Assembly (NCBI GenBank): GCA_017516965.1
Contig: JAFXAP010000015.1
Coordinates: forward strand, 124,001-188,000
DNA: 64,000 nucleotides
From: Clostridia bacterium
Lineage (GTDB): Bacteria; Bacillota; Clostridia; Oscillospirales; Acutalibacteraceae
Direction of reading: 5' to 3'
Positions 1-64,000 of the stretch are shown piece by piece (position 1 is the stretch's first letter; each line of letters begins with the position of its first letter). Below the pieces are notes generated by a model that saw nothing but the letters and a program-made list of their open reading frames with translations, did not search any database and had not been told where the DNA came from. The translations under genes and the position numbers were made by a program.

Positions 1-1146
1 TACAACCAGGTCAAGCGTGCCTGTTGCCGACACGTAATGCTTTGTGTTTTCTAAACTTACCTTTTCAAAATTTCCGTCATATTCAATTGAGCACACACGG
101 AAGGTCTGATCCTCAGTGCCCGAAATACCAAGAGACTGGTTCCAGTTATATGCCAAAAATGCACTTGCAAACTTCTGAATTTCTTCATTTACAGTTTTCA
201 CATCATAATACAGTTGACTGGGTGTTTTATTATCTCTTTCAAGCATACAATTTTTGTATTGTGGGTCCATACCTTCTGGCACTGAATAGCAGTAATACTG
301 TATGTTTTGAGCGCCAAAAGCCAATGCCAAATATACCTGCTGACGCATATCTGCTTCACATAAAGAGTCTATAAACTCGTTACCTGTGCTTGACTGCAAA
401 ATCATTGAGGTTTCAGCGCCGTATTTTTTAGCTGTTTGCGCTATCTGATTATAGTTGTTAATTATATTGCTCTCAACCGACGTTGAGTTCGAATGCAAAT
501 AACAGTCAACCGAAATGTGAGGATTTTCGAATTTGCTTAAAATACCTTTGCCAAGGTGCTCTAACATTTCAGGATATGAACTATAATCACGGCTGGTTAT
601 TGCTGTTTCAGGAATGAGATTCACTATATACTTTCTACCGGGATATACCTTTTTAAAGTCATTAATAAGGGTATCGTTTGAGAGGTATTCCATAGTTTCT
701 TTGTTGGGTTCATCCTTTACGTGCATACCCTTTATAATGTCCATATATTCACCATAGACATTGTGGTTGCTAAAAGGTGTGCCCTCAAAGTATTCGTCGC
801 CTTCATTTACACGATTAAACCAACTGTCACCATAAGCAATATAAACATCAAGCCCTACTTTTTTGCAAAGTTCCAGCGCTTCTAAAGAACGTTTTGAACC
901 AATGTAGTATTGATTTTCGCTACTGCGAGGCTGTTCATCGTGATTTGTAAAGGAGAATACGTTAAATCCTGCATTTTTATACTGTAAAAATGCCTCTTCG
1001 GTCATTTGGCGTGGCGCCCAAAGACCTGCCAACTCAAATTCTTGCGCTTCATATTTAGGTAAATCTTTTTCACTGTAATTACCGCACGCGCAAAGCGACA
1101 AAGTTAAAATAAGTGCCAAAGAAAATGCTAATATTTTTTTCAACAC
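1..1146 (-). CDS. Secreted lipoprotein, TIM-barrel glycosidase-like, paralog of the next gene (3' end cut by the window)
   Basis: Reading leftwards from a GTG at 1146 (AGGTG ribosome binding site 6 bases upstream), an open frame runs off the left edge. It begins with a lipoprotein signal peptide ending in a CAC-G lipobox (LSLCACGN), so the mature protein should be anchored outside the membrane. The body aligns throughout with the neighbouring gene at 1206-2630: shared stretches include ELAGLWAP, NAGFNVFSFTNHD, LELCKKVGLD, QYYCYSVPE and LGISGTEDQTFRV. The pattern of alternating strands and helices, and phrases such as FGAQNIQYYCYSVP, suggest a (beta/alpha)8 barrel like those of glycoside hydrolases, but I do not recognise a named family and cannot point to catalytic acids. 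Role in carbohydrate capture or cleavage is inference only. A TTG at 1143 is an alternative start. Confidence 0.75.
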   Translation of the reverse strand, partial: MLKKILAFSLALILTLSLCACGNYSEKDLPKYEAQEFELAGLWAPRQMTEEAFLQYKNAGFNVFSFTNHDEQPRSSENQYYIGSKRSLEALELCKKVGLDVYIAYGDSWFNRVNEGDEYFEGTPFSNHNVYGEYMDIIKGMHVKDEPNKETMEYLSNDTLINDFKKVYPGRKYIVNLIPETAITSRDYSSYPEMLEHLGKGILSKFENPHISVDCYLHSNSTSVESNIINNYNQIAQTAKKYGAETSMILQSSTGNEFIDSLCEADMRQQVYLALAFGAQNIQYYCYSVPEGMDPQYKNCMLERDNKTPSQLYYDVKTVNEEIQKFASAFLAYNWNQSLGISGTEDQTFRVCSIEYDGNFEKVSLENTKHYVSATGTLDLVV

Positions 1147-1167
1147 AGCGTTCACCTCTATATAGTT

Positions 1168-1196
1168 AGGCTGACGAAAAATTCGTCAGCCTTTTT
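1168..1196. terminator. Perfect hairpin between the tandem lipoprotein genes
   Basis: Arms AGGCTGACGAA and TTCGTCAGCCT flank a 3-base loop. A T-run follows on the plus strand only. On the minus strand, where both flanking genes are transcribed, no strong T-run follows, so it may be a processing or attenuation hairpin rather than a full terminator. The same arm sequence encloses the repeat at 19692-19968. Confidence 0.6.
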
Positions 1197-1205
1197 TAAT
1201 ATGTA

Positions 1206-2630
1206 TTATTTTATAGGTGTTACAAATACACCCTCGCCATAAGCGAGATCAAATGCGCACTTACCGTCTTTGTCAAGTTCAACAATCTTAGGTGTGCCGT
1301 CAAAACCTGCACCGCCATAAACTGCTACCTTTTTGCACTTATTAAACTGTGCGGTAACGGTGTTAGAGTCTTCGCGGTCTGCCCAGTTTAAGAACATATA
1401 TGCCTCGCCGTATTTTTCATCTGTGAAACGGCTTATAATCATATCCTGTGTGCCTTTGGCATCAACAAAGTTTTTGCAATCTTTAAATTTTATAACTTCA
1501 AAGTTAGAATCATATTCCAAAGCGCTTATACGGAAGGTTTGATTTTCAGTACCCGAAACACCAATGGTGGTATCCCAGTCATATGCCAAAATAACGTTTG
1601 CGTATGACTGTATTTCCTTATGAATTTTTTGCAAACTGTAATAAACAGGACTTGGAGTGTCATCACGGTTAAGTATACAGCTGTCATACATATATACCGG
1701 ATTGCCCTCTTCGTCAAATGATTTTGGCACAGAATAGCAGTAATACTGTAATGTATCAGCGCCAAAAGCAAGAGCGTTATATACCTCCCAACGAAGATCG
1801 GATTCGCTGAGTTCTGGTTCAAATTCCTTGTGACCCTCATCTGCGCCGCCAACGCTTGACTGAAGAATATATCCTGGTTTAACGCCATATTTTTTTGCAG
1901 AATTTGCAATGTATCTATAGTTATCAAGAAGTGTACCGTCATCGGTTGTACTACCGTTATGGAAAGGATAAACGTCAACCGATACAAACGGTTTTTCAAA
2001 TGGCTCCATAAAGGTCTTTTCATAAAGCTCCATCATTTCGTCATATGAATCAAAGCCACGAGTAGCAACCGCAGTAATAGGAATTAAGTTTACTATGAAT
2101 TTAGCATTTGGATACACCTTTTTAAAATCTTCTATGAGTGTTTTATTACCATACAACTCAAAATGATTTGTTCCGGTGCCATCGGCGCGCTTTAAATAAG
2201 GTTCATCACAAATATGTATGCCTGTGATTATATCTTTATAATCTCCGTAAATATCGTGTTTGCTGAAAGGCGTAGCGCCATAAAAGTCTTCGCCTTCTTC
2301 CTCGCATCTTGGAACCATCCAATCATTGTAGTTAAGAATTGCGTTAAGACCAACCTTTTTACAGTTTTCAAGCGCTGTCATTGTGCGCTTAGAGCCAAAA
2401 TAAAACTGTTCTTCACTTGTTGCGCCAAGCGAATGATTAATCATTGCAAGGGTAGTAAAACCTGCATCTTTATATTGCTGTAAGCCTTTTTCACTAATAT
2501 CATACGGCGCCCAGAAGCCTGAAATTTCAAATTGCTTATCAGCGTACTTTGGAACACCTGATTTACCACAACCTGCAACACCAAATGCCATAACAAAAAC
2601 TAAAGACAATGCTAAAATTCTTTTAAACAT
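1206..2630 (-). CDS. Secreted lipoprotein, TIM-barrel glycosidase-like
   Basis: 474 residues with an N-terminal lipoprotein signal (MFKRILALSLVFVMAFG, lipobox VAGC at about residue 21), hence predicted to sit on the outer face of the membrane. The rest looks like one globular domain of about 440 residues, with a probable barrel (FWAPYDISEKGLQQYKDAGF near the N-terminus, ALAFGADTLQYYCYSVPKSF in the middle) and a beta-rich C-terminus. It is a tandem paralog of the truncated gene to its left. The ATG at 2630 follows AGGAGAGAT. It lies 12 bases downstream of the Na/Pi transporter gene on the same strand, so it is probably transcribed with it. No named family is recognised; polysaccharide-related binding or hydrolysis is a guess from the fold. 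Confidence 0.8.
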   Translation of the reverse strand: MFKRILALSLVFVMAFGVAGCGKSGVPKYADKQFEISGFWAPYDISEKGLQQYKDAGFTTLAMINHSLGATSEEQFYFGSKRTMTALENCKKVGLNAILNYNDWMVPRCEEEGEDFYGATPFSKHDIYGDYKDIITGIHICDEPYLKRADGTGTNHFELYGNKTLIEDFKKVYPNAKFIVNLIPITAVATRGFDSYDEMMELYEKTFMEPFEKPFVSVDVYPFHNGSTTDDGTLLDNYRYIANSAKKYGVKPGYILQSSVGGADEGHKEFEPELSESDLRWEVYNALAFGADTLQYYCYSVPKSFDEEGNPVYMYDSCILNRDDTPSPVYYSLQKIHKEIQSYANVILAYDWDTTIGVSGTENQTFRISALEYDSNFEVIKFKDCKNFVDAKGTQDMIISRFTDEKYGEAYMFLNWADREDSNTVTAQFNKCKKVAVYGGAGFDGTPKIVELDKDGKCAFDLAYGEGVFVTPIK

Positions 2631-2642
2631 ACATATCTCTCC

Positions 2643-4391
2643 TTAATCAATACTGTATTTCTTTTCATATTCACCATATTCTTCGAGGAAGTTACCAACT
2701 GCTGCAGTTTTTACCTTCCTTAAATACTTATGCGTATCAAGTTTTGGTGAATCCTGCTGAATGGTATATACCGCTATATTTGAACAGTGGTCTGATACTC
2801 TCTCTATGTTAGTAAGCAAGTCTGAGAATACAAATCCCATCTGAACTGTGCAATCACCCTTTTGAAGCCTGTCAATATGACGTGATTTTAGTTCATTTTT
2901 AAGTTTATCTATTACCTGCTCAATAGGCTCTACGTGCGCAGCCGCCTCAAAATCATCATTTATAAATGAATCAATCGTTATGTCGGTAATTTCTTTCAAA
3001 GCAGAAATCATAACCTCAATTTCATGCTTTGCATCTTTAGAAAACTCAATATTCTTTTCTTTAATCTCTTGCGCTGTACCGCAAATATTTAGTGCGTGGT
3101 CGCTTATACGCTCCATATCGTTTAGCGAATGTAACATACGTGAAACTGCATGAGAATCATCTTCTGAAAGATTGTTACTGCTCACCCTTACAAGATATGT
3201 ACCAAGCTTGTCCTCATACTTGTCGGTAAGAGTCTCGGTTTCACGCACGAACTGAGCCTTTTGCTCATTAAAATTCCAAACAATCTCAAGCGAAGCCATA
3301 ATTGCCGTGCGTGTGTATTCTGCCATTTCATTTGCAAGACGACGACACTCTGCAATAGCAAGAGGTGTATTGTTAAATATACGCTCGTCCAAAAATACGG
3401 TATGTTGTTTTTCGTCTTTGTCCGGTACCACAAGCTCACAGAATTTGATAATAAATTTCTTGATCGGGAGAAGAATAACCGTGTTGATTGCATTAAATAA
3501 TGTATGAACTATTGCAACGCCTACCATTGCAATTTCGGCGCTTAAAATAGAAGCACCAAAAGCCTTCAGCACATACATAATTATCATACAAACAATCGAA
3601 CCGAAAGCATTAACCGCGAAGTGCATAATAACAACTCTTTTTGCGTTTTTATTGGTACCAAGACTTCCTATCAATGCAGTAACACAGGTTCCAATATTAG
3701 CGCCCAAAACCAAGGGTATAGCCATCTCCCAAGTGATTCCGCCGCTAAGCGCCAGAGCCTGAACAATACCGATTGTTGCGGCGCTTGACTGAATAACACC
3801 TGTAAATACAGTAGAAATAAGAAGCGCGGCTATCGGGCTTTTGAGGGTTGCAAGAAAGCTATCAAATCCGGGTAAAGTTCTGACAGAAACCATAGAATCG
3901 CTCATAAGGTCCATACCAAAAATAAGAATTGCAAAACCAATAAAAATGTTACCAAGGTCTTTTTTTCTACTGCTTTTTGCAAACATTTGCATTACTATAC
4001 CTATAAAAGCAAGTATAGGCGCAAAAAAGCTTGGATTTAAAATCTCGATATACCATTTGCCTTCAAGTCCTGCAAGGCTCAAAAGCCATGCGGTAAGGGT
4101 GGTGCCCACGTTTGAGCCCATTATAAGACCAAAGGTATTGCTAAAATTCAAAAGTCCCGAGTTAACAAGGCCAACAAGCATTACAGTAAATGCCGATGAA
4201 GACTGAATAGCAACGGTAATACCCGCGCCCAAGAAAAAGCCTAAAAAATCATTAGAGGTAACCTTTTTCATAGTGCGTTCAAGTCCGCCACCCGCCATGG
4301 TTTCAAGACCGCCCGACATTACGTTCATACCAAACATAAAGAAGGTAAGTCCTAAAATGAGCGGTATTACCATAGTGTTTAAAACATCCAT
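2643..4391 (-). CDS. Na+/phosphate cotransporter family protein with C-terminal PhoU-like domain
   Basis: 582 residues. The N-terminal ~310 residues are hydrophobic with two inverted Na/Pi-cotransporter repeats, each carrying the family signature (QSSSAFTVM at about residue 62 and QSSAATIGI at about 200). After about residue 340 the protein becomes charged and helical, with two PhoU-type helical stretches (around 350-550) including RMLHSLNDMERISDHALNI. This is the usual architecture of the NptA/YjbB class, which moves phosphate with sodium across the cytoplasmic membrane; the direction of transport is not evident here. The ATG at 4391 follows AGGGGG. It lies 17 bases behind glyQS and 12 bases before the lipoprotein gene, which suggests cotranscription. 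Confidence 0.9.
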   Translation of the reverse strand: MDVLNTMVIPLILGLTFFMFGMNVMSGGLETMAGGGLERTMKKVTSNDFLGFFLGAGITVAIQSSSAFTVMLVGLVNSGLLNFSNTFGLIMGSNVGTTLTAWLLSLAGLEGKWYIEILNPSFFAPILAFIGIVMQMFAKSSRKKDLGNIFIGFAILIFGMDLMSDSMVSVRTLPGFDSFLATLKSPIAALLISTVFTGVIQSSAATIGIVQALALSGGITWEMAIPLVLGANIGTCVTALIGSLGTNKNAKRVVIMHFAVNAFGSIVCMIIMYVLKAFGASILSAEIAMVGVAIVHTLFNAINTVILLPIKKFIIKFCELVVPDKDEKQHTVFLDERIFNNTPLAIAECRRLANEMAEYTRTAIMASLEIVWNFNEQKAQFVRETETLTDKYEDKLGTYLVRVSSNNLSEDDSHAVSRMLHSLNDMERISDHALNICGTAQEIKEKNIEFSKDAKHEIEVMISALKEITDITIDSFINDDFEAAAHVEPIEQVIDKLKNELKSRHIDRLQKGDCTVQMGFVFSDLLTNIERVSDHCSNIAVYTIQQDSPKLDTHKYLRKVKTAAVGNFLEEYGEYEKKYSID

Positions 4392-4408
4392 ATTCTACCC
4401 CCTAAAAA

Positions 4409-5800
4409 TCAAAACTTAACTTTTTCTGCAATATATGATTTAAGTTCGGCAATCGAAATACGAACCTGCTCCATACTGTCACGTTCGCGAACTGTAACGC
4501 AACCGTCCTCTTCACTTTCAAAGTCATAAGTAATGCAGAAAGGCGTACCGATTTCGTCTTCACGGCGATAACGTTTACCTATAGAACCTGCATCATCAAA
4601 ATCAACCATAAACTCTTTTGCCAAATCATTTTTTATTTCCATTGCCTTGTCTGAAAGCTTTTTAGAAAGCGGTAAAACGGCAGCCTTAAATGGCGCAAGA
4701 GCCGGATGAAGACGGAGAACTACTCGCTTATCTCCCTTTTCATCTACCTCTTCGTCATATGCATTGCAAAGGAATGCAAGTGTAACACGATCAGCGCCAA
4801 GTGAAGGTTCAATAACATAAGGAACATACTTTTCATTTGTTTCAGGGTCAAAGTATTCCATAGGTTCGCCTGAATGCTCAGCGTGCTGGCTTAGGTCATA
4901 GTCGGTACGGTCAGCAACACCCCAGAGTTCGCCCCAACCAAATGGGAACAAAAACTCAAAGTCGGTTGTAGCCTTTGAATAGAAACAAAGTTCATCTTTA
5001 TCGTGGTCACGAAGACGAAGTGAGTTTTCATCCATACCAAGATTAAGTAACCAATCGCGACAAAAACTGCGCCAGTAATCAAACCATTCAAGGTCAGTGC
5101 CCGGTTTGCAGAAAAATTCAAGTTCCATCTGCTCAAACTCACGTATACGGAATATAAAGTTACCGGGAGTAATTTCGTTGCGGAAAGATTTACCAATCTG
5201 ACCTACGCCAAAAGGCAACTTGCGTCGTGTAGTACGTTGAATATTTTTAAAGTTTACAAATATACCCTGTGCTGTTTCAGGACGAAGATAAAGTGTTGAA
5301 GAACTATCTTCAGTAACACCCTGAAATGTCTTGAACATAAGGTTAAATTTACGGATGTCGGTAAAATCGTGCGAACCACAATCAGGACAAGCAATACCCT
5401 TTTCTTTTATGTAATCCATCATCTCAGCATCACTCATAGCGGCAGGGTTATCGTCAAGACCGTTTTCGGCAACATAATCTTCAATGAGTTTATCTGCTCT
5501 GTGACGGGTTTTGCATTGACGGCAGTCCATAAGCGGATCAGAAAAGCCACCCAAGTGACCTGATGCTACCCATGTTTCAGGATTCATAATTATCGCGCTG
5601 TCAAGACCTACGTTATAAGGATTTTCCTGCACAAACTTTTTCCACCAAGCGCGTTTGATATTATTTTTAAGTTCAACGCCCAACGGGCCGTAATCCCACG
5701 CGTTTGCAAGACCGCCGTAGATTTCACTACCCGGATATACAAAACCTCTGCCTTTGGCAAGGTTAACTATTGTTTCCATTGTTTTTTGCGAATTGTCCAT
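4409..5800 (-). CDS. glyQS: Glycyl-tRNA synthetase (single-chain dimeric type)
   Basis: 463 residues, the usual length for the alpha2 glycyl-tRNA synthetase. It charges tRNA-Gly with glycine in the cytoplasm. Visible landmarks are [14 protein letters not shown] at the N-terminus, two CxxC pairs that could bind zinc (CRQC and CPDC), the class II motif 2 region ([10 protein letters not shown], then [11 protein letters not shown]), [10 protein letters not shown] of motif 3, and the anticodon-binding domain starting near [15 protein letters not shown]. The ATG at 5800 follows GAGAGGATG. A good promoter lies at 5841-5869. I looked for a T-box leader and found none: the untranslated region is too short. 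Confidence 0.96.
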
Positions 5801-5840
5801 TTTTTACATCCTCTCGGAAAATTATATTTTTACAAATATA

Positions 5841-5869
5841 ATAGTAATAAAAATGCTCCAAAAAGTCAA
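5841..5869 (-). promoter_or_regulatory. Promoter of glyQS
   Basis: On the minus strand TTGACT (5869-5864), a 17-base spacer and TACTAT (5846-5841), about 40 bases upstream of the glyQS start. Confidence 0.65.
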
Positions 5870-5891
5870 CATTTTTGTTAATTTTATCTTC

Positions 5892-5920
5892 TTGACATAT
5901 TTATATATATGTTATATAAT
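5892..5920 (+). promoter_or_regulatory. Consensus sigma-A promoter of the small gene at 5964
   Basis: TTGACA (5892-5897), exactly 17 bases, TATAAT (5915-5920). It is divergent from the glyQS promoter and gives a leader of about 37 bases. Confidence 0.85.
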
Positions 5921-5963
5921 TTTTAGGTACCAATTTAATCAATTAACCTTAGGAGATATAACC

Positions 5964-6248
5964 ATGGCAGAAACAAATTTTTTAACCTACAAAGGCAAAC
6001 CGCTTGTAAGAAAGGGTAAAGAAATTTACTACGGAGATATGAGCGAAAAATATATTGTTCGTTTCGAAATACTTTCATCAAAAAAAGATGGCAAGTTGGA
6101 GATAGCCGATAAGGTATCGGTTCAATTGCTTGACAGTAACACCGATAAAGCTATGAAGGACCGCGTAAAAAAAGACAGCACGAAGGACAATTTGTTCACA
6201 GCACTCGACCTTGGTTTTACCTGGCTTGAACGCGCATTAAAAGAATAA
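5964..6248 (+). CDS. Small conserved-looking hypothetical protein
   Basis: 94 residues from the ATG at 5964, which sits 7 bases after AGGAGAT. A longer in-frame extension upstream would overlap both promoters and is rejected. The protein is soluble-looking, highly charged (many Lys, Asp and Glu) and has no membrane segment or signal peptide. It shows a beta-rich first half (FLTYKGKPLVRKGKEIYYG, YIVRFEILSS) and a helical end (LFTALDLGFTWLERALKE). I do not recognise the family. It is monocistronic, with a perfect consensus promoter before it and a hairpin after it, so it is probably well expressed. Confidence 0.8.
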   Translation: MAETNFLTYKGKPLVRKGKEIYYGDMSEKYIVRFEILSSKKDGKLEIADKVSVQLLDSNTDKAMKDRVKKDSTKDNLFTALDLGFTWLERALKE

Positions 6249-6258
6249 TTTTTTACCG

Positions 6259-6297
6259 TACCCAAGTTGTTTTTGCAACTTGGGTATTGTTGCTTTT
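6259..6297 (+). terminator. Terminator after the small gene
   Basis: Arms TACCCAAGTTG (6259-6269) and CAACTTGGGTA (6276-6286), followed by a T-rich stretch. Confidence 0.65.
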
Positions 6298-6443
6298 TAA
6301 AAAGCAAAAAATTTTGTAAAAAATATCAAAAAAATTAGCAAAACCCCTTTTCAAAATGAAAAATATATGTTATTATATATATTGATACAATTTTAACAAT
6401 CTATTTGTTACATTTTGTTGAAATCTGTAAGGAGGATAAATTT

Positions 6444-6941
6444 ATGAAAAAGAAAATCAGCAAACTTCCTTTTAAAGGCACTGCCGAACAGGAAGCGCAA
6501 CTCAAAGCAGTTATCGCTGAAAACTGCCATGACAAAAGCAACGTTATGGTAGTTATGCAAAAGGCTCAAGACATCTACGGATATTTGCCGATTGAGGTTC
6601 AGGAAATGATTGCTGAAGGTATGGGCGTATCTCTTGAAAAAGTGTATGGCGTTGCTACCTTCTACGCGCAGTTCTCTCTCTCACCAAAAGGTAAATACAA
6701 CATCTCTGTTTGCCTTGGTACCGCTTGCTACGTTGTAGGCTCAGGCGACATTTTTGACAAACTCAGCGAAAAATTGGGCATTGGTGCAGACGAATGCACC
6801 GAAGACGGTAAATTCTCTCTCACCGCTTGCCGTTGCATCGGCGCTTGCGGTCTTGCTCCGGTTCTTACCGTTAATGAAGATGTTTTCGGTCGTCTTACTG
6901 TTGACGATGTTGACGACATCCTCGCTAAATATGCTGACTAA
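6444..6941 (+). CDS. hydC: NADH-dependent hydrogenase small subunit, NuoE/HydC type
   Basis: 165 residues from the ATG at 6444, placed 8 bases after AAGGAGG. This is the thioredoxin-like [2Fe-2S] subunit of trimeric [FeFe] hydrogenases (homologous to NuoE, 24 kDa). The four cluster ligands are visible in CLGTACYVVGSG and CRCIGACGLAP. The N-terminal half is the helical bundle typical of NuoE (YGYLPIEVQEMIAEGMGVS). With HydB and HydA it would form a cytoplasmic complex that couples NADH (and perhaps ferredoxin) to hydrogen. It is separated from the rest of its operon by the structured repeat at 6939-7214, whose left arm overlaps this gene's TAA stop codon. Confidence 0.93.
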   Translation: MKKKISKLPFKGTAEQEAQLKAVIAENCHDKSNVMVVMQKAQDIYGYLPIEVQEMIAEGMGVSLEKVYGVATFYAQFSLSPKGKYNISVCLGTACYVVGSGDIFDKLSEKLGIGADECTEDGKFSLTACRCIGACGLAPVLTVNEDVFGRLTVDDVDDILAKYAD

Positions 6942-7214
6942 TGCGTGGAGAGTCTAACCCGCCGCGGTTTCTCTCGGCGCCTTTTAGCTTCTTTCTTGCG
7001 CTCGTTTTTGTAAGGCGCCAGTCTTACTGCAAACTCACGCTTCGCCTTTCATAAAAAGGCGTTAGAGCTAAACTCTTTGACCTGCCAAAAGTAATTTTTT
7101 TGGGAGATCGAGGTCGAAGAACGCAGTAATACTGTCGTATTACAAGTGATGAGACAAGAAAAAATGGAAAAATTTATTTTGTCAGGCGTGGTGTGTTCAA
7201 CTCTCCACGCATTA
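6939..7214 (+). repeat. Structured ~258-bp repeat, copy 1, enclosed by a 15-bp perfect inverted repeat
   Basis: The outer stem is 6939-6953 paired with 7200-7214 (TAATGCGTGGAGAGT and its exact complement). The core from GAGAGT to ACTCTC is 6948-7205, 258 bp. It matches the copy at 19692-19968 along its whole length in the same orientation. Internal hairpins shared by both copies are GTAAG/CTTAC, CGCCTTT/AAAGGCG, GTAATAC-TGTC-GTATTAC, and a long A/T stem joining GACCTGCCAAA to TTTGTCAGG. It contains no open reading frame of note. The left arm begins with the hydC stop codon, and the right arm is followed at once by AAAGGA and the ATG at 7230. Confidence 0.9.
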
Positions 7215-7229
7215 AAGGATAGATAACTT

Positions 7230-7583
7230 ATGAAAATAAGTCAAATGCAACAACTTCTTGAAGCAAGGGTAATTTGCTGTGAGGAAAACATTGAACGTCA
7301 CGTTTATTCAGCGTGTGGTTGTGACCTTATGAGCGATGTTTTAGCCTTTGTTAAAGACCAAGCTGTTTTGCTTACAGGACTTGTTAATCCTCAGGTTATT
7401 CGTACAGCCGAAATGATGGATATGATTTGTGTTGTTTTTGTCCGTTCTAAAGTTCCCACACAAGAAATGATTGACTTGGCGCGTGAAAGCGGCATAGTTT
7501 TAATGGTTTCTGATAAAAGACTTTATGAGGCTTGTGGTTTGCTTTATCAAAGCGGTCTCGTTGGAAACAAGGTTAAAGAATGA
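7230..7583 (+). CDS. DRTGG-domain-like protein of the hydrogenase operon
   Basis: 117 residues, soluble. It resembles the stand-alone DRTGG domains often found in clostridial hydrogenase operons, related to the N-terminal part of HPr kinase/phosphorylase: a helix (SQMQQLLEARVICCEENIE), then VLAFVKDQAVLLTGLVNPQVIRT, then a Rossmann-like end (ESGIVLMVSDKRLYEACGLLY). Biochemical function is unknown; a ligand-sensing role is inferred. A second, more divergent member lies at 9271. The ATG follows AAAGGA, directly after the structured repeat. Its end overlaps the next start by 4 bases, so translation is likely coupled. Confidence 0.75.
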   Translation: MKISQMQQLLEARVICCEENIERHVYSACGCDLMSDVLAFVKDQAVLLTGLVNPQVIRTAEMMDMICVVFVRSKVPTQEMIDLARESGIVLMVSDKRLYEACGLLYQSGLVGNKVKE

Positions 7584-8002
7584 GCGAAATACTCAACTTT
7601 CACTTTCAAGTAGACGGAAATGACTTTACTTCCGCCGGCCAGGCATCAATACAAATCAAAAAAATTCTAAGAAGATTGGGGCTTGACCCCGAAATTATCA
7701 GACGAGTATCCATCGCCATGTACGAAGGCGAAATAAATATGGTAATTCACGCTCACGGCGGAGAAGCCGACGTTAACGTTTATGAAGACCATATTGAAAT
7801 TATTTTAAAGGATAACGGTCCCGGCATTAAAGATATTGAACAGGCAATGCAAGAAGGCTTTTCTACCGCTCCCGACCAAATTCGTTCACTCGGCTTTGGC
7901 GCAGGTATGGGACTTCCAAACATGAAACGCTATACCGACGATATGAAGATTGAATCAGAGGTAGGAGTAGGCACTACCGTTACGATGTGCGTTAACTTAT
8001 AA
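7580..8002 (+). CDS. RsbW/SpoIIAB-like GHKL ATP-binding protein
   Basis: 140 residues forming a single histidine-kinase-type ATPase domain: N box near YEGEINMVIHAHGG, G1 box KDNGPGI, G2 box GFGAGMGLPNMKRY and the terminal VGVGTTVTM. This fold is shared by anti-sigma serine kinases such as RsbW and SpoIIAB. There is no sensor or dimerisation domain, so it is not a histidine kinase by itself. Its place between a DRTGG protein and the sensory hydrogenase paralog suggests signal output from the hydrogenase module, which is inference. The ATG overlaps the previous stop (ATGA). Confidence 0.8.
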   Translation: MSEILNFHFQVDGNDFTSAGQASIQIKKILRRLGLDPEIIRRVSIAMYEGEINMVIHAHGGEADVNVYEDHIEIILKDNGPGIKDIEQAMQEGFSTAPDQIRSLGFGAGMGLPNMKRYTDDMKIESEVGVGTTVTMCVNL

Positions 8003-8012
8003 GGAGGACAAT

Positions 8013-9269
8013 ATGCAAACCTATGAACATTCGGTTTTGCTGGATACCAGCAAATGCACCGGCTGTACCACCTGTTTGCGCCACTGCCCTACCGAAGCTA
8101 TTCGCATAAAGGACGGTCACGCTGTTATAAACAGCGACAGGTGTATAGACTGCGGCGAGTGTATTCGTGTTTGTCCGCATAAGGCAAAAAAGGCCGTATG
8201 CAGCAAACTCGAAAGTATGGACCGCTTTAAGTGGAAAATTGCTCTTCCCGCACCTACTTTGTACGGCCAGTTTGATAATCTTGACGATATTGACTATGTA
8301 CTTGGCGGACTTTTAAACATAGGCTTTGACGATGTTTTTGAAGTTTCAAAGGCGGCAGAGCTTGTATCTGCTTATACACGTCTTTATCTAAAAACCGACG
8401 GGGTTAAAAAGCCTGCTATCAGTTCTGCATGTCCTGTGGTAATGCGACTAATAGCACTGCGTTACCCGTCACTTAACGATAACATTATTCATATGCTGCC
8501 TCCTATGGAGGTTGCCGCCCGTCTTGCACGTGAACGCGCACTAAAAAATCACCCCGAACTTGACCCTTCAGATATTGGCGTTTGTTTTATATCACCCTGC
8601 CCTGCTAAAGCCAGTTATGTTAAGAATGGATTTGCAGGCTATAAAAGTCAAGTGGATGAGGTCGTTTCAATAAGCGATATCTATTTCTTGCTAATTAACG
8701 CAATGAAGAGAGAAGCGCCTGTTGAAACACTTTCAGAATCGGGTATGATTGGTATAGGTTGGGCGCGTAGCGGCGGTGAAGCTACGGCAATTTTTAACGA
8801 GAATTATCTGGCTGCCGACGGAATTGAAAATGTTAATCGTGTTCTCGACCAGATAGAAAACGGAAATATTCCACAACTGGAGTTTGTAGAGCTTAATGCT
8901 TGTACAGGCGGTTGCGTGGGCGGTGTGCTCACAATGCAAAACCCCTTCATTGCAAAAGCCAGACTGCAAACCTTGCGCAGATATTTACCCGTTTCACAAA
9001 ACTTTTTAAATGGCGAAGATTCTAAATATATTCCTGATTACTATCTCTTTAACGAGTTGCCTGAATATCAACCAATCGCCCGACTCAGTGACAGTATGGC
9101 TGAGTCAATGCGTATGATGGCAGATATTCAAAAACTACGTAACACACTGCCCGGTATCGACTGTGGCTCTTGTGGAGCTCCAAGTTGCCGCGCATTTGCC
9201 GAAGACGTAGTAAAGGGAAATGCAAAATTAGAAGATTGCCTTATCAATTTACACAAAAAGGAAGATTAA
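8013..9269 (+). CDS. Sensory-type [FeFe] hydrogenase-like protein with extra Fe-S domains
   Basis: 418 residues. The N-terminus has two [4Fe-4S] ferredoxin motifs (CTGCTTCLRHCP and CIDCGECIRVCP). A hydrogenase large-subunit domain (about 70-340) follows, with degenerate H-cluster motifs: SSACPVV where catalytic enzymes have TSCCPxW, SPCPAK, and NACTGGCVGG. The C-terminus (about 385-410) is a CxxCxxxxC Fe-S domain (CGSCGAPSC). The four cluster cysteines can be aligned, but the preceding proton-transfer cysteine is alanine, as described for sensory (HydS-like) hydrogenases. It is therefore more likely a hydrogen or redox sensor than a catalyst. It starts with ATG after AAGGAGG and sits amid regulatory-type genes of the hyd operon. 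Confidence 0.85.
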   Translation: MQTYEHSVLLDTSKCTGCTTCLRHCPTEAIRIKDGHAVINSDRCIDCGECIRVCPHKAKKAVCSKLESMDRFKWKIALPAPTLYGQFDNLDDIDYVLGGLLNIGFDDVFEVSKAAELVSAYTRLYLKTDGVKKPAISSACPVVMRLIALRYPSLNDNIIHMLPPMEVAARLARERALKNHPELDPSDIGVCFISPCPAKASYVKNGFAGYKSQVDEVVSISDIYFLLINAMKREAPVETLSESGMIGIGWARSGGEATAIFNENYLAADGIENVNRVLDQIENGNIPQLEFVELNACTGGCVGGVLTMQNPFIAKARLQTLRRYLPVSQNFLNGEDSKYIPDYYLFNELPEYQPIARLSDSMAESMRMMADIQKLRNTLPGIDCGSCGAPSCRAFAEDVVKGNAKLEDCLINLHKKED

Positions 9270-9270
9270 A

Positions 9271-9597
9271 ATGACGGTATATGAATTGAGTCAAAACAGT
9301 CAGTTTAATGTTCTTACTATGCCCGAACCCGAAAGAGTAATTAACGGCGCCTATGTCGGCGACCTGCTGAGTTGGGTTATGGGCAAAGCCCAGTACGATA
9401 ACATCTGGATTACTATTATGTCCAACATAAATGTTGTTGCTGTGGCTTCTCTTTCCGATGTGTCTTGTGTTCTTTTGGCAGAAGATGTTACGCTTGACAG
9501 CGAGGTGCTTAACACTGCCAAAGAAAAAGGTATAAATATTCTTTCAACCCCCCTTGCTGCCTATGAAGCCGCTATCACAATATCGGGTATGATATGA
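9271..9597 (+). CDS. Second DRTGG-like small protein
   Basis: 108 residues, soluble, one alpha/beta domain: GAYVGDLLSWVMGKAQ, then IWITIMSNINVVAVASLSDVS, then CVLLAEDVTLDSEVL, ending with a helix. This is the layout of the protein at 7230 and of DRTGG domains, though with little direct identity. It follows the sensory hydrogenase gene by one base, and its stop overlaps the start of the PHP gene. A role with the sensory protein is inferred from the tight coupling. I see no catalytic residues. Confidence 0.7.
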   Translation: MTVYELSQNSQFNVLTMPEPERVINGAYVGDLLSWVMGKAQYDNIWITIMSNINVVAVASLSDVSCVLLAEDVTLDSEVLNTAKEKGINILSTPLAAYEAAITISGMI

Positions 9598-10322
9598 TGA
9601 ACAGGTATTATTACGACCTACATATTCACTCCTGTCTTTCCCCTTGCGGAGACAATGACAACACCCCAAACAATATTGCAGGTATGGCTTCACTTTGTGG
9701 GCTTAACATTGTAGCACTTACCGACCACAACACAACCGATAACTGCCCAGCTTTTTTTGAGGCGGCAAAACGGTATGGTATTATTCCCGTGGCGGGTATG
9801 GAGCTTACCACCAGTGAAGATATACATATTGTATGTTTGTTTGAAACGCTTGAGGGCGCTATGGCTTTTGGCAAAAAGGTAAAGAGTTTGAGCATACCCA
9901 TTAAAAACCGCGTTGATATTTTTGGTTCTCAACTAATACTTGACGGGCAAGACAACATAATCGGAGAAGAAGAAAATTTGCTTATAAATGCAACCCTTAT
10001 TTCTGCAAATGAAGTTCCCGATTTGGTAAATGAGTTTGGTGGCATTTGCTACCCTGCGCACATAGACCGACAGTCAAACGGAATTATATCTGTGCTTGGC
10101 ACTTTTCCTACCACTCCTCATTTTAACTGTGTAGAACTTCACGACGGTAGTAAAACCGAAGAATACGTGCAAAAATACGGCTTGCAAGATAAAAAAATAA
10201 TAGTTAGTTCAGATGCGCACAATCTTACAGATATGCGTGACAAAGAAAACTATTTCGACCTTGACGATGAGCCTTACAGCAGTAATTTTGTAAGAAGCCA
10301 GCTTTTTAAACTTTTGAGGTGA
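9594..10322 (+). CDS. PHP-domain metal-dependent phosphoesterase-like protein
   Basis: 242 residues of the PHP superfamily. Metal-binding motifs are visible: DLHIHSCLSPCGD at the N-terminus, ALTDHNTTDN at about 43, GMELTTSEDIHIVCLF at about 66, PAHIDRQ at about 155 and SSDAHNL near 206. PHP proteins hydrolyse phosphoester bonds (polymerase PHP, histidinol phosphatase, nucleotide phosphatases); the substrate here is unknown. A PHP gene at this place in hydrogenase operons is common in Clostridia. The ATG at 9594 overlaps the previous stop; a second ATG follows at 9597. Confidence 0.85.
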   Translation: MMNRYYYDLHIHSCLSPCGDNDNTPNNIAGMASLCGLNIVALTDHNTTDNCPAFFEAAKRYGIIPVAGMELTTSEDIHIVCLFETLEGAMAFGKKVKSLSIPIKNRVDIFGSQLILDGQDNIIGEEENLLINATLISANEVPDLVNEFGGICYPAHIDRQSNGIISVLGTFPTTPHFNCVELHDGSKTEEYVQKYGLQDKKIIVSSDAHNLTDMRDKENYFDLDDEPYSSNFVRSQLFKLLR

Positions 10323-10328
10323 TATTTT

Positions 10329-10877
10329 ATGAAGGAGTTATCACTTAATATTCTTGATATTACCGAAAATTCCGTAAAAGCGGGTGCAACACTCACCGAA
10401 ATATCTATTGTTGAAAGTGGTGATACACTCACCCTTACAATAAAGGATGACGGTTGCGGTATGAGTGATGAAATACTAAGCACTGTAGAAAATCCATTTT
10501 ATACCACTCGCACCACCAGAAAAGTAGGGCTTGGCATTCCGCTGCTTAAGATGGCGGCTGAAATGACCGGAGGCAAGGTAAAAATAGTTTCAAGCACCAA
10601 TGAGGCTAATCACGGCACCACCGTGACGGCGCACTTTTTTAAAAATCATCTGGACTTCACCCCGCTTGGTGATATAAAAGAAACCATCGTCACCTTAATA
10701 CAGGGTCACCCTGATACCGATTTTCTTTTTACCCACCAAACAAATAGCGGCGAAGTAAAGCTTGACACCCGTGAACTTCGTGTCGCGCTTGAAGGTGTCC
10801 CATTAGATACATACGAGGTTATCGTGTGGATTAAAGAGTATCTTAATGAGCAGTATCAACTGCTAGATAATAGATAA
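10329..10877 (+). CDS. GHKL ATPase with C-terminal extension
   Basis: 182 residues. The first ~110 are a histidine-kinase-like ATPase domain: N box ILDITENSVKAG, G1 box DDGCGMSDE, a VGLGIPLLKMAAE G2 box and a closing NHGTTVTAHF. The remaining ~70 residues (LGDIKETIVTLIQGHPDTDF onward) form a separate small domain that I do not recognise. No phospho-acceptor histidine domain is present. This is the second GHKL protein in the operon and is not a close copy of the one at 7580. It may act as a protein kinase or anti-sigma-like factor, but no partner sigma factor is nearby. Confidence 0.75.
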   Translation: MKELSLNILDITENSVKAGATLTEISIVESGDTLTLTIKDDGCGMSDEILSTVENPFYTTRTTRKVGLGIPLLKMAAEMTGGKVKIVSSTNEANHGTTVTAHFFKNHLDFTPLGDIKETIVTLIQGHPDTDFLFTHQTNSGEVKLDTRELRVALEGVPLDTYEVIVWIKEYLNEQYQLLDNR

Positions 10878-10908
10878 AATAAATAATTCCAGAAAGGAAG
10901 TTATTAAA

Positions 10909-11277
10909 ATGAAATCTTTGGCTGAATTACAGGCAATCAAAGACAAAATGAAAGACAAGGTTGTAATCCGTGAAGGCGTTAGTTCTACCCGCGTTGTTGT
11001 TGGTATGGCTACCTGCGGTATTGCAGCAGGCGCTCGCCCTGTGCTTAGCGCTTTTGTTGAGGCAGTAAACGAAGGCGGTCTCGCTGGGACTGTTACAGTA
11101 TCACAAACAGGTTGTGTTGGCCTTTGCCAGTATGAACCTATTGTAGAGGTTTATGAAGCAGGTAAAGACAAGGTTACCTACGTTAAGATGACTGCTGACA
11201 AGGCAAAAGAAGTTGTTGAAAAGCATCTTAAAGGCGGCAAGGTTGTAACAGAGTACACCGTTGCTAACTGTGAATAA
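10909..11277 (+). CDS. Thioredoxin-like [2Fe-2S] ferredoxin subunit of the hydrogenase
   Basis: 122 residues with a thioredoxin-like [2Fe-2S] fold. The ligands are in MATCGIAAGA and QTGCVGLCQY. It resembles the N-terminal domain of HydB-type proteins and the C-terminal half of NuoE, and stands alone between the regulatory block and hydB, as in other clostridial hyd operons. It probably passes electrons within the NADH-hydrogenase complex. The ATG follows AAAGGAAG. Codon use resembles hydB and hydA (strongly biased), which suggests high expression compared with the preceding regulatory genes. Confidence 0.88.
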   Translation: MKSLAELQAIKDKMKDKVVIREGVSSTRVVVGMATCGIAAGARPVLSAFVEAVNEGGLAGTVTVSQTGCVGLCQYEPIVEVYEAGKDKVTYVKMTADKAKEVVEKHLKGGKVVTEYTVANCE

Positions 11278-11294
11278 TATTTGGAGGTAAAGTT

Positions 11295-13115
11295 ATGATT
11301 CGTGCACATGTACTTATTTGTGGCGGTACAGGCTGTACCTCATCAGGTAGTAAATCAATTCAGGAAGCATTTGAAAAGAACATTGCTGACGCAGGTCTTG
11401 GCGAAGAAGTAAAACTCGTTCAGACAGGTTGCTTTGGTCTTTGCGCATTGGGTCCTGTTGTTATCGTTTATCCTGATGGTACTTTCTATAGCCGTGTTAC
11501 CACCGACGATGTAAAAGAAATTGTTGAAGAACACCTTCTTAAAGGTCGTCCTGTTGAGCGTTTGATTTATAGTGACACAGGCGCTGAAGAGGTTGTAGAG
11601 GCGGCAAGCGTATCACTTAACGATACTGCATTCTACAAATCACAAAACCGTGTTGTTCTTCGTAACTGCGGTGTTATTGACCCTGAAAACATAGACGAGT
11701 ATATCGCTATGGACGGTTACGCAGCGCTCGGTAAGGTTCTTACCGAAATGAAACCTGAAGACGTTATCCAGACTGTTTTGGATTCCGGTCTTCGCGGTCG
11801 TGGCGGCGGCGGCTTCCCAACCGGTCTTAAGTGGAAATTCTGTGCTCCTAACAAAGCAGCTCAAAAATATGTAGTATGTAACGCCGACGAAGGTGACCCA
11901 GGCGCATTCATGGACCGTTCAGTTCTTGAAGGTGACCCACACTGTATTATTGAAGCAATGGCTATTGCAGGTTATGCAGTTGGCGCTACCAAGGGTTACG
12001 TTTACGTTCGTGCTGAATACCCAATCGCTGTTGCTCGTTTGCAAAAGGCTATTGACCAGGCAAATGAATACGGTCTTTTAGGTAAAGACATCTTTGGTTC
12101 AGGCTTTGACTTTGACCTTCAGATTCGTCTTGGCGCAGGCGCATTCGTTTGCGGTGAAGAAACTGCTCTTATGACATCTATTGAAGGCAATCGTGGTGAG
12201 CCACGTCCTCGTCCTCCTTTCCCTGCAGTTAAGGGTCTTTACAACTCACCAACAGTTGAAAACAACGTTGAAACCTTTGCTAATATTCCTCAAATCATCC
12301 TTAAAGGTGCTGATTGGTTTAAGACAATGGGTACCGAAAAGGCTCCCGGTACAAAGGTATTTGCGCTTGGTGGTAAAATTGAGCACACAGGTCTTGTAGA
12401 AATTTCTATGGGTACTACACTTCGTCACATTATCGAAGACATCGGCGGCGGTATTCCTAACGGTAAGAAATTCAAGGCTGCTCAGACAGGTGGTCCTTCA
12501 GGCGGTTGTATTCCTGAATCACTTATCGATACCGAGGTTGACTTTGACAACCTTACAGCCATCGGTTGTATGATGGGTTCAGGCGGTCTTATCGTTATGG
12601 ACGAAGACAACTGTATGGTTGATATGGCTAAATTCTTCCTTGAATTTACCGTTGACGAATCTTGCGGTAAGTGTACTCCTTGCCGTGTTGGTACAAAACG
12701 TCTTCTTGAAATGCTTGATAAAATTACCGAAGGTAAGGCTACACTCGAAGACCTTGACAAACTTGAAGAGCTTTGCTATTACATTAAGCAAAACTCACTT
12801 TGCGGCCTTGGTCAGACAGCGCCAAACCCTGTTCTTGCAACACTTAAGTTCTTCCGCGATGAGTATGTAGCTCACGTTGTTGACAAAAAGTGTCCTGCAG
12901 GCGTATGTAAAGATCTTCTTACATTTGTTGTTGATAAAGATAAGTGTATCGGTTGCGGTATGTGCGCAAGAAACTGCCCTGTTAACGCTATTGCTAAGAC
13001 AGACTACATAGCACCCGGTCACAAACTTGCTTCTTACGAAATTGATACTACCAAGTGCATTAAGTGCGGTGTATGTATTGGTAACTGTAAGTTCAAGGCA
13101 ATCAGTAAGGTTTAA
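11295..13115 (+). CDS. hydB: NADH-binding flavoprotein subunit of the trimeric [FeFe] hydrogenase (NuoF/HydB)
   Basis: 606 residues. Domain order: thioredoxin-like [2Fe-2S] (ICGGTGCTSSGS, QTGCFGLCALG; 1-90); NuoF core with FMN site GRGGGGFPTG at about 166 and NADH site CNADEGDPGAF at about 194; the [4Fe-4S] motif SCGKCTPCRVG with the distal NSLCGLGQ; and a C-terminal 2[4Fe-4S] ferredoxin (CIGCGMCARNCP and CIKCGVCIGNCK). It oxidises or reduces NAD(H) and splits electrons between the flavin and Fe-S chain to HydA. It follows the ferredoxin subunit by 17 bases and precedes hydA by 18. The start is clear (GGAGGTAAAGTTATG). Confidence 0.97.
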   Translation: MIRAHVLICGGTGCTSSGSKSIQEAFEKNIADAGLGEEVKLVQTGCFGLCALGPVVIVYPDGTFYSRVTTDDVKEIVEEHLLKGRPVERLIYSDTGAEEVVEAASVSLNDTAFYKSQNRVVLRNCGVIDPENIDEYIAMDGYAALGKVLTEMKPEDVIQTVLDSGLRGRGGGGFPTGLKWKFCAPNKAAQKYVVCNADEGDPGAFMDRSVLEGDPHCIIEAMAIAGYAVGATKGYVYVRAEYPIAVARLQKAIDQANEYGLLGKDIFGSGFDFDLQIRLGAGAFVCGEETALMTSIEGNRGEPRPRPPFPAVKGLYNSPTVENNVETFANIPQIILKGADWFKTMGTEKAPGTKVFALGGKIEHTGLVEISMGTTLRHIIEDIGGGIPNGKKFKAAQTGGPSGGCIPESLIDTEVDFDNLTAIGCMMGSGGLIVMDEDNCMVDMAKFFLEFTVDESCGKCTPCRVGTKRLLEMLDKITEGKATLEDLDKLEELCYYIKQNSLCGLGQTAPNPVLATLKFFRDEYVAHVVDKKCPAGVCKDLLTFVVDKDKCIGCGMCARNCPVNAIAKTDYIAPGHKLASYEIDTTKCIKCGVCIGNCKFKAISKV

Positions 13116-13133
13116 GAAAGGAGCCAAAATATA

Positions 13134-14888
13134 ATGGATATGATTAATGTAAAAATTAACGGTATTGCTGTAAGCGTACCAAAGGGCTCCACTGTTTTAG
13201 AGGCTGCCCGCGTAGCTGGTGTAGAAATTCCTACCCTTTGCTTTATGAAAGAACGCAACGAAATCGGCGCTTGCCGTATCTGTATGGTAGAGGTTAACGA
13301 AGGTCGCGGTTTCCGTCTTGTTACCGCTTGCGTTTACCCCTGCACCGATGGTATGGAAGTTATCACCAACTCTGAAAAGGTTCAAAAGTCACGCAAGACT
13401 ACACTTGAGCTTATTCTTTCAACACACGATAAAAAATGTCTCTCTTGCGCTCGTTCAACAAATTGTGAACTTCAAAAGCTTTGCCGTGACTACGGCGTAG
13501 ATGAAGGCGCATTTGACGGCTTTAAGCCTGTATATGACCTTGACTACAGCACACCACACCTTGTACGTGACAACAACAAGTGTATTCTTTGCCGTCGTTG
13601 CGTAGCAGTTTGTGAAGAGCAGTATGTTAGCGTTATAGGCGCAAACGACCGTGGTATTGACACCAACATTGGTCAGGCATTTGAGCTTTCTCTTAACAAC
13701 ACACCTTGTATCTCTTGCGGTCAGTGTACTGCAGTTTGTCCTACAGGCGCTCTTACCGAAAGAGATGATACCGATAAGATTTGGGCAGCTCTTGCTGATC
13801 CTAGCAAAACAGTTGTTGTTCAGACAGCTCCTTCTATCCGCGCAACCTTGGGTGAATGCTTTGGTATGCCAATCGGTTCTAACGTAGAAGGCAAAATGGT
13901 AGCAGCTCTTCGTCGTCTTGGTTTCGACAAGGTATTTGATACCAACTTTGCCGCTGACCTTACCATTGTTGAAGAAGCAAATGAACTTATTGATCGTGTT
14001 AAAAATGGCGGTGTGCTCCCAATGATCACATCTTGCTCACCAGGTTGGGTTAAGTTCTGCGAACTTTACTACCCCGATATGATTAATCACCTTTCAAGCT
14101 GTAAGTCACCTCAGCAGATGGCAGGCGCAGTTATTAAGACATACTGGGCAGAAAAAGCAGGCATTGACGCTAAAGATATCGTAAGCGTATCAGTAATGCC
14201 TTGTACTGCTAAGAAGTTTGAAATTGGTCGTGAAGATCAGTCAGCTGCAGGTGTTCCTGACGTTGATATCGCTATCACAACACGTGAACTTGGTCGTATG
14301 ATTGACCGTGCAGGTCTTAACTTTGCAAACCTTCCTGACGAAGAATTTGACAATCCACTTGGTGAAGACACCGGTGCGGCTGTTATATTCGGTGCTACAG
14401 GCGGCGTTATGGAGGCTGCTCTTCGTACCGCTAATGACTGGATTAGCGGCAAAGACAACGCTGACGTTGACTACACTGCAGTTCGTGGCACAATGGGTCT
14501 GAAACAGGCTACTGCTAAGCTTGGCGATATGGAAGTTAAGGTTGCTGTAGCTTCCGGCGCTGCTGCTGCAAAGGTTGTTATGGACAAAATGAAGGCAGGC
14601 AACCCAGACGGTTGGACCTTTGTTGAAATTATGGGATGCCCCGGCGGTTGTGTAAACGGCGGCGGTCAGCCAATTCAACCTCAGTCGGTTCGCGACACAG
14701 TTGATTTGAAGGCTGTTCGTGCAAAGGCACTCTATGACCAGGATGCTGCAAGCCTCATCCGCAAATCACACGAGTCACCTGTTGTAAAGGCACTTTACAG
14801 CGAATGGTATGACGGTTTTGGCGGCCACAAGGCTCATCACGACCTCCACACCACATATGTTGCTCGTAAGAAATACAACGCTGAATAA
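13134..14888 (+). CDS. hydA: [FeFe] hydrogenase catalytic subunit (NADH-dependent, trimeric type)
   Basis: 584 residues, cytoplasmic; it makes or consumes H2. The N-terminus is a [2Fe-2S] ferredoxin fold (about 1-80, GACRICMVEV), then a His/Cys [4Fe-4S] site (HDKKCLSCARSTNCE), two [4Fe-4S] clusters (CILCRRCVAVC and CISCGQCTAVCP), and the H-cluster domain from about 210. H-cluster motifs read TSCSPGW, MPCTAKKFE and MGCPGGCVNGGGQP. The first has Ser where many enzymes have a second Cys; I recall this variant in other trimeric enzymes but cannot verify it. The C-terminal tail with LYSEWYDGFGGHKAHH is typical. Its maturases HydE, HydF and HydG are not in the window. Confidence 0.97.
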   Translation: MDMINVKINGIAVSVPKGSTVLEAARVAGVEIPTLCFMKERNEIGACRICMVEVNEGRGFRLVTACVYPCTDGMEVITNSEKVQKSRKTTLELILSTHDKKCLSCARSTNCELQKLCRDYGVDEGAFDGFKPVYDLDYSTPHLVRDNNKCILCRRCVAVCEEQYVSVIGANDRGIDTNIGQAFELSLNNTPCISCGQCTAVCPTGALTERDDTDKIWAALADPSKTVVVQTAPSIRATLGECFGMPIGSNVEGKMVAALRRLGFDKVFDTNFAADLTIVEEANELIDRVKNGGVLPMITSCSPGWVKFCELYYPDMINHLSSCKSPQQMAGAVIKTYWAEKAGIDAKDIVSVSVMPCTAKKFEIGREDQSAAGVPDVDIAITTRELGRMIDRAGLNFANLPDEEFDNPLGEDTGAAVIFGATGGVMEAALRTANDWISGKDNADVDYTAVRGTMGLKQATAKLGDMEVKVAVASGAAAAKVVMDKMKAGNPDGWTFVEIMGCPGGCVNGGGQPIQPQSVRDTVDLKAVRAKALYDQDAASLIRKSHESPVVKALYSEWYDGFGGHKAHHDLHTTYVARKKYNAE

Positions 14889-14901
14889 TCAGTAAAATCT
14901 A

Positions 14902-14934
14902 ACACCCTAAGGTATGTACCTTAGGGTGTTTTTT
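14902..14934. terminator. Terminator of the hydrogenase operon, shared with malQ
   Basis: A 13-bp perfect stem (ACACCCTAAGGTA with its complement), 2-base loop, then TTTTTT on the plus strand. It lies at the junction of convergent hydA and malQ. Confidence 0.9.
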
Positions 14935-16414
14935 AATTTCTTTCTTTAGTAAGCTTTTTTAGCAGTTTTGCATTGTCTTGATTTATATCATCTTTACTCA
15001 TTCGCCACACCCAGTTATCTCCTATAGTGCCGGGTGTATTCATACGGGCGCTGCTATCAAGGCACAACACGTCCTGCATTGGTATAATCAGTAACATTGA
15101 ATCTGATTTTGACAACGCTCGTATCATATCGTGCGAAACACAACCCGTGTTATTACGTATAAGGGTGTTAAAAATCACTCTTTCTTTAGTAGACGCTTTG
15201 TTATACCAGCCAAGTGCTGTATCATTATCGTGAGTGCCCGTATAGCACACACAATTATATGGGTAATTTTGCGGCAGATATATATTCTCCATATCACCGC
15301 CAAATCCAAACTGCAAAATTTTCATATTAGGAAAGTCGGTATGCTTTAAAAGCTCTATCACCTTTTCGTCCTCTTCGCCACCTAAATCCTCAGCTATTAT
15401 ATTGATTTCACCTATGTTTTCCCGCATCTTGTCCCAAAAGGTTGCGTCCTCGCCATCAATCCAACTGCCCGAAAGGGCGTTATTACTACCAGCAGGTATT
15501 TGATAAAACCGAGCAAATGCGCGAAAATGGTCTATGCGCACTACATCATACATATCACAGCAAAACTTTAGGCGTGATGTCCACCAACGATAGTCTGATT
15601 CCCTCATATTTTGCCAATTATATATGGGGTTCCCCCACAATTGACCGTTTTCAGAAAAAACGTCAGACGGCACACCTGCAACCATTGTAGGCGTAAAATC
15701 ACGCGAAAGTAAAAAATCGTCGGGATTACCCCACACGTCAGCGCTATCGGGAGCTACATAAAAAGGTATGTCGCCTATAATTTTTACACCATTTTGGTTT
15801 GCATAACGCTTTAATTCGTAATACTGACAAAAGAAAAAATACTGAGTAACCTTATAAAACTCGATAACCGGTTTGTATTTTTGTTTAAACACTTCAATAA
15901 AATCGGGCAGTTTATATTTAAAACCCTCAGGCAAATCAGATATGCTGTCGGCGCAGTATATTTCAGATGCCGCCGCAAAAAGCGCATAGTCTTCGAGCCA
16001 AAACTTGTTATCACTCAAAAAACTTTTATAGTTTTTACTCGTAGTATCAAAGTTATTTACCGCTTTTTTAAGCAGCGGAATTTTAATTTTTCGCGCAAGC
16101 GCGTAATCGACATTTTTGCCGAAATTACAATCATTTATATCTTCTTTACAAAGAAGTCGGTCACTAAGCAAAAAATCAATATCGATATAGAGTATCTCAC
16201 CGGCAAAGCTACTTGGCGACTTATAGGGCGAATTGCCCTCACCTAACGGACAAAGGGGTAATATTTGCCAAAATTTTTGATTTGAATCACGCAAAAAATC
16301 AATAAATTTATAAGCCTCAACACCAAGACTTCCTATGCCATAGGAAGAGGGCAATGATGATACTGCCAATAATACACCGCTATACCTCTTTTGCGTTTTA
16401 TCCTTTGACGGCAC
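14933..16414 (-). CDS. malQ: 4-alpha-glucanotransferase (amylomaltase, GH77)
   Basis: 493 residues, the full length for GH77. It transfers maltosyl and longer glucans between alpha-1,4-glucans in the cytoplasm. Visible motifs are SSLPSSYGIGSLG near the N-terminus, KIIGDIPFYVAPDSADVW, VRIDHFRAFARFY (nucleophile Asp region), IAEDLGG (acid/base Glu), GTHDNDTALGW, and RMNTPGTIGDNWVWR near the end. The likely start is GTG at 16414, overlapping the end of the upstream permease gene by 17 bases, so it is the last gene of the sugar ABC operon. This implies that the imported sugar is a malto-oligosaccharide. Confidence 0.95.
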   Translation of the reverse strand: MPSKDKTQKRYSGVLLAVSSLPSSYGIGSLGVEAYKFIDFLRDSNQKFWQILPLCPLGEGNSPYKSPSSFAGEILYIDIDFLLSDRLLCKEDINDCNFGKNVDYALARKIKIPLLKKAVNNFDTTSKNYKSFLSDNKFWLEDYALFAAASEIYCADSISDLPEGFKYKLPDFIEVFKQKYKPVIEFYKVTQYFFFCQYYELKRYANQNGVKIIGDIPFYVAPDSADVWGNPDDFLLSRDFTPTMVAGVPSDVFSENGQLWGNPIYNWQNMRESDYRWWTSRLKFCCDMYDVVRIDHFRAFARFYQIPAGSNNALSGSWIDGEDATFWDKMRENIGEINIIAEDLGGEEDEKVIELLKHTDFPNMKILQFGFGGDMENIYLPQNYPYNCVCYTGTHDNDTALGWYNKASTKERVIFNTLIRNNTGCVSHDMIRALSKSDSMLLIIPMQDVLCLDSSARMNTPGTIGDNWVWRMSKDDINQDNAKLLKKLTKERN

Positions 16415-17231
16415 CGGCTGCCACTCCCTTTATAATATATTTTTGACAAGTCAGGTAAAAAGTCACCACCGGCACAATGCTGAGCACCAGCATTGCCATC
16501 ATAGCGCCCATATCAACCGAACCGTAACCACCCTTTAAATACTGAACTGCAATCGGTATGGTTTTGTAATCGCTTCCTATTATAAGATAAGGTAACAGGT
16601 AATCATTCCATATCCACATTGTATTAAGAATTGCAACCGTTATAGCAGTTGGCCTCAGCATTGGAAAAACTACGTGCCAAAAGGTTTGAAAAACATTGCA
16701 TCCGTCTATAATTGCCGCTTCCTCAAGACTTATTGGGATTGATTTTACAAAACCTGAAAAGATAAAAACCGAAAGCCCGGCGCCAAATCCCAAATATATA
16801 AAAATTAGTCCAAATGGATTATCAAGTCTTAATAAATTGGCAATTTTCGACATTGTAAACATAACCATCTGAAATGGCACTATCATTGAAAATACAAATA
16901 AATAATATAGCGTTTTGTTAAACCGCGTTTTATTTCTTGTTATATACCACGCAGTCATAGAAGTAAACAACACAATTACCCCAACCGAAGAAAGTGTAAT
17001 AAAAAGCGACCAAAAAAATGCCGAAGGGAAACCCGTGTCTGCTATACCGTTTATATAGTTTTCAACACCTGAAAACGTGGTGCTGTTAGGCAATACAAAT
17101 GGGGTTTGACTTATAGAAAACTTATCTTTAAAAGAATTGGCAACAACGGTGATTATCGGAATTAAAAATACAAAGCTAAGAGCTACTAAAAACACAAATA
17201 TTAGAATGTCTGAAATTCTTGTTTTTTTCAT
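16398..17231 (-). CDS. Carbohydrate ABC transporter permease, MalG type
   Basis: 277 residues with about six membrane helices. The first is near residues 8-32. The ABC inner-membrane signature loop is EEAAIIDGCNVFQTFWHVVFPML (EAA motif) at about 167-190. The C-terminus KGVAAGAVKG is typical of MalG-like permeases of the CUT1 family. The ATG overlaps the stop of the partner permease by one base (TAATG). No ATPase gene is in the operon; in Firmicutes a shared MsmX-type ATPase encoded elsewhere usually energises such systems. Confidence 0.93.
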   Translation of the reverse strand: MKKTRISDILIFVFLVALSFVFLIPIITVVANSFKDKFSISQTPFVLPNSTTFSGVENYINGIADTGFPSAFFWSLFITLSSVGVIVLFTSMTAWYITRNKTRFNKTLYYLFVFSMIVPFQMVMFTMSKIANLLRLDNPFGLIFIYLGFGAGLSVFIFSGFVKSIPISLEEAAIIDGCNVFQTFWHVVFPMLRPTAITVAILNTMWIWNDYLLPYLIIGSDYKTIPIAVQYLKGGYGSVDMGAMMAMLVLSIVPVVTFYLTCQKYIIKGVAAGAVKG

Positions 17232-18076
17232 TAATTTTCAACCTCTCGGCTTCGTGTTAGATATAACTGTAATAACGCAACTACTGCTACCAGTATAAAA
17301 AATACAACCGCTTTTGCCTGACCAACGCCCTCGTAGCCTACCCTGCCATAAAAGGTGTTGTAAATATCAAGCGCTACCATTTGTGTCTGCTTTGCGGGCG
17401 CGCCTGCGGTCAGCGCTAAGTTTTGGTCAAATAGTTTAAACGAGTTGGTTATTGTTAAAAAAAGACAAATGGTAATTGACGGCATTACCGAAGGAATTAT
17501 AATGCTTCTAAGTGTCCTTAAAGGTGTTGCTCCGTCAACACGAGCCGCCTCTAATATAGCTGTGGGTATGTTTTGTATTCCCGCGATATAAAGCACCATC
17601 ATATAACCTATCATCTGCCAGGAACTTAGCGCCACCAAGCCCCAATAGCCAAATGTGGCATTTGACGTTATAGAGTAACCATAGTTATACAAAATTCCAT
17701 TTATAATAAGCTGCCATATATAACCGAGCACTATTCCGCCTATAAGATTTGGCATAAAAAACACAGTACGAAAAAGATTTGTACCGCGTATGCCTCGCGT
17801 TAACATAAGCGCCAGCAAAAACGCTATAACGTTTATAACAATTATCGCGGCAAAGGCAAAACGGACTGTAAACCATAGCGCATTTAAAAAATCGCCGTTT
17901 GCGCTGAATGCGCGTATATAATTCTCAAAACCTACAAAGTTTGCATCGCTTACCGTTCTGAACTCGCAAAACGACAGATATAACCCCATTATAAAAGGAA
18001 TTAAAAACGCGATGCTAAATGCTACAAATGTAGGCAGTACAAATACGGAAAACCACCGCTTTGAAGCATATCTCAC
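17231..18076 (-). CDS. Sugar ABC transporter permease, MalF type
   Basis: 281 residues with six predicted membrane helices; EAA loop ILEAARVDGATPLRTLRSII at about 185-205. It pairs with the MalG-type permease downstream to form the channel of a CUT1 importer. The start is GTG at 18076, whose first bases overlap the stop of the binding-protein gene (GTGA). The first segment (WFSVFVLPTFVAFSIAFLIPF) is a membrane helix rather than a cleaved signal. Confidence 0.93.
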   Translation of the reverse strand: MRYASKRWFSVFVLPTFVAFSIAFLIPFIMGLYLSFCEFRTVSDANFVGFENYIRAFSANGDFLNALWFTVRFAFAAIIVINVIAFLLALMLTRGIRGTNLFRTVFFMPNLIGGIVLGYIWQLIINGILYNYGYSITSNATFGYWGLVALSSWQMIGYMMVLYIAGIQNIPTAILEAARVDGATPLRTLRSIIIPSVMPSITICLFLTITNSFKLFDQNLALTAGAPAKQTQMVALDIYNTFYGRVGYEGVGQAKAVVFFILVAVVALLQLYLTRSREVEN

Positions 18077-19407
18077 TTTCTTTCACTCTTCCACATCGAT
18101 TTAACGGTGTTTTGCACATCATTCCATTGCTTTCCACCCTGAACGTACTCAAGTAATTGTCCACCTACCTCGGTTTTAAAAACATCGCTTGGAAAAGATG
18201 TAAAAATCCAGGGTACTGTGTCGGTGTCAGAGTTATTCATATATCTTACCACCTCACGCGCAAGAGGATCAGATGGTAGTTCTTGCTCACTAAAGCTTTT
18301 AAATGGTGTAATAAAATCCAATTTATTAGTTACATAATCTTTGCCTATATCACTGCTATATAGCCAATACAAAAAGTCAAGGGATTTTTTTTGCTGGTCC
18401 TCGGTTGCGTTTTTATTTATGGCAAGATAATTCTCGGTGCCTATGCAAATACCCTGCTTTTCTTCGCCCTGAATGCCCGTATAAATAGGTAAAAATTTAA
18501 TGTCACTTTCAGACACTGTGTTGCCCTTAACGTCTTTGATTTGAGACCAGGCCCAGTTTCCGTTTTGCACCATTGCAACCTGACCTAAGGCAAATTCTGC
18601 CATAGAATCGTTTGTTGATTTCGAACCTAATAAACCCTTTTCGGTAGCAGAATTATTTACATACAAATCAAAAATATTTTTATAGTTTTCTGAAAATCTA
18701 AAGGCAATCTCTTTCGCATTAAGACCCGCTATTGTAGGGTCAGCATAGTCCTCACTGTCTTTAAACTCGTAATAAAGCGGAACATTAAGCAAATGTGTCT
18801 GCCAACGCCAATCTTCGCCCGAAGCCATCGAGGTTGATGCAAAAACGCCCTTGATTCCAAGTTCATCTTTTCGTGATGTCATATCTTCGACAACAGCCTT
18901 TAAGGTGTCAAAATTATTGATTTGCTCGGCGCTGTCAATCTTTGTTTGGCGACCGTTAAGCGCAAAATATTTTTTCATAATAGCATTATTATAAATAATG
19001 CCATAGCCCTCAACCACGTATGGTACTGCATATATACCCTTACCTTCGCGGTCTTTGATAGCCAGTGTATCATCACTGAGCAGTTTTGCAAAATCACTAT
19101 TTTCTATATTAAGGCAATAATCTTTCCAGGATTCATAACCTATAGGTCCGTTAACTTGAAAAATGGTGGGCGCACCTGATTTTGCAATTTCAGATTTAAG
19201 CGTTTGCTCGTATGTGTTTGCGGCGGCGGTTACAACCTTTACCTTAACACCTGTTTCTTCTTCATATTTTTTTGCTATTTCCTGATAGACTTCAGCCGAT
19301 TCCGGTTTAAAGTTTAAATAATAAACCTCGGCATTGTTTCGCTCACCACAGGCTGTAAGTGACAAAACAAAAACAATAACTAAAATTAAAGTCAAAAATT
19401 TTTTCAT
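18073..19407 (-). CDS. Extracellular sugar-binding lipoprotein of the ABC importer
   Basis: 444 residues. Lipoprotein signal peptide with lipobox LTACG near residue 20, then a family 1 solute-binding domain (YLNFKPESAEVYQEIAKKYEEETGVKV; later PYVVEGYGIIYN and MAEFALGQVAMVQNGNWAW). It captures the sugar outside the membrane and delivers it to the permeases. With malQ at the end of the operon, malto-oligosaccharides are the likely ligand. The ATG at 19407 follows AAAGGAG. A possible operator palindrome lies at 19483-19503. Confidence 0.94.
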   Translation of the reverse strand: MKKFLTLILVIVFVLSLTACGERNNAEVYYLNFKPESAEVYQEIAKKYEEETGVKVKVVTAAANTYEQTLKSEIAKSGAPTIFQVNGPIGYESWKDYCLNIENSDFAKLLSDDTLAIKDREGKGIYAVPYVVEGYGIIYNNAIMKKYFALNGRQTKIDSAEQINNFDTLKAVVEDMTSRKDELGIKGVFASTSMASGEDWRWQTHLLNVPLYYEFKDSEDYADPTIAGLNAKEIAFRFSENYKNIFDLYVNNSATEKGLLGSKSTNDSMAEFALGQVAMVQNGNWAWSQIKDVKGNTVSESDIKFLPIYTGIQGEEKQGICIGTENYLAINKNATEDQQKKSLDFLYWLYSSDIGKDYVTNKLDFITPFKSFSEQELPSDPLAREVVRYMNNSDTDTVPWIFTSFPSDVFKTEVGGQLLEYVQGGKQWNDVQNTVKSMWKSERK

Positions 19408-19482
19408 AACAAACTCCTTTGATTTAATACTGATAATATCTTTGCCGATTTTAAGTTAAATAATACAAAATTATTAAAAACC

Positions 19483-19503
19483 GATTGTACTAATCGCACA
19501 ATC
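19483..19503. promoter_or_regulatory. Palindromic operator candidate upstream of the sugar ABC operon
   Basis: Arms GATTGT and ACAATC are separated by 9 bases, about 75 bases upstream of the binding-protein start. The size and placement suit a LacI-type or similar sugar repressor, none of which is encoded in the window. The rest of 19408-19649 is AT-rich with nothing else I can name. Confidence 0.35.
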
Positions 19504-19649
19504 AGTTCTTTTTTTAATTTAAAAAACAGATATTTTCTTTTTACTCTTACAACACAATTGGTTTGTCTTATGAATTTTTACCTTTTTTATATATAGCAAA
19601 ATTTCTCCTTTTACATATCTATAACACGAAAAATACGCCATATAAACTG

Positions 19650-19678
19650 TTGACATTATTTAATGTAAAATTTATAAT
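19650..19678 (+). promoter_or_regulatory. Consensus promoter upstream of repeat copy 2 and parA
   Basis: TTGACA (19650-19655), exactly 17 bases, TATAAT (19673-19678). Transcription should begin near 19685, a few bases before the structured repeat, which would then form almost the whole untranslated leader of the parA transcript. Confidence 0.85.
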
Positions 19679-19691
19679 ATATATGTATATA

Positions 19692-19968
19692 TAGGCTGAC
19701 GAGAGTCGAACACGTTACGGTTTCGCTCGCCGCCTTTTCCCACTTTTCTCGCGTTTATTTTTGCAAGGTCTCACCTTGCTGCAAATTTCACGCTTCGCCT
19801 TTTGTAAAAAGGCGGCTGAGAGGAACTCTTCGACCTGCCAAACAAATAATTTTTTGGAGAGGCGAAATCGAAGAGTGCAGTAATACTGTCGTATTACAAA
19901 CGATGAGATAAGAAAAAACAAAAAATTATTATTTGTCAGGCGTGACGGGCTCGACTCTCGTCAGCCTA
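19692..19968 (+). repeat. Structured ~259-bp repeat, copy 2, enclosed by an 18-bp perfect inverted repeat
   Basis: Outer stem 19692-19709 (TAGGCTGACGAGAGTCGA) pairs perfectly with 19951-19968. The core GAGAGT to ACTCTC is 19701-19959, 259 bp, against 258 bp in copy 1. Internal hairpins: GCAAGG/CCTTGC (GTAAG/CTTAC in copy 1), CGCCTTTT/AAAAGGCG, GTAATAC-TGTC-GTATTAC, and a long A/T-rich stem between CCTGCCAAACAAATAAT and ATTATTATTTGTCAGG. It is followed directly by AAAGGAGG and the TTG start of parA. No significant reading frame is inside. Confidence 0.9.
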
Positions 19969-19985
19969 AAGGAGGATGTTTAGCC

Positions 19986-20774
19986 TTGAAAACCACAACA
20001 ATTTGTTTTGCCAACAACAAAGGTGGCAGCGGTAAATCAACTACTTGCTGTAACATAGGGTATGAACTTTCTAAAATGGGATATAAAGTGCTGGTTTTAG
20101 ACGGTGATATGCAAATGAATCTGTCACTTTCACTCTTTGGTGAAGATGAGGTTTTGCAGTCGGCGCAAAACGGCAACAACATTTATACCGCCATTACCCA
20201 AGGCGACGACATCGAAAAATACATAAAGCCCACTAAATACGAAAACCTTGATGCTGTGCTTTCGTCCTCTTTGATGAGTAATATAGAGTTCGACCTTTTT
20301 TCAAAATGGCAACGTGAATTCATTTTGAAAAACTGTCTTAATAATATTAAGCAAAGTAATAAATATGACTTTATTTTGCTTGATGCCCCGCCAACACTTG
20401 GCGGTTGGGTTATGAATATGCTTTGCGCGTCAGATTATTTAATAATTCCCGTAGAAGCAAGTCCCTGGGGGCTTTTTGGTCTTGCTAATATGTTTGAATT
20501 TTTTGCAACCGTTAACCAGATTAATCCCGAAATCTCTTTGCTTGGAATTGCCGTAACAAAGGTTGATACGCGTAAAAACTACTTTAAACAAACTGTTGAT
20601 GCCCTACAAAACACCGAGGGTGTTCACCTGTTCCAAAATTTTGTTCGTACCGATAGCTCTATTGAATGGGCGCAGGACGCATCACTGCCTGTTGCCGTAT
20701 ACAAGCCATCAGCACGAAGCGCTAAAGAGTATAAAGCGCTCACCGAGGAGGTAGTTTCACTTGTCAATAGGTAA
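19986..20774 (+). CDS. ParA-family ATPase
   Basis: 262 residues. Deviant Walker A KGGSGKSTTC at about residue 11 with the signature lysine, ParA-type LVLDGDMQMNLSLSLFG, Walker A' region FILLDAPPTLGG, and IPVEASPWGLFGLANM. ParA/MinD ATPases move DNA or protein cargo by ATP-dependent dimerisation on the nucleoid. The start is TTG at 19986, 9 bases after AAAGGAGG; no ATG lies near. It is followed with a 14-base overlap by a short ParB-like gene. The pair is not next to gidB, rnpA or other origin-type genes, so it is probably not the chromosomal Soj/Spo0J. Its cargo is unknown. Confidence 0.88.
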   Translation: MKTTTICFANNKGGSGKSTTCCNIGYELSKMGYKVLVLDGDMQMNLSLSLFGEDEVLQSAQNGNNIYTAITQGDDIEKYIKPTKYENLDAVLSSSLMSNIEFDLFSKWQREFILKNCLNNIKQSNKYDFILLDAPPTLGGWVMNMLCASDYLIIPVEASPWGLFGLANMFEFFATVNQINPEISLLGIAVTKVDTRKNYFKQTVDALQNTEGVHLFQNFVRTDSSIEWAQDASLPVAVYKPSARSAKEYKALTEEVVSLVNR

Positions 20775-21198
20775 AAGCAGTATCGCACGTGCAGTAAATG
20801 CAACTGCAAAAACACAAAACACAACAACCGAAAACGTTATAACAAAATTAAATATTGATAATATTAGTTTGCTGTCAATCGCCAAAACTCCCGATGATAT
20901 TGATGCTTTGAAAGAGAGCATCAAAAAACGTGGGGTGCTTTGTCCTGTTTTGGTAGCCGCAACACCAAAGGGTGATATGTGGTTGCTTGACGGTTATTCG
21001 AGATTTTTTGCGGCAAAAAGCTTAAATTTATCAGAGCTTAATGCCGCAATTATAAAAACAGAAAACAAATCCGAGGCAAATAGAATTTACACCGAGCTTT
21101 CCAGGCTAAAGCCCGAAGTAAAAAAAGACACTATTCACGAAGAAAAGTTCCGTGTTCTTGCGGTAAAAGACCACGATTTGCCAACTTATTTATTATAA
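20761..21198 (+). CDS. Short ParB-like (ParB N-terminal domain) protein without a DNA-binding domain
   Basis: 145 residues from TTG at 20761 (GAGGAGG upstream), overlapping parA by 14 bases. Residues about 38-110 look like the ParB/Srx N-terminal domain: DDIDALKESIKKRGVLCPVLV, then LLDGYSRFFAAKSLNLSELNAAII, where GYSR stands in the place of the GERR box that binds CTP. True ParB proteins continue with a helix-turn-helix and a dimerisation domain; this one ends about 30 residues later. It may act as a ParA partner or regulator rather than as a centromere binder. I see no parS-like site nearby. Confidence 0.7.
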   Translation: MSIGKSSIARAVNATAKTQNTTTENVITKLNIDNISLLSIAKTPDDIDALKESIKKRGVLCPVLVAATPKGDMWLLDGYSRFFAAKSLNLSELNAAIIKTENKSEANRIYTELSRLKPEVKKDTIHEEKFRVLAVKDHDLPTYLL

Positions 21199-21220
21199 TT
21201 TTAGCGAGGTAATTTAAAAA

Positions 21221-21820
21221 GTGAATGTAGTATGTTTAGATATGGAGGGCGTATTAGTCCCTGAAATTTGGATCGCGTTTGCAAATGAGGTAGGTATTCC
21301 CGAACTTAAGCGCACAACACGTGATGAACCCGATTATGACAAGTTAATGCAATACCGCTTAAGCATTTTAAAGGAGCACAATTTAGGTCTTAATGAAATT
21401 CAGGCAGTTATTGAAAAGATTGACGTTATGGAAGGCGCAAAGGAATTTTTAGATGAGCTTCGCGCAGTCACTCAGGTTATAATCTTAAGCGACACTTTTG
21501 AGCAGTTTGCCGCCCCACTTATGAAAAAACTTGGTATGCCTACTATTTTTTGCAACACACTTGAAGTAGCAGAAAACGGCGAAATTACCGGCTACAAAAT
21601 GCGTTGTGAAAAATCAAAACTCACAACCGTAAAAGCACTTCAGTCTTGTGGCTTTGACACTATTGCCGCAGGTGATAGCTTTAACGACCTTGGTATGATT
21701 CTTGCAAGTAAAGCAGGTTTCCTTTTTAAATCTACCGAACAAATTAAGAAAGATTATCCAAATCTTCAGGCATTTGAAGAGTATGACGAACTACTTACTG
21801 CAATAAAAGCAGCGTTATAA
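21221..21820 (+). CDS. thrH: HAD-family phosphoserine phosphatase / homoserine phosphotransferase (ThrH)
   Basis: 199 residues matching ThrH in length and motifs: LDMEGVLVPEIW (HAD motif I, with Glu as the fourth residue as in ThrH), ILSDTFEQF (motif II), a lysine around KMRCEKSKL, and AAGDSFNDLGMI (motif III). ThrH dephosphorylates phosphoserine and can transfer the phosphate to homoserine, linking serine and threonine synthesis. The start is GTG at 21221 with GAGGT 12 bases upstream. It follows the ParB-like gene by 22 bases and may be cotranscribed from the parA promoter, though no functional link is evident. Confidence 0.88.
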   Translation: MNVVCLDMEGVLVPEIWIAFANEVGIPELKRTTRDEPDYDKLMQYRLSILKEHNLGLNEIQAVIEKIDVMEGAKEFLDELRAVTQVIILSDTFEQFAAPLMKKLGMPTIFCNTLEVAENGEITGYKMRCEKSKLTTVKALQSCGFDTIAAGDSFNDLGMILASKAGFLFKSTEQIKKDYPNLQAFEEYDELLTAIKAAL

Positions 21821-21833
21821 TTTGTAAAATGGT

Positions 21834-21875
21834 CTTGGGCGCAATCCGCCTTTGGATTGCGCCCAAGTGATTTTT
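21834..21875 (+). terminator. Terminator after thrH
   Basis: A 14-bp perfect stem (CTTGGGCGCAATCC with its complement, 21834-21847 and 21854-21867), followed by TGATTTTT. Confidence 0.75.
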
Positions 21876-21884
21876 AAACACTAT

Positions 21885-21967
21885 GCCGAATCATACACTT
21901 ACCGTCGGCTTATTCGTGACTGTTGCCACGACATCGGCTTATGTACATAGCACGGAAACTCATTCCG
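21885..21967. other. Cluster of small hairpins between thrH and the M24 peptidase
   Basis: GCCGA (21885-21889) can pair with TCGGC at either 21905-21909 or 21934-21938; TCGTG/CACGA (21914-21918 with 21927-21931) and CGGAA/TTCCG (21953-21957 with 21963-21967) form two more stems. The 9-mer TCGGCTTAT is repeated. It matches no RNA family I know. It could be an untranslated leader or a small RNA, or be chance. Confidence 0.3.
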
Positions 21968-22038
21968 TTAATTATATTATATATTTTGTTTTTTAAAAAA
22001 ATAACCGATTTTTGTAAATAATTTTTTAAGGTGATAAA

Positions 22039-23109
22039 GTGATAAAAGAACGTGTTTTAAAATTACAGCAGGTATTAAAAGCTGACGAGGCATTTTTAGT
22101 ATCAAGCGACTCTAACCGATTTTATTTAACAGGGTTTAATTCCAGCGCGGGTACAGTGCTAATAACCAAATTTGATGCTGTGTTTTTTATTGATTTCAGA
22201 TATTTTGAAAAAGCAAAAAACACAGTTGAAAGCTGTCAGGTTACGCTTTTAAATAAAGGCGCACAGCAGACATATGATTTTTTAAAAGACAAAAAAATCA
22301 AAACCGTTTTTATTGAAAATTCTTTTGTAAACATTAGCGAATATGCGCGTTTAGAGAATATATTTGACGGTATAAAGATATCAAAGGACAATGTTTTAGA
22401 TACAAACCTTAACAAAATGCGCGCTGTTAAAACCCCTGACGAACTAAAACTTATAAAACGGGCGCAGTCACTAACCGAGCAAACCTTTGACTATATACTT
22501 CCCCGCATTACAGCAAATCGAAGTGAACGCGAGATTATGCTTGATATGGAGTTTTTTTTGCGTGAGCTCGGCGCCGAGGGCGTAGCGTTTGATTTTATTG
22601 TAGTGTCGGGCAAAAACTCTTCGTTGCCTCACGGTGTTCCTACCGATAAAAAAATAGAGCAAGGTGACTTTATAACAATGGATTTTGGCGCTGTTGTTGG
22701 TGGTTATTGCAGTGATATGACCCGTACTGTAGCGCTTGGCAATATAACTGATGAGCAACGCTTTGTTTATGACACTACACTAAAAGCGCAACTTGCCGCA
22801 ATAGAAAAAATAAAATCAGGCGCTGTGTGTGGCGATATCGATAAAATTTCACGCGATATAATTTATAATGCCGGATTCAAAGGCTGTTTTGGTCACTCGT
22901 TAGGGCACAGCGTGGGCATAGACGTGCACGAAGCGCCTAACCTAAGCCCTGATAACAAATCGGTTTTACAAGTTGGAAACGTTGTAACCGTAGAACCCGG
23001 TATATATCTTGAAAATAAATTCGGTGTCAGAATAGAAGATATGGTATGCGTTACCCAAAACGGCTGTGAAAATCTTACCAAAAGCCCAAAAGAACTTATA
23101 ATATTATAA
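22039..23109 (+). CDS. Xaa-Pro aminopeptidase / M24B family metallopeptidase
   Basis: 356 residues, the size of the PepP/PepQ-like clostridial enzymes. The N-terminal creatinase-like domain (1-125) precedes the pita-bread catalytic domain. Metal ligands are visible: Asp in TMDFGAVVGG and SDMTRT, His in GHSLGHSVGIDVHEAP, Glu in VEPGIYLE and RIEDMV. It cleaves N-terminal Xaa-Pro bonds of peptides in the cytoplasm. The start is GTG at 22039, after AAGGTGATAAA. Confidence 0.93.
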   Translation: MIKERVLKLQQVLKADEAFLVSSDSNRFYLTGFNSSAGTVLITKFDAVFFIDFRYFEKAKNTVESCQVTLLNKGAQQTYDFLKDKKIKTVFIENSFVNISEYARLENIFDGIKISKDNVLDTNLNKMRAVKTPDELKLIKRAQSLTEQTFDYILPRITANRSEREIMLDMEFFLRELGAEGVAFDFIVVSGKNSSLPHGVPTDKKIEQGDFITMDFGAVVGGYCSDMTRTVALGNITDEQRFVYDTTLKAQLAAIEKIKSGAVCGDIDKISRDIIYNAGFKGCFGHSLGHSVGIDVHEAPNLSPDNKSVLQVGNVVTVEPGIYLENKFGVRIEDMVCVTQNGCENLTKSPKELIIL

Positions 23110-23117
23110 AAAATAAA

Positions 23118-23140
23118 AACCTGCAAAAGCAGGTTTTTTT
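23118..23140. terminator. Terminator between convergent M24 peptidase and lipoprotein genes
   Basis: Stem AACCTGC / GCAGGTT with a 4-base loop. A T-run follows on the plus strand and an A-run precedes, so it can act in both directions. Confidence 0.85.
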
Positions 23141-23145
23141 ATTTT

Positions 23146-23688
23146 TTATGCCGCTGAATCGTCAATTGGTAGCTCTTCACGTAAAGCTTCGTCCTTTGAA
23201 GACTCGGTATTCGACTCGGTTGAAGATTCGGTAGAAGATGCGCTGTTGTCTGTGTGGTTTATAAGCGCTGACTCATTTTCGCTTGTGTATGCTTCAAATA
23301 TCTTGCAAAGTTCAGAATACGCTGCTCTGCCGTTTGGCGCAGTATAAAGCACGTCATAGTCACGGTTAAAGCAACAGGTACCATTATTATAAAGTGTAAA
23401 TAATACTGTGTACTGGTCCTTATCATAAAACTTCATAAGCAGATATGACTCGCCTATTTCAGCACTTTCATCATTCTCTACCTCAAGTTCATAGGTTATG
23501 TTCCACATTTGTTTTACGGTTGCTTCGTCAAAAATTTCATATTCGTATATGTCGTCTTTTTTAATTTGGTCAACCAAATACAGCGCCACAGGATCAAAGT
23601 TATCATATGATCTGCTGGCACATCCCGCAAGACTTAACACAATACAAAAAACAATTACAAATATCACTGATTTTTTTAATATCTTCAT
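23146..23688 (-). CDS. Small lipoprotein of unknown function
   Basis: 180 residues with a lipoprotein signal (lipobox LAGC at about residue 23). The mature part is a single small domain (residues about 30-140; YEIFDEATVKQMWNITYELEV and ESYLLMKFYDKDQYTVLFTLYNNGTC) and a Ser/Thr/Glu-rich low-complexity tail (about 145-180). I do not recognise the family. The start ATG at 23688 follows GAGAGG. It lies only 10 bases after the GT2 gene, so it is likely in an operon with it and the pseudokinase. Confidence 0.75.
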   Translation of the reverse strand: MKILKKSVIFVIVFCIVLSLAGCASRSYDNFDPVALYLVDQIKKDDIYEYEIFDEATVKQMWNITYELEVENDESAEIGESYLLMKFYDKDQYTVLFTLYNNGTCCFNRDYDVLYTAPNGRAAYSELCKIFEAYTSENESALINHTDNSASSTESSTESNTESSKDEALREELPIDDSAA

Positions 23689-23698
23689 AAAAACCTCT

Positions 23699-24619
23699 CT
23701 ACATTAAAAAATATTGACCTATCACACGAAGCCGTGTGCATTTTTTAAAACCATATCTTTCTATAGTTTTTATCTTTTTAAATTTACACATCTTAGGGAT
23801 TTCACAATACTTTTCTATTATATTGCGCTGCTCTAAGTTTAATTTTTCCCCATAATGCTCAAGCAAACTTTTCGCCTGAATATATGTCGCATTATAATCT
23901 TTGCGAACCTTTGAAAGCGTTAGCAGTTTGCGTTTTATAAAGCTAAAGCCATATGCCGCTTTTGCGCCAACCTGATTGCCTGAATGTTGTCGGTAAAGCA
24001 TTGTTGGTGCCACAAGGCAATGAACTTTTCCAAAAAGCGTTGCTACCACAGCCAGCCACCAGTCATGCATTATGCAATCTTTTGGAATACTACCGCAAAT
24101 TTCTTTAAGAGCGCGATTTATCATAATAGTGCAACCGGTTACGTTATTTTGAACCAATAATTGTGGCAAAGTCATATTGTAACTAAGCTTTTGAAAATCA
24201 AAAAACGAGTTTGATATAACATCAAGATTTTCGTTAACTACCTTTAAATCGGTATGCACCAAAACGGGCGTGTTTTTATTTTTTGCCTCAATTTGTTTCA
24301 TAGCCTCTATTGTGCGTTCTACCTTTTGTGGTAGCCACACGTCATCCTGGTCACAAAACATAATGTAATCGTCGTCGCTCTGTTGCAACAATCTTGCAAA
24401 ATTTTGTTTTGCGCTACCCGTTGGCGCGCCGCTGATACAATAAATTTTATCAGGGTATTTATCGCAATAGGCTTTTATAATTTTGGGGGAATTATCGGTT
24501 GAACCGTCATCGCTTATAATTATTTTTATATCCTTAAATGTTTGCAAAAGCAATGAATCGATTTGTTCTTTTAAATATTCTTCACCGTTATAAACAGCAA
24601 GTAAAATAGTTACCGTAAT
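23699..24619 (-). CDS. Family 2 glycosyltransferase, apparently using an ATT start codon
   Basis: The GT-A domain is complete only if translation begins at or near 24619: the frame then reads T-V-T-I-L-L-A-V-Y-N-G-E-E-Y, the classic GT2 N-terminus, then IIISDDGSTDNSP, YIMFCDQDDVWLPQKVE (DxD) and MHDWWLAVVAT. In this frame a TGA stop lies four codons upstream, and the codons between are GGG GGT GGA ATT ACG GTA, so ATT is the best start; GAGGGGG sits 4-7 bases before it. The first ATG, at 24553, would delete the nucleotide-binding strand. The product has 306 residues and probably extends a cell-surface rhamnose- or hexose-containing glycan. It sits between the pseudokinase and a lipoprotein gene. 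Confidence 0.8.
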   Translation of the reverse strand: MTVTILLAVYNGEEYLKEQIDSLLLQTFKDIKIIISDDGSTDNSPKIIKAYCDKYPDKIYCISGAPTGSAKQNFARLLQQSDDDYIMFCDQDDVWLPQKVERTIEAMKQIEAKNKNTPVLVHTDLKVVNENLDVISNSFFDFQKLSYNMTLPQLLVQNNVTGCTIMINRALKEICGSIPKDCIMHDWWLAVVATLFGKVHCLVAPTMLYRQHSGNQVGAKAAYGFSFIKRKLLTLSKVRKDYNATYIQAKSLLEHYGEKLNLEQRNIIEKYCEIPKMCKFKKIKTIERYGFKKCTRLRVIGQYFLM

Positions 24620-24650
24620 TCCACCCCCTCAATTTTAATGCTTTTAAAAT

Positions 24651-26489
24651 TTAGTTTTGTGGTTCTTCGTCAGAAGTTGTAGCAGTCGAACTGTCTCCAC
24701 CTGTCTCACTTTCAGTGGAGTTGTTATCTACTGTTTCATCGTTAGAACTATTATTTGCTAATTCATCATTAGAACTGTTATCTAATATTTCATTATTATT
24801 TACAGTTCCTTCGGTAGAGCTACTTGGTTCTTCCTCACCCTCATAGGTGTTGATGTATATTTTTATATGTGTTTCAGTAGATACAACTGTATTGGCTTCC
24901 GGTGTCTGAGTTATTATAGCATTAGGCTCTGCTTCTTCATCATATTTTTCTATAACTTCAATATTATAGTAGGCAAAGCCTTTTTCTATAAGCGCCAATT
25001 TTGCTTCTTCAAGACTTTTTCCTGTAACATCGGGTACATAATTTTCATTTGGTCCCAAACTTATGGTAAGTTTTATTTCTGTACCAAATTCAACCTCTTT
25101 ACCCGGTTTAATAGATTGCGCACAAACCATACCGCTATCTAATTCAGAATAAGCCTTACCCTTAATCGAAAAAGTAAATTTATCGTATTTTTCTTCATAA
25201 TCTTCGATTAATTCGTAATAATATACCTTTTCTTTCACGAAGTCAGGAACCTCATATAACATCTTTGATTCTTCGGCTCCCGGATCAACATCACCCAAAG
25301 ACGGGCCGCTTGATTCAAGCTGAAAATCTGAATTGCTAAAGTCCTGCTCTTTACTAAAAGGCCATTTAATTATAAGTATTGTAAGTCCTATAGCCAAAAG
25401 TACGGCGGCTGTTACACATGCCGAAATTACAGCATATTTCATTCCGCTTCCCGTTTTTTCAGCCTTTTCTTGCTTCTTTTGGGTTGGCTTTTTCTCTGCT
25501 GTGCGCGCAGTCGCAACGCGGCGTAGATTTTCTTTGGTTTCGCCATAAACCAACTCGTTTTTAAACTCATCTATATCTTTTGTTCTGTTTTCCGGATTAA
25601 CCTGCAAACCGTTGGCAATAGCCACCAAAACCTGACGAGGTAACTCATCGGCAAAATGTGCAGGGATTGAAAGTGAATCTTGCGCAATTCTTATGTCAGC
25701 GGATGGTGGTACAGCGCCTATGATTACTCTGAACAACATTGCGCTTAAAGCGTATACGTCAGCGGCAACACTTAATTTTGCATCAAATTTTCCATACTGC
25801 TCGGCTGCTGCATAACCGCTATAAAGCTCTGCAGGGCTATCTGCCGAAGCCTGTCGCAAACGAGGTATGCAAACATTTTTAATGCGAAGTTTGCCATCTC
25901 TGCCGACTAATATAGTCTCGGGAGATATGCCACCGTGTATTATGCCAAGCTCGTGTAAGCCTTTAATGGTATCAATAAGCGGTAAAAACAGTGGTCTTGC
26001 CTGTTCCCAACGAAGACTTCCGCCGTTATGTTCAAGGAACTTGCTAAGGGTTATGCCTGAAATTACAGGTGATACTGAATATACCGTACCATTACCTTCA
26101 AACACTGTAAGCACAGGTACTATAGCCTGCAGTTCGGTAGCGATGAGCTTTTTGTTTATTTCAATAAAGTCCATAAGTCCTTCATTAAAACTGAATTCTT
26201 TACCGCTTACCACCGAAACAGTTTTATCGGGATTACGTATCGCCGCATCCTTTGGGTAATATTCTCTTATATGTACTGCAGAGTTTGAAGCATTGTCCCA
26301 AGCGATATAGGTTATACCCTCGGTATTTACACCCTTAACCTTACCAATGATATATCTTTCAGCAAGTAGATATTTCACAGGTAAGCAAAAATCTTCATTT
26401 TTTTGTGATGCGTCATATCCGCATATGCCACAAATTGTTTCACCGCCGTTGTCATTCATACAACCGGGACATAATCTGTCGATATTCAA
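24651..26489 (-). CDS. Zinc-ribbon, pseudokinase, PASTA-domain membrane protein
   Basis: 612 residues from TTG at 26489, 8 bases after GGAGG; a longer version from an ATG at 26510 would overlap that site. N-terminal zinc ribbon (CPGC and CGICG, 6-22), kinase-fold domain (about 40-325), a transmembrane helix (about 350-375), PASTA repeats (about 420-545) and a Ser/Asn/Thr-rich tail. It belongs to the Clostridia Ser/Thr kinases with a zinc ribbon, but the catalytic motifs are lost: the glycine loop is GKVKGVNTEG, the VAIK lysine is Arg in HIREYYP, HRD is HGG (IIHGGISPETILV), and DFG is replaced by NVC. It retains the fold and APE-like GYAAAEQYG. It probably senses muropeptides or cell-wall fragments without phosphorylation. 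Confidence 0.85.
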   Translation of the reverse strand: MNIDRLCPGCMNDNGGETICGICGYDASQKNEDFCLPVKYLLAERYIIGKVKGVNTEGITYIAWDNASNSAVHIREYYPKDAAIRNPDKTVSVVSGKEFSFNEGLMDFIEINKKLIATELQAIVPVLTVFEGNGTVYSVSPVISGITLSKFLEHNGGSLRWEQARPLFLPLIDTIKGLHELGIIHGGISPETILVGRDGKLRIKNVCIPRLRQASADSPAELYSGYAAAEQYGKFDAKLSVAADVYALSAMLFRVIIGAVPPSADIRIAQDSLSIPAHFADELPRQVLVAIANGLQVNPENRTKDIDEFKNELVYGETKENLRRVATARTAEKKPTQKKQEKAEKTGSGMKYAVISACVTAAVLLAIGLTILIIKWPFSKEQDFSNSDFQLESSGPSLGDVDPGAEESKMLYEVPDFVKEKVYYYELIEDYEEKYDKFTFSIKGKAYSELDSGMVCAQSIKPGKEVEFGTEIKLTISLGPNENYVPDVTGKSLEEAKLALIEKGFAYYNIEVIEKYDEEAEPNAIITQTPEANTVVSTETHIKIYINTYEGEEEPSSSTEGTVNNNEILDNSSNDELANNSSNDETVDNNSTESETGGDSSTATTSDEEPQN

Positions 26490-26558
26490 TATAACGACCT
26501 CCATTAACAAAAATATAATTCAAATTATTATAACATATAACTATGTTAATTACAAGTT

Positions 26559-27242
26559 TTAAGACTCATTGTCTATAGAAATAAGCTTTTTAAAAACACA
26601 GGTGTGGTGTTCGGTAATAACTCGGTCTTCGTGAAGGGAGCCAAAATACCAATGGTTATAATCACATGACCTTCCGATTTCTTCAAGATAACCGTTAAGT
26701 TTATTTATGTTATCACTGTCTCCCCGTCTTAGCAGTATCGCGCTTTTTACGAGCGAAGGCGGTTCGTGGGTAATTATATAATCAACCTTACAACCTGCCT
26801 CATCGAGCACACGCGCGCCATCCGCCATTTCTGCAGGGGTTGCTTCCTCTTCGCGCCACCAAAAGCCTTGCGCCACGCGCATATCTTTGTCGGTGCTCTC
26901 GCCTCCACCAAAGGTAAAAAACTTTTTATCTTCAATATTAAAAATCTGACCTCGCATCAAATGTAGCAAATTACCCTTAATTCGATGCACCCTACCGCCT
27001 TTCCAGACGGTTTCGCGGCAACGGTTTATTTTATCTAAATTATCGTGGGTGCCCTCAACAAACGCCGTTACAAACTTTCTTTTTGCAAAGAAGTTAATCA
27101 CTTCTTTTTCTTGCTTAGAGCCATCAAAAATATAGCCGAAGTCACCACAAACTATAAGTGTATCGCCACGTTTTAGTTTGCGAAACTCTTTATCATAAAG
27201 TCGCTCTAAATCTCCGTGCATATCACCCGTTACATAAACCAT
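26559..27242 (-). CDS. Calcineurin-like metallophosphoesterase
   Basis: 227 residues from the ATG at 27242 (GGTGGTG upstream); an in-frame ATG at 27266 lacks a ribosome binding site. Motifs: VTGDMHGD, CGDFGYIFDG, EGTHDNLDK, THEPPSLV and WYFGSLHED, i.e. the D-H, GDxxD, GNHD (here GTHD), H and GHxH-like blocks of the superfamily; the fourth block reads GSLH rather than GHTH. The substrate is unknown; members include protein phosphatases and nucleotide phosphoesterases. It is divergent from the dacF-like gene. Confidence 0.85.
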   Translation of the reverse strand: MVYVTGDMHGDLERLYDKEFRKLKRGDTLIVCGDFGYIFDGSKQEKEVINFFAKRKFVTAFVEGTHDNLDKINRCRETVWKGGRVHRIKGNLLHLMRGQIFNIEDKKFFTFGGGESTDKDMRVAQGFWWREEEATPAEMADGARVLDEAGCKVDYIITHEPPSLVKSAILLRRGDSDNINKLNGYLEEIGRSCDYNHWYFGSLHEDRVITEHHTCVFKKLISIDNES

Positions 27243-27318
27243 TTTTTCACCACCGTTTTTAAACAATTTTTAATAATTATTTTTGAAATATTCACTTTAT
27301 TTTTAATTACTTATGCTG

Positions 27319-27324
27319 TATAAT
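27319..27324 (+). promoter_or_regulatory. -10 element before the DacF-like gene
   Basis: An extended TGCTGTATAAT lies 32 bases before the start codon; the -35 region is weak (TTTATT-like). Confidence 0.4.
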
Positions 27325-27355
27325 AGGATTATACCACAAACTTAAGGAGATTTCT

Positions 27356-28666
27356 ATGCTTAAAAGAATTTTTTCTGCATTTTTAATAATTTGTTTAATT
27401 TTACCCGTTCTTACAGTCAGGGCTTATGAGCCTTCGGGTATTGATATTACAGCGCAGGCAGCTATGCTTGTGTCTCTTGATACCGATGAAGTGCTTTTTG
27501 AAAAAAATGCTGACAAAAAGGTCTACCCTGCATCAATCGCAAAGATAATGACTGCACTTTTGGTGCTTGAAAACGAAAAGTTTGACCCCGATGCCAAAAT
27601 TGCTATGACGCAAGAAGCGCTTGATTTAATAAGCGGTACGGGAAGCAGTGTGTCGCTTCTTAAAGCGGGTGAAGAAATTACCCAGCTTGACCTTGTTTAT
27701 ATGATACTCATGTCATCCTACGGTGATTGCACACTCCTTGCCGCAATTCATTATAGCGGAAGTGTAGAAAACTTTGTAAACCAGATGAACAGCAAAGCGC
27801 AAGCGCTTGGTCTTACAGGTACACACTATCAAAACCCAATAGGCCTTCACCACGAAGAAACCTATACAACGGCGCGTGACACATATAAGCTGACTAAGGT
27901 GGCGCTTAAAAATAAAATTTTTAAAGAGATTTGCGAAAGCTCACGCCATACCGTAAAAACCAATCTTTCGGGAGAGCGTACACTTTCTACAACAAACCTG
28001 TTACAAGACAACACAACCAACTATTATTACCAATACGCCAAGGGCGTTAAAACCGGTTTTACCGATGAGGCAGGTCGCTGTCTTGTAAGCACCGCAAGTT
28101 ATAACGGTTATAACTATATGTGCCTTATTTTCGGTTGCCCCCCAAATGAAAAAAATCACTTTACTGAAAGTAAGGAGCTTTATCGCTGGGCATTTAATAA
28201 TTTTGAATTTAAAAAGGTTGCCGACAGTGACAATCCCGTAGCAGAAATCGGTGTTGATTTGTCGCTTGAAACCGATTTTGTTTCACTTTATGTAGAAAAC
28301 GGTTTCATTTCAGTTTTACCAAAAGATGCCGACCATTCAACAATAAGCATTGTTCCCCATCCGACAAAAGAAATTGTAGATGCGCCCATTAAAAAAGGAC
28401 AAGCACTGGGAACTGCAGATATTATTTATGCTGAAAAGGTTATCGGAACGGTTAATCTTATATCAAATGAAGACATAGAAAAAAGCGCGCTGCTTACAGC
28501 CTTTCGCGCGATAAAAAATTTCCTTACGTCAACGTATATGACGGTGGTCTACGTCTTAATTGGCATTGTTGTATTAGTGTTTATACTGCGTGTTATAAAG
28601 CTAAACAGCAAGTCTAAAAAGAAAAGAAGAATAAAATACATTCCATATGACGAAGATGAAAAATAA
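27356..28666 (+). CDS. D-alanyl-D-alanine carboxypeptidase (DacF-like, S11), altered SxN motif
   Basis: 436 residues. Cleaved signal peptide (LILPVLTVRAYEPSG), S11 peptidase domain (about 30-270), a beta-sheet domain, and a C-terminal membrane anchor (about 390-412) with a basic tail, so it lies outside the cell. It trims the terminal D-Ala from peptidoglycan stems. The SxxK motif is SIAK (in YPASIAKIMTALL) and the KTG motif is VKTGFTDEAG. The SxN motif appears as SYG (MSSYGDCTLLA), replacing the usual Asn with Gly, so activity may be altered. The start ATG follows AAGGAGA. Confidence 0.9.
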   Translation: MLKRIFSAFLIICLILPVLTVRAYEPSGIDITAQAAMLVSLDTDEVLFEKNADKKVYPASIAKIMTALLVLENEKFDPDAKIAMTQEALDLISGTGSSVSLLKAGEEITQLDLVYMILMSSYGDCTLLAAIHYSGSVENFVNQMNSKAQALGLTGTHYQNPIGLHHEETYTTARDTYKLTKVALKNKIFKEICESSRHTVKTNLSGERTLSTTNLLQDNTTNYYYQYAKGVKTGFTDEAGRCLVSTASYNGYNYMCLIFGCPPNEKNHFTESKELYRWAFNNFEFKKVADSDNPVAEIGVDLSLETDFVSLYVENGFISVLPKDADHSTISIVPHPTKEIVDAPIKKGQALGTADIIYAEKVIGTVNLISNEDIEKSALLTAFRAIKNFLTSTYMTVVYVLIGIVVLVFILRVIKLNSKSKKKRRIKYIPYDEDEK

Positions 28667-28682
28667 AAAATTTGACAAACGC

Positions 28683-28720
28683 AAAGGGCAAGGAGAATAA
28701 ATCTCCTTGCCCTTTGTGTT
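28683..28720. terminator. Strong bidirectional terminator
   Basis: A 14-bp perfect stem (AAAGGGCAAGGAGA and its complement), 5-base loop, T-rich flank; between the convergent dacF-like gene and the secreted peptidase-like gene. Confidence 0.9.
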
Positions 28721-28722
28721 TT

Positions 28723-30432
28723 TTATTTAGTTTTTACTGACTTTACAGTTGACCAGCCTGAGTAGTACTTTTTACCGCTTACAGTCCTATATGTTCTTAC
28801 TCTTACGTAGTATGTCTTTTTAGCGCTGAGGCTCTTTAAAGTATATTTCGTTGTCTTATAACTTGAAATGGTCTTTGTTTTAGCGCTTGTAAACTTTTTG
28901 CTTGTAGAGTACTGAACTTGATAACCGCTTACCTGTGTTGACTTTTTAGAGATATTTACTGTAATACTCTTTTTACCTGCAGTAAACTTAGATACTGTTG
29001 TACCTGCTGGGTTAATTTTGAAGGTAAGTGTCTTAGTACCTGAGTACTTGCCCTTCATCTTGATGGTTACTTTATAAGTACCAACATTCTTTCTACCACT
29101 AACATAACTTACGGTGTAATCGGTATTTTTCTTTAGTGTTTTACCTGCTGAATCTTTTACAGTAACACTTGGTGTTTTAACCTTGCCGTTGTATGTATAA
29201 GTTGTGGTGGATAATTTAAATGAAACAGGACGATAAACGTTAAACGAGTTATACACATGTCCGCACACGACACATTGGTCCACCCATCTACCATTGGTTG
29301 CTAATGTAGCTTTTGTCACCGTCGTTTTGTAATTGTGAGATGCCCTACGAGTTGCTCCGCAACGCTCGCAAGAAGTATCACACGAATTATTGTATATGTG
29401 TCCCAAAGCACTGCCCGCTGTAACACCGCAAGTGGAACAATGCATCGGCTTTGTACATGTTGGATGGACTACGGTATGAGTATGTGTTGTTTTTTTTGCA
29501 TTCCATAACTCCAATAATTTTGCACGAGTCGCAGGACCGCAATATCCATCAACAGTTAATCCATATTTAGACTGGAATTGTTTGATTGCAGCAACTGAAT
29601 TTTTTCCATAGGAACCGTCAATATCAAGACTATATCCCAAGCGACATAAAACCGCTTGTACCCATTTTACATCATTACCTTTCATTGTGGGTGATGTATA
29701 CTTTAAGGTTCTTGATGGATATGTATAGTCATCTGGATTGATACTACTGTAGTTTGGAGTAGTTACAGTAGATGATCCTTTATAAGATGATTCACCACCT
29801 ATAAATGCCTTTGCATAACTAATTCCACTACGTCCTTTCAGATAGGTTGCAAAAGAGTCCCAAGTATAATCTTTAGAGTAAATCTTACACACCTTTACGC
29901 CATTGACTTTCATATTGCAAGAAACAATTTTGATATTTGTGTTGCTTGTAGCAATAACTGACATAGAGTGTCCATCATGAGTACGAATATGTGTAGCAAA
30001 AGCACAACCTAATAATTTAGACTTTAATGTTGAAGCAGTACACCCACTCGCAGCAATACTACCCGTTAAATTCTTGAATTTAGATGGAGCATTTCCATCA
30101 TGATAACCATATAACTTCCATTGACAAAATCTCGTAAAACCAAAGCACTGAGTAGCACCTAAATCTACCTTCATATTCGATTTTGATGGCCAATAACGCA
30201 AGCAATTACATCTTGAATCGGTATTATTTACACAAATACCATGACCATGACAAGTACCATTTGAAAATGATCCAGTTGCACAACTTTTACCATTTTTTGT
30301 AAAATAATCCCCAACAGCATATCCAATATCAACACCATTTATTATAATGTTAGATGCCGCCTGTAATGGTTGTGCGGGTATAATTGTAAAGAACAACATT
30401 ATTAATAATAATACAGATAAAAACTTTTTCAT
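28723..30432 (-). CDS. Secreted mosaic protein: cysteine-peptidase-like domain, PG-binding domain, MBG/Fn3-type repeats
   Basis: 569 residues. Signal peptide (about 1-25, cleavage after LQAA). The first domain (30-205) is cysteine-rich and may be an NlpC/P60- or CHAP-type amidase: QCFGFTRFCQWKLYG offers Cys and HDGHSMSVIATSNTNI a His. Then a PG_binding_1 domain (about 240-310, VKWVQAVLCRLGYSLDIDGSYG), a short CxxC stretch (THNSCDTSCERCGATRR), an MBG-like domain (SFKLSTTTYTYNGKVKTPSV) and a C-terminal Fn3-like domain (YQVQYSTSKKFTSAKTKTI). It probably acts on cell-wall or other extracellular peptides. The last two domains are near-duplicates of those in 40662-42782. Confidence 0.85.
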   Translation of the reverse strand: MKKFLSVLLLIMLFFTIIPAQPLQAASNIIINGVDIGYAVGDYFTKNGKSCATGSFSNGTCHGHGICVNNTDSRCNCLRYWPSKSNMKVDLGATQCFGFTRFCQWKLYGYHDGNAPSKFKNLTGSIAASGCTASTLKSKLLGCAFATHIRTHDGHSMSVIATSNTNIKIVSCNMKVNGVKVCKIYSKDYTWDSFATYLKGRSGISYAKAFIGGESSYKGSSTVTTPNYSSINPDDYTYPSRTLKYTSPTMKGNDVKWVQAVLCRLGYSLDIDGSYGKNSVAAIKQFQSKYGLTVDGYCGPATRAKLLELWNAKKTTHTHTVVHPTCTKPMHCSTCGVTAGSALGHIYNNSCDTSCERCGATRRASHNYKTTVTKATLATNGRWVDQCVVCGHVYNSFNVYRPVSFKLSTTTYTYNGKVKTPSVTVKDSAGKTLKKNTDYTVSYVSGRKNVGTYKVTIKMKGKYSGTKTLTFKINPAGTTVSKFTAGKKSITVNISKKSTQVSGYQVQYSTSKKFTSAKTKTISSYKTTKYTLKSLSAKKTYYVRVRTYRTVSGKKYYSGWSTVKSVKTK

Positions 30433-30445
30433 AAAACTCCTCCTA

Positions 30446-30480
30446 AAAAATAAAAAGTGCGCCTACCGAAGCAGACGCAC
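30446..30480 (-). terminator. Attenuator-type terminator in the leader of the secreted peptidase gene
   Basis: On the minus strand GTGCGTCTGC-TTCG-GTAGGCGCAC forms a 10-bp stem (two G-T pairs) followed by TTTTTATTTTTT. The ribosome binding site AGGAGGAG follows at once, so read-through is required to express the gene. Confidence 0.85.
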
Positions 30481-30567
30481 AAAAAACGCAAACACCGATA
30501 GTCGCCAAACTGACCGAGTGTGAAATGGGGCGTAAACACTCAACTTCTACAAACCGCTGGAATTTGC
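30481..30567 (-). promoter_or_regulatory. Riboswitch-like leader domain, family not identified
   Basis: An 80-base domain closed by GCAAA (30567-30563) and TTTGC (30492-30488), holding a GAGTGT/ACACTC hairpin (30536-30541 with 30516-30521), and ending one run of T before the attenuator hairpin. A possible promoter (TTGAAT ... TAAGAAT) lies about 30 bases upstream. It matches no riboswitch consensus I know. Confidence 0.45.
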
Positions 30568-30730
30568 ATTTTTATCAAATTCTTAACGGTTTATAAAAGA
30601 AAAATTCAAAACAAAGCGTAATTTTCCTATAAAAAAGAAAAATACACCCAATTTCACACAATATTCAGTTAGTTTGGTATGATATTAGTGTACCACGTTT
30701 TTAGCAAAATTTCAATAATAAAATATATTA

Positions 30731-30855
30731 CGGATTGCTTCGGTGTAAAACACCTCGCAATGACATACGTTAAGATGCATCTATAATTGTGTCTTTGCGA
30801 GTATCGTAAGACACGTGGCAATCCGTTTCAACTTTCAATTTTCAACTTTCAATTG
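30731..30855. repeat. Palindromic intergenic repeat with TTTCAACTTTCAA direct repeats
   Basis: CGGATTGC (30731-30738) pairs with GCAATCCG (30818-30825); inside are GGTGT/ACACC and GTGTCTT/AAGACAC hairpins and TCGCAA/TTGCGA. It looks like the widespread small palindromic repeats ('GATTGCC...GCAATGAC') of gut bacteria. Next to it, CAACTTTCAATT occurs twice (30829-30840 and 30843-30854). The rest of 30580-30730 is AT-rich and shows no gene. Confidence 0.65.
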
Positions 30856-30865
30856 AAATAAAAAT

Positions 30866-30893
30866 CAGTCACACCTTTTAAAAAGTGTGACTG
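30866..30893 (-). terminator. Terminator of nth
   Basis: CAGTCACAC/GTGTGACTG stem just beyond the nth stop codon, with GATTTTTATTTC following on the minus strand. Confidence 0.8.
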
Positions 30894-30897
30894 TTTT

Positions 30898-31524
30898 TTA
30901 TTTCTTTGAGGGGCAAAAGTCTGCCATAGGGCAACGCTCACAAAATGTCTTTCGCGCTGTGCAAATATCACGTCCAAAAAGCACACTGCGATGACAAAAG
31001 TCATTTGACTTTTCGGGCGGTAATAACTTACGCATAGCATTTTCCACTTTAAGTGGGTCGGTTGTATCTACAAGCCTCAGTCTGTTGCAAAGCCTTATAA
31101 AATGTGTGTCGGTAACAACGGCAGGTTTGCCGTAAATATCGCCGCAAACAAGGTTTGCGGTCTTTCTGCCAACACCGGGCAGTTTTGTCAGTTGCTCTAT
31201 AGTGTCGGGCACAATGCCGTCAAAATCGCTCATTATCATTTTGCCTATGCCTACTAAATCCTTAGCCTTTGTTTTATAAAGACCACAGGTTTTTATAAGC
31301 TCTTCAATACTTTCTATCGGCGCATTTGCCATAGACTCAGCATCGGGGTAGCGCTCAAAAAGTTTTGGTGTTACCATATTCACCCTGGCATCTGTGCACT
31401 GCGCCGAAAGACGCGTTGCAATAAGCAGTTGAAAAGCATCGCTATACTCTAGTGAACAAATAGCGTCGGGGTATAGCTTTTCGAGTCGCTCTACCGCCTT
31501 TAACACTCTTTCCTTTTTTGTCAT
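30898..31524 (-). CDS. nth: Endonuclease III (DNA glycosylase/AP lyase)
   Basis: 208 residues, full length. It removes oxidised pyrimidines and cuts the abasic site in base-excision repair. Helix-hairpin-helix LTKLPGVGRKTANLV with catalytic Lys, catalytic Asp in VVTDTHFIRL, and the [4Fe-4S] site C-x6-C-x2-C-x5-C at the C-terminus (CTARKTFCERCPMADFC). The ATG shares a base with the stop codon of the upstream permease gene (TGATG), so they are cotranscribed. Confidence 0.96.
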   Translation of the reverse strand: MTKKERVLKAVERLEKLYPDAICSLEYSDAFQLLIATRLSAQCTDARVNMVTPKLFERYPDAESMANAPIESIEELIKTCGLYKTKAKDLVGIGKMIMSDFDGIVPDTIEQLTKLPGVGRKTANLVCGDIYGKPAVVTDTHFIRLCNRLRLVDTTDPLKVENAMRKLLPPEKSNDFCHRSVLFGRDICTARKTFCERCPMADFCPSKK

Positions 31525-32564
31525 CAGGTGTCAAGCCTCATATCACCGGGTTTTATCCATTTAAGTTTGCGCATAACTTCACTTACACCAAAGGCAATTA
31601 TAGCGGGAAGCACAAAATGCATAAGCGCAATTTCAAGCACAATAATCACAGGTTCCATACCCGAAGCCGCCATTTCGGTATATGTTTCAAAAGGACCTAC
31701 AAGACCCGCAGTTCCCATACCCGAGCCGGTTGGGGTGCTTACCATTTTAAGCAACGCCGTCGAAACAGGTCCCAAAACCGCGCTTGCGACTATAGCAGGC
31801 AACCAGATTATTGGTTTGCGAACAATGTTTGGCATTTGAAGCATTGAGGTTCCTATACCCTGCGACACAAGTCCCGATACTTTGTTATCTCGATATGATG
31901 CTACAGCAAAACCTATCATATTGCAACAGCAACCTACCACAGCGGCGCCCGCCGCAAGACCCGAAAGTTTAAGCGACACACCAATAGCCGCAGAAGATAT
32001 AGGAAGGGTTAAGCATATACCCATAACAACCGATACAATAATTCCGCAAATGATTGGTTGTTGTTCAACACCAAAGTTAATAATTGAACCAATCCAAGAC
32101 ATAAATTTAGACACAGGTGGTCCTATAACAAAGCCTGCAACGCTACCTGTAAGAATTGCAACAAGTGGTGTTACAATTATATCTACCTTGGTTTTGCCCG
32201 AAACAAGTCCGCCAATTTCTATTGCAATATATGCCGCAACAAAAGCGCCAAGCGGCTCACCCGGTCTGCCCATAACAAAGCTTTCGGTAGCAACGTTTGG
32301 GAAAGCGCCCACAAGACCTGCCACAGCGGCAGAAACGGTAACTAGCGGAGAAGATTTTAGTTTGCACGCAACACCAATACCAATTCCTGCGCCCGTTATG
32401 GTCTTTGCAAAACCGCCAACAGCCACTAAATAGTTGCCTGCGTGTCCACCAATTATTGCGCCAACTTGTGAAATAATTGTGCCAATAATCAGCGTAGCAA
32501 AAAGCCCTGAAGCCATACCCGAGAGTCCGTCAATAAAAAGACGGTTTAAATATTTTTTGATCAT
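31524..32564 (-). CDS. PTS EIIC-like membrane permease (PTS_EIIC_2 type)
   Basis: 346 residues, nearly all hydrophobic, about 9-10 membrane helices. It resembles the stand-alone PTS IIC-like family (SGMASGLFATLIIGTIISQVG; TVSAAVAGLVGAF; GTAGLVGPFETYTEM) that lacks EIIA and EIIB domains. No PTS components are nearby, so the substrate is unknown. The ATG follows AAGGAGGATG. A consensus promoter lies at 32612-32640. Confidence 0.8.
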   Translation of the reverse strand: MIKKYLNRLFIDGLSGMASGLFATLIIGTIISQVGAIIGGHAGNYLVAVGGFAKTITGAGIGIGVACKLKSSPLVTVSAAVAGLVGAFPNVATESFVMGRPGEPLGAFVAAYIAIEIGGLVSGKTKVDIIVTPLVAILTGSVAGFVIGPPVSKFMSWIGSIINFGVEQQPIICGIIVSVVMGICLTLPISSAAIGVSLKLSGLAAGAAVVGCCCNMIGFAVASYRDNKVSGLVSQGIGTSMLQMPNIVRKPIIWLPAIVASAVLGPVSTALLKMVSTPTGSGMGTAGLVGPFETYTEMAASGMEPVIIVLEIALMHFVLPAIIAFGVSEVMRKLKWIKPGDMRLDT

Positions 32565-32611
32565 TTTTTCATCCTCCTTTTTTTCGATGAATTTCGTTTT
32601 AATTTAACATA

Positions 32612-32640
32612 ATTATAGTACAATGTTTTTACACAGTCAA
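32612..32640 (-). promoter_or_regulatory. Promoter of the PTS-IIC-like permease and nth
   Basis: On the minus strand TTGACT (32640-32635), 17 bases, TATAAT (32617-32612). Confidence 0.8.
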
Positions 32641-32652
32641 GTAAGATACTAA

Positions 32653-32682
32653 AAAAATCCCCGAAAAATTCGGGGATTTTTT
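32653..32682. terminator. Terminator after the small membrane protein gene
   Basis: Stem AATCCCCGAA/TTCGGGGATT with A- and T-runs on both sides. An almost identical hairpin lies at 33386-33412. Confidence 0.85.
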
Positions 32683-32684
32683 AA

Positions 32685-33083
32685 TTAGTATTTTTTACGC
32701 AAAACCATATAACTTATATAATAAAGCAGTACTACTAAACACACGCCACCGCCTGAAAGCATCATTAAATCGTCTTTACCCATAAACTTAAAAACGATTG
32801 TTGTCACAGCCGCAATAATCACAAATAAATACCCTGCCCAACTCCACGCTTTAAGCGATAAAAATCTATTGCGCTCATCGCTGTTTTTAACGTCGATTTC
32901 TTCACGGTATTTTTCATTTGTATGATATTTTATGTTGCGCAAAAGAAAAAGTGAGCCCACAAAAATCATTGCCACGCCAAAGCCCGACCAATATTCATCA
33001 ACTAAATTCACAAGGCTTAGCGCCAAAAGTGTGATTCCGATTATAACCTCTAAAACGCTTGATATAAGTCTTACCTTTTTCAT
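32685..33083 (-). CDS. Small four-helix membrane protein paired with an XRE regulator
   Basis: 132 residues with four predicted helices in two pairs (VLEVIIGITLLALSLVNLV, SGFGVAMIFVGSLFLL; SWAGYLFVIIAAVTTIVF, MLSGGGVCLVVLLYYISYMVL) joined by a charged loop (YHTNEKYREEIDVKNSDERN). It resembles the small membrane proteins commonly encoded after SinR/XRE-type regulators in Firmicutes. Function is unknown. The ATG overlaps the regulator's stop by 4 bases. Confidence 0.75.
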   Translation of the reverse strand: MKKVRLISSVLEVIIGITLLALSLVNLVDEYWSGFGVAMIFVGSLFLLRNIKYHTNEKYREEIDVKNSDERNRFLSLKAWSWAGYLFVIIAAVTTIVFKFMGKDDLMMLSGGGVCLVVLLYYISYMVLRKKY

Positions 33084-33286
33084 TTTAATTCCTCCGTATC
33101 AAAAATAAAAACTTGTTCTATTGTCATATCAAAGCACTTTGCAATTTTGTATGCTAAAAATATTGATGGGTTATATTTACCCGTTTCAAGCGAACTGATA
33201 GTCTGCCTTGAAACACCCAGCATTTTGGCAAAGTCCTCTTGAGTAATGCCTTTTTGCTTTCTTATCTGCTCTATTTTGTTTTTCAC
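33080..33286 (-). CDS. XRE-family HTH regulator
   Basis: 68 residues from GTG at 33286, after GAGGTGA; an in-frame ATG at 33337 would lie across the operator and promoter and is rejected. It is one Cro/C1-type helix-turn-helix (KNKIEQIRKQKGITQEDFAK, then MLGVSRQTISSLETGKYNPS and LAYKIAKCFDMTIEQVFIF). It likely represses its own operon through the perfect palindrome at 33303-33324, which covers the transcription start. Confidence 0.88.
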   Translation of the reverse strand: MKNKIEQIRKQKGITQEDFAKMLGVSRQTISSLETGKYNPSIFLAYKIAKCFDMTIEQVFIFDTEELK

Positions 33287-33302
33287 CCGATCACCTCGTT
33301 TT

Positions 33303-33324
33303 AATGTAAAGTTAACTTTACATT
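33303..33324. promoter_or_regulatory. 22-bp perfect palindromic operator
   Basis: Arms AATGTAAAGTT and AACTTTACATT abut with no spacer, just downstream of the -10 box at 33328-33333. A further half site AACTTTACATT lies upstream at 33359-33369. This fits autoregulation by the XRE protein. Confidence 0.7.
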
Positions 33325-33327
33325 TGT

Positions 33328-33356
33328 ATATTAGCACACTTCTTTTGAAATGTCAA
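33328..33356 (-). promoter_or_regulatory. Promoter of the XRE/membrane-protein pair
   Basis: TTGACA (33356-33351), 17 bases, TAATAT (33333-33328). Confidence 0.8.
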
Positions 33357-33385
33357 GCAAACTTTACATTTTTTGCAAAAAAATA

Positions 33386-33415
33386 AATCCCCGAAAAAAT
33401 TCGGGGATTTTAAAT
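33386..33415. terminator. Terminator after pnp
   Basis: AAATCCCCGAA/TTCGGGGATTT hairpin with A/T-rich flanks, just beyond the pnp stop codon. Confidence 0.8.
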
Positions 33416-33419
33416 TTAA

Positions 33420-35609
33420 TTATTTATCTCTTCTTTTAAAGCCACGACGGTTGCCGCTTTTGCGAGGAGCTTCATCCTCGGCATCGTCTTCAACAACTGC
33501 GCCGTTAACCTCTACAAGAGCATCGCGACGTGAAAGGTTAATTCTGCCCTGGTCGTCAATCTCGGTAACCTTAACAATTACCTGATCGCCAACTGCTACA
33601 ACATCTTCAACCTTTTCTACACGCTTAACGTCAAGTTTAGAGATGTGAACAAGACCCTCTTTACCCGGTGCAATTTCAACGAATGCGCCAAAGGTCATAA
33701 GTCTTGTTACCTTACCGCTGTAGATTGCGCCGATTTCGGGATCATTTGCAATAAGATTGATAATATCAATAGCAGCCTGAGCTTTGCTAAGGTCAAGACC
33801 TGCAACAAATACGTGTCCGTCTTCTTCAATGTTGATTGTGCATTCGCACTGCTCTTGAATAGACTGAATAACCTTACCCTGCTTACCGATAACATCACCA
33901 ATCTTATCTGGGCTAATGGTGGTTGTAAGCATCTTAGGCGCATAAGGTGACAATTCCTTACGGTATTCAGGAATACATTTAAGCATTACTTCATCAAGAA
34001 TGTGCATACGAGCCTTGTTTGTTTTTGCAAATGCTTCTTTAATAATTTCAGGTGTAAGACCGTGTACCTTAAGGTCCATCTGAATAGCTGTAATACCCTT
34101 ATGAGTACCTGCTACCTTAAAGTCCATATCGCCATAGAAGTCTTCAAGACCCTGAATGTCTACCATTGTCATAAAGTCGCCGTAAACACCCTTATCACCT
34201 GTGATAAGACCACAAGAAATACCTGCAACGGGCGCTTTAATCGGAACACCTGCCGCCATAAGAGCAAGGGTTGAACCGCAGATAGAGCCCTGTGAAGTAG
34301 AACCATTAGAGGAAAGAACCTCACTTACCACACGAATAGCATATGGGAACTCTTCTACCGAAGGAATAACAGGCAAAAGTGCGCGTTCAGCCAAAGCGCC
34401 GTGACCGATTTCACGACGACCGGGGCCACGTGACGGCTTGGTTTCGCCTACTGAATATGATGGGAAGTTATAGTGGTGAATGTAACGTTTGCTTACCTCT
34501 TCATCAAGACCATCAAGTTTTTGCGCCTCGCTAACGGGAGCGAGTGTAGCGATCGAGAGAACCTGTGTCTGACCACGGGTAAACATACCTGAACCGTGAA
34601 CGCGTGGAAGAAGGTCAATCTGAGCATCGAGCGGACGAATGTCATCAATGCCACGACCGTCAACACGTTTGCCTTCATCTTTAAGCCAAGCGCGAACAAC
34701 GTGCTTTTGAACAAGATACATAATCTCGTCAAGTTTTGCTTCGCAACCCTCAAAACGCTCATCAAACTTAGCGTGAACAGCATCATAAATAGGAAGTAAA
34801 GCCGCATCGCGAACATTTTTATCATCAGTATCAAGCGCTTTCTTTACATCTTCAATGCAGAAAGCCTCAATCTCTGCCATAATTTCAGGATCAGGATCGC
34901 TTGATTCAAATGTGAATTTTTCTTTGCCGATTTCAGCAACTATGCCGTTAATAAACTTAACAATTTCTTTGTTTACCTCGTGACCTGCCATAATGCAGTC
35001 AAACATAAGGTCATCAGGAATTTCGTTACCGCCGGCTTCAATCATAGCAACAAGGTCTGCGGTTGAAGATACGGTAAGGTTAAGTTCGGTAGCAGCGCGC
35101 TGTTCAAGAGTTGGGTTGATTACGATTTCACCGTCAATAAGACCAACGCTTGTAGAAGCAATTGGGCCATCCCAAGGAATATCAGATACTGCAATAGCCG
35201 CTGATACACCGATAGCTGCTGTAATTTCGGGTGAGCAATCGGGGTCAACCGACATAACGGTAGCAACAACCGAACAATCGTTGCGCATATCTTTTGGGAA
35301 AAGAGGACGAATAGGTCTGTCAATGCAACGTGAAGAAAGAATTGCCTTTTCACTAGCCTTACCTTCACGGCGCTGGAAAGAACCGGGAATTCGACCTACT
35401 GCATACATTTTTTCTTCAAAATCAACTGAAAGTGGGAAAAAGTCAACGCCCTCGCGTGGTTTTGAAGATGCTGTTACGGTACAAAGTACACTTGTGTCAC
35501 CGTATCTTGCCATAAAAGCGGCATTTGCAAGACCAGCCATTTTACCTGTTTCAAGACTAAATGGTCTGCCTGCAATGGTGGTTTCATAAACCTTAAAGTT
35601 TTCAAACAT
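33420..35609 (-). CDS. pnp: Polynucleotide phosphorylase
   Basis: 729 residues, full length. It degrades RNA 3' to 5' by phosphorolysis and can add tails. Two RNase PH domains (with FPLSVDFEEKMYAVGRIPGSF near 60 and THYNFPSYSVGE-like HHYNFPSYSVGETKPSRGPG around 380), a KH domain (ISPDKIGDVIGKQGKVIQSI, about 555), an S1 domain (SGKVTRLMTFGAFVEIAPGK, about 620) and a basic Lys/Arg tail. The ATG follows AAGGAGA. It lies downstream of rpsO, with a long imperfect stem-loop in its leader (35644-35725). Confidence 0.98.
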   Translation of the reverse strand: MFENFKVYETTIAGRPFSLETGKMAGLANAAFMARYGDTSVLCTVTASSKPREGVDFFPLSVDFEEKMYAVGRIPGSFQRREGKASEKAILSSRCIDRPIRPLFPKDMRNDCSVVATVMSVDPDCSPEITAAIGVSAAIAVSDIPWDGPIASTSVGLIDGEIVINPTLEQRAATELNLTVSSTADLVAMIEAGGNEIPDDLMFDCIMAGHEVNKEIVKFINGIVAEIGKEKFTFESSDPDPEIMAEIEAFCIEDVKKALDTDDKNVRDAALLPIYDAVHAKFDERFEGCEAKLDEIMYLVQKHVVRAWLKDEGKRVDGRGIDDIRPLDAQIDLLPRVHGSGMFTRGQTQVLSIATLAPVSEAQKLDGLDEEVSKRYIHHYNFPSYSVGETKPSRGPGRREIGHGALAERALLPVIPSVEEFPYAIRVVSEVLSSNGSTSQGSICGSTLALMAAGVPIKAPVAGISCGLITGDKGVYGDFMTMVDIQGLEDFYGDMDFKVAGTHKGITAIQMDLKVHGLTPEIIKEAFAKTNKARMHILDEVMLKCIPEYRKELSPYAPKMLTTTISPDKIGDVIGKQGKVIQSIQEQCECTINIEEDGHVFVAGLDLSKAQAAIDIINLIANDPEIGAIYSGKVTRLMTFGAFVEIAPGKEGLVHISKLDVKRVEKVEDVVAVGDQVIVKVTEIDDQGRINLSRRDALVEVNGAVVEDDAEDEAPRKSGNRRGFKRRDK

Positions 35610-35643
35610 TGTTTTAATCTCCTTATTTTTTATGTTTTTATGT

Positions 35644-35725
35644 TAAGAGATCTTCCGTTTAGCAATAAAATCAATACCCGATTTTCAGGCACTCATTTTA
35701 CCGCTAAACAACAAAAAATCTCTTT
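35644..35725 (-). promoter_or_regulatory. Long stem-loop in the pnp leader
   Basis: Three aligned arm pairs: AAGAGAT/ATCTCTT (35645-35651 with 35718-35724), GTTTAGC/GCTAAAC (35657-35663 with 35703-35709) and TAAAAT/ATTTTA (35666-35671 with 35695-35700). A double-stranded leader cut by RNase III controls pnp in enterobacteria; a similar role here is inference. Confidence 0.6.
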
Positions 35726-35751
35726 AAAACCGTGCGCCTTTAACAAAATCA

Positions 35752-35781
35752 AACCGAGCAAATAGCGCTTTGCTCGGTTTG
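35752..35781 (-). terminator. Terminator of rpsO
   Basis: AAACCGAGCAAA/TTTGCTCGGTTT, 12-bp stem, followed on the minus strand by GATTTTGTT. Probably leaky, since pnp has no strong promoter of its own that I can see. Confidence 0.7.
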
Positions 35782-35793
35782 TTTGTTACATAA

Positions 35794-36057
35794 TTACTTA
35801 CGCAAGCCGAGCTTCTTAACGATAGCACGGTATCTTTCGATGTCTTTCTTCTGAAGGTATGCAAGAAGGTTTCTTCTGTGACCTACCATCTTAAGAAGAC
35901 CGCGGCGTGAGTGGTGGTCCTTCTTGTGAATATCAAGGTGAGCGTTGAGCTCATTGATACGGAAAGTAAGAACAGCAATCTGTACTTCAGGAGAACCGGT
36001 GTCACCCTCGTGAACAGCGTACTCAGCCATAATCTGCTGCTTTTGTTCGTTAGTCAT
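35794..36057 (-). CDS. rpsO: 30S ribosomal protein S15
   Basis: 87 residues from the ATG at 36057 (AAAAAGGAGTG upstream); a longer frame to 36153 would run through the leader. It binds the 16S rRNA central domain. Signature: [38 protein letters not shown] and [14 protein letters not shown]. It is followed by pnp, the usual order. Confidence 0.98.
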
Positions 36058-36173
36058 TCTTTTCACTCCTTTTTTATAATATTGTCCGCCCTGCTCCAAG
36101 CCAAAGGCCTTGAGTGTTCCGCATAAACGGCAGTCGCCAAAAGCATAGAACAAGGTATCTGACCATAGTCAGC
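36058..36173 (-). promoter_or_regulatory. rpsO leader, possible S15 autoregulatory structure
   Basis: The ~115-base leader holds small hairpins (TGACTATGGTCA; CCGTTTATGCGG; CTCAAGGCC-TTT-GGCTTGGAG, imperfect). In many Firmicutes S15 binds its own leader; the match here is only general. Confidence 0.35.
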
Positions 36174-36179
36174 CATAGC

Positions 36180-36208
36180 ATTATATCACAACTCTTTTAA
36201 AAAGTAAA
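36180..36208 (-). promoter_or_regulatory. Promoter of rpsO
   Basis: TTTACT (36208-36203), 17 bases, TATAAT (36185-36180). Confidence 0.75.
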
Positions 36209-36329
36209 GGGTTTTTTATTTTTATTTTTTGTGGTAGAATATTAACGAATAATTCACACATTAAAAACATAAATGTAATAAACTTATTTTAGTATTCTAA
36301 TAATATATTTGCTTGGAGTTGATTTTTTA

Positions 36330-37583
36330 GTGAGCGAATTTGAAAACAACAATCAAAATTATGAAAATTTTGAAGATAACCAACCGCCCTCCTATACTAC
36401 CCCCTATCAAAACTATGCTGTACCGCAAAGGGCTAAAAAGACCAAGAAAAGTCACAGCACCGCTGTTGTGATTGTTTCGTCTTTACTTGCGGCTGTTATA
36501 GGTCTTACGGGCGGTGTGATTGCAATGGTTTCTGTTTTTGGAATAAATCACTTGTTTGGCAATCAAAAACAAACCGAAATTACCGAAAGTTCTAACAATT
36601 CAAAAAGCAACGTAACCATAAACGTTGATGAAAACGCCTCGTCAACAGCCGAAGCAGTAGCCGCTAAATGCACCGAAAGTGTGGTAGGTATTCGCACCAC
36701 AACATCGGTTATGAGCTTTTTTGGCGGCGCTCAAGAGCAAACGGGCGACGGTTCGGGTGTTGTTTATACCGCTGACGGTTATATCATAACCAACTATCAC
36801 GTAATTAGTTCTGCAGTAAACGGACAAAATTCAAAAATTGATGTGTTTATTGGTGACAGCAACTCAAAATCATACCCTGCAACTGTGGTAGGTTACAACA
36901 TTTCTTGCGATCTTGCAGTGTTAAAAATTGATGCAAACGGTCTTACCCCTATAGAAATTGGTGACAGCAGCAAACTTAAAGTAGGTCAAGTTGTTGTAAC
37001 AATCGGCGCTTCGGGCGGTCTTGAATTTATGGGTAGCGTTACCTATGGTATTATAAGCGGTCTTGACAGAACGGTATCTACCAATTCACAGCTTAAGCTG
37101 ATTCAGACCGATGCTGCCATAAACCCAGGTAACTCAGGTGGCGCATTGCTTGACTCAAGCGGAAAACTGGTTGGCATAAACAGTTCTAAAATTGCATCGG
37201 TAGAGTTTGAGGGTATGGGATTTGCAATACCTGTAAATACCGTAAAAGAAAAATGCGACAAGATTATATCACACGACGGAAGTTCACAGGTTTATTTTGG
37301 TGTAAGCGTCAGCAGCACCTACACAAGTGATGTTCTTGAATTTTACGGTTTCCCCGTAGGAGCAGTTGTATCAAGTGTAGCCGATGGCAGTCCTGCCGCC
37401 AATGCAGGTATTGAACGCGGGGACATTATAACTGAGTTTAACGGCACACAAATTACCGAATACACCGTTTTAGGTGATGCGCTTTATGATTGTGAGCCTG
37501 ACCAAACTGTTAAGGTTACAATTTATCGTAGCGGCAGACTATATGACGTAGATGTAAAACTTACATCAGACACTTCCAATTAA
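36330..37583 (+). CDS. HtrA/DegP-like membrane-anchored serine protease
   Basis: 417 residues from GTG at 36330 (TTGGAG about 11 bases upstream; an upstream TTG at 36309 would overlap that site). Short cytoplasmic N-terminus rich in Asn, Glu and Tyr (1-40), a transmembrane helix (about 50-75), a trypsin-like domain (about 110-290) with triad His in IITNYHVI, Asp in ISCDLAVLKID and Ser in GNSGGALLD, and one PDZ domain (about 320-405). It degrades misfolded proteins outside the membrane. Confidence 0.95.
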   Translation: MSEFENNNQNYENFEDNQPPSYTTPYQNYAVPQRAKKTKKSHSTAVVIVSSLLAAVIGLTGGVIAMVSVFGINHLFGNQKQTEITESSNNSKSNVTINVDENASSTAEAVAAKCTESVVGIRTTTSVMSFFGGAQEQTGDGSGVVYTADGYIITNYHVISSAVNGQNSKIDVFIGDSNSKSYPATVVGYNISCDLAVLKIDANGLTPIEIGDSSKLKVGQVVVTIGASGGLEFMGSVTYGIISGLDRTVSTNSQLKLIQTDAAINPGNSGGALLDSSGKLVGINSSKIASVEFEGMGFAIPVNTVKEKCDKIISHDGSSQVYFGVSVSSTYTSDVLEFYGFPVGAVVSSVADGSPAANAGIERGDIITEFNGTQITEYTVLGDALYDCEPDQTVKVTIYRSGRLYDVDVKLTSDTSN

Positions 37584-37590
37584 ATGACTA

Positions 37591-37623
37591 AAACACTCAC
37601 TTGATGTCAAGTGAGTGTTTTTT
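37591..37623 (+). terminator. Terminator after the HtrA gene
   Basis: 14-bp perfect stem AAACACTCACTTGA / complement, 2-base loop, then T-run. Confidence 0.9.
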
Positions 37624-37624
37624 A

Positions 37625-37653
37625 TTGAAAAATGCTTTTAAATTTGCTATAAT
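37625..37653 (+). promoter_or_regulatory. Promoter of the GH106-like gene
   Basis: TTGAAA (37625-37630), 17 bases, TATAAT (37648-37653); 35 bases upstream of the start codon. Confidence 0.75.
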
Positions 37654-37687
37654 TAGATTTAATAAAATTAACAATTGAGGGTACATT

Positions 37688-40612
37688 ATGTTTTACAAAA
37701 ATCTTAAAAATCCACCTAACAAATACCGTCCTGCGCCGTTTTGGTCTTGGAACGAAAAACTCTGCACAGAAGAGACTGCCGCCCAGGTGCGCGAGATGGA
37801 AGCGGTTGGCATTGGCGGTTATTTTATGCACGCTCGCGGCGGGCTTCAAACCGAATATCTTTCGGACGAGTGGTTTGATAATGTAAAGGCAACACTTCGC
37901 CAAGGCAAAGCGCTTGATATGAAGTCTTGGGGTTATGATGAAAACGGTTGGCCCAGTGGCTTTGGTTCGGGTCTTGTTAACGGTCTTGGACTTAAATATC
38001 AGCAAAAATATTTGCGCTGTGAAGAGACGGATACTGCCGTTAACAGTGACAATACCATTATAAACCTGCCCTATAACAATAAAAATTTGCATTTTTATTA
38101 CACGGTTAATCCTTTTTACGTTGATACCCTCGACGGTGAAGTTATATCTGAATTCATACGTGTTACACACGATGCATACAGCGAAAAACTTGGGTGTGAA
38201 TTTGGCGATATGGCGGGTTTTTTTACCGATGAGCCACAGGTGTCGCGCAATGGTTACCCTTGGTCATTTGTTTTAGAAAAAGAATATATGAAGACTTACG
38301 GCGAAGCGCTTGCGCCAAACCTTACAGGACTTTTTTTTGACACCGAAAACAGCAGTGAAATTAAGTATAAATATTGGAAACTTATCACAAACTTGTTCTC
38401 GGAAAACTATATGAACAACATATATAAATGGTGCCAGGCAAACGGCAGCGCACTTACAGGTCACCTTGTAATCGAGGAGGGCTTGTGGGGTCAGGTAATT
38501 GCAAACGGCGCTTGTATGCCGCATTATGAATATATGACCGTGCCCGGTATGGATAACCTAGGTCGTATACTTAATCATATCGAATGTCAGATGCAGCTTA
38601 GCTCGGTTGCTAATCAGCTTGGCAAAAAGCAAATACTTTCTGAAACGTATGCCGCATGTGGTTGGAATGTTAATTTTGAAGAGTTACTCCTTATATATGA
38701 GCATCAGATGGTGCACGGTATAAACTACCTTTGTCAGCACCTTGAGGGCTATACCCTGCGAGGCATCAGAAAACGTGACTACCCCGCAACACTCTTTAAA
38801 CAGCAACCTTGGTGGAATGATTATCGCGCGTTTAATGACAAGGTAAGCCGCATAGGAATGCTTATTGCCGAAGGTGAAATAAACCACGAGATTTTGGTGC
38901 TTCACTCGGCTGACAGCGCCTGGGCAAATTTTAATATTGCTTCACCCGGCTACTCATTAAGTCTTTGCAACGATATGGTAAACGTTATGGACCACCTCGA
39001 AAAAAATCAGTTGCAATATCATTTGGGTGACTCCACTATTATGGAGCGTCACGCAAAGGTTAAAAACGGCAAACTTATCATAGGCACTCAAAGTTATAGC
39101 GTTGTGGTGGTTCCGCCCGCCGACTGTCTGGCGCAAAACACCGTAAAACTGCTTAAAGAGTTTAAAGCTCAAGGCGGACTTGTAATTTTTGCAGGTCGTG
39201 TTCCTACTATGATAGACGGCAAAAACACCGACGAGGTAGTAGTATTTGCAAAGGACTGCGTTTGTGTAGAGCCGCAAAATCTTGTAAGCGCTATACCCGA
39301 CTCTTTACGCAAAATAGAACTTACATATAATGCAGATAAGCTCGAAAATCCAATTTTAACTGCTGTGCGCCGATTTGAGAGCCAAAAGATGACTATGTAT
39401 TACCTTGTGAACCCGTGTAATGTAACACACGATTTTACCGCTACGGTAAAGGGTGGCAGCGCTACTGCGTTTAACGCATTATCGGGCGAAGAAGAGGCAG
39501 TTGCATTTTTACAAAACGGTGACAGCCTAAACATCAAGAGCACCATTTTTGGCAACGGTTCGGTTGTGTTGTTTGTTTATGACGAGGCTATAAAGCAACC
39601 GCTTGATGATGCTAAAAAGCAGTTAACACCACTCGAGTTTTCAAACGCTTGGCAGATTAAATCAGACGACAACGCGCTGACACTTGACTACTGCGACGTT
39701 TATTTTGACGGAGTTCTTGCATATCAAAACCTACCTATCAGCGACGTGCAAGAAAAGGCGCTTAGCTTTGAGCGCAAGGTAAACACAAAACTTGTGTTTA
39801 GGTTTAACGTTAAGGATTTAGCATTTTCAAAGTGTGAGTTAGTTGTTGAAACACCCGAGATTTTTGACATAACGGTAAACGGCAAGGTTATTGAAAAGGC
39901 TGTTAAGGGTTATTATTTTGATAAATCTTTTAAGGTGATTGATATTTTCTCTTGCATTAAAAATGGCGAAAATGAAATTACCCTTAGTTGTGATTTTGAG
40001 CAAAGCAAAGCGGTTTATGAAAATGTCAAGAAATCGCTTGAATTTGAGTCGGAAAGAAATAAGCTAAGTTATGATATGGAGCTTGAGGCCATTTATCTTA
40101 AAGGTGATTTTGCAGTTAAAACCGACGACTGTTTTGAATGCCTTGAGCGTGAGGCGCTAAGGACCAAGGGCAATTTTTATTTAACAAAAGCGCCCGACAC
40201 TCTATATAGCGGTGACATTGTAAAACAAGGCTACCCCTTCTTTGCAGGTAGTATGACCTTTAAGCAAAATATCACGCTAACGAAAGATGAATGTAACTGC
40301 CGCAGTATAAAGTTTGCCCGTTTAGGCTCTACGGTAATTAAAGTAAAGGTAAACGGCAAAGATGCCGACAAGGTTATGTGGCAGCCGTATGAGGTTGATG
40401 TTTCCAGCCTTTTGTGTGAAGGCGAAAACGAAATAGAAATCACCATTACAGGAAGTTTGCGAAACCTGTTGGGACCTTTCCACTTAATTGAAGGAGAAAA
40501 CCACTGGGTAGCACCAAATTGCTTTTTCCACGAGTCACCGATATGGTGCAAAGGAATCAACAAAAAATGGGTAGACAGCTACTGCTTTATAGAGTTTGGA
40601 TTGTTCTTATAA
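37688..40612 (+). CDS. Large glycoside hydrolase, GH106 (alpha-L-rhamnosidase)-like
   Basis: 974 residues, no signal peptide, so cytoplasmic. The N-terminus (NPPNKYRPAPFWSWNEKL, then AVGIGGYFMHARGGL and KSWGYDENGWPSGFGSG) is characteristic of GH106-like enzymes, with FFTDEPQVSRNGYPWS a probable catalytic region near 180. A glutamine-amidotransferase-like or beta-sandwich middle and two C-terminal beta-sandwich modules follow, the last with CEGENEIEITITGSLRNLLGP. Specificity cannot be read; rhamnose or another deoxysugar from plant or bacterial glycans is likely. It is monocistronic, with its own promoter and terminator. Confidence 0.85.
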   Translation: MFYKNLKNPPNKYRPAPFWSWNEKLCTEETAAQVREMEAVGIGGYFMHARGGLQTEYLSDEWFDNVKATLRQGKALDMKSWGYDENGWPSGFGSGLVNGLGLKYQQKYLRCEETDTAVNSDNTIINLPYNNKNLHFYYTVNPFYVDTLDGEVISEFIRVTHDAYSEKLGCEFGDMAGFFTDEPQVSRNGYPWSFVLEKEYMKTYGEALAPNLTGLFFDTENSSEIKYKYWKLITNLFSENYMNNIYKWCQANGSALTGHLVIEEGLWGQVIANGACMPHYEYMTVPGMDNLGRILNHIECQMQLSSVANQLGKKQILSETYAACGWNVNFEELLLIYEHQMVHGINYLCQHLEGYTLRGIRKRDYPATLFKQQPWWNDYRAFNDKVSRIGMLIAEGEINHEILVLHSADSAWANFNIASPGYSLSLCNDMVNVMDHLEKNQLQYHLGDSTIMERHAKVKNGKLIIGTQSYSVVVVPPADCLAQNTVKLLKEFKAQGGLVIFAGRVPTMIDGKNTDEVVVFAKDCVCVEPQNLVSAIPDSLRKIELTYNADKLENPILTAVRRFESQKMTMYYLVNPCNVTHDFTATVKGGSATAFNALSGEEEAVAFLQNGDSLNIKSTIFGNGSVVLFVYDEAIKQPLDDAKKQLTPLEFSNAWQIKSDDNALTLDYCDVYFDGVLAYQNLPISDVQEKALSFERKVNTKLVFRFNVKDLAFSKCELVVETPEIFDITVNGKVIEKAVKGYYFDKSFKVIDIFSCIKNGENEITLSCDFEQSKAVYENVKKSLEFESERNKLSYDMELEAIYLKGDFAVKTDDCFECLEREALRTKGNFYLTKAPDTLYSGDIVKQGYPFFAGSMTFKQNITLTKDECNCRSIKFARLGSTVIKVKVNGKDADKVMWQPYEVDVSSLLCEGENEIEITITGSLRNLLGPFHLIEGENHWVAPNCFFHESPIWCKGINKKWVDSYCFIEFGLFL

Positions 40613-40620
40613 TTAAAGCA

Positions 40621-40657
40621 AAAAGCAACGATGTGAAAACATCGTTGCTTTTTTTGT
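40621..40657. terminator. Terminator between convergent GH106-like and mosaic-protein genes
   Basis: 14-bp perfect stem AAAAGCAACGATGT / complement with GAAA loop and T-run. Confidence 0.9.
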
Positions 40658-40661
40658 GTCA

Positions 40662-42782
40662 TTAATACGGTTTAATGGTGATTTTCCATTTGATTTCTCG
40701 AGTAGTGTCCACCTTAATTGTTCCGTTTTTAATTGGTCCTTCAAAAGGATCATCCTCTGTACTTGACCATCCATAAAAAGGTACCGAAACCGTAACGCCT
40801 GCATATGCCGTTGTGTATCCTGAAACACCGTCATAAAGATACACAAAACAATTTTCAATAACGTCTTCATTTAAACCAGTTGCAACCACTTCTAATATAA
40901 AGTCACCATTGGGGATATTTATATTACTAACCTTACCAATACCTGTTCCTGTGTAGGTAAGTTGTGTAAATATAGTTTTACCACATCTTGTACAGTTTAC
41001 AGAAGTGTTTGTATGTCCTAAAGGCTTACCGTTTTTAACCTTACATATTTTGCAAACTTTTGCCTTGGTGCAGGTAGCTTTAGTATATGAGTGGGTGTGA
41101 GCTGTGCACTTGGTTTTTACACTTGACCACTTTGAATAATAGGTTTTACCACTCACTTTTTTATAAGTTCTAACACGAACATAATATATTTTTTTAGCTT
41201 TTAGTCCGCTTAGTATTACGCTAGTTTTCTTATAACTTGAAATGGTTTTTGTCTTTGCAGATGTGAACTTTTTGCTTGTTGAGTACTGTACTTGATAACC
41301 GCTTACCTGTGTAGACTTTTTAGAAAGTTTTACGGTAATACTTGTCTTACCTGCAGTAAGTTTTGATACAGAAGTCTTGGGTGGATTAATCTTAAAGGTA
41401 AGGGTTTTAGTGCCCTTATACTTACCCTTCATTTTAACGGTAACCTTATAGGTACCAACTTTTTTTCTACCCTTTGAATATGTTACAGTATAATCTGTGC
41501 CCTTTTTAAGTTTTTTACCTGCAGAATCCTTTACAACAACACCTGGAGTTTTCACCTTGCCGTTATATGTATAGCTTGTGGTTGTAAGTTTAAATGATTT
41601 TGCATATTTAATTGTACTCTTGCTTGTAGCGCCGCATGCCGTACATTTTTTTACTGTACTACCGTTCTTTTTAAGGGTTGCTTTGTTGGTAGTTGTTTTA
41701 TATTTGTGGGCTACAGTTCTTGTAGCCTTACACACATTACAAGACTTATCACAATTATTTGAATATGTGTGCTTGGTAGTACGGCTTAAATTACAATTAT
41801 TACATTTTGTATCGCAAGAATTGCTATATTTGTGACTAGATGCACAATCAGGATTTGTGTATATGTATGCGCCATTATCTAATTTTAAAAATGGTATACC
41901 CTGTTTTTTAAACAAATAAAAACCAAACCACGCCTCTTTTGTTTCGCCCGGTTCTATTTTTGTACTATAATTAGGTCTATCGCCAAAAGTGCATGTGTCA
42001 ATAACAGTAGCCATTTGTCCGGTTGGTAAATATGCATTTGTCCACTCAAGTACGTCAGCGGCTTCTAAGCTGGTACTACCGTTATTTTTTATTTCAAATT
42101 TTGTTAACACCCATTGACAATTACTATTGTTTTTAGGATTGTACATATTTTCTGAAACAGCAATACTCTCTGCCTCTGATCCAATGTACATTTCTGTCAT
42201 TTGAATTTGGTAAGGAACCGAAACATTTGTTACTTTTAATTTTTGCCATGCATTATAAGCACTTTTTACACTAGTTTTAGATGCAGTAACAGCTGACTTG
42301 TTATTTCTAACCTCAAAATGTGTTTTACTGCCCTTATATGAGTTATTTAAACTAATCTTGCTAGTGGGCTTAACCAAGGTAACAAACGAGGTTGAGTTCT
42401 TGGGAGCAGTATTCCATTGATAAAGACTATAAAACTCTTTAACTACCTCTATGTTGTATTTACCGGGTTCGTAGCCTGTTGTATCCCATGTTGATGTTAT
42501 GCTACCATAATTTGAATATTTATTATTGATATCATATTCTGCATTAGCCACCTTTTTCCCGGATGGACTATATATATTCACAGTTATTCTTTCATTGTTA
42601 TATGCCGGAAAATAAGTAAAAATCAATGGAATTGTATCTCCGACATATCCTACCATTCCCATTGATTTGTGCATTACAGTAGGATAAGTTGCCGCGCTTG
42701 TAGGTACTGCGCAAACTGACAGCATACTAACAACCATAACAAGTGTCAGCGCAAATGATAAAAGTCTTTTAAGTTTTTTCAT
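40662..42782 (-). CDS. Secreted mosaic surface protein with CxxC motifs and MBG/Fn3-type modules
   Basis: 706 residues. Signal peptide (about 1-30, ends VPTSAA). Beta-sandwich N-terminus (YPTVMHKSMGMVGYVGDTIP), a domain to about 300 with unknown function, three short cysteine repeats of the form HxYSNxCDxxCxxC (about 318-375), an MBG-like module (SFKLTTTSYTYNGKVKTPGV), an Fn3-like module (YQVQYSTSKKFTSAKTKTI), another CxxC stretch, and a C-terminal domain of about 85 residues. The MBG/Fn3 part is almost the same as in 28723-30432. No anchor is visible. A tightly regulated promoter with repeated operators precedes it. Confidence 0.8.
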   Translation of the reverse strand: MKKLKRLLSFALTLVMVVSMLSVCAVPTSAATYPTVMHKSMGMVGYVGDTIPLIFTYFPAYNNERITVNIYSPSGKKVANAEYDINNKYSNYGSITSTWDTTGYEPGKYNIEVVKEFYSLYQWNTAPKNSTSFVTLVKPTSKISLNNSYKGSKTHFEVRNNKSAVTASKTSVKSAYNAWQKLKVTNVSVPYQIQMTEMYIGSEAESIAVSENMYNPKNNSNCQWVLTKFEIKNNGSTSLEAADVLEWTNAYLPTGQMATVIDTCTFGDRPNYSTKIEPGETKEAWFGFYLFKKQGIPFLKLDNGAYIYTNPDCASSHKYSNSCDTKCNNCNLSRTTKHTYSNNCDKSCNVCKATRTVAHKYKTTTNKATLKKNGSTVKKCTACGATSKSTIKYAKSFKLTTTSYTYNGKVKTPGVVVKDSAGKKLKKGTDYTVTYSKGRKKVGTYKVTVKMKGKYKGTKTLTFKINPPKTSVSKLTAGKTSITVKLSKKSTQVSGYQVQYSTSKKFTSAKTKTISSYKKTSVILSGLKAKKIYYVRVRTYKKVSGKTYYSKWSSVKTKCTAHTHSYTKATCTKAKVCKICKVKNGKPLGHTNTSVNCTRCGKTIFTQLTYTGTGIGKVSNINIPNGDFILEVVATGLNEDVIENCFVYLYDGVSGYTTAYAGVTVSVPFYGWSSTEDDPFEGPIKNGTIKVDTTREIKWKITIKPY

Positions 42783-42805
42783 TTTTCAAACCTCCAATTT
42801 AATAT

Positions 42806-42825
42806 ATACTCTATTTGTTGAGCAT
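42806..42825. promoter_or_regulatory. Operator copy 2 (ATACTC-N8-GAGCAT)
   Basis: ATACTCTATTTGTTGAGCAT: the same near-palindrome as at 42835-42854, overlapping the expected transcription start of the minus-strand gene. Confidence 0.7.
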
Positions 42826-42831
42826 AATAAA

Positions 42832-42860
42832 ATTATACTCGTTTTATAGAGCATTGTCAA
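42832..42860 (-). promoter_or_regulatory. Promoter of the mosaic surface protein
   Basis: TTGACA (42860-42855), exactly 17 bases, TATAAT (42837-42832). The spacer contains operator copy 1. Confidence 0.85.
42835..42854. promoter_or_regulatory. Operator copy 1 (ATACTC-N8-GAGCAT)
   Basis: ATACTCGTTTTATAGAGCAT in the spacer between -35 and -10 boxes. A half site GAGTAT also lies at 42867-42872, between the -35 and -10 of the divergent regulator promoter. Confidence 0.7.
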
Positions 42861-42882
42861 GAAAAAGAGTATAAATTATCAT
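42854..42882 (+). promoter_or_regulatory. Divergent promoter of the small XRE regulator
   Basis: TTGTCA (42854-42859), 17 bases, TATCAT (42877-42882). Its -35 overlaps that of the opposite promoter, so both promoters compete for the same DNA. Confidence 0.6.
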
Positions 42883-42899
42883 TGTATTGAGGTGGAAAT

Positions 42900-43103
42900 A
42901 TGATTTCTTATGAGCCTTTTTACAAAACATTAAAATGCAGGAATATATCTACGTATAGGCTGATAAATGAGTATGGTATCAGCCGCAGTTTGCTTGACCG
43001 CCTGAAACACAACAAACCCATAAGCACGGTAACGCTAAACGACCTGTGCAACATTTTAAAATGCAAGGTAGAAGATGTTTTGCTCTTTACCGAAGATAAT
43101 TAA
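42900..43103 (+). CDS. Small Cro/C1-type HTH regulator
   Basis: 67 residues, one helix-turn-helix of the HTH_26 kind (MISYEPFYKTLKCRNISTYR, ISRSLLDRLKHNKPISTVT, LNDLCNILKCKVEDVLLF). The ATG follows GAGGTGG. It is divergent from the mosaic surface protein, and the repeated ATGCTC-N8-GAGTAT sites between them are the likely binding sites, controlling both promoters. Confidence 0.88.
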   Translation: MISYEPFYKTLKCRNISTYRLINEYGISRSLLDRLKHNKPISTVTLNDLCNILKCKVEDVLLFTEDN

Positions 43104-43136
43104 AAAATCTCCGCAAATTTTGCGGAGATTTTTTTG
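43102..43136. terminator. Terminator between the HTH regulator and nagA
   Basis: AAAAATCTCCGCAAA / TTTGCGGAGATTTTT hairpin with T-run, serving both convergent genes. Confidence 0.9.
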
Positions 43137-43138
43137 CT

Positions 43139-44269
43139 TTAAATTTTAACATCAACAATATTTAAGTTGTTATCAAACACGGTAAATTGCGCGTCGTAGC
43201 CTGAGGCAATTTTACCCTTTTTATCAAGACCCATAACCTTAGCCGGTGTCTCGGTCATCATTTTAACAGCGTCAGCAACAGTGCAACCCGCCCTTACCGC
43301 CGTTTTTAGCAGTATGTCGCTTGTGGCAATACTACCTGCAAATGCGCTTCGATCCAACAGCTTTGCAACGCCGTCTTCAATTACAAAGGGCACGGGACAA
43401 TCGGTATATTCCTCGCCCTCTTGCGCCACACCACCGGGACGTAACGCGTCGGTTATAAGACACACGCGGTCGGTGCCTTTTAATTTGATAATCATTTTTA
43501 GCAAATCAAGTGGCAGATGACAACCGTCAGCAATAGCCTCGACATACATATCATCAAGCAAATATGCACTTTCAACGATACCTAAATGTCTGAAACCTTT
43601 ATGACGGGTGATAGTCGACGTGCATGAGTAAAGATGGGTAACCAGGTGATTACCGCCCTCAAACGCGCGTAAGACATCGTCATATTCAGCCGATGAATGA
43701 GCCGTTGCGGCAAGTATGCCCTTTGCCGTTACACTTTTTAAAAAGGCGTTGTCCTTATCTTTTTCGGGAGCATAATCCCAACGGGCAATTACATCGCTAT
43801 ATTCACTAAGCAGTAACTCATATTCCTGCGCGTCAACGTCGCGCACTATTCCCGGCGCTTGACCGCCGCACATTTCAAGCGCAAAATACGGACCTTCAAG
43901 GTGAATACCGGGTATTTCTAAAGCGCAGTCGTTTTTCACAGCGCGAGCAGTTTGCAACACACGCACCATTGTGTCATAATCGGTGGCGCTTATTGTGGGG
44001 TAGATAACGCGTGTACCGTGAGCGGCATGGGTTTCACACACCTTTTTAAATGCTTCGGGTGTAGCTTCAATAAACTCATACCCCCCACCGCCGTGACAGT
44101 GAAGCTCTATAAAACCGGGGGCAATATAATTACCGCCAAGGTCAAGCTTTTCACCGACGGTTTCGGCTGTAGGCTTTAATTCAATGATTTTACCGTCATC
44201 AATGATAATATCATAGCCTTGAAGCACTTTGCCGTCTGATACAATTTTGCCGTTTGTCAGTATCTTCAT
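43139..44269 (-). CDS. nagA: N-acetylglucosamine-6-phosphate deacetylase
   Basis: 376 residues, full length. It removes acetate from GlcNAc-6-P in amino-sugar breakdown. Motifs: APGFIELHCHGGGGYEF, HLEGPYFA (metal Glu), AATAHSSAEYD and LVTHLYSC (metal His residues), ITDALRPGG (catalytic Asp) and LDKKGKIASGYDAQFTVFD at the end. The ATG overlaps the preceding stop by 4 bases. It is the last gene of the amino-sugar operon, upstream of which lies nagB. Confidence 0.95.
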   Translation of the reverse strand: MKILTNGKIVSDGKVLQGYDIIIDDGKIIELKPTAETVGEKLDLGGNYIAPGFIELHCHGGGGYEFIEATPEAFKKVCETHAAHGTRVIYPTISATDYDTMVRVLQTARAVKNDCALEIPGIHLEGPYFALEMCGGQAPGIVRDVDAQEYELLLSEYSDVIARWDYAPEKDKDNAFLKSVTAKGILAATAHSSAEYDDVLRAFEGGNHLVTHLYSCTSTITRHKGFRHLGIVESAYLLDDMYVEAIADGCHLPLDLLKMIIKLKGTDRVCLITDALRPGGVAQEGEEYTDCPVPFVIEDGVAKLLDRSAFAGSIATSDILLKTAVRAGCTVADAVKMMTETPAKVMGLDKKGKIASGYDAQFTVFDNNLNIVDVKI

Positions 44270-45123
44270 TCTACAACAATTTCTTTCTTCTCTTTGTATG
44301 AGCGTTCAATGGCATCGAGTATTTTAACAGGATATACAAGCTCGTCATAACTGTTATGCATAACACCGTTTTTCACCATTTCAACAAATTCGTCAAATTC
44401 GTTAATATATGTATATGCAACGTTATCGCAGAAAGTGTTATAGGTCTGATTATCAAGGGTATTAACTGTTGCTGTGTATCTGAATTCACCTGTATAGCAA
44501 CCGCAAACGTCAAACTCGCCCATATTAAATATAACTGTAAGACGGTTTTTCTTTTCATCGGGGCAGTATGCTATAACCGATTTTACATTGCGACCATAGA
44601 TGGTAATAAGCATCTCGATAAGATGTTGGGTGTAAAACCAGAATCCGCCGTATGGGTTATCCATATTAACTGGGCAACAAATGTTACCACTTGCAACCTT
44701 TTTCTCTTTAGCAATACGGGCAAGGGGTTTTAGTTCATCAATAAATTTAAGACAAGAACCACCGCAAAGTAAAGTGCCGTTTTCCTTTGCGGTTTGCGCC
44801 AACTCTTTTGCGAGTTCTAAATCAGCACAAAAAGGCTTATCAATAAAGCAAGGCACACCTGCTTTTACATAAGGCATTGCATATTTATAGTGGTTATTGC
44901 CGTGACGGGCAGTAACCATAATGCCGTCAACCTTGCCTAAAAACTCGTCGGGAGTCTTTGCCGCATAGGTAGCATAACCTGCGTCTATTATGCGCTTTAC
45001 AGCGTCTTCGTCTTCGCTGTAAATACCAACGATTTCAATATCTTTATATTTTTCGTTTTCTTTTACCAATTGGCCAAAGGCATCTGCATGAGAATTTTCT
45101 ACACCAAGAATTGCAATTTTCAT
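44266..45123 (-). CDS. Gfo/Idh/MocA-family oxidoreductase, short form
   Basis: 285 residues. An N-terminal Rossmann domain (AILGVENSHADAFGQL, DGIMVTARHGNN, CFIDKPFCADLELAKE with the EKP-like DKP motif) and a short alpha/beta substrate domain. At about 285 residues it is smaller than the usual 330-380. Its substrate is unknown; NAD(P)-dependent oxidation of a sugar or amino-sugar derivative is likely from context. The start ATG is 17 bases after the stop of the second family member. Confidence 0.85.
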   Translation of the reverse strand: MKIAILGVENSHADAFGQLVKENEKYKDIEIVGIYSEDEDAVKRIIDAGYATYAAKTPDEFLGKVDGIMVTARHGNNHYKYAMPYVKAGVPCFIDKPFCADLELAKELAQTAKENGTLLCGGSCLKFIDELKPLARIAKEKKVASGNICCPVNMDNPYGGFWFYTQHLIEMLITIYGRNVKSVIAYCPDEKKNRLTVIFNMGEFDVCGCYTGEFRYTATVNTLDNQTYNTFCDNVAYTYINEFDEFVEMVKNGVMHNSYDELVYPVKILDAIERSYKEKKEIVVE

Positions 45124-45139
45124 AAATTTTCTCCCCCGA

Positions 45140-46207
45140 TTATACGGTCTTTGTATCTAATGGATTCTGTGCGCGAATTGTATCAATTACCTTGAATTGC
45201 TTAAGCACCTGATAAGGTGTGATTTCCATTTCTTTACCGTCTACAAGATTAGCGTAAATCATATCATAGTATTTTTTAACACCAACTGTAAATACAGTAC
45301 CCTCAACGTCAACGTGTTCTTCGGTCCAGTCAAGAGTTTCACTGCAGTAATTAGGTGTGCGATCTTCAGTAAAGAGTGGCTCTAATGTAAGCTTTTGCTC
45401 AGGAGCAGTTTCAGGATTATAATACTTATAGTCAATAGCGCTCATTGTAGCCTTAAGTGAGCCGTACTGACAGTGAACAACATATATAGGACCGGCATAA
45501 GCGTTGCACTTTGAAAGGTCAACGTCAACAAGTGGTTTGCCCGGCGCTGTAAGAATAATCTTTGCATAGTCCTCAGCATCACCAAAGGTGTTAACGCGGT
45601 CAAGTTTTGAGAAAACGTTAATGTTATCATCAAAACCTAAAATGTCAAGCGCCTGGTCAAGAGGATGAGGGCCTGTGTTGCGAACCTCGCCACCGTTATA
45701 GCCTTGATATGTCTGCCAGTCCCAACGACGAGCAAAGCCTGAAAAAGCAATGCTGTACTGAACGGGGCGACCAAGTTTACCGCTATCAATAATCTTTCTG
45801 ATTTCGGTATAATATGGCGCAAAACGTGACTGCTGGAACACGTTAAGCATTTTACCGCTTTTTTCGTAAGCTTTTACGACACGGTCACATTCTTCATAGT
45901 TTTTACCAAATGGTTTTTCACATACAACGTTAAAACCGTGATTTAAAAGATCGATTGAAATGTCAGCGTGCATATGTGAATATGAGCTGTTTACAACAAG
46001 GTCAATGTCGGTTCTGCCAAAAAGTTCGCGGTAGTCGGCGTAAACATCACAACCCCATTCTTCTTTGGCGCGAATGCGACGCTCTTCGAGTAATTCTACA
46101 ACTGCTATAACATTAAATTTTTCATTATATTCACTTTTAAAAAATGCGCCGTGAATATCTCGGCCACTACGACCCTGTCCTATAATTGCAACGTTTAACT
46201 TTTTCAT
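45140..46207 (-). CDS. Gfo/Idh/MocA-family oxidoreductase, long form
   Basis: 355 residues. Rossmann N-terminus (NVAIIGQGRSGRDIHGAFF), EKP motif (FNVVCEKPFGKNYEECDRV), YQGYNGGEVRNTGPHPLDQALDIL with catalytic-type His, and a C-terminal beta-sheet substrate domain. It is a typical NAD(P)-dependent sugar oxidoreductase. It overlaps the TIM-barrel gene by 4 bases. Two such enzymes together with a TIM-barrel isomerase suggest oxidation and isomerisation of an imported sugar derivative before it enters the NagA/NagB route. Confidence 0.9.
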   Translation of the reverse strand: MKKLNVAIIGQGRSGRDIHGAFFKSEYNEKFNVIAVVELLEERRIRAKEEWGCDVYADYRELFGRTDIDLVVNSSYSHMHADISIDLLNHGFNVVCEKPFGKNYEECDRVVKAYEKSGKMLNVFQQSRFAPYYTEIRKIIDSGKLGRPVQYSIAFSGFARRWDWQTYQGYNGGEVRNTGPHPLDQALDILGFDDNINVFSKLDRVNTFGDAEDYAKIILTAPGKPLVDVDLSKCNAYAGPIYVVHCQYGSLKATMSAIDYKYYNPETAPEQKLTLEPLFTEDRTPNYCSETLDWTEEHVDVEGTVFTVGVKKYYDMIYANLVDGKEMEITPYQVLKQFKVIDTIRAQNPLDTKTV

Positions 46208-47082
46208 AAGCTCAATTCCTCCTGTGCTTGTTTGATTATTTCTTTAAGAGCGATTATGCTCTCTTCACTTGCTTCATAAGCGCCGTCTGAAAATGCATCG
46301 CCACCCGGTCTTTTTAACTGCTCTTCGTCAAGTTCAGAATTTTTACGGTAGTGTGTTTCAAGCATTACGCCGCCTGAATAACCGTCACGGATAAGTTTTT
46401 TGAAAATGCCAACAAAATCTGCGACACCTGTACCCGGCATTACTGCGGGTGGCCACGGAGTACCGTTTGGAACAGCATCTTTAACGTGCATATTAACTAT
46501 GCCGCAAGGTTTAAGTTTGTCATATGCATCTTCACTTGTCTTACTTGTAACCCAAATTTCGTTACCCGGGTCAAAAAGCGCTTTGATGCGGGGATGATTT
46601 ATAGCAGTAAGCAATTCTGCCAACTTGTGCGGTGTGCTTGAGTGAATAGCGGGGTCAGATTCAAGCGCGCAGTAAACGTCATACTTTTCGCAAAGCGCGA
46701 TAATATCGCCATACATAGTAGCGCGAACCTCTACAGGTACCCCTTTGTTCCAAAAGTCAAAACCGCGTATGTATTTAGCGCCCAATTTGTTTGCCATAAT
46801 TGCGCATTTTTCAAATCCTGCTATGTTAGCCTTTATTGCCTCTTGGTCGTTATATTCACACTTGAAAACAGGTGAAGAAATTGCTGCAACCTGGAGGTCA
46901 TATTTTTTTGCTGCTGCAATAATCTGCTCAACGTCTTCGTCGGTATAATCAAAAGGTGAGCGTCCGTTTACCGAACGAACCTCCATACACTCAAGACCGT
47001 GCTTGTGACAAAATTCAGCCGCCTTAAAAATATCTTGTGTTACTTCATCAGTAATAACACCAAGTTTGAATTTTATTTCCAT
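46204..47082 (-). CDS. Sugar phosphate isomerase/epimerase-like TIM-barrel protein
   Basis: 292 residues from the ATG at 47082 (GAAAGGA upstream); an in-frame ATG at 47127 lacks a good site. AP-endonuclease-2-type TIM barrel: LGVITDEVTQDIFKAAEFCH, CMEVRSVNG, CALESDPAIHSS, ALFDPGNEIW, VNMHVKDAVP and GGVMLETHYRK supply the metal-binding Glu, Asp and His. It probably isomerises or epimerises a keto-sugar acid together with the two oxidoreductases. Confidence 0.88.
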   Translation of the reverse strand: MEIKFKLGVITDEVTQDIFKAAEFCHKHGLECMEVRSVNGRSPFDYTDEDVEQIIAAAKKYDLQVAAISSPVFKCEYNDQEAIKANIAGFEKCAIMANKLGAKYIRGFDFWNKGVPVEVRATMYGDIIALCEKYDVYCALESDPAIHSSTPHKLAELLTAINHPRIKALFDPGNEIWVTSKTSEDAYDKLKPCGIVNMHVKDAVPNGTPWPPAVMPGTGVADFVGIFKKLIRDGYSGGVMLETHYRKNSELDEEQLKRPGGDAFSDGAYEASEESIIALKEIIKQAQEELSL

Positions 47083-47141
47083 ATTGTTTATTCCTTTCAT
47101 TATCTGCTTTAAAAGAAAATTGTTCACAGTTCTCTTTTGCA

Positions 47142-47176
47142 GTGAGTAAGCCCGTCTGCTTTATACTGCTACTCAC
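47142..47176 (-). other. Hairpin inside the amino-sugar operon
   Basis: GTGAGTA (47142-47148) pairs with TACTCAC (47170-47176); extra pairs extend inwards. It lies in the 114-base gap between nagB and the isomerase gene and may uncouple their expression. Confidence 0.4.
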
Positions 47177-47196
47177 AAAAAATAGTGCTGTGGGGG

Positions 47197-47937
47197 TTAT
47201 AGCAACTTTGCACCGCTGTCGGCATCACAATACATTATGGCATTGTCGTGACGACGCAAAATGGTTGCGGGACACATATCGTTGATTTCCTCGTTTACAG
47301 TATTGTAAACCGCATCTGCCTTTGTTGCGGCAGGCACAACGCAAAACATATAGTCAGCGCTTGTCATTTGAGGAATTGTGAGTGTGTAGGCATATTCGGG
47401 CACATCATCAAAGCTTGGGAAACAACCGTCATGCACCTGTTGCATACGGCAAACATCATCAAGTTTTGCACGCTTTATACGAACAGGATCATTAAAATCT
47501 GCAACGCCCGGGTCATTAAATGCAATATGAGCATTCTCGCCTATACCTAAGCATACTATATCAATATGGTTTTTTGCAAGTAAATTTTCATAATCAAGAC
47601 CGTAATCTGCAACATAATAAATATTTGCAAAAGGCACTTTTTTGAATATATGTTCATTAAGATAATTACCAAAGCTTTGAGCGTCTTCTTTTTTAAGACC
47701 TACATACTCATCCATATGGAAAGCATTTACCCTGTTCCAATCGAGTGATTTTTTTAGCAAACTTTCAAGCACGTCATTTTGCGATGGCGCTGCTGCAAAC
47801 ACCATATTGATATGGTCTTTTTCACTCAGTAGCTTCTCCATACAAGCGGCAATGTCATTTGCTGCAGCCTCACCCATAAGGGTGCGGTTTTCGTAAATAT
47901 TTACCGTTAATTTGTCTTTTTTAAGACCCTTTAACAT
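47197..47937 (-). CDS. nagB: Glucosamine-6-phosphate deaminase family protein
   Basis: 246 residues, normal for NagB. It converts GlcN-6-P to fructose-6-P and ammonia. Motifs: FHMDEYVGL (catalytic Asp/Glu), CLGIGENAHIAFNDP (canonical LGIGxxGHIxFNEP; Gly is Ala before the His, and Glu is Asp), and VVPAATKADAVYN. The Gly-to-Ala change leaves the active-site His in place. First gene of the operon, 130 bases from the divergent AraC gene; ATG after AAAGGTGG. Symbol given by family; substrate could be a related amino sugar. Confidence 0.85.
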   Translation of the reverse strand: MLKGLKKDKLTVNIYENRTLMGEAAANDIAACMEKLLSEKDHINMVFAAAPSQNDVLESLLKKSLDWNRVNAFHMDEYVGLKKEDAQSFGNYLNEHIFKKVPFANIYYVADYGLDYENLLAKNHIDIVCLGIGENAHIAFNDPGVADFNDPVRIKRAKLDDVCRMQQVHDGCFPSFDDVPEYAYTLTIPQMTSADYMFCVVPAATKADAVYNTVNEEINDMCPATILRRHDNAIMYCDADSGAKLL

Positions 47938-47973
47938 AAGGATACCACCTTTACTGAATTTTTTCTACACTTA

Positions 47974-47979
47974 ATTATA
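47974..47979 (-). promoter_or_regulatory. -10 element of the amino-sugar operon
   Basis: TATAAT on the minus strand with only a weak TTTAAT at the proper -35 distance, overlapped by the TTGCAA repeats; typical of an activated promoter. Confidence 0.5.
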
Positions 47980-47989
47980 CAACTTTTAT

Positions 47990-48031
47990 TTTTGCAATTA
48001 AATTGCAAAAAGGCGCAAATATATTGCAAAA
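47990..48031. promoter_or_regulatory. AraC-type binding site array
   Basis: Palindrome TTTTTGCAAT-TAA-ATTGCAAAAA (47990-48012) and a further ATTGCAAAAA at 48023-48032, so ATTGCAAAAA occurs twice as a direct repeat with about two helical turns between starts. It lies between divergent nagB and the AraC-family gene. Confidence 0.6.
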
Positions 48032-48052
48032 AAGAACACATTATGTTATAAT
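48024..48052 (+). promoter_or_regulatory. Promoter of the AraC-family regulator
   Basis: TTGCAA (48024-48029), 17 bases, TATAAT (48047-48052). Its -35 is part of a regulator half site, implying autoregulation; the untranslated leader would be under 12 bases. Confidence 0.7.
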
Positions 48053-48067
48053 CCACTTGGTGATAAT

Positions 48068-48889
48068 ATGAAAAAGAAAAAGTTGTTTGTTTATCGTGAT
48101 AATAACGTCCATTTGCACCACACATTGACACTTGACCCCGATACCGATGATTTTTCTTTTAAAAGTCATTCGCACAATATGGTTGAGGTATATTATTTTT
48201 TGCGTGGCAATGCACGTTTTGTGGTAGAAGGTAATATTTTCACGCTTGAGCGCGGTAGTGTTTTGGTTATGGCAAGCGGTCAGACACACCACCTGCTTTT
48301 AGAGCCATCTGCCGTTTATGAGCGTATGGCATTACTTATTGACAGCACCATCACACCGCCCGAATATGAAAACTTGAGCGAACAAATCTATAGCGGCGCT
48401 AACCTGTTTGTGCTTGACAAGCGCGAACAAATATGGTTTGAGGAAAGCTTTGCTACAATTACAAAAGCGCCCGAAGATATGCAAAAGCATCTTGTTTTTT
48501 CGTTTGCCTCAATGGTGTTCGGACTTCTTTCAAACAAACTTTCACGCACCGAAAATTTGCGCATTGAAGATGACATTATAAAAAAGACGATAAATTATAT
48601 CAATAAAAACCTTTCCAGCGAACTAAGTCTTGAAATAATTGCAAATGCGCTTTATTGCAGTAAGGTGTCCCTTAACCGAAAATTTCGCGAAATAATGGGT
48701 TGCACCGTTTGGGAATATGTTATTCGTCGCCGCATATACAGCGCACGTCAACGACTTTTTTTGGGCGGCAACATAACCAATGCTTACCAAAAAAGCGGTT
48801 TTAGTGATTACTCATCATTTTTCAGAGCCTACAAAAAGGTGGTTGGCATAAGCCCTAGCGAAGATTTAAAAAAAGCAAAAGCAGACTGA
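48068..48889 (+). CDS. AraC-family transcriptional regulator
   Basis: 273 residues. An N-terminal cupin sensing domain (about 15-130; FSFKSHSHNMVEVYYFLRGN, LERGSVLVMASGQTH), then the C-terminal double helix-turn-helix (about 175-270; NKNLSSELSLEIIANALYCS, SKVSLNRKFREIMGCTVWEY, FSDYSSFFRAYKKVVGISPS). It probably senses an amino sugar or its phosphate and controls the divergent nag operon through the TTGCAAAAA sites. ATG after GGTGATA. Confidence 0.92.
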   Translation: MKKKKLFVYRDNNVHLHHTLTLDPDTDDFSFKSHSHNMVEVYYFLRGNARFVVEGNIFTLERGSVLVMASGQTHHLLLEPSAVYERMALLIDSTITPPEYENLSEQIYSGANLFVLDKREQIWFEESFATITKAPEDMQKHLVFSFASMVFGLLSNKLSRTENLRIEDDIIKKTINYINKNLSSELSLEIIANALYCSKVSLNRKFREIMGCTVWEYVIRRRIYSARQRLFLGGNITNAYQKSGFSDYSSFFRAYKKVVGISPSEDLKKAKAD

Positions 48890-48906
48890 TTGCAGTCTGC
48901 TTTTAA
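48877..48906. terminator. Terminator between the AraC and DegV genes
   Basis: 12-bp stem AAAAGCAGACTG/CAGTCTGCTTTT with a 4-base loop; it overlaps the AraC-gene stop codon and works for both convergent genes. Confidence 0.8.
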
Positions 48907-48918
48907 TATTTCAATATT

Positions 48919-49746
48919 TTATTTTTCTACAAACAGCACCGCATAACCTCCGGGACCCACGTGAGCGCCTATTGTGGCTCCTACCTGTAGTCGCTCTGCG
49001 ACCTTGATGTCTAAAGATTTTAACTTTTCTTCCAAAAGTTCGCAGTTTTCGGTGCCGTAGGTATATAAAGAGAACACAGGAAAATCCGTATTAATCTGAT
49101 GATTTTTCACCTTTTCAATCAATGCGCTTACAGCGCGTGATTTGCCAAGAGCCTTACCAGACATTTCCACTCTGCCGTCAGACACGGTAATAAGCGGCTT
49201 CACGCCGGTAATCTCACCAACCGTGGCGCTTGCACGACTTACCCTACCGCCTTTATAAAGATATTCGAGTGTGTCAATCCCTGCATAAAGCTTAACCTTG
49301 TGTTTCAGTTCTTCACACATATCAACTATTTCACCTGCAGAATAACCCTTTTGTATAAGGCCACGGGCATAACGCGCCAACACGTCTATGATATGGGTAG
49401 CACCCAAAGTATCAATAACATAAATATCGTCATATCCGACCATATCTTTTATCATAAGAGCGCTTTGATAGGTACCGCTAAGACGCGATGACAAGCACAA
49501 GTAGATAATCTGGTCTTTGTCGTTTTGAGCTTTTTCAAACAAATCTATAAAATCTTGAGGGGAAGGCTGTGAGGTGCGCGGAAATTCTTTTGCGCTTTTT
49601 AAAAGTTCATAAAACTTATCATTTGTAAGCTCTGTGCCCGATTTATATTCTACATTGTCAATACTTACCAAAATCGGCACAATAACATCCACGATACCAT
49701 CTTGTAAATTACAGTCTGCGGATGAGTCTACAACAATTTTTATCAT
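48919..49746 (-). CDS. DegV-family fatty-acid-binding protein
   Basis: 275 residues. DegV fold with the N-terminal VDSSADCN, the PxTSQPSPQDF loop (FPRTSQPSPQDF) and LSSRLSGTYQSALM, which together bind a fatty-acid carboxylate; family members act with FakA kinase, not found here. Soluble and cytoplasmic. The ATG follows AAGGGGAA. Monocistronic. Confidence 0.92.
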   Translation of the reverse strand: MIKIVVDSSADCNLQDGIVDVIVPILVSIDNVEYKSGTELTNDKFYELLKSAKEFPRTSQPSPQDFIDLFEKAQNDKDQIIYLCLSSRLSGTYQSALMIKDMVGYDDIYVIDTLGATHIIDVLARYARGLIQKGYSAGEIVDMCEELKHKVKLYAGIDTLEYLYKGGRVSRASATVGEITGVKPLITVSDGRVEMSGKALGKSRAVSALIEKVKNHQINTDFPVFSLYTYGTENCELLEEKLKSLDIKVAERLQVGATIGAHVGPGGYAVLFVEK

Positions 49747-49816
49747 ATGTTTCCCCTTTTGTTCTTAAGGCATAATCATTTTAAGTAGTATATCACAAAT
49801 ACGCAAAAATATCAAT

Positions 49817-49858
49817 AAAAACCAAAAGCCACCCTCAACATAAAGGATGGCTTTTGCA
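49817..49858 (-). terminator. Terminator after the beta-propeller gene
   Basis: AAAAGCCATCCT/AGGGTGGCTTTT, one mismatch, with GTTTTTATT following on the minus strand. Confidence 0.75.
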
Positions 49859-49864
49859 TTAATT

Positions 49865-51937
49865 TTAGAAATTTATATTTGCTATTTGCTTAAAGGTGTT
49901 GATATCAAATACCTGCAAGGCTTCATTTGAAATTACGTAGAACTGATTTTCTATAAATAAACCTCTTACATCAACCATAGCATTTTTGTAATCGCCTTTT
50001 ATATCAAGTTCTGCTTTACGGTTAAAGCCTTTACCTGTATATTCGTAAAGCATATATTTAACGTTGTAATAATCTTCAGTAGCCGCAAAGCCAATAAGGT
50101 TTTTGCCCACATGCACAAGCATTGCTTTATGGTTTGAAAGCGCCGGAGAATAGCTACAATCTTTGATTATTGTCTTATCGTCTTCGGTAACGTTTTTAGG
50201 GTCGTTTATGTTAAACATAGAAAGTTTTAAATCCCCTGTTATGCCTGTTTTTTCGTCAGCATCCATACCAAAGCCCAATAGCAATCCTTTGCCATAAGGA
50301 TACATATATTCTGAAAATCCGGGTATCTTAAGTTCTCCTAAAATTTTTGGATTTTTAGGATCGGATAAATCCGCGCTAAAGAGCGGATCGGTTTGACGGA
50401 AGGTTACAAAATAGGCTGTATCGCCCATAAAACGAACCGAATAAACCCTTTCGCCTTTGGCTAAATCTTTTATCTCGCCCACTTTTTCAAGTTCGCTGTC
50501 AAGCACGGTAAGACGCGCTGTGGTGTCGTCAACTTCCTCTATAATATATACCACTTCAGAATCATCATTTTCAAAATCTCTTTTGATATTTTTGACTGTG
50601 GTAACCGTAGTAACGAAACGGAAATATCCGTTGTGCTCATCAATATAAAACTGATTTTCCAAAACTCCTTCTACACTGCCGGTGGTTTTATATTCTATCT
50701 GACCCTTGTTTATAGTAAGACGTGACACAGTTGTATTGTTTTGTGAAAATTCATCAACATCCTGTGGCAAATCTTCGCCGTCATTAAACTCAGTTTTAGT
50801 CAAAATAATGTTGCCCTGACTGCAATACACGTTTTCGGTACCGCCAAGCAGGTTAGCAGTGTCACTCATAGCGCCATCTTTATAATTGTAAGCGCCTATT
50901 ACGGTGTATCGGTTTTCATAACTATCTTGGTCATAACGATATATGCTGTCTGCAGGGACAGGCTCGAAGATGCCATTTATTCCAATAACAGGAACAAAGG
51001 TTGATGGGTCATCTTTTTTAGCTTCTGATATATTTATTCTGCAATCTGATATAAGATAGATGTAGTCGCCTACCATACGCGAAGAGTTATACCAACCTTC
51101 TTGTCTGGTAGTAGAAATTTTTTGAGGTGAACCCGGATTTGTTACATCATAAATTACAACCGATACATAATTAGTGTTGTCGACAGTAAAGTTAGGCTGC
51201 AAAAGAATTAACCTATTATCTTTTAAAAACATATCGCCATACAAATCGTATTTTTCACCGTCAAGGGTGCTCTTGCTGACTAGTGTTGATTTTTCACCCT
51301 CGGCTTTAAAAATTGAAAGTTCATTACCTGAAAGATAATAAATATGTTCACCGTCGGTTTTAACAATGTCGGCTTCACTAACACCCTCTACCTGTTCGGT
51401 GGTATTTGAAAAGTTTTTATCTGATGTTGTAGCGCCTGGTTTTGCTGAACCGTTAACATTGGCGGCATTGTCATTAGTTGTAGCCCCTGGTCTTGCCGCC
51501 CCGTTATTAATGCTGGCATTGCCATTAAGCGCGCCGTCATTTGTTATTGCGCTTTCTTCTTCAATAATATAATATTCTTCATCATCGGCAATCTTATCAG
51601 TAAACAACGTCACACCACGTTTGATAACCTTTTTAACCTTATAGCCAAATCTTTCTTCAGGTTTTATTATCTTGTAAATTTCGCCATATGATTTTGACAC
51701 GCTAAGCGTTTGCGGGGCATTGGCAGTTTTGCCATTAAATATATCTTTAGGAACAAAAACTATACCTAAAATTAATGCCACACATGCCACACATGCAACT
51801 GCTATACGCCAAGTTGGTGTAAAACTTGTATGTTTTTTAAGTTCTTCTTTAAGTATAATACTATCTAAAATCTTTTCACGGGTATCGTTATCGGGGGTTA
51901 TGCTGTCCATAGCATTTTTATATTTTTTATCAAACAT
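49865..51937 (-). CDS. Membrane-anchored beta-propeller protein, probable partner of the ECF sigma factor
   Basis: 690 residues from the ATG at 51937, 9 bases after GGGAG; an ATG at 51946 abuts the site and is less likely. Cytoplasmic N-terminus of about 45 residues with DNDTREKILDSIILKEELKK, one transmembrane helix (about 46-66), an Ala/Asn/Gly-rich linker with repeated GATT/NNGAA-like units (about 145-190), then a beta-propeller domain (about 195-690; PF09826-type, ADIVKTDGEHIYYLSGNEL). The start overlaps the sigma-factor stop (ATGTTTGA), as in sigma/anti-sigma pairs, so the short cytoplasmic segment may hold the sigma factor; the propeller would sense an outside signal. Confidence 0.85.
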   Translation of the reverse strand: MFDKKYKNAMDSITPDNDTREKILDSIILKEELKKHTSFTPTWRIAVACVACVALILGIVFVPKDIFNGKTANAPQTLSVSKSYGEIYKIIKPEERFGYKVKKVIKRGVTLFTDKIADDEEYYIIEEESAITNDGALNGNASINNGAARPGATTNDNAANVNGSAKPGATTSDKNFSNTTEQVEGVSEADIVKTDGEHIYYLSGNELSIFKAEGEKSTLVSKSTLDGEKYDLYGDMFLKDNRLILLQPNFTVDNTNYVSVVIYDVTNPGSPQKISTTRQEGWYNSSRMVGDYIYLISDCRINISEAKKDDPSTFVPVIGINGIFEPVPADSIYRYDQDSYENRYTVIGAYNYKDGAMSDTANLLGGTENVYCSQGNIILTKTEFNDGEDLPQDVDEFSQNNTTVSRLTINKGQIEYKTTGSVEGVLENQFYIDEHNGYFRFVTTVTTVKNIKRDFENDDSEVVYIIEEVDDTTARLTVLDSELEKVGEIKDLAKGERVYSVRFMGDTAYFVTFRQTDPLFSADLSDPKNPKILGELKIPGFSEYMYPYGKGLLLGFGMDADEKTGITGDLKLSMFNINDPKNVTEDDKTIIKDCSYSPALSNHKAMLVHVGKNLIGFAATEDYYNVKYMLYEYTGKGFNRKAELDIKGDYKNAMVDVRGLFIENQFYVISNEALQVFDINTFKQIANINF

Positions 51938-52403
51938 TAACTTCATCTCCCTTTAAGTCAATTTTTAGTTTTTGTCGCGCTCGGTAAAGCCAGGATTTTA
52001 CCGTAGAGGGTTTTGATTTTAAAAACTTTGCAATTTCATCTACGCTATAGCCCATATAGTAATGCATATGTATTACGGTACGGTACTTTTGAGGTAGACG
52101 CAACACCGCATCAAGCGTATCGGAATACTCATCCCGCACACTTAAACTTTCACTTAAAGGCTCGGTACGTTTAAACCAACTGCTAGTCATCAAACTCTTT
52201 GAGCAGTTGATTGTAATGCGTATAAGCAACGCCTTTAAATGCTCTTCATTTCCTACTTTATCTTTATACTTTATAAAGCGCAAAAAAACTTCCTGTAATA
52301 TGTCGTCCGCATCATATTTGTTTTTTACTCTTGCAATGGCAAGACGGTACACCATATCGGAATATTTTTCAAACGCTTGTGTTGCAGAAATTTTGTATTC
52401 CAT
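51930..52403 (-). CDS. ECF-type RNA polymerase sigma factor
   Basis: 157 residues. Region 2 (MVYRLAIARVKNKYDADDIL, QEVFLRFIKYK) and region 4 (LPQKYRTVIHMHYYMGYSVD, IAKFLKSKPSTVKSWLYRAR) are clear; there is no region 1.1 or 3. It should direct RNA polymerase to a small regulon under control of the coupled beta-propeller membrane protein. ATG after GGAGGG. Confidence 0.93.
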   Translation of the reverse strand: MEYKISATQAFEKYSDMVYRLAIARVKNKYDADDILQEVFLRFIKYKDKVGNEEHLKALLIRITINCSKSLMTSSWFKRTEPLSESLSVRDEYSDTLDAVLRLPQKYRTVIHMHYYMGYSVDEIAKFLKSKPSTVKSWLYRARQKLKIDLKGDEVNV

Positions 52404-52451
52404 TGTTTTCCCTCCTTGACTATAAAACTTTTCAAAGACTCAAAAGGTTGC

Positions 52452-52488
52452 AAAAATCGCCCAAAAAATTTTTTGGGCGATTTTTTGT
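52452..52488 (-). terminator. Terminator after glnN
   Basis: 17-bp stem AAAAATCGCCCAAAAAA / complement with T-runs on both sides, between glnN and the sigma-factor start. Confidence 0.9.
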
Positions 52489-52494
52489 TATTTA

Positions 52495-54585
52495 TTAGAT
52501 TTTAAATAAAATATCGCCGTATGTAGGATATGGCCAATATTCACGCGCAACAATTGTTTCGGCTTCATCGGTAATATGACGTATGTTGTCCATTATAAAC
52601 AAGACCTTATTGCAATAAAGTTGCGCACGTGCAAGTAAATCAGAGGTTGCTTGTGACTTATCAACAGCGGTTTCAAGTTCTTTAATAAGTCGGTTAAGAT
52701 GCTCGTTAAATGCCGCAAGTTTTTCAATAACCTCGATTTCCGCATCGCAGTTTATATCACTGTTTATCATACGTTTTTTAGAAACAGTGCCGCAAAGCGC
52801 ACCTTCATATTCGCTGATTGCAGGAATAACGTCGCGTTTAACCATTTCAAGCAAGGTAAGAGCTTCAATGTGAATTGTCTTGCTGTAATTCTCAAGGCTT
52901 ATATCTGCACGGCAGTTAATCTCGGCGCAGTTATAAACTCCGTGGCGCTCAAAGAGTTCGATGTTTTCCTTTTTTCTCCAATAAGGCAAAGCGTCAACTG
53001 TAGAGCGTAAATTGAGAAGTCCGCGTTTTGCAGCCTCTTCCTCCCAGGCTTTTGAATAACCGTCGCCATTAAATATAATGCGTTTATGCTCTTTTATAGT
53101 GGCGCGTATAAGCTCTAAAACATCGCTTTTAAGGTCAGTCGACTTTTCGAGCTTGTCCGCAAAGTCACAAAAAACATCGGCAACAATTGTGTTAAGAACA
53201 ACGTTTGTTTCTGAAATAGATGAAGCAGAGCCTAACATTCTAAATTCAAACTTATTGCCCGTAAATGCAAACGGAGATGTGCGATTGCGGTCGGTGTTGT
53301 CCTTTCTTATATAAGGAATAATATCGGTACCAACAGTCATTTTAACCTTGTCGGCATCGGTATGATGTTCGCCACGTTCAATAGACTCTAAAATTTCATT
53401 AAGGTCATCGCCCAAATACATCGAAACAATCGCAGGTGGCGCTTCTGCGCCGCCAAGACGATGGTCATTGCCTGCAGTGGCAACCGAAATGCGAAGCAAA
53501 TCCTGATGCTCATCAACCGCGCGAATAACTGCCGCAAGGGTGAGCAAAAACAGTAGATTGTCACTGGGGTTTTTACCGGCTTTCAAGAAATTAACGCCTG
53601 TATCGGTAGAAAGCGACCAGTTATTGTGCTTACCGCTACCGCTTACATCTTTAAATGGTTTTTCGTGCAGCAAACACAAAAGTCCGTGTCTTTCCGCAAT
53701 CTTTTTCATCATTTCCATTGTAAGCTGATTATGGTCAGCGGCGATATTAGTGGTAGTGAAAATTGGCGCTAACTCGTGCTGTGCGGGAGCTGCCTCGTTG
53801 TGCTCGGTTTTTGCAAATACGCCCAACTTCCAAAGTTCGTTATCAAGGTCACGCATAAATTCTTTTATGCGCGGTTTTATAACACCAAAATAGTGGTCAT
53901 ACATCTCTTGACCCTTAGGCGGTGTAGCACCCAAAAGAGTTCTGCCGCAGAACATAAGGTCAGGACGTTTTTTTGCCATTTCACTATCAATTAAAAAGTA
54001 TTCCTGTTCAGGACCTACGGTTGTGTTGATGCTTTTAACGCCATCAAGTCCAAACAGTTTTGCAATGCGAAACGCTTGTTTGCTAACCGCCTCCATAGAA
54101 CGAAGCAACGGCGTTTTTTGGTCAAGCGCTTCACCGTTATAAGAGCAAAACGCAGTAGGAATACAAAGGGTATTATCTTTTACAAAAGCATATGAACTTG
54201 GGTCCCAAGCGGTATAGCCACGCGCTTCAAAGGTAGCGCGCAGTCCACCCGAAGGGAAGGATGACGCATCGGACTCACCCTTTATAAGCTCCTTACCGGA
54301 AAACTCCATTATTACGTTGCCTTCCCCATCAGGAGCTATGAAACCATCATGCTTTTCAGCGGTAATACCTGTCATTGGTTGGAACCAATGGGTGTAGTGA
54401 GTGGCTCCATTTTCAATTGCCCACTCTTTCATAGCATTTGCTACAATATCGGCTATTTTTCGGTCAATGCTTTTGCCCTGTGATATCGCAGTTTTAAGCT
54501 CATTATATGCATTTTCAGGCAAACGCTCCTTCATAACAGCGTCGCCAAAAACGTTACTTGCAAAAAATTCATCTACTCTGTTCAA
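52495..54585 (-). CDS. glnN: Glutamine synthetase type III
   Basis: 696 residues, the size of GSIII. It makes glutamine from glutamate and ammonia with ATP. Motifs: [68 protein letters not shown], and [18 protein letters not shown] near the C-terminus. The start is TTG at 54585 after AGGGGGG. A perfect promoter precedes it. No glnR- or glnA-type gene is nearby. Confidence 0.97.
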
Positions 54586-54622
54586 AACGGTCCCCCCTAT
54601 TACGAAGAGTATAATTATAGTA

Positions 54623-54651
54623 ATTATATATTATGGTTTCAAAAATGTCAA
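54623..54651 (-). promoter_or_regulatory. Consensus promoter of glnN
   Basis: TTGACA (54651-54646), exactly 17 bases, TATAAT (54628-54623). Confidence 0.88.
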
Positions 54652-54675
54652 TGTCAACGCAAATATTCCCCCACT

Positions 54676-55992
54676 TTACCAACAAACCACAAGACTGCTT
54701 CCAAGATAGGAATAATCATTAAGCCAGACCTTAGAACCGCTATTTGCGAGAGCTACGTTAATTTCATTAAGAAACTCAACATAGTCGTCACCTGAATAGT
54801 AAACCTCTAAATTATTTCTCCCACTTTTTGCCGCTTGTTTAATCATTTTGGCATTTGTAAGATAATCAGAAGTGAAAATAAGTTTTGTTTTAACAAAATA
54901 ATTATAATTATCAAGTTCGCACTTATAATTGTAAATATTAAACTCGTCACCGCTAAAATAATTTTCATCGGGGTCTACCTGTTCAAATATTTCGTGGTCT
55001 TTAAAAAATTCACTGTCATTAACATTAAAGTATGCGTGTCTTATGTAATTGTACTTTTCATCATCGTCCCAGGTAACATCAAGATGATACCAGCCATCCC
55101 CCGGATTAATTATGTTCCACATATGACTATTGCCAAATGAAGAACCATATACAACCATACAGGGTATATTAACACGGCGACAAAGAATTTGCATTGCGCG
55201 TGAATAACCCTCGCACACTGCTGAACGTTCAATAAAAGCGCCGTAAACGGTATGGTCACTTTCCTTTTTGCTGTCGACGTATTTTATACTTTTACAAAGC
55301 CAGTCGTGAAAAAACAGTTCCTTTTCAAAGTTGTTTGAAAGTGTGTTTGCATATGACACGATTTTGTCTATAATGCTTTCAATTTCACCCTGAGCTGCAT
55401 TTTTTTGTTCAGGTGTCATTATGTAGTCAATATCTTCGTCGGCATATGAAAAAGCTATGGCGCTGCCGTCGGTTGACACCACGTAAGACGAGGACAACCA
55501 AAACATTTCAGGACAGTCACAAAGCAATGCCCTATATGATATTGCTATATCGGAAAAACGCTCGTCTTCAGAACTTGACGCCCCTATAGAAAAATATCCC
55601 TCTATCATTTTATCGGCTGCAGTTTTCATATAGCGATAGATTTGTTTTTGCTCATCTGTAAGATGCGTGTAATAAAGCGGTTGGTTGTCATCCGTCTTTA
55701 TTTCAGCCTGCTTTACATTTTGAATTTCTATATTTTGAGCATCTTCATCAACGCTGTCATTCGGTTTGTCCGATTGCTCTGCATTTGTGTTTTGACTTTC
55801 ATTTTCAAAAACACTTGATGTGTTCTCTTTATTTTCTTCGCTCTGATTTATATCGCTTTCAAGCTGTATAAGCAAACTATTTACCGCAGCGGTATCATCA
55901 TATAAATTATTTTCCGGCTGTTTTAAAAAAGTGGTGCAACCGCTCAAACAAATCATTGATATCGCCACTATTAACGACATTATTTTTTTCAT
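54676..55992 (-). CDS. Transglutaminase-like lipoprotein
   Basis: 438 residues. Lipoprotein signal (lipobox LSGC at about 19), an Asn/Gln/Glu-rich disordered linker (25-105), a helical part, then a transglutaminase-like domain (about 220-330) with catalytic Cys in RSAVCEGYSRAMQ, His in NSHMWNIINPGDGWYHLDVTWDDDE and Asp in the latter. It is exposed outside the membrane and may cleave or cross-link peptide bonds in cell-wall or surface proteins. The ATG lies 22 bases after the LCP-like gene's stop, so they are probably cotranscribed. Confidence 0.9.
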   Translation of the reverse strand: MKKIMSLIVAISMICLSGCTTFLKQPENNLYDDTAAVNSLLIQLESDINQSEENKENTSSVFENESQNTNAEQSDKPNDSVDEDAQNIEIQNVKQAEIKTDDNQPLYYTHLTDEQKQIYRYMKTAADKMIEGYFSIGASSSEDERFSDIAISYRALLCDCPEMFWLSSSYVVSTDGSAIAFSYADEDIDYIMTPEQKNAAQGEIESIIDKIVSYANTLSNNFEKELFFHDWLCKSIKYVDSKKESDHTVYGAFIERSAVCEGYSRAMQILCRRVNIPCMVVYGSSFGNSHMWNIINPGDGWYHLDVTWDDDEKYNYIRHAYFNVNDSEFFKDHEIFEQVDPDENYFSGDEFNIYNYKCELDNYNYFVKTKLIFTSDYLTNAKMIKQAAKSGRNNLEVYYSGDDYVEFLNEINVALANSGSKVWLNDYSYLGSSLVVCW

Positions 55993-56014
55993 ATATGCCC
56001 TTCATCCTGTTCCG

Positions 56015-56623
56015 TCAAAAGTTTTCAAAATTAACATTTTGACTCATATCTTTTAAATAATCAATCCAGTAAATTCCATCTATAAAATCAAGGTTACTTT
56101 CACTGTTTTCTATTATATATACAAAATCATCTTTTGAAAAGTCATTTTTTGAAAATTTTTTAAAAATCTGAGAAATAACTTCCTGCCTTGTGTTCATTGT
56201 AGTATCATTCTCTAAATAATCAATCACTTGCGAACCTGTATAGCGCAGTGTTTGGTCCTTATTTGTTAAATCAATTCCTCCAATGTGGTCTATAATACCT
56301 TCAACAAATCCTGAATCTACATACATTTGAAAATCGTTAGTATAGCCATTATAGCTTTGTAACTTTTCATCAAAATCAGGTATAGCGACAACATTTATAC
56401 ATAAATTTTTAAAATCAAGATAAAAAAGATATGCGTAACCTTTTGGAAAAATAAACGTAATTCCGCAATTTGAGGAGGTTTTTTGATACGGCACATAATC
56501 TGCCTTTTGGTTTATTTGAGCAGTTTTAATACCGAAATTGTACTTTAAATAACCAAACGAAACCCCCAAAAATACCAGTACGCATATAATTGACGATAAA
56601 ACCGTCTTTATTATTTTTTTCAA
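56015..56623 (-). CDS. Small LCP (LytR-CpsA-Psr)-like membrane protein, degenerate
   Basis: 202 residues from TTG at 56623 (GGGTGA upstream); a longer frame to 56665 would run through the hairpin noted at 56631-56649. One N-terminal transmembrane helix (about 5-28), then a domain outside the membrane. VEGIIDHIGGIDL, LRYTGSQVIDYLENDTTMNT and RQEVISQIFKKFSK resemble the second half of LCP domains, which transfer cell-wall polymers from lipid carriers. The domain is shorter than usual and the first Arg/Asp residues that bind pyrophosphate are not obvious, so it may be inactive. Confidence 0.65.
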   Translation of the reverse strand: MKKIIKTVLSSIICVLVFLGVSFGYLKYNFGIKTAQINQKADYVPYQKTSSNCGITFIFPKGYAYLFYLDFKNLCINVVAIPDFDEKLQSYNGYTNDFQMYVDSGFVEGIIDHIGGIDLTNKDQTLRYTGSQVIDYLENDTTMNTRQEVISQIFKKFSKNDFSKDDFVYIIENSESNLDFIDGIYWIDYLKDMSQNVNFENF

Positions 56624-56630
56624 AAAAATC

Positions 56631-56649
56631 ACCCATAGTATTATGGGTA
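56631..56649 (-). promoter_or_regulatory. Hairpin covering the ribosome binding site of the LCP-like gene
   Basis: ACCCATA-ATACT-ATGGGT: the right arm contains GGGT(GA), the ribosome binding site for the TTG start. It could lower translation. Confidence 0.4.
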
Positions 56650-56727
56650 TATTTACAATTAACAATACCTTGTTTTACGAAAAATTTTTCTTGAATATCA
56701 CCACGTTTTAATGTATAATACACTATG

Positions 56728-56758
56728 ATTGTTATATATATTATATAATTATAACAAT
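56728..56758. promoter_or_regulatory. Inverted repeat in the divergent region before the Gld-type ABC operon
   Basis: ATTGTTATA (56728-56736) and TATAACAAT (56750-56758), separated by 13 AT-only bases. A possible operator, or just AT-rich promoter DNA. Confidence 0.3.
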
Positions 56759-56837
56759 GTTTTACATTTTATTTACAAATTTTTTATATTTGTTTGTTAA
56801 GATGGATTGAAAACTTTGTTACAAAGGAGCAGTAAAA

Positions 56838-57877
<1,040 letters not shown>

Positions 57878-57878
<1 letters not shown>

Positions 57879-58633
57879 TGATTGCAGTATTTAAAAGAGA
57901 GTTTAAATCTTATTTTACAAATCCGTTAGGTTTTATCATTCTTGCAGCCTTTTACTTCTTTTTAGGTCTTGGCTTCTTATTCATTTTTTCAGATGGTAAT
58001 CCCAACATAGGCGAAACCGTATTTTTCACAGCGCAAATAGGTATTTTATATTTTATAATTCCGGTTATAACAATGCGACTGTTTAGTGACGAACGCCGTC
58101 AAAAAACCGACCAGGCATTATTTACAGCTCCCGTAAAACTAATAAACATTGTGTTGGGAAAATTCTTTGCGGCATTCGTGCTTTACGCTATGGGATTTAT
58201 TCCTACCGTAATTTTCCAGATTATTGTTTCGGGTTATGTTGCAACAAACGTTTTTTATTATGTTTATGCGCTTTTGGGAATTATGCTTTTCGGCGCGGCG
58301 CTTATTGCCGTTGGTATGTTTATATCTTCCCTTACCGAAAGCCCCATAATTTCAATCATATTCACACTTATTGTTAACCTGTTTATTATGTTTTCGGGCG
58401 CGTTTGCAAGTATGATAACAATACCGACAACTACAAACAACATTTTTGAAACTTTCGGTTCCTGGATTTTAAAACTCGTTTCGTCATTCCTTAACGGAAT
58501 GAATTTCCTTGCTGTTCTTGAAAGTTTTGGTCAACAGACATTTGCTATAAAAGATATTGTTTTCTTCTTAAGTATAGTAGCTGCATTTATCTTCTTAACC
58601 GAGCGTTCGCTCGAAAAGAGAAGATGGTCATAA
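57878..58633 (+). CDS. ABC-2 type permease, GldF-like
   Basis: 251 residues with six membrane helices (first at about 19-40: LGFIILAAFYFFLGLGFLFIF). FSDERRQKTDQALFTAPVKL is the conserved cytoplasmic loop of this permease family. With the ATPase it forms an ABC-2 exporter; the transported substrate is unknown. It is followed after 14 bases by the GldG-like gene. Confidence 0.92.
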
Positions 58634-58647
58634 GGAGGTAAAAAATT

Positions 58648-60303
58648 ATGGAAAACAAAAATGATATTGAAATAATTGAAACCTCTGAAGTTGTAAAAGA
58701 GGAACCAAAAAAACAACCTAAAGCAAAGAAACAACCTACCAAGATTAAAAATCAGGCTTTGTTCAAACGCGGCGGTTATTCACTTGCTATTACCGCGCTT
58801 GTTCTTGCCGCGCTTATAATTTTTAACTGGTTGGTTTCTTCACTTGCAAGTCGTTTCCATCTTGAGTTTGATATGACAACCGTTAAAAAGAACTCTATCT
58901 CTCAGGATAATATTGACTATTTAAAAAATCTCAATACCGATGTCGACATCATTGTTTGCAGCACCGAGGAGGACTACCCCTCTTATATGTTACAATTTGC
59001 TCAGGCATATTATATGATCGCAACAGATAGCAATACTATAGAATACTTCCAACAAACAACAAAACTTATATCAAAATATACTGAATATAACGATCGTATT
59101 AAGGTAGAATATATTGATCCACAGTCGACACGATTTACTGCAATATCTTCTATTTATTCAAACTACCAACCAACATACGGCGATATGATTATAACCAGTA
59201 AAGTTGGCGATAAAGAACGTACAAAACTTTTACGTTTTGAAGATATTTATTTCATTAAAGAAAATACAGACAGTTCTTACACCAGTTATTCGCCAACACG
59301 CACCATTGAATCTAATAAACTCGAAACCGCTCTTACAAGCGCTATCGCATATGTAACAAGCACCGATTCAAAAAAGGTTGCTATACTTTCAGGTCACAGC
59401 AACAATAATTTTACCGACGCATATAAATCACTGCTTGAAATCAACAACTATTCTATGATTGAAGTCTCTGATAAAATCATCACATCTATTCCAAGCGAAT
59501 GTGACGCTATCGTAATTTCAGCGCCAACTACCGACTTTATTGGCGAAGAACTTGATTTGATTTCAGAGTTTCTTGATAACAATGGTAAAAAAGGCAAAGG
59601 TTTAATCTATTTTGCGGATGCCACATGCCCCTCACTTCCCAATTTAAATTCTTATTTAAAACAATGGGGTATTGAAGTAAGTGAAGGCGTTGTATTTGAG
59701 ACCGACGGTAACAGATACATTAGCGGCGAACCCACTACAATAGTTATCGAGCCTGTACTTCTTGAAGACGATGACATTACCGCAGATTTGGGCGCATATT
59801 CAATTGCTAACTATAATGTTCCTATGAAGGCTTGTGATGCTTCTTCATACGAGCGTACAGCTACCGTGCTTATGCAAACAAGTGAAAGTGCAGTTATAGC
59901 TCCGGTTGGTTCAGGCGAAGAATGGGCAGATTTTAAAAACGAAGACAAACAGCAGTTTGGCTGTGTTATTCAGTCATTAGAGGAAGATATTGACCCCAAC
60001 AACAATGAATCACTTACAAGTTATGTAATGGCATTTTCAAGTGTGGAATTTGTTCAGTCACAATGGGCATCTTATGGTGAACTTAGCAACCAAGACATTG
60101 TTATGGCTTGTTCTGACCGCGCTACACACGTTGGCGACACCTCTATGAAGTTTGTTGCAAAGGTAATTGATAACGAAAGTTTTTCAAATCAGGTTACTCA
60201 AAACAGCATTAAAGTAGTCAATGCCGTATTTGTATTTATAATACCTCTTGTAATTATTGCGCTCGGCATTGTAATATTTATAAGGAGAAGAAACGCACGA
60301 TGA
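58648..60303 (+). CDS. GldG-like auxiliary ABC transporter protein
   Basis: 551 residues. Lys/Glu-rich cytoplasmic N-terminus (1-38), membrane helix (about 45-66), a large external region with the ABC-type unknown-transport domain (about 80-310, KNSISQDNIDYLKNLNTDVD and KKVAILSGHSNN) and a second helix near the C-terminus (about 525-545) before a basic tail RRRNAR. It is the usual third component after GldA and GldF. It overlaps the next gene by 4 bases. Confidence 0.9.
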   Translation: MENKNDIEIIETSEVVKEEPKKQPKAKKQPTKIKNQALFKRGGYSLAITALVLAALIIFNWLVSSLASRFHLEFDMTTVKKNSISQDNIDYLKNLNTDVDIIVCSTEEDYPSYMLQFAQAYYMIATDSNTIEYFQQTTKLISKYTEYNDRIKVEYIDPQSTRFTAISSIYSNYQPTYGDMIITSKVGDKERTKLLRFEDIYFIKENTDSSYTSYSPTRTIESNKLETALTSAIAYVTSTDSKKVAILSGHSNNNFTDAYKSLLEINNYSMIEVSDKIITSIPSECDAIVISAPTTDFIGEELDLISEFLDNNGKKGKGLIYFADATCPSLPNLNSYLKQWGIEVSEGVVFETDGNRYISGEPTTIVIEPVLLEDDDITADLGAYSIANYNVPMKACDASSYERTATVLMQTSESAVIAPVGSGEEWADFKNEDKQQFGCVIQSLEEDIDPNNNESLTSYVMAFSSVEFVQSQWASYGELSNQDIVMACSDRATHVGDTSMKFVAKVIDNESFSNQVTQNSIKVVNAVFVFIIPLVIIALGIVIFIRRRNAR

Positions 60304-61943
60304 GTGATTCTTTTGATAAAAACCAAAACGAATTTGAAGAGCAACCGACTGTTGACAACACAGCAACTGACGAGGTTAACACAGCAGAAGAACCCGATGA
60401 ATTAAGCACTGTTTTTTCAGCCCCGCCGGAACACGAAAAGGAAAAAACAAAAAAGCCGTTTGTTTTAACCCTTCCGATTATTGGTTCGGTTAAAATTTCA
60501 AGTAGCATTATGACCATCATTTCTGCTTGCCTTGCTGTAGCAATATTGGTTGGCGGTACCATTGCAGTAATAAAACTTATACCCGAAATGAACGATGAAG
60601 AAACCTCAAGTTCAGTATTTGAAGATATTCCTGTAGTAGATAAAGATTCAAATTCATTTGAAACCGTTACCGTAAAAAACAAAAACGGTGAGTTTAAGTT
60701 TGTTGTTCATAGTGAAGCTTCGGAAGGCCAAACAAATAAAAATTGGACAGTTGAAGGCGTTGAATACTCAAAACTCAGCGTAGCATCGGTAAATTCTATT
60801 ATCTCGTCAGCAGCAGGATTTGACGCGATGCGAGAGATAACAAAAGATCCAAAAGAGTGCGGATTTGATACTCCTACCGTTTCTGTTTCGGTTAAACCAA
60901 GCAAAGACGCACCCTATACCATTTTGGTAGGTAAAAAATCTCCCGACGGTTTCGGGTATTATATGATGCTTGAAGGCAGCAATAAGGTATATATCGCAAA
61001 TGAAACAGAGTTTTCTGACTTTGAGTTTTCTTTGTTAGATATTTCGGATAGAACAGAGATACCGACAACTATGTTCTCTACCGACACCTCCGAAAATAAA
61101 GTAGAAGGTTCTTACGCTTACTTTGATTCACTAACCTTGTCCGGCAAACTTTTCCCCGATACTATTACAATTGTACCAAACAAGGGTGACAGAGAAACCG
61201 ACGGCGCTACACCATATCTTATTACCACACCGGTAAAACGAATTGCGCAATCTGAAAGCCTTTCATCTCCTGTTGCATTGTTCTCAAGTACTACTCAGGT
61301 TGCGGGCAACTATGCGCTTGACGTAACCGACGAATCAATCAAAAAATTCGGTCTTGACGATCCTGATGCAATTGTTACAATGACAATTAACGGTGAAGCA
61401 AAGGCATTTAAATTTGCATTGGTTGATGATGGCGGTTGCGCAGTTGTATATGACGGCGCAACAATGATAAGAAAGGTAGATCCTTCCGCATTGGCATTTT
61501 TGTCACTCAAGCTGGAAGATTATTATTACAAGAGCATCTTTATGAATGTTATATCAGACATTAAATCCCTTACCATCAAAAGTGATGACGAAGACATTAA
61601 ATTTGATATAACTACTACCGGTGACGAAAACACTTCAAAAACAGTAAAAGTGAAAGCCAACGGAAAAGATATAGCCGCTAAAAACTTCACAGATTATTAC
61701 AAAGATTTTGTTAATATTGAATGTAGCGATTTCACCATAGGTGAAGTTGGTAACACACCTGATTGCACCGTTACCTTCACATATAATGATGGTGCAAAGC
61801 AGATAATCAAACTGTATAAGTTTGGTGAAACTCAATACCAATACAGTATTGATGATATTTATATGGGCAAGATAACATCGGCTGCATATAACAAAATGAT
61901 TAAAAACCTAAAAACTGTTGCCGAAGGCGGTTCAGTATATTAA
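60300..61943 (+). CDS. DUF4340 domain membrane protein of the Gld-type ABC operon
   Basis: 547 residues. Acidic cytoplasmic N-terminus (1-55), membrane helix (about 72-95, IISACLAVAILVGGTIAVIK), then an external region of repeated beta/alpha units (DUF4340), for example NWTVEGVEYSKLSVASVNSI and YALDVTDESIKKFGLDDPDA. It always travels with GldG-like proteins; the role is unknown, perhaps a periplasmic-side scaffold. The ATG overlaps the gldG-like stop. Confidence 0.88.
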   Translation: MSDSFDKNQNEFEEQPTVDNTATDEVNTAEEPDELSTVFSAPPEHEKEKTKKPFVLTLPIIGSVKISSSIMTIISACLAVAILVGGTIAVIKLIPEMNDEETSSSVFEDIPVVDKDSNSFETVTVKNKNGEFKFVVHSEASEGQTNKNWTVEGVEYSKLSVASVNSIISSAAGFDAMREITKDPKECGFDTPTVSVSVKPSKDAPYTILVGKKSPDGFGYYMMLEGSNKVYIANETEFSDFEFSLLDISDRTEIPTTMFSTDTSENKVEGSYAYFDSLTLSGKLFPDTITIVPNKGDRETDGATPYLITTPVKRIAQSESLSSPVALFSSTTQVAGNYALDVTDESIKKFGLDDPDAIVTMTINGEAKAFKFALVDDGGCAVVYDGATMIRKVDPSALAFLSLKLEDYYYKSIFMNVISDIKSLTIKSDDEDIKFDITTTGDENTSKTVKVKANGKDIAAKNFTDYYKDFVNIECSDFTIGEVGNTPDCTVTFTYNDGAKQIIKLYKFGETQYQYSIDDIYMGKITSAAYNKMIKNLKTVAEGGSVY

Positions 61944-61952
61944 GCAAATAAT

Positions 61953-61987
61953 AAAAAATCAGCATCTTTAAGATGCTGATTTTTTTG
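61953..61987. terminator. Terminator between the Gld-type operon and the GH95 gene
   Basis: 15-bp perfect stem AAAAAATCAGCATCT / complement, 3-base loop and T-run; serves both convergent genes. Confidence 0.92.
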
Positions 61988-62000
61988 TTTATAATTATCA

Positions 62001-64000
62001 TTATAGCTTTTTGTTGTTAACTTTAAAGCGGAATTCATATCGTTCCTGTTCTAATTGTGATGCAGGATGCATAGTAGCAAGTACGCCATTAGTTGCTGAA
62101 TTATAGTTTTCTTCACAAATAACTACCTTATATGTTAAACGTTCACGATTAGTTTTTGTGTAATCGCAGTCTAAAAATTCGTCATTTTGTGTTTGCCCTA
62201 ACAACTCATAATCACTGTCATTTTGTCTCGCTCTATATATCGCGCAGTTTTTACCGTTTGAATTCCACTTTAGTGCTACGCCGCTTTCAGTCCAAACCGA
62301 TGATAAATCACTCGGGATTTCACATTTTGCTACTGTAGCGAAATTTTCTATTATATAGATTTCATCGCTTACGGTATCAAATTCTAAGTATATATCGTTA
62401 ATTTTAAAATCAACTATACTTCCGTCTAACCTTTTAACAACCGTTTTAGAATTTATGCCCTCATAGCGCAAAACAAGCGGTACACCGGAGCCTGATTTTA
62501 CCTTTAAAAGATTTATCTTACCATCTTGGTAATCGCAGTCAACAGTAAAATTACCGCGCGCCTTAATTCCCTTAAAGCAAACATTTTTCCACGCTTCAGG
62601 AAGCGCCGGGAAAAGTGAAATATAACCTTCGTGGCTTTGCAGTACCATTTCGGTCATACCTGCGGTCGCGCCAAAGTTTCCGTCAATCTGGAATGGTGGA
62701 TGAACATCCCAAAGGTTTGGATAGGTGCGTTCTTTTAAAAGATTTTGCAACAATAAATATGAGTGGTTTCCGTCGCCGACACGCGCCCACGCATTAAGCC
62801 TGTGAGCAAGCGCCCATCCTGTAGAGCGGTCTCCTCGCATCTCAAGTGTCAGCCGCGCCGCATCAAGCCATGCGGGTGTGCTATGGGTTATGGTGCTACC
62901 TGGAGCAATCGCCACAAGTTGCGAAATGTGGCGATGCTGCGCCTCGCCAATTTCACCATAAAAATGCTCTTCATCATATTCTTTTATTTGACCGCTATAG
63001 CCTATCTGCACAGGACCATAACTGTCAAGCTGTTGCTTTTCAAGTTGAGTTATAGCATCCGACTCACCAAGAAGTTTGGAACACTTAATGTCATCAATAG
63101 CATTTTCATAAATAAACTGTTGGTCGAATCCGCAACCTACTGTAAGACAATACTGTTGCTTTGCGTGTTGTGTTACCCACGTTCCCGAAAGAATTTGTTC
63201 GGGAGAAGCTGAAAAGGCACAAAGATATCTTCCGTCATAATTTTTGACGCATTTGGTTAGTAACTTTGACATACCGTGAATTGCAGGATATGAATATTCA
63301 CGCAAAATATCTTGGTCGCGAGTAAAGTCATAATAATCCCAAAACATTTTACTTGTCATACCGCCGGTACCGGGACCTGAATGAGTGTATTTTCCCACAC
63401 CCTCAATTTCATACATAAAAGCTCCTGTGCCTATTATCCAGCCACATTCACCCTCGCCATCGACATAGTTTTCGGGAGCGATTTCTTTTATAAACTTAGA
63501 CGCATTAATACCTGCCTGTTTAGAGTAATTTTTCCAATAATCAGCATATGCTTTAAAGCATTCGGTGAGATTGGTGCTAAAGCAGGGCCAATAGTTCATT
63601 TGAACATTTATGTTATGCCAAATACCGCTACCCCACGGTGATTTGTCGTGAACGGTCCAAACGCCCTGAAGCGATGCAGGGGGCGTACCCTCACGCGAAG
63701 ACGACACAAGCAAATGTCTGCCATATGTATAATAAAGTTCTTCTAAATAAAGCTCACTGTTACCACTTTGATAAGATGTGAGCAACTCTTCGGTACCGCG
63801 TCCGTCATCAATACCGCCAAGGTCAAATTCTACTCTATCCATTAAATTGCAATAATCTTTTTTATGGTTGGCAAAAAGCTCATCCCAACCGAGATTTACT
63901 GCGTTGTTAAGGCAATTCACTACCTTGTCGTGCGGGTCTTCGCCCAGCGCTTTATGACACCCGTCTAAAAACACCTCGGGACAAAGTTTGTATGAAGTGT
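62001..64000 (-). CDS. Glycoside hydrolase family 95 (alpha-L-fucosidase/galactosidase), 5' end outside the window
   Basis: The frame is open from 62001 to the right edge, so only about 666 C-terminal residues are seen and no start can be called. GH95 features: LYYTYGRHLLVSSSREGTPP, LQGVWTVHDKSPWGSGIWHN, NVQMNYWPCFSTNLTEC (catalytic Asn/Asp region), WALAHRLNAWARVGDGNHSY and PFQIDGNFGATAGMTEMVLQ, followed by a beta-sheet C-terminus and an extra Fn3-like end (VALKWNSNGKNCAIYRARQN). It removes terminal fucose or L-galactose from glycans such as host mucins or plant xyloglucan. Confidence 0.92.
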   Translation of the reverse strand, partial: TSYKLCPEVFLDGCHKALGEDPHDKVVNCLNNAVNLGWDELFANHKKDYCNLMDRVEFDLGGIDDGRGTEELLTSYQSGNSELYLEELYYTYGRHLLVSSSREGTPPASLQGVWTVHDKSPWGSGIWHNINVQMNYWPCFSTNLTECFKAYADYWKNYSKQAGINASKFIKEIAPENYVDGEGECGWIIGTGAFMYEIEGVGKYTHSGPGTGGMTSKMFWDYYDFTRDQDILREYSYPAIHGMSKLLTKCVKNYDGRYLCAFSASPEQILSGTWVTQHAKQQYCLTVGCGFDQQFIYENAIDDIKCSKLLGESDAITQLEKQQLDSYGPVQIGYSGQIKEYDEEHFYGEIGEAQHRHISQLVAIAPGSTITHSTPAWLDAARLTLEMRGDRSTGWALAHRLNAWARVGDGNHSYLLLQNLLKERTYPNLWDVHPPFQIDGNFGATAGMTEMVLQSHEGYISLFPALPEAWKNVCFKGIKARGNFTVDCDYQDGKINLLKVKSGSGVPLVLRYEGINSKTVVKRLDGSIVDFKINDIYLEFDTVSDEIYIIENFATVAKCEIPSDLSSVWTESGVALKWNSNGKNCAIYRARQNDSDYELLGQTQNDEFLDCDYTKTNRERLTYKVVICEENYNSATNGVLATMHPASQLEQERYEFRFKVNNKKL

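Follow-up and report, generated by a model that had tools for sequence, protein, structure and literature searches.

REPs and REPINs, together with RAYTs, combine palindromic repeats, paired inverted hairpins and mini remnants – features that recur in the element described here – and some insertion sequences are known to target palindromes such as REPs. Other small repeats, MITEs among them, resemble the element in different ways. Bacterial MITEs with TA ends, one of them linked to IS630, are established according to the portions of two sources that were available to us (PMC2229807, PMC10969869). In the available part of the first, RUP of Streptococcus pneumoniae is described as a 107-bp MITE whose ends are like those of an IS630 element and which is linked to IS630-Spn1 (PMC2229807). 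The same partial source gives Correia/NEMIS (one Correia type) and ERIC as 107 bp and 127 bp, with a stem-loop formed from the two ends (PMC2229807). Within our partial coverage of the literature on MITEs, no title or abstract was recognised as the element reported below.

The element is present twice, in the same orientation, in the window (the whole stretch of 64,000 nucleotides that was analysed, from a Clostridia bacterium), as the earlier note had claimed. Counting the TA at both ends, copy 1 is a full-length element of 276 bp (6939..7214, plus strand), delimited by its sequence and by an empty site in two relatives; copy 2, delimited by its sequence and by alignment to copy 1, is a full-length element of 277 bp (19692..19968, plus strand). 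The two are 78% identical over 258 bp (E 2.9e-49). Outer arms of 28 nt, located with an inverted-repeat finder, lie on the plus strand at 6939..6966 (the terminal inverted repeat that provides the 5′ side of the outer stem, P1) and 7187..7214 in copy 1, and at 19692..19719 and 19941..19968 in copy 2; they are 82% and 89% complementary, and spaced by 220 and 221 nt, respectively. The arm sequences TAATGCGTG and TAGGCTGAC each pair perfectly with their own far end, as had been stated, but they are not unique to a single copy. Apart from the element, the window contains a direct repeat of 300 nt (28850-29149 and 41224-41523, 78% identical).

Two hairpins occupy the interior. The second of these, P4/H2, extends over 7079..7187 in copy 1 and 19832..19941 in copy 2, and is matched on the plus strand by R1, a covariance model of this hairpin built on 24 copies (107.3 and 126.9 bits, each window copy being itself in the model). 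The first, P2/H1, at 6967..7075 and 19720..19828, is matched by the same model on the minus strand (44.1 and 39.1 bits), and so represents the second hairpin in inverted and diverged form. The differing internal hairpins noticed previously are both present (GTAAG/CTTAC at 7010-7027; GCAAGG/CCTTGC at 19763-19779), as is the one said to be identical, GTAATAC-TGTC-GTATTAC, found within P4/H2 at 7126-7143 and 19880-19897. Folded as RNA, copies 1 and 2 have z-scores of -8.2 and -8.1, with none of 200 shuffles equally good; folded as DNA, the z-scores are -6.3 and -8.9. Rfam covariance models run against the whole window found no family at its gathering score, and copy 1 alone drew three weak, unrelated snoRNA-family matches, far under their gathering scores.

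Evidence that the element has moved comes from the site of copy 1, which lies between a gene for a thioredoxin-like [2Fe-2S] ferredoxin (6405..6941, plus strand; PF01257, E 6.5e-50) and the next ORF (7230..7583, plus strand; no Pfam match at E 0.001) in a cluster that includes an iron-hydrogenase-type protein. The ferredoxin gene's stop codon, TAA, takes its TA from the first TA of copy 1; removing the copy and keeping one TA therefore restores the stop codon. The comparison of loci with and without the element that the earlier note had proposed gave precisely this arrangement: the flanks joined by a single TA match the genomes G026 (locus L098) and G035 (L100) across the junction, and the remaining nine aligned relatives are also without the element at this site, with small indels or substitutions. 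That a filled site carries two TAs and an empty site one is shown at copy 1 only, where a TA borne by the element would look alike. Among 47 full-length copies, 32 have TA at both aligned ends.

Copy 2 is placed between a consensus promoter, recognised by eye directly upstream (TTGACA-17-TATAAT, 19650..19678, plus strand), and the AAGGAGG ribosome-binding site of a gene for a ParA-type ATPase (19986..20774, plus strand; PF13614, E 3.6e-49). Given that promoter, the ParA gene's leader would consist largely of copy 2. Both window copies could affect the mRNAs of adjacent genes, a putative effect on the host.

A prior-free analysis of covariation ranks at the top the pairs of three helices: the outer stem P1, P2/H1 and P4/H2. 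R1, the model of P4/H2, recognises P2/H1 as well, on the opposite strand, both in the window's two copies and in many relatives, so that the inside of the element comprises two homologous, diverged copies of one hairpin set face to face. Almost all of the element is therefore self-complementary DNA. Copies for comparison were filtered by discarding 17 duplicates, 12 in which another repeat ranked above the outer one, and matches below 60 bits or without a repeat; 53 were kept, one of the 12 (L008) was restored by hand, and the final full-length set numbered 47. The earlier note had asked for the significance of the covariation. In an alignment thinned by hand from these 47 copies to 33, 92.2% of cells are paired and 59 of 85 pairs have changed on both sides, and neither value was reached in any of 500 shuffles (mean, 34 both-side pairs); sliding the partners yields 16-24 such pairs. 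P1 is paired in 92.5% of cells over the 33 copies, the reverse of the many copies with unpaired arms that would have spoken against the pattern. A candidate pseudoknot, TCTTCGAC / GTCGAAGA, was dropped by eye, several copies being without it.

The element is widespread. Its own genome has seven known places: four full-length copies (the two in the window, C6:10572 and C9:17412), two internally deleted copies (C1:69085 and C7:2399) and a 33-bp palindrome (C12:13756). A DNA search of the genus was positive for 29 of 70 genomes, some matches being weak or partial. When copies were counted by covariance model, as the earlier note had suggested, 67 of 300 genomes and 38 of 135 genera of the host family were matched by R1, with up to 12 candidates scored per genome under strict filters. 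The conserved-hairpin pattern was found in 32 stretches of public genomes, whose titles name Clostridia, Oscillospiraceae or Ruminococcaceae MAGs and, in many cases, the ruminant gut. Length is constant: 20 of 25 loci checked for outer ends (15 genera) span 271-279 bp, even with unrelated arms, by a script able to return from about 230 to 370 bp; two of the other five have poor ends and three have none. In one relative (G069) a single 25-nt end occurs 60 times with at most three mismatches, giving 20 two-ended copies, 17 of which are 275 bp, a copy number that looks like a recent burst. Searches of plasmids with copy 1, and of phages with the G069 element, gave no match. Most searches of viral contigs were likewise matchless, and in the three contigs that surfaced no copy of the element was seen: L217 matched only via a tRNA-Asp gene, L218 has nothing element-like within the 370 bases inspected, and the match in L269 lies inside long ORFs and is without an R1 match.

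Over this conserved core the outer arms vary. The types include TAGGCTGACG, TAGGGTGACA, TAGTGTGACA, TAATGCGTGG, TAATCTGAAG and TAGTCAATGC, plus a group with ATAGGGA or TTAGGGA, and because the TAATGCGTG arm recurs at other sites of its own genome and in two further genomes (G024 and G026), arm types are inherited in lineages. Shortened forms accompany the full-length copies. Six derivatives of ~160 bp (L009, L010, L082, L083, L093 and L036) have lost largely the same part of the interior, so that the first half of hairpin 1 is fused to the second half of hairpin 2, and have differing outer arms. Mini-palindromes of about 27-54 bp, which remain at numerous sites, consist of the two arms alone (L123, L126, L127, L011, L163, L168, L170 and L266); they resemble REP-type repeats and risk being mistaken for a separate family. 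Short repeats seen by eye at some deletion joints suggest slippage at the hairpin base.

As a separate observation, several arm types have a right arm that looks like a tRNA 3′ end, comprising T-arm and acceptor strand (for example GGTTCGACTCTCGTCAGCCT), as at 19941-19968 in the window and at L088; the tRNA-Asp at 2192-2266 of L217 may be compared. An origin of the arms from tRNA was considered and rejected: the type-A arm is like a tRNA 3′ end (the tRNA-Asp of L217), and the arm of the G069 type is not.

The suggestion in the earlier note that the element targets hairpins seems to divide along the same lines as the arms. For the TA type, to which the window copies belong, the tested sites give it no support: none of 43 lies within a hairpin, with 0.52 expected, the test being confined to sites whose two ends both carry TA and taking in 7 copies from G069. 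For a sister branch, whose outer arm adjoins ATAGGGA or TTAGGGA, it may hold: five of six sites (L201, L037, L039, L121 and L247; the exception is L120) are inside terminator-like hairpins, against 0.6 expected from mismatched flanks, these six having been grouped by arm motif after some flanks had been seen and three coming from one genome (G019). The sister branch has one diverged copy in the genome of the window itself (L201, ~1850-2125; hairpin match G000:C9:17412-17522), which sits inside the loop of the terminator-like hairpin AAAAAAGACCGCA / TGCGGTCTTTTTT, just after that genome's RNase P RNA gene. By eye, L237, of another arm type, may also sit in a hairpin.

We consider it probable – at roughly 0.8 – that the window copies are a non-autonomous, MITE-like DNA element that inserts at TA, whose outer arms are terminal inverted repeats, and that is moved in trans by a transposase recognising matched ends. 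That it is a small mobile element, one of the two possibilities raised in the earlier note, agrees with the empty site bearing one TA at copy 1, with the many copies and with the burst in one relative; the element is too short to encode a transposase (276-277 bp) and is multi-copy (seven places in its own genome, 20 two-ended copies in G069). The element would enter a TA, turning the one TA of the empty site into the two of the filled site, and a transposase supplied in trans, recognising the matched ends, presumably moves it. In lineages that are moving, both ends would have to match one enzyme and the palindromes would be kept; it would follow that paired bases change together and that end types diverge between lineages. 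Copies no longer moving would decay, and deletions between the arms would trim some of them. Counting against this explanation, matched ends alone leave the covariation of the internal hairpins unexplained.

The mobiliser was not found, the transposase families searched being DDE_3 and Y1_Tnp. A duplicated TA target is what a MITE of IS630/Tc1-mariner descent would have. The DDE_3 (PF13358, IS630-type) transposase was found in none of the 70 genomes of the genus and none of 20 further element-carrying genomes of the family, by a search that was positive in 3 of 14 control genomes. Nor was there an autonomous relative with the same ends among the fetched loci, in part of which the ORFs were judged by eye, whole genomes being searched by end pattern. 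This search – which took in end patterns, the single ends of G069, end pairing in loci above 2,500 bases and 20 further places in the genus – yielded remnants, contig-edge copies, neighbouring copies and one complete copy (L259); single ends, in G069 and elsewhere, proved to be contig-edge copies, truncated ends and mini-palindromes, plus this same complete copy. L161 is the only locus read in which the ends enclose more (2 kb) than neighbouring copies, and its ORFs, judged by eye, are without a transposase.

A central issue is the level at which pairing is maintained. A selected transcript would tolerate G-U pairs but not A-C. Folded on the plus strand, the element shows 4.5% G-T and 2.7% A-C (ratio 1.69), against 11.5% and 0.4% (ratio 27) for RNase P RNA of the same genus in its own fold, the control being a 14-sequence subset of 30 with a mean identity of 81% and the elements, at 71%, more diverged. 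When only pairs that occur in both strands' folds are counted, the element (weighted for relatedness) has 3.4% and 2.8% (ratio 1.24) and RNase P 2.9% and 0.6% (ratio 4.55). Six settings of the control gave one identical result and were counted once; the alignment of all 30 RNase P sequences, which is too diverged (mean identity 55%), gives a plus-fold ratio of 4.2 and a common-pair ratio of 2.3. By helix, common-pair G-T and A-C stand at 4.6% and 4.0% in P1, 2.7% and 3.1% in P2/H1, and 3.1% and 1.4% in P4/H2, so that P4/H2, with a ratio of 2.29, leans to the plus strand and P2/H1 leans the opposite way. The mismatches of the element are much nearer to strand symmetry than those of RNase P, which argues for pairing mainly at the DNA level, and DNA-level pairing seems to explain the data better than a structured RNA. 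The earlier attribution of the pattern to selection on the folding of RNA or DNA thus keeps its core, for the covariation is real, but the near-symmetric mismatches seem to point to DNA more than to RNA.

For the co-changing pairs there is a serious alternative: the element could be an ordinary MITE in which template switching between imperfect inverted repeats produces the compensated changes, with no selection on folding. In the part of the source available, template switching is put forward as a process by which hairpins arise and are repaired (PMC8794818). Near-symmetric mismatches suit such a DNA process, some compensated pairs adjoin one another (for example, six of the eight TA-proximal arm pairs between the window copies), and the deletions between arms agree with hairpins forming at replication. 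The same mutation process, though, predicts equal compensation wherever a copy resides, and copies fixed at one site across species compensate 5 of 56 changed pairs (four overlapping comparisons), against 102 of 461 for copies at different sites with 84-90% identity (40 overlapping comparisons); at 90-95% identity, where there is no same-site pair, different-site copies compensate 19 of 143. Counted over independent pairs, the difference (3 compensated and 26 broken when fixed, 23 and 76 when moving) is not significant (Fisher p 0.19), and we take it only as a hint that pairing is kept while a lineage moves and decays afterwards. On balance we hold template switching to be a possible account that falls short of being the likelier one.

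Turning from the co-changing pairs to what the mobilising enzyme reads, it is conceivable, if rather doubtful, that the element is moved by its folded DNA shape and not by the sequence of its ends, which could then drift so long as they stay paired, the end type setting the target. The constant length and two-hairpin plan across many genera would fit this tentative idea, the targets being an open TA for one end type and a terminator hairpin's loop for another. It would also require, with the same degree of doubt, a moving enzyme from a class that has so far not been connected with MITEs.

We regard it as unlikely that the copies are a new family of structured RNA, with a regulatory or catalytic role and its transcript under selection, that rides on a mobile element. 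The strong fold and covariation would be expected of one, the wobble of P4/H2 is biased towards the plus strand (G-U 3.1%, A-C 1.4%), and copy 2, downstream of the consensus promoter recognised by eye, would be transcribed. However, wobble over the element as a whole is nearly symmetric, unlike that of RNase P, with P2/H1 leaning the other way; no Rfam family reaches its gathering score; and, by eye from the flanks, the strand facing the neighbouring gene varies between sites. A structured RNA was accordingly set aside as the main reading on the wobble test against RNase P. Of the alternatives that the earlier note had offered – a new structured RNA or a hairpin-targeting mobile element – the former is the weaker, and the latter survives as a mobile element, with no sign of hairpin targeting at the tested sites of the type found in the window.

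Most improbable of all is a REPIN-like element on whose folded single strands a REP-type (Y1, HUH) transposase acts: Y1_Tnp (PF01797) is present in 49 of the 70 genus genomes, and paired inverted hairpins with mini-palindrome remnants are reminiscent of REPs, but Y1_Tnp is without a match in the element's own genome (G000, assembly 85% complete) and in the burst genome G069 (94% complete), and long perfect terminal repeats with a TA duplication are not known to be the REPIN pattern.

The preferred reading, a MITE-like element moved in trans, bears on how structured repeats are classified. Covariation commonly passes for proof that an RNA is functional; in this case it is strong, and it comes with near-symmetric mismatches and with mobility, so that the wobble test can help to separate DNA palindromes from RNAs. 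Pipelines for finding RNAs could misfile such elements. This family combines what looks like a recent burst, in which no IS630-type enzyme is visible, with two end types that apparently have different targets and share one core, and it thus offers a tractable system in which to ask how MITEs change their ends and what moves them.

Comparison with described systems places the element close to several of them. It differs from REPs and REPINs in that neither its own genome nor the burst genome has a Y1 transposase match. With insertion sequences that target palindromes it shares the position of its sister branch inside hairpin loops, but the element is 276 bp and non-coding, the loops are terminator-like and no such preference is seen for the type in the window. 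Like RUP, as the latter appears in the available part of the source, it is small and intergenic, with terminal inverted repeats and insertion at TA (PMC2229807); unlike RUP, it is without DDE_3 in 90 genomes and its end types vary over a conserved core. CIR of Caulobacter and Brucella likewise has two hairpin arms per repeat, but is listed, with a footnote, as without terminal inverted repeats in the portion of the source at hand (PMC2229807), whereas in the window element the arms stand on a long closing stem. Correia/NEMIS and ERIC, as the same partial source describes them, share TA termini, a long stem-loop and multiple copies (PMC2229807); the window element is set apart from these by its two homologous internal hairpins, its spans of 271-279 bp in 20 loci of 15 genera and its exchangeable ends.
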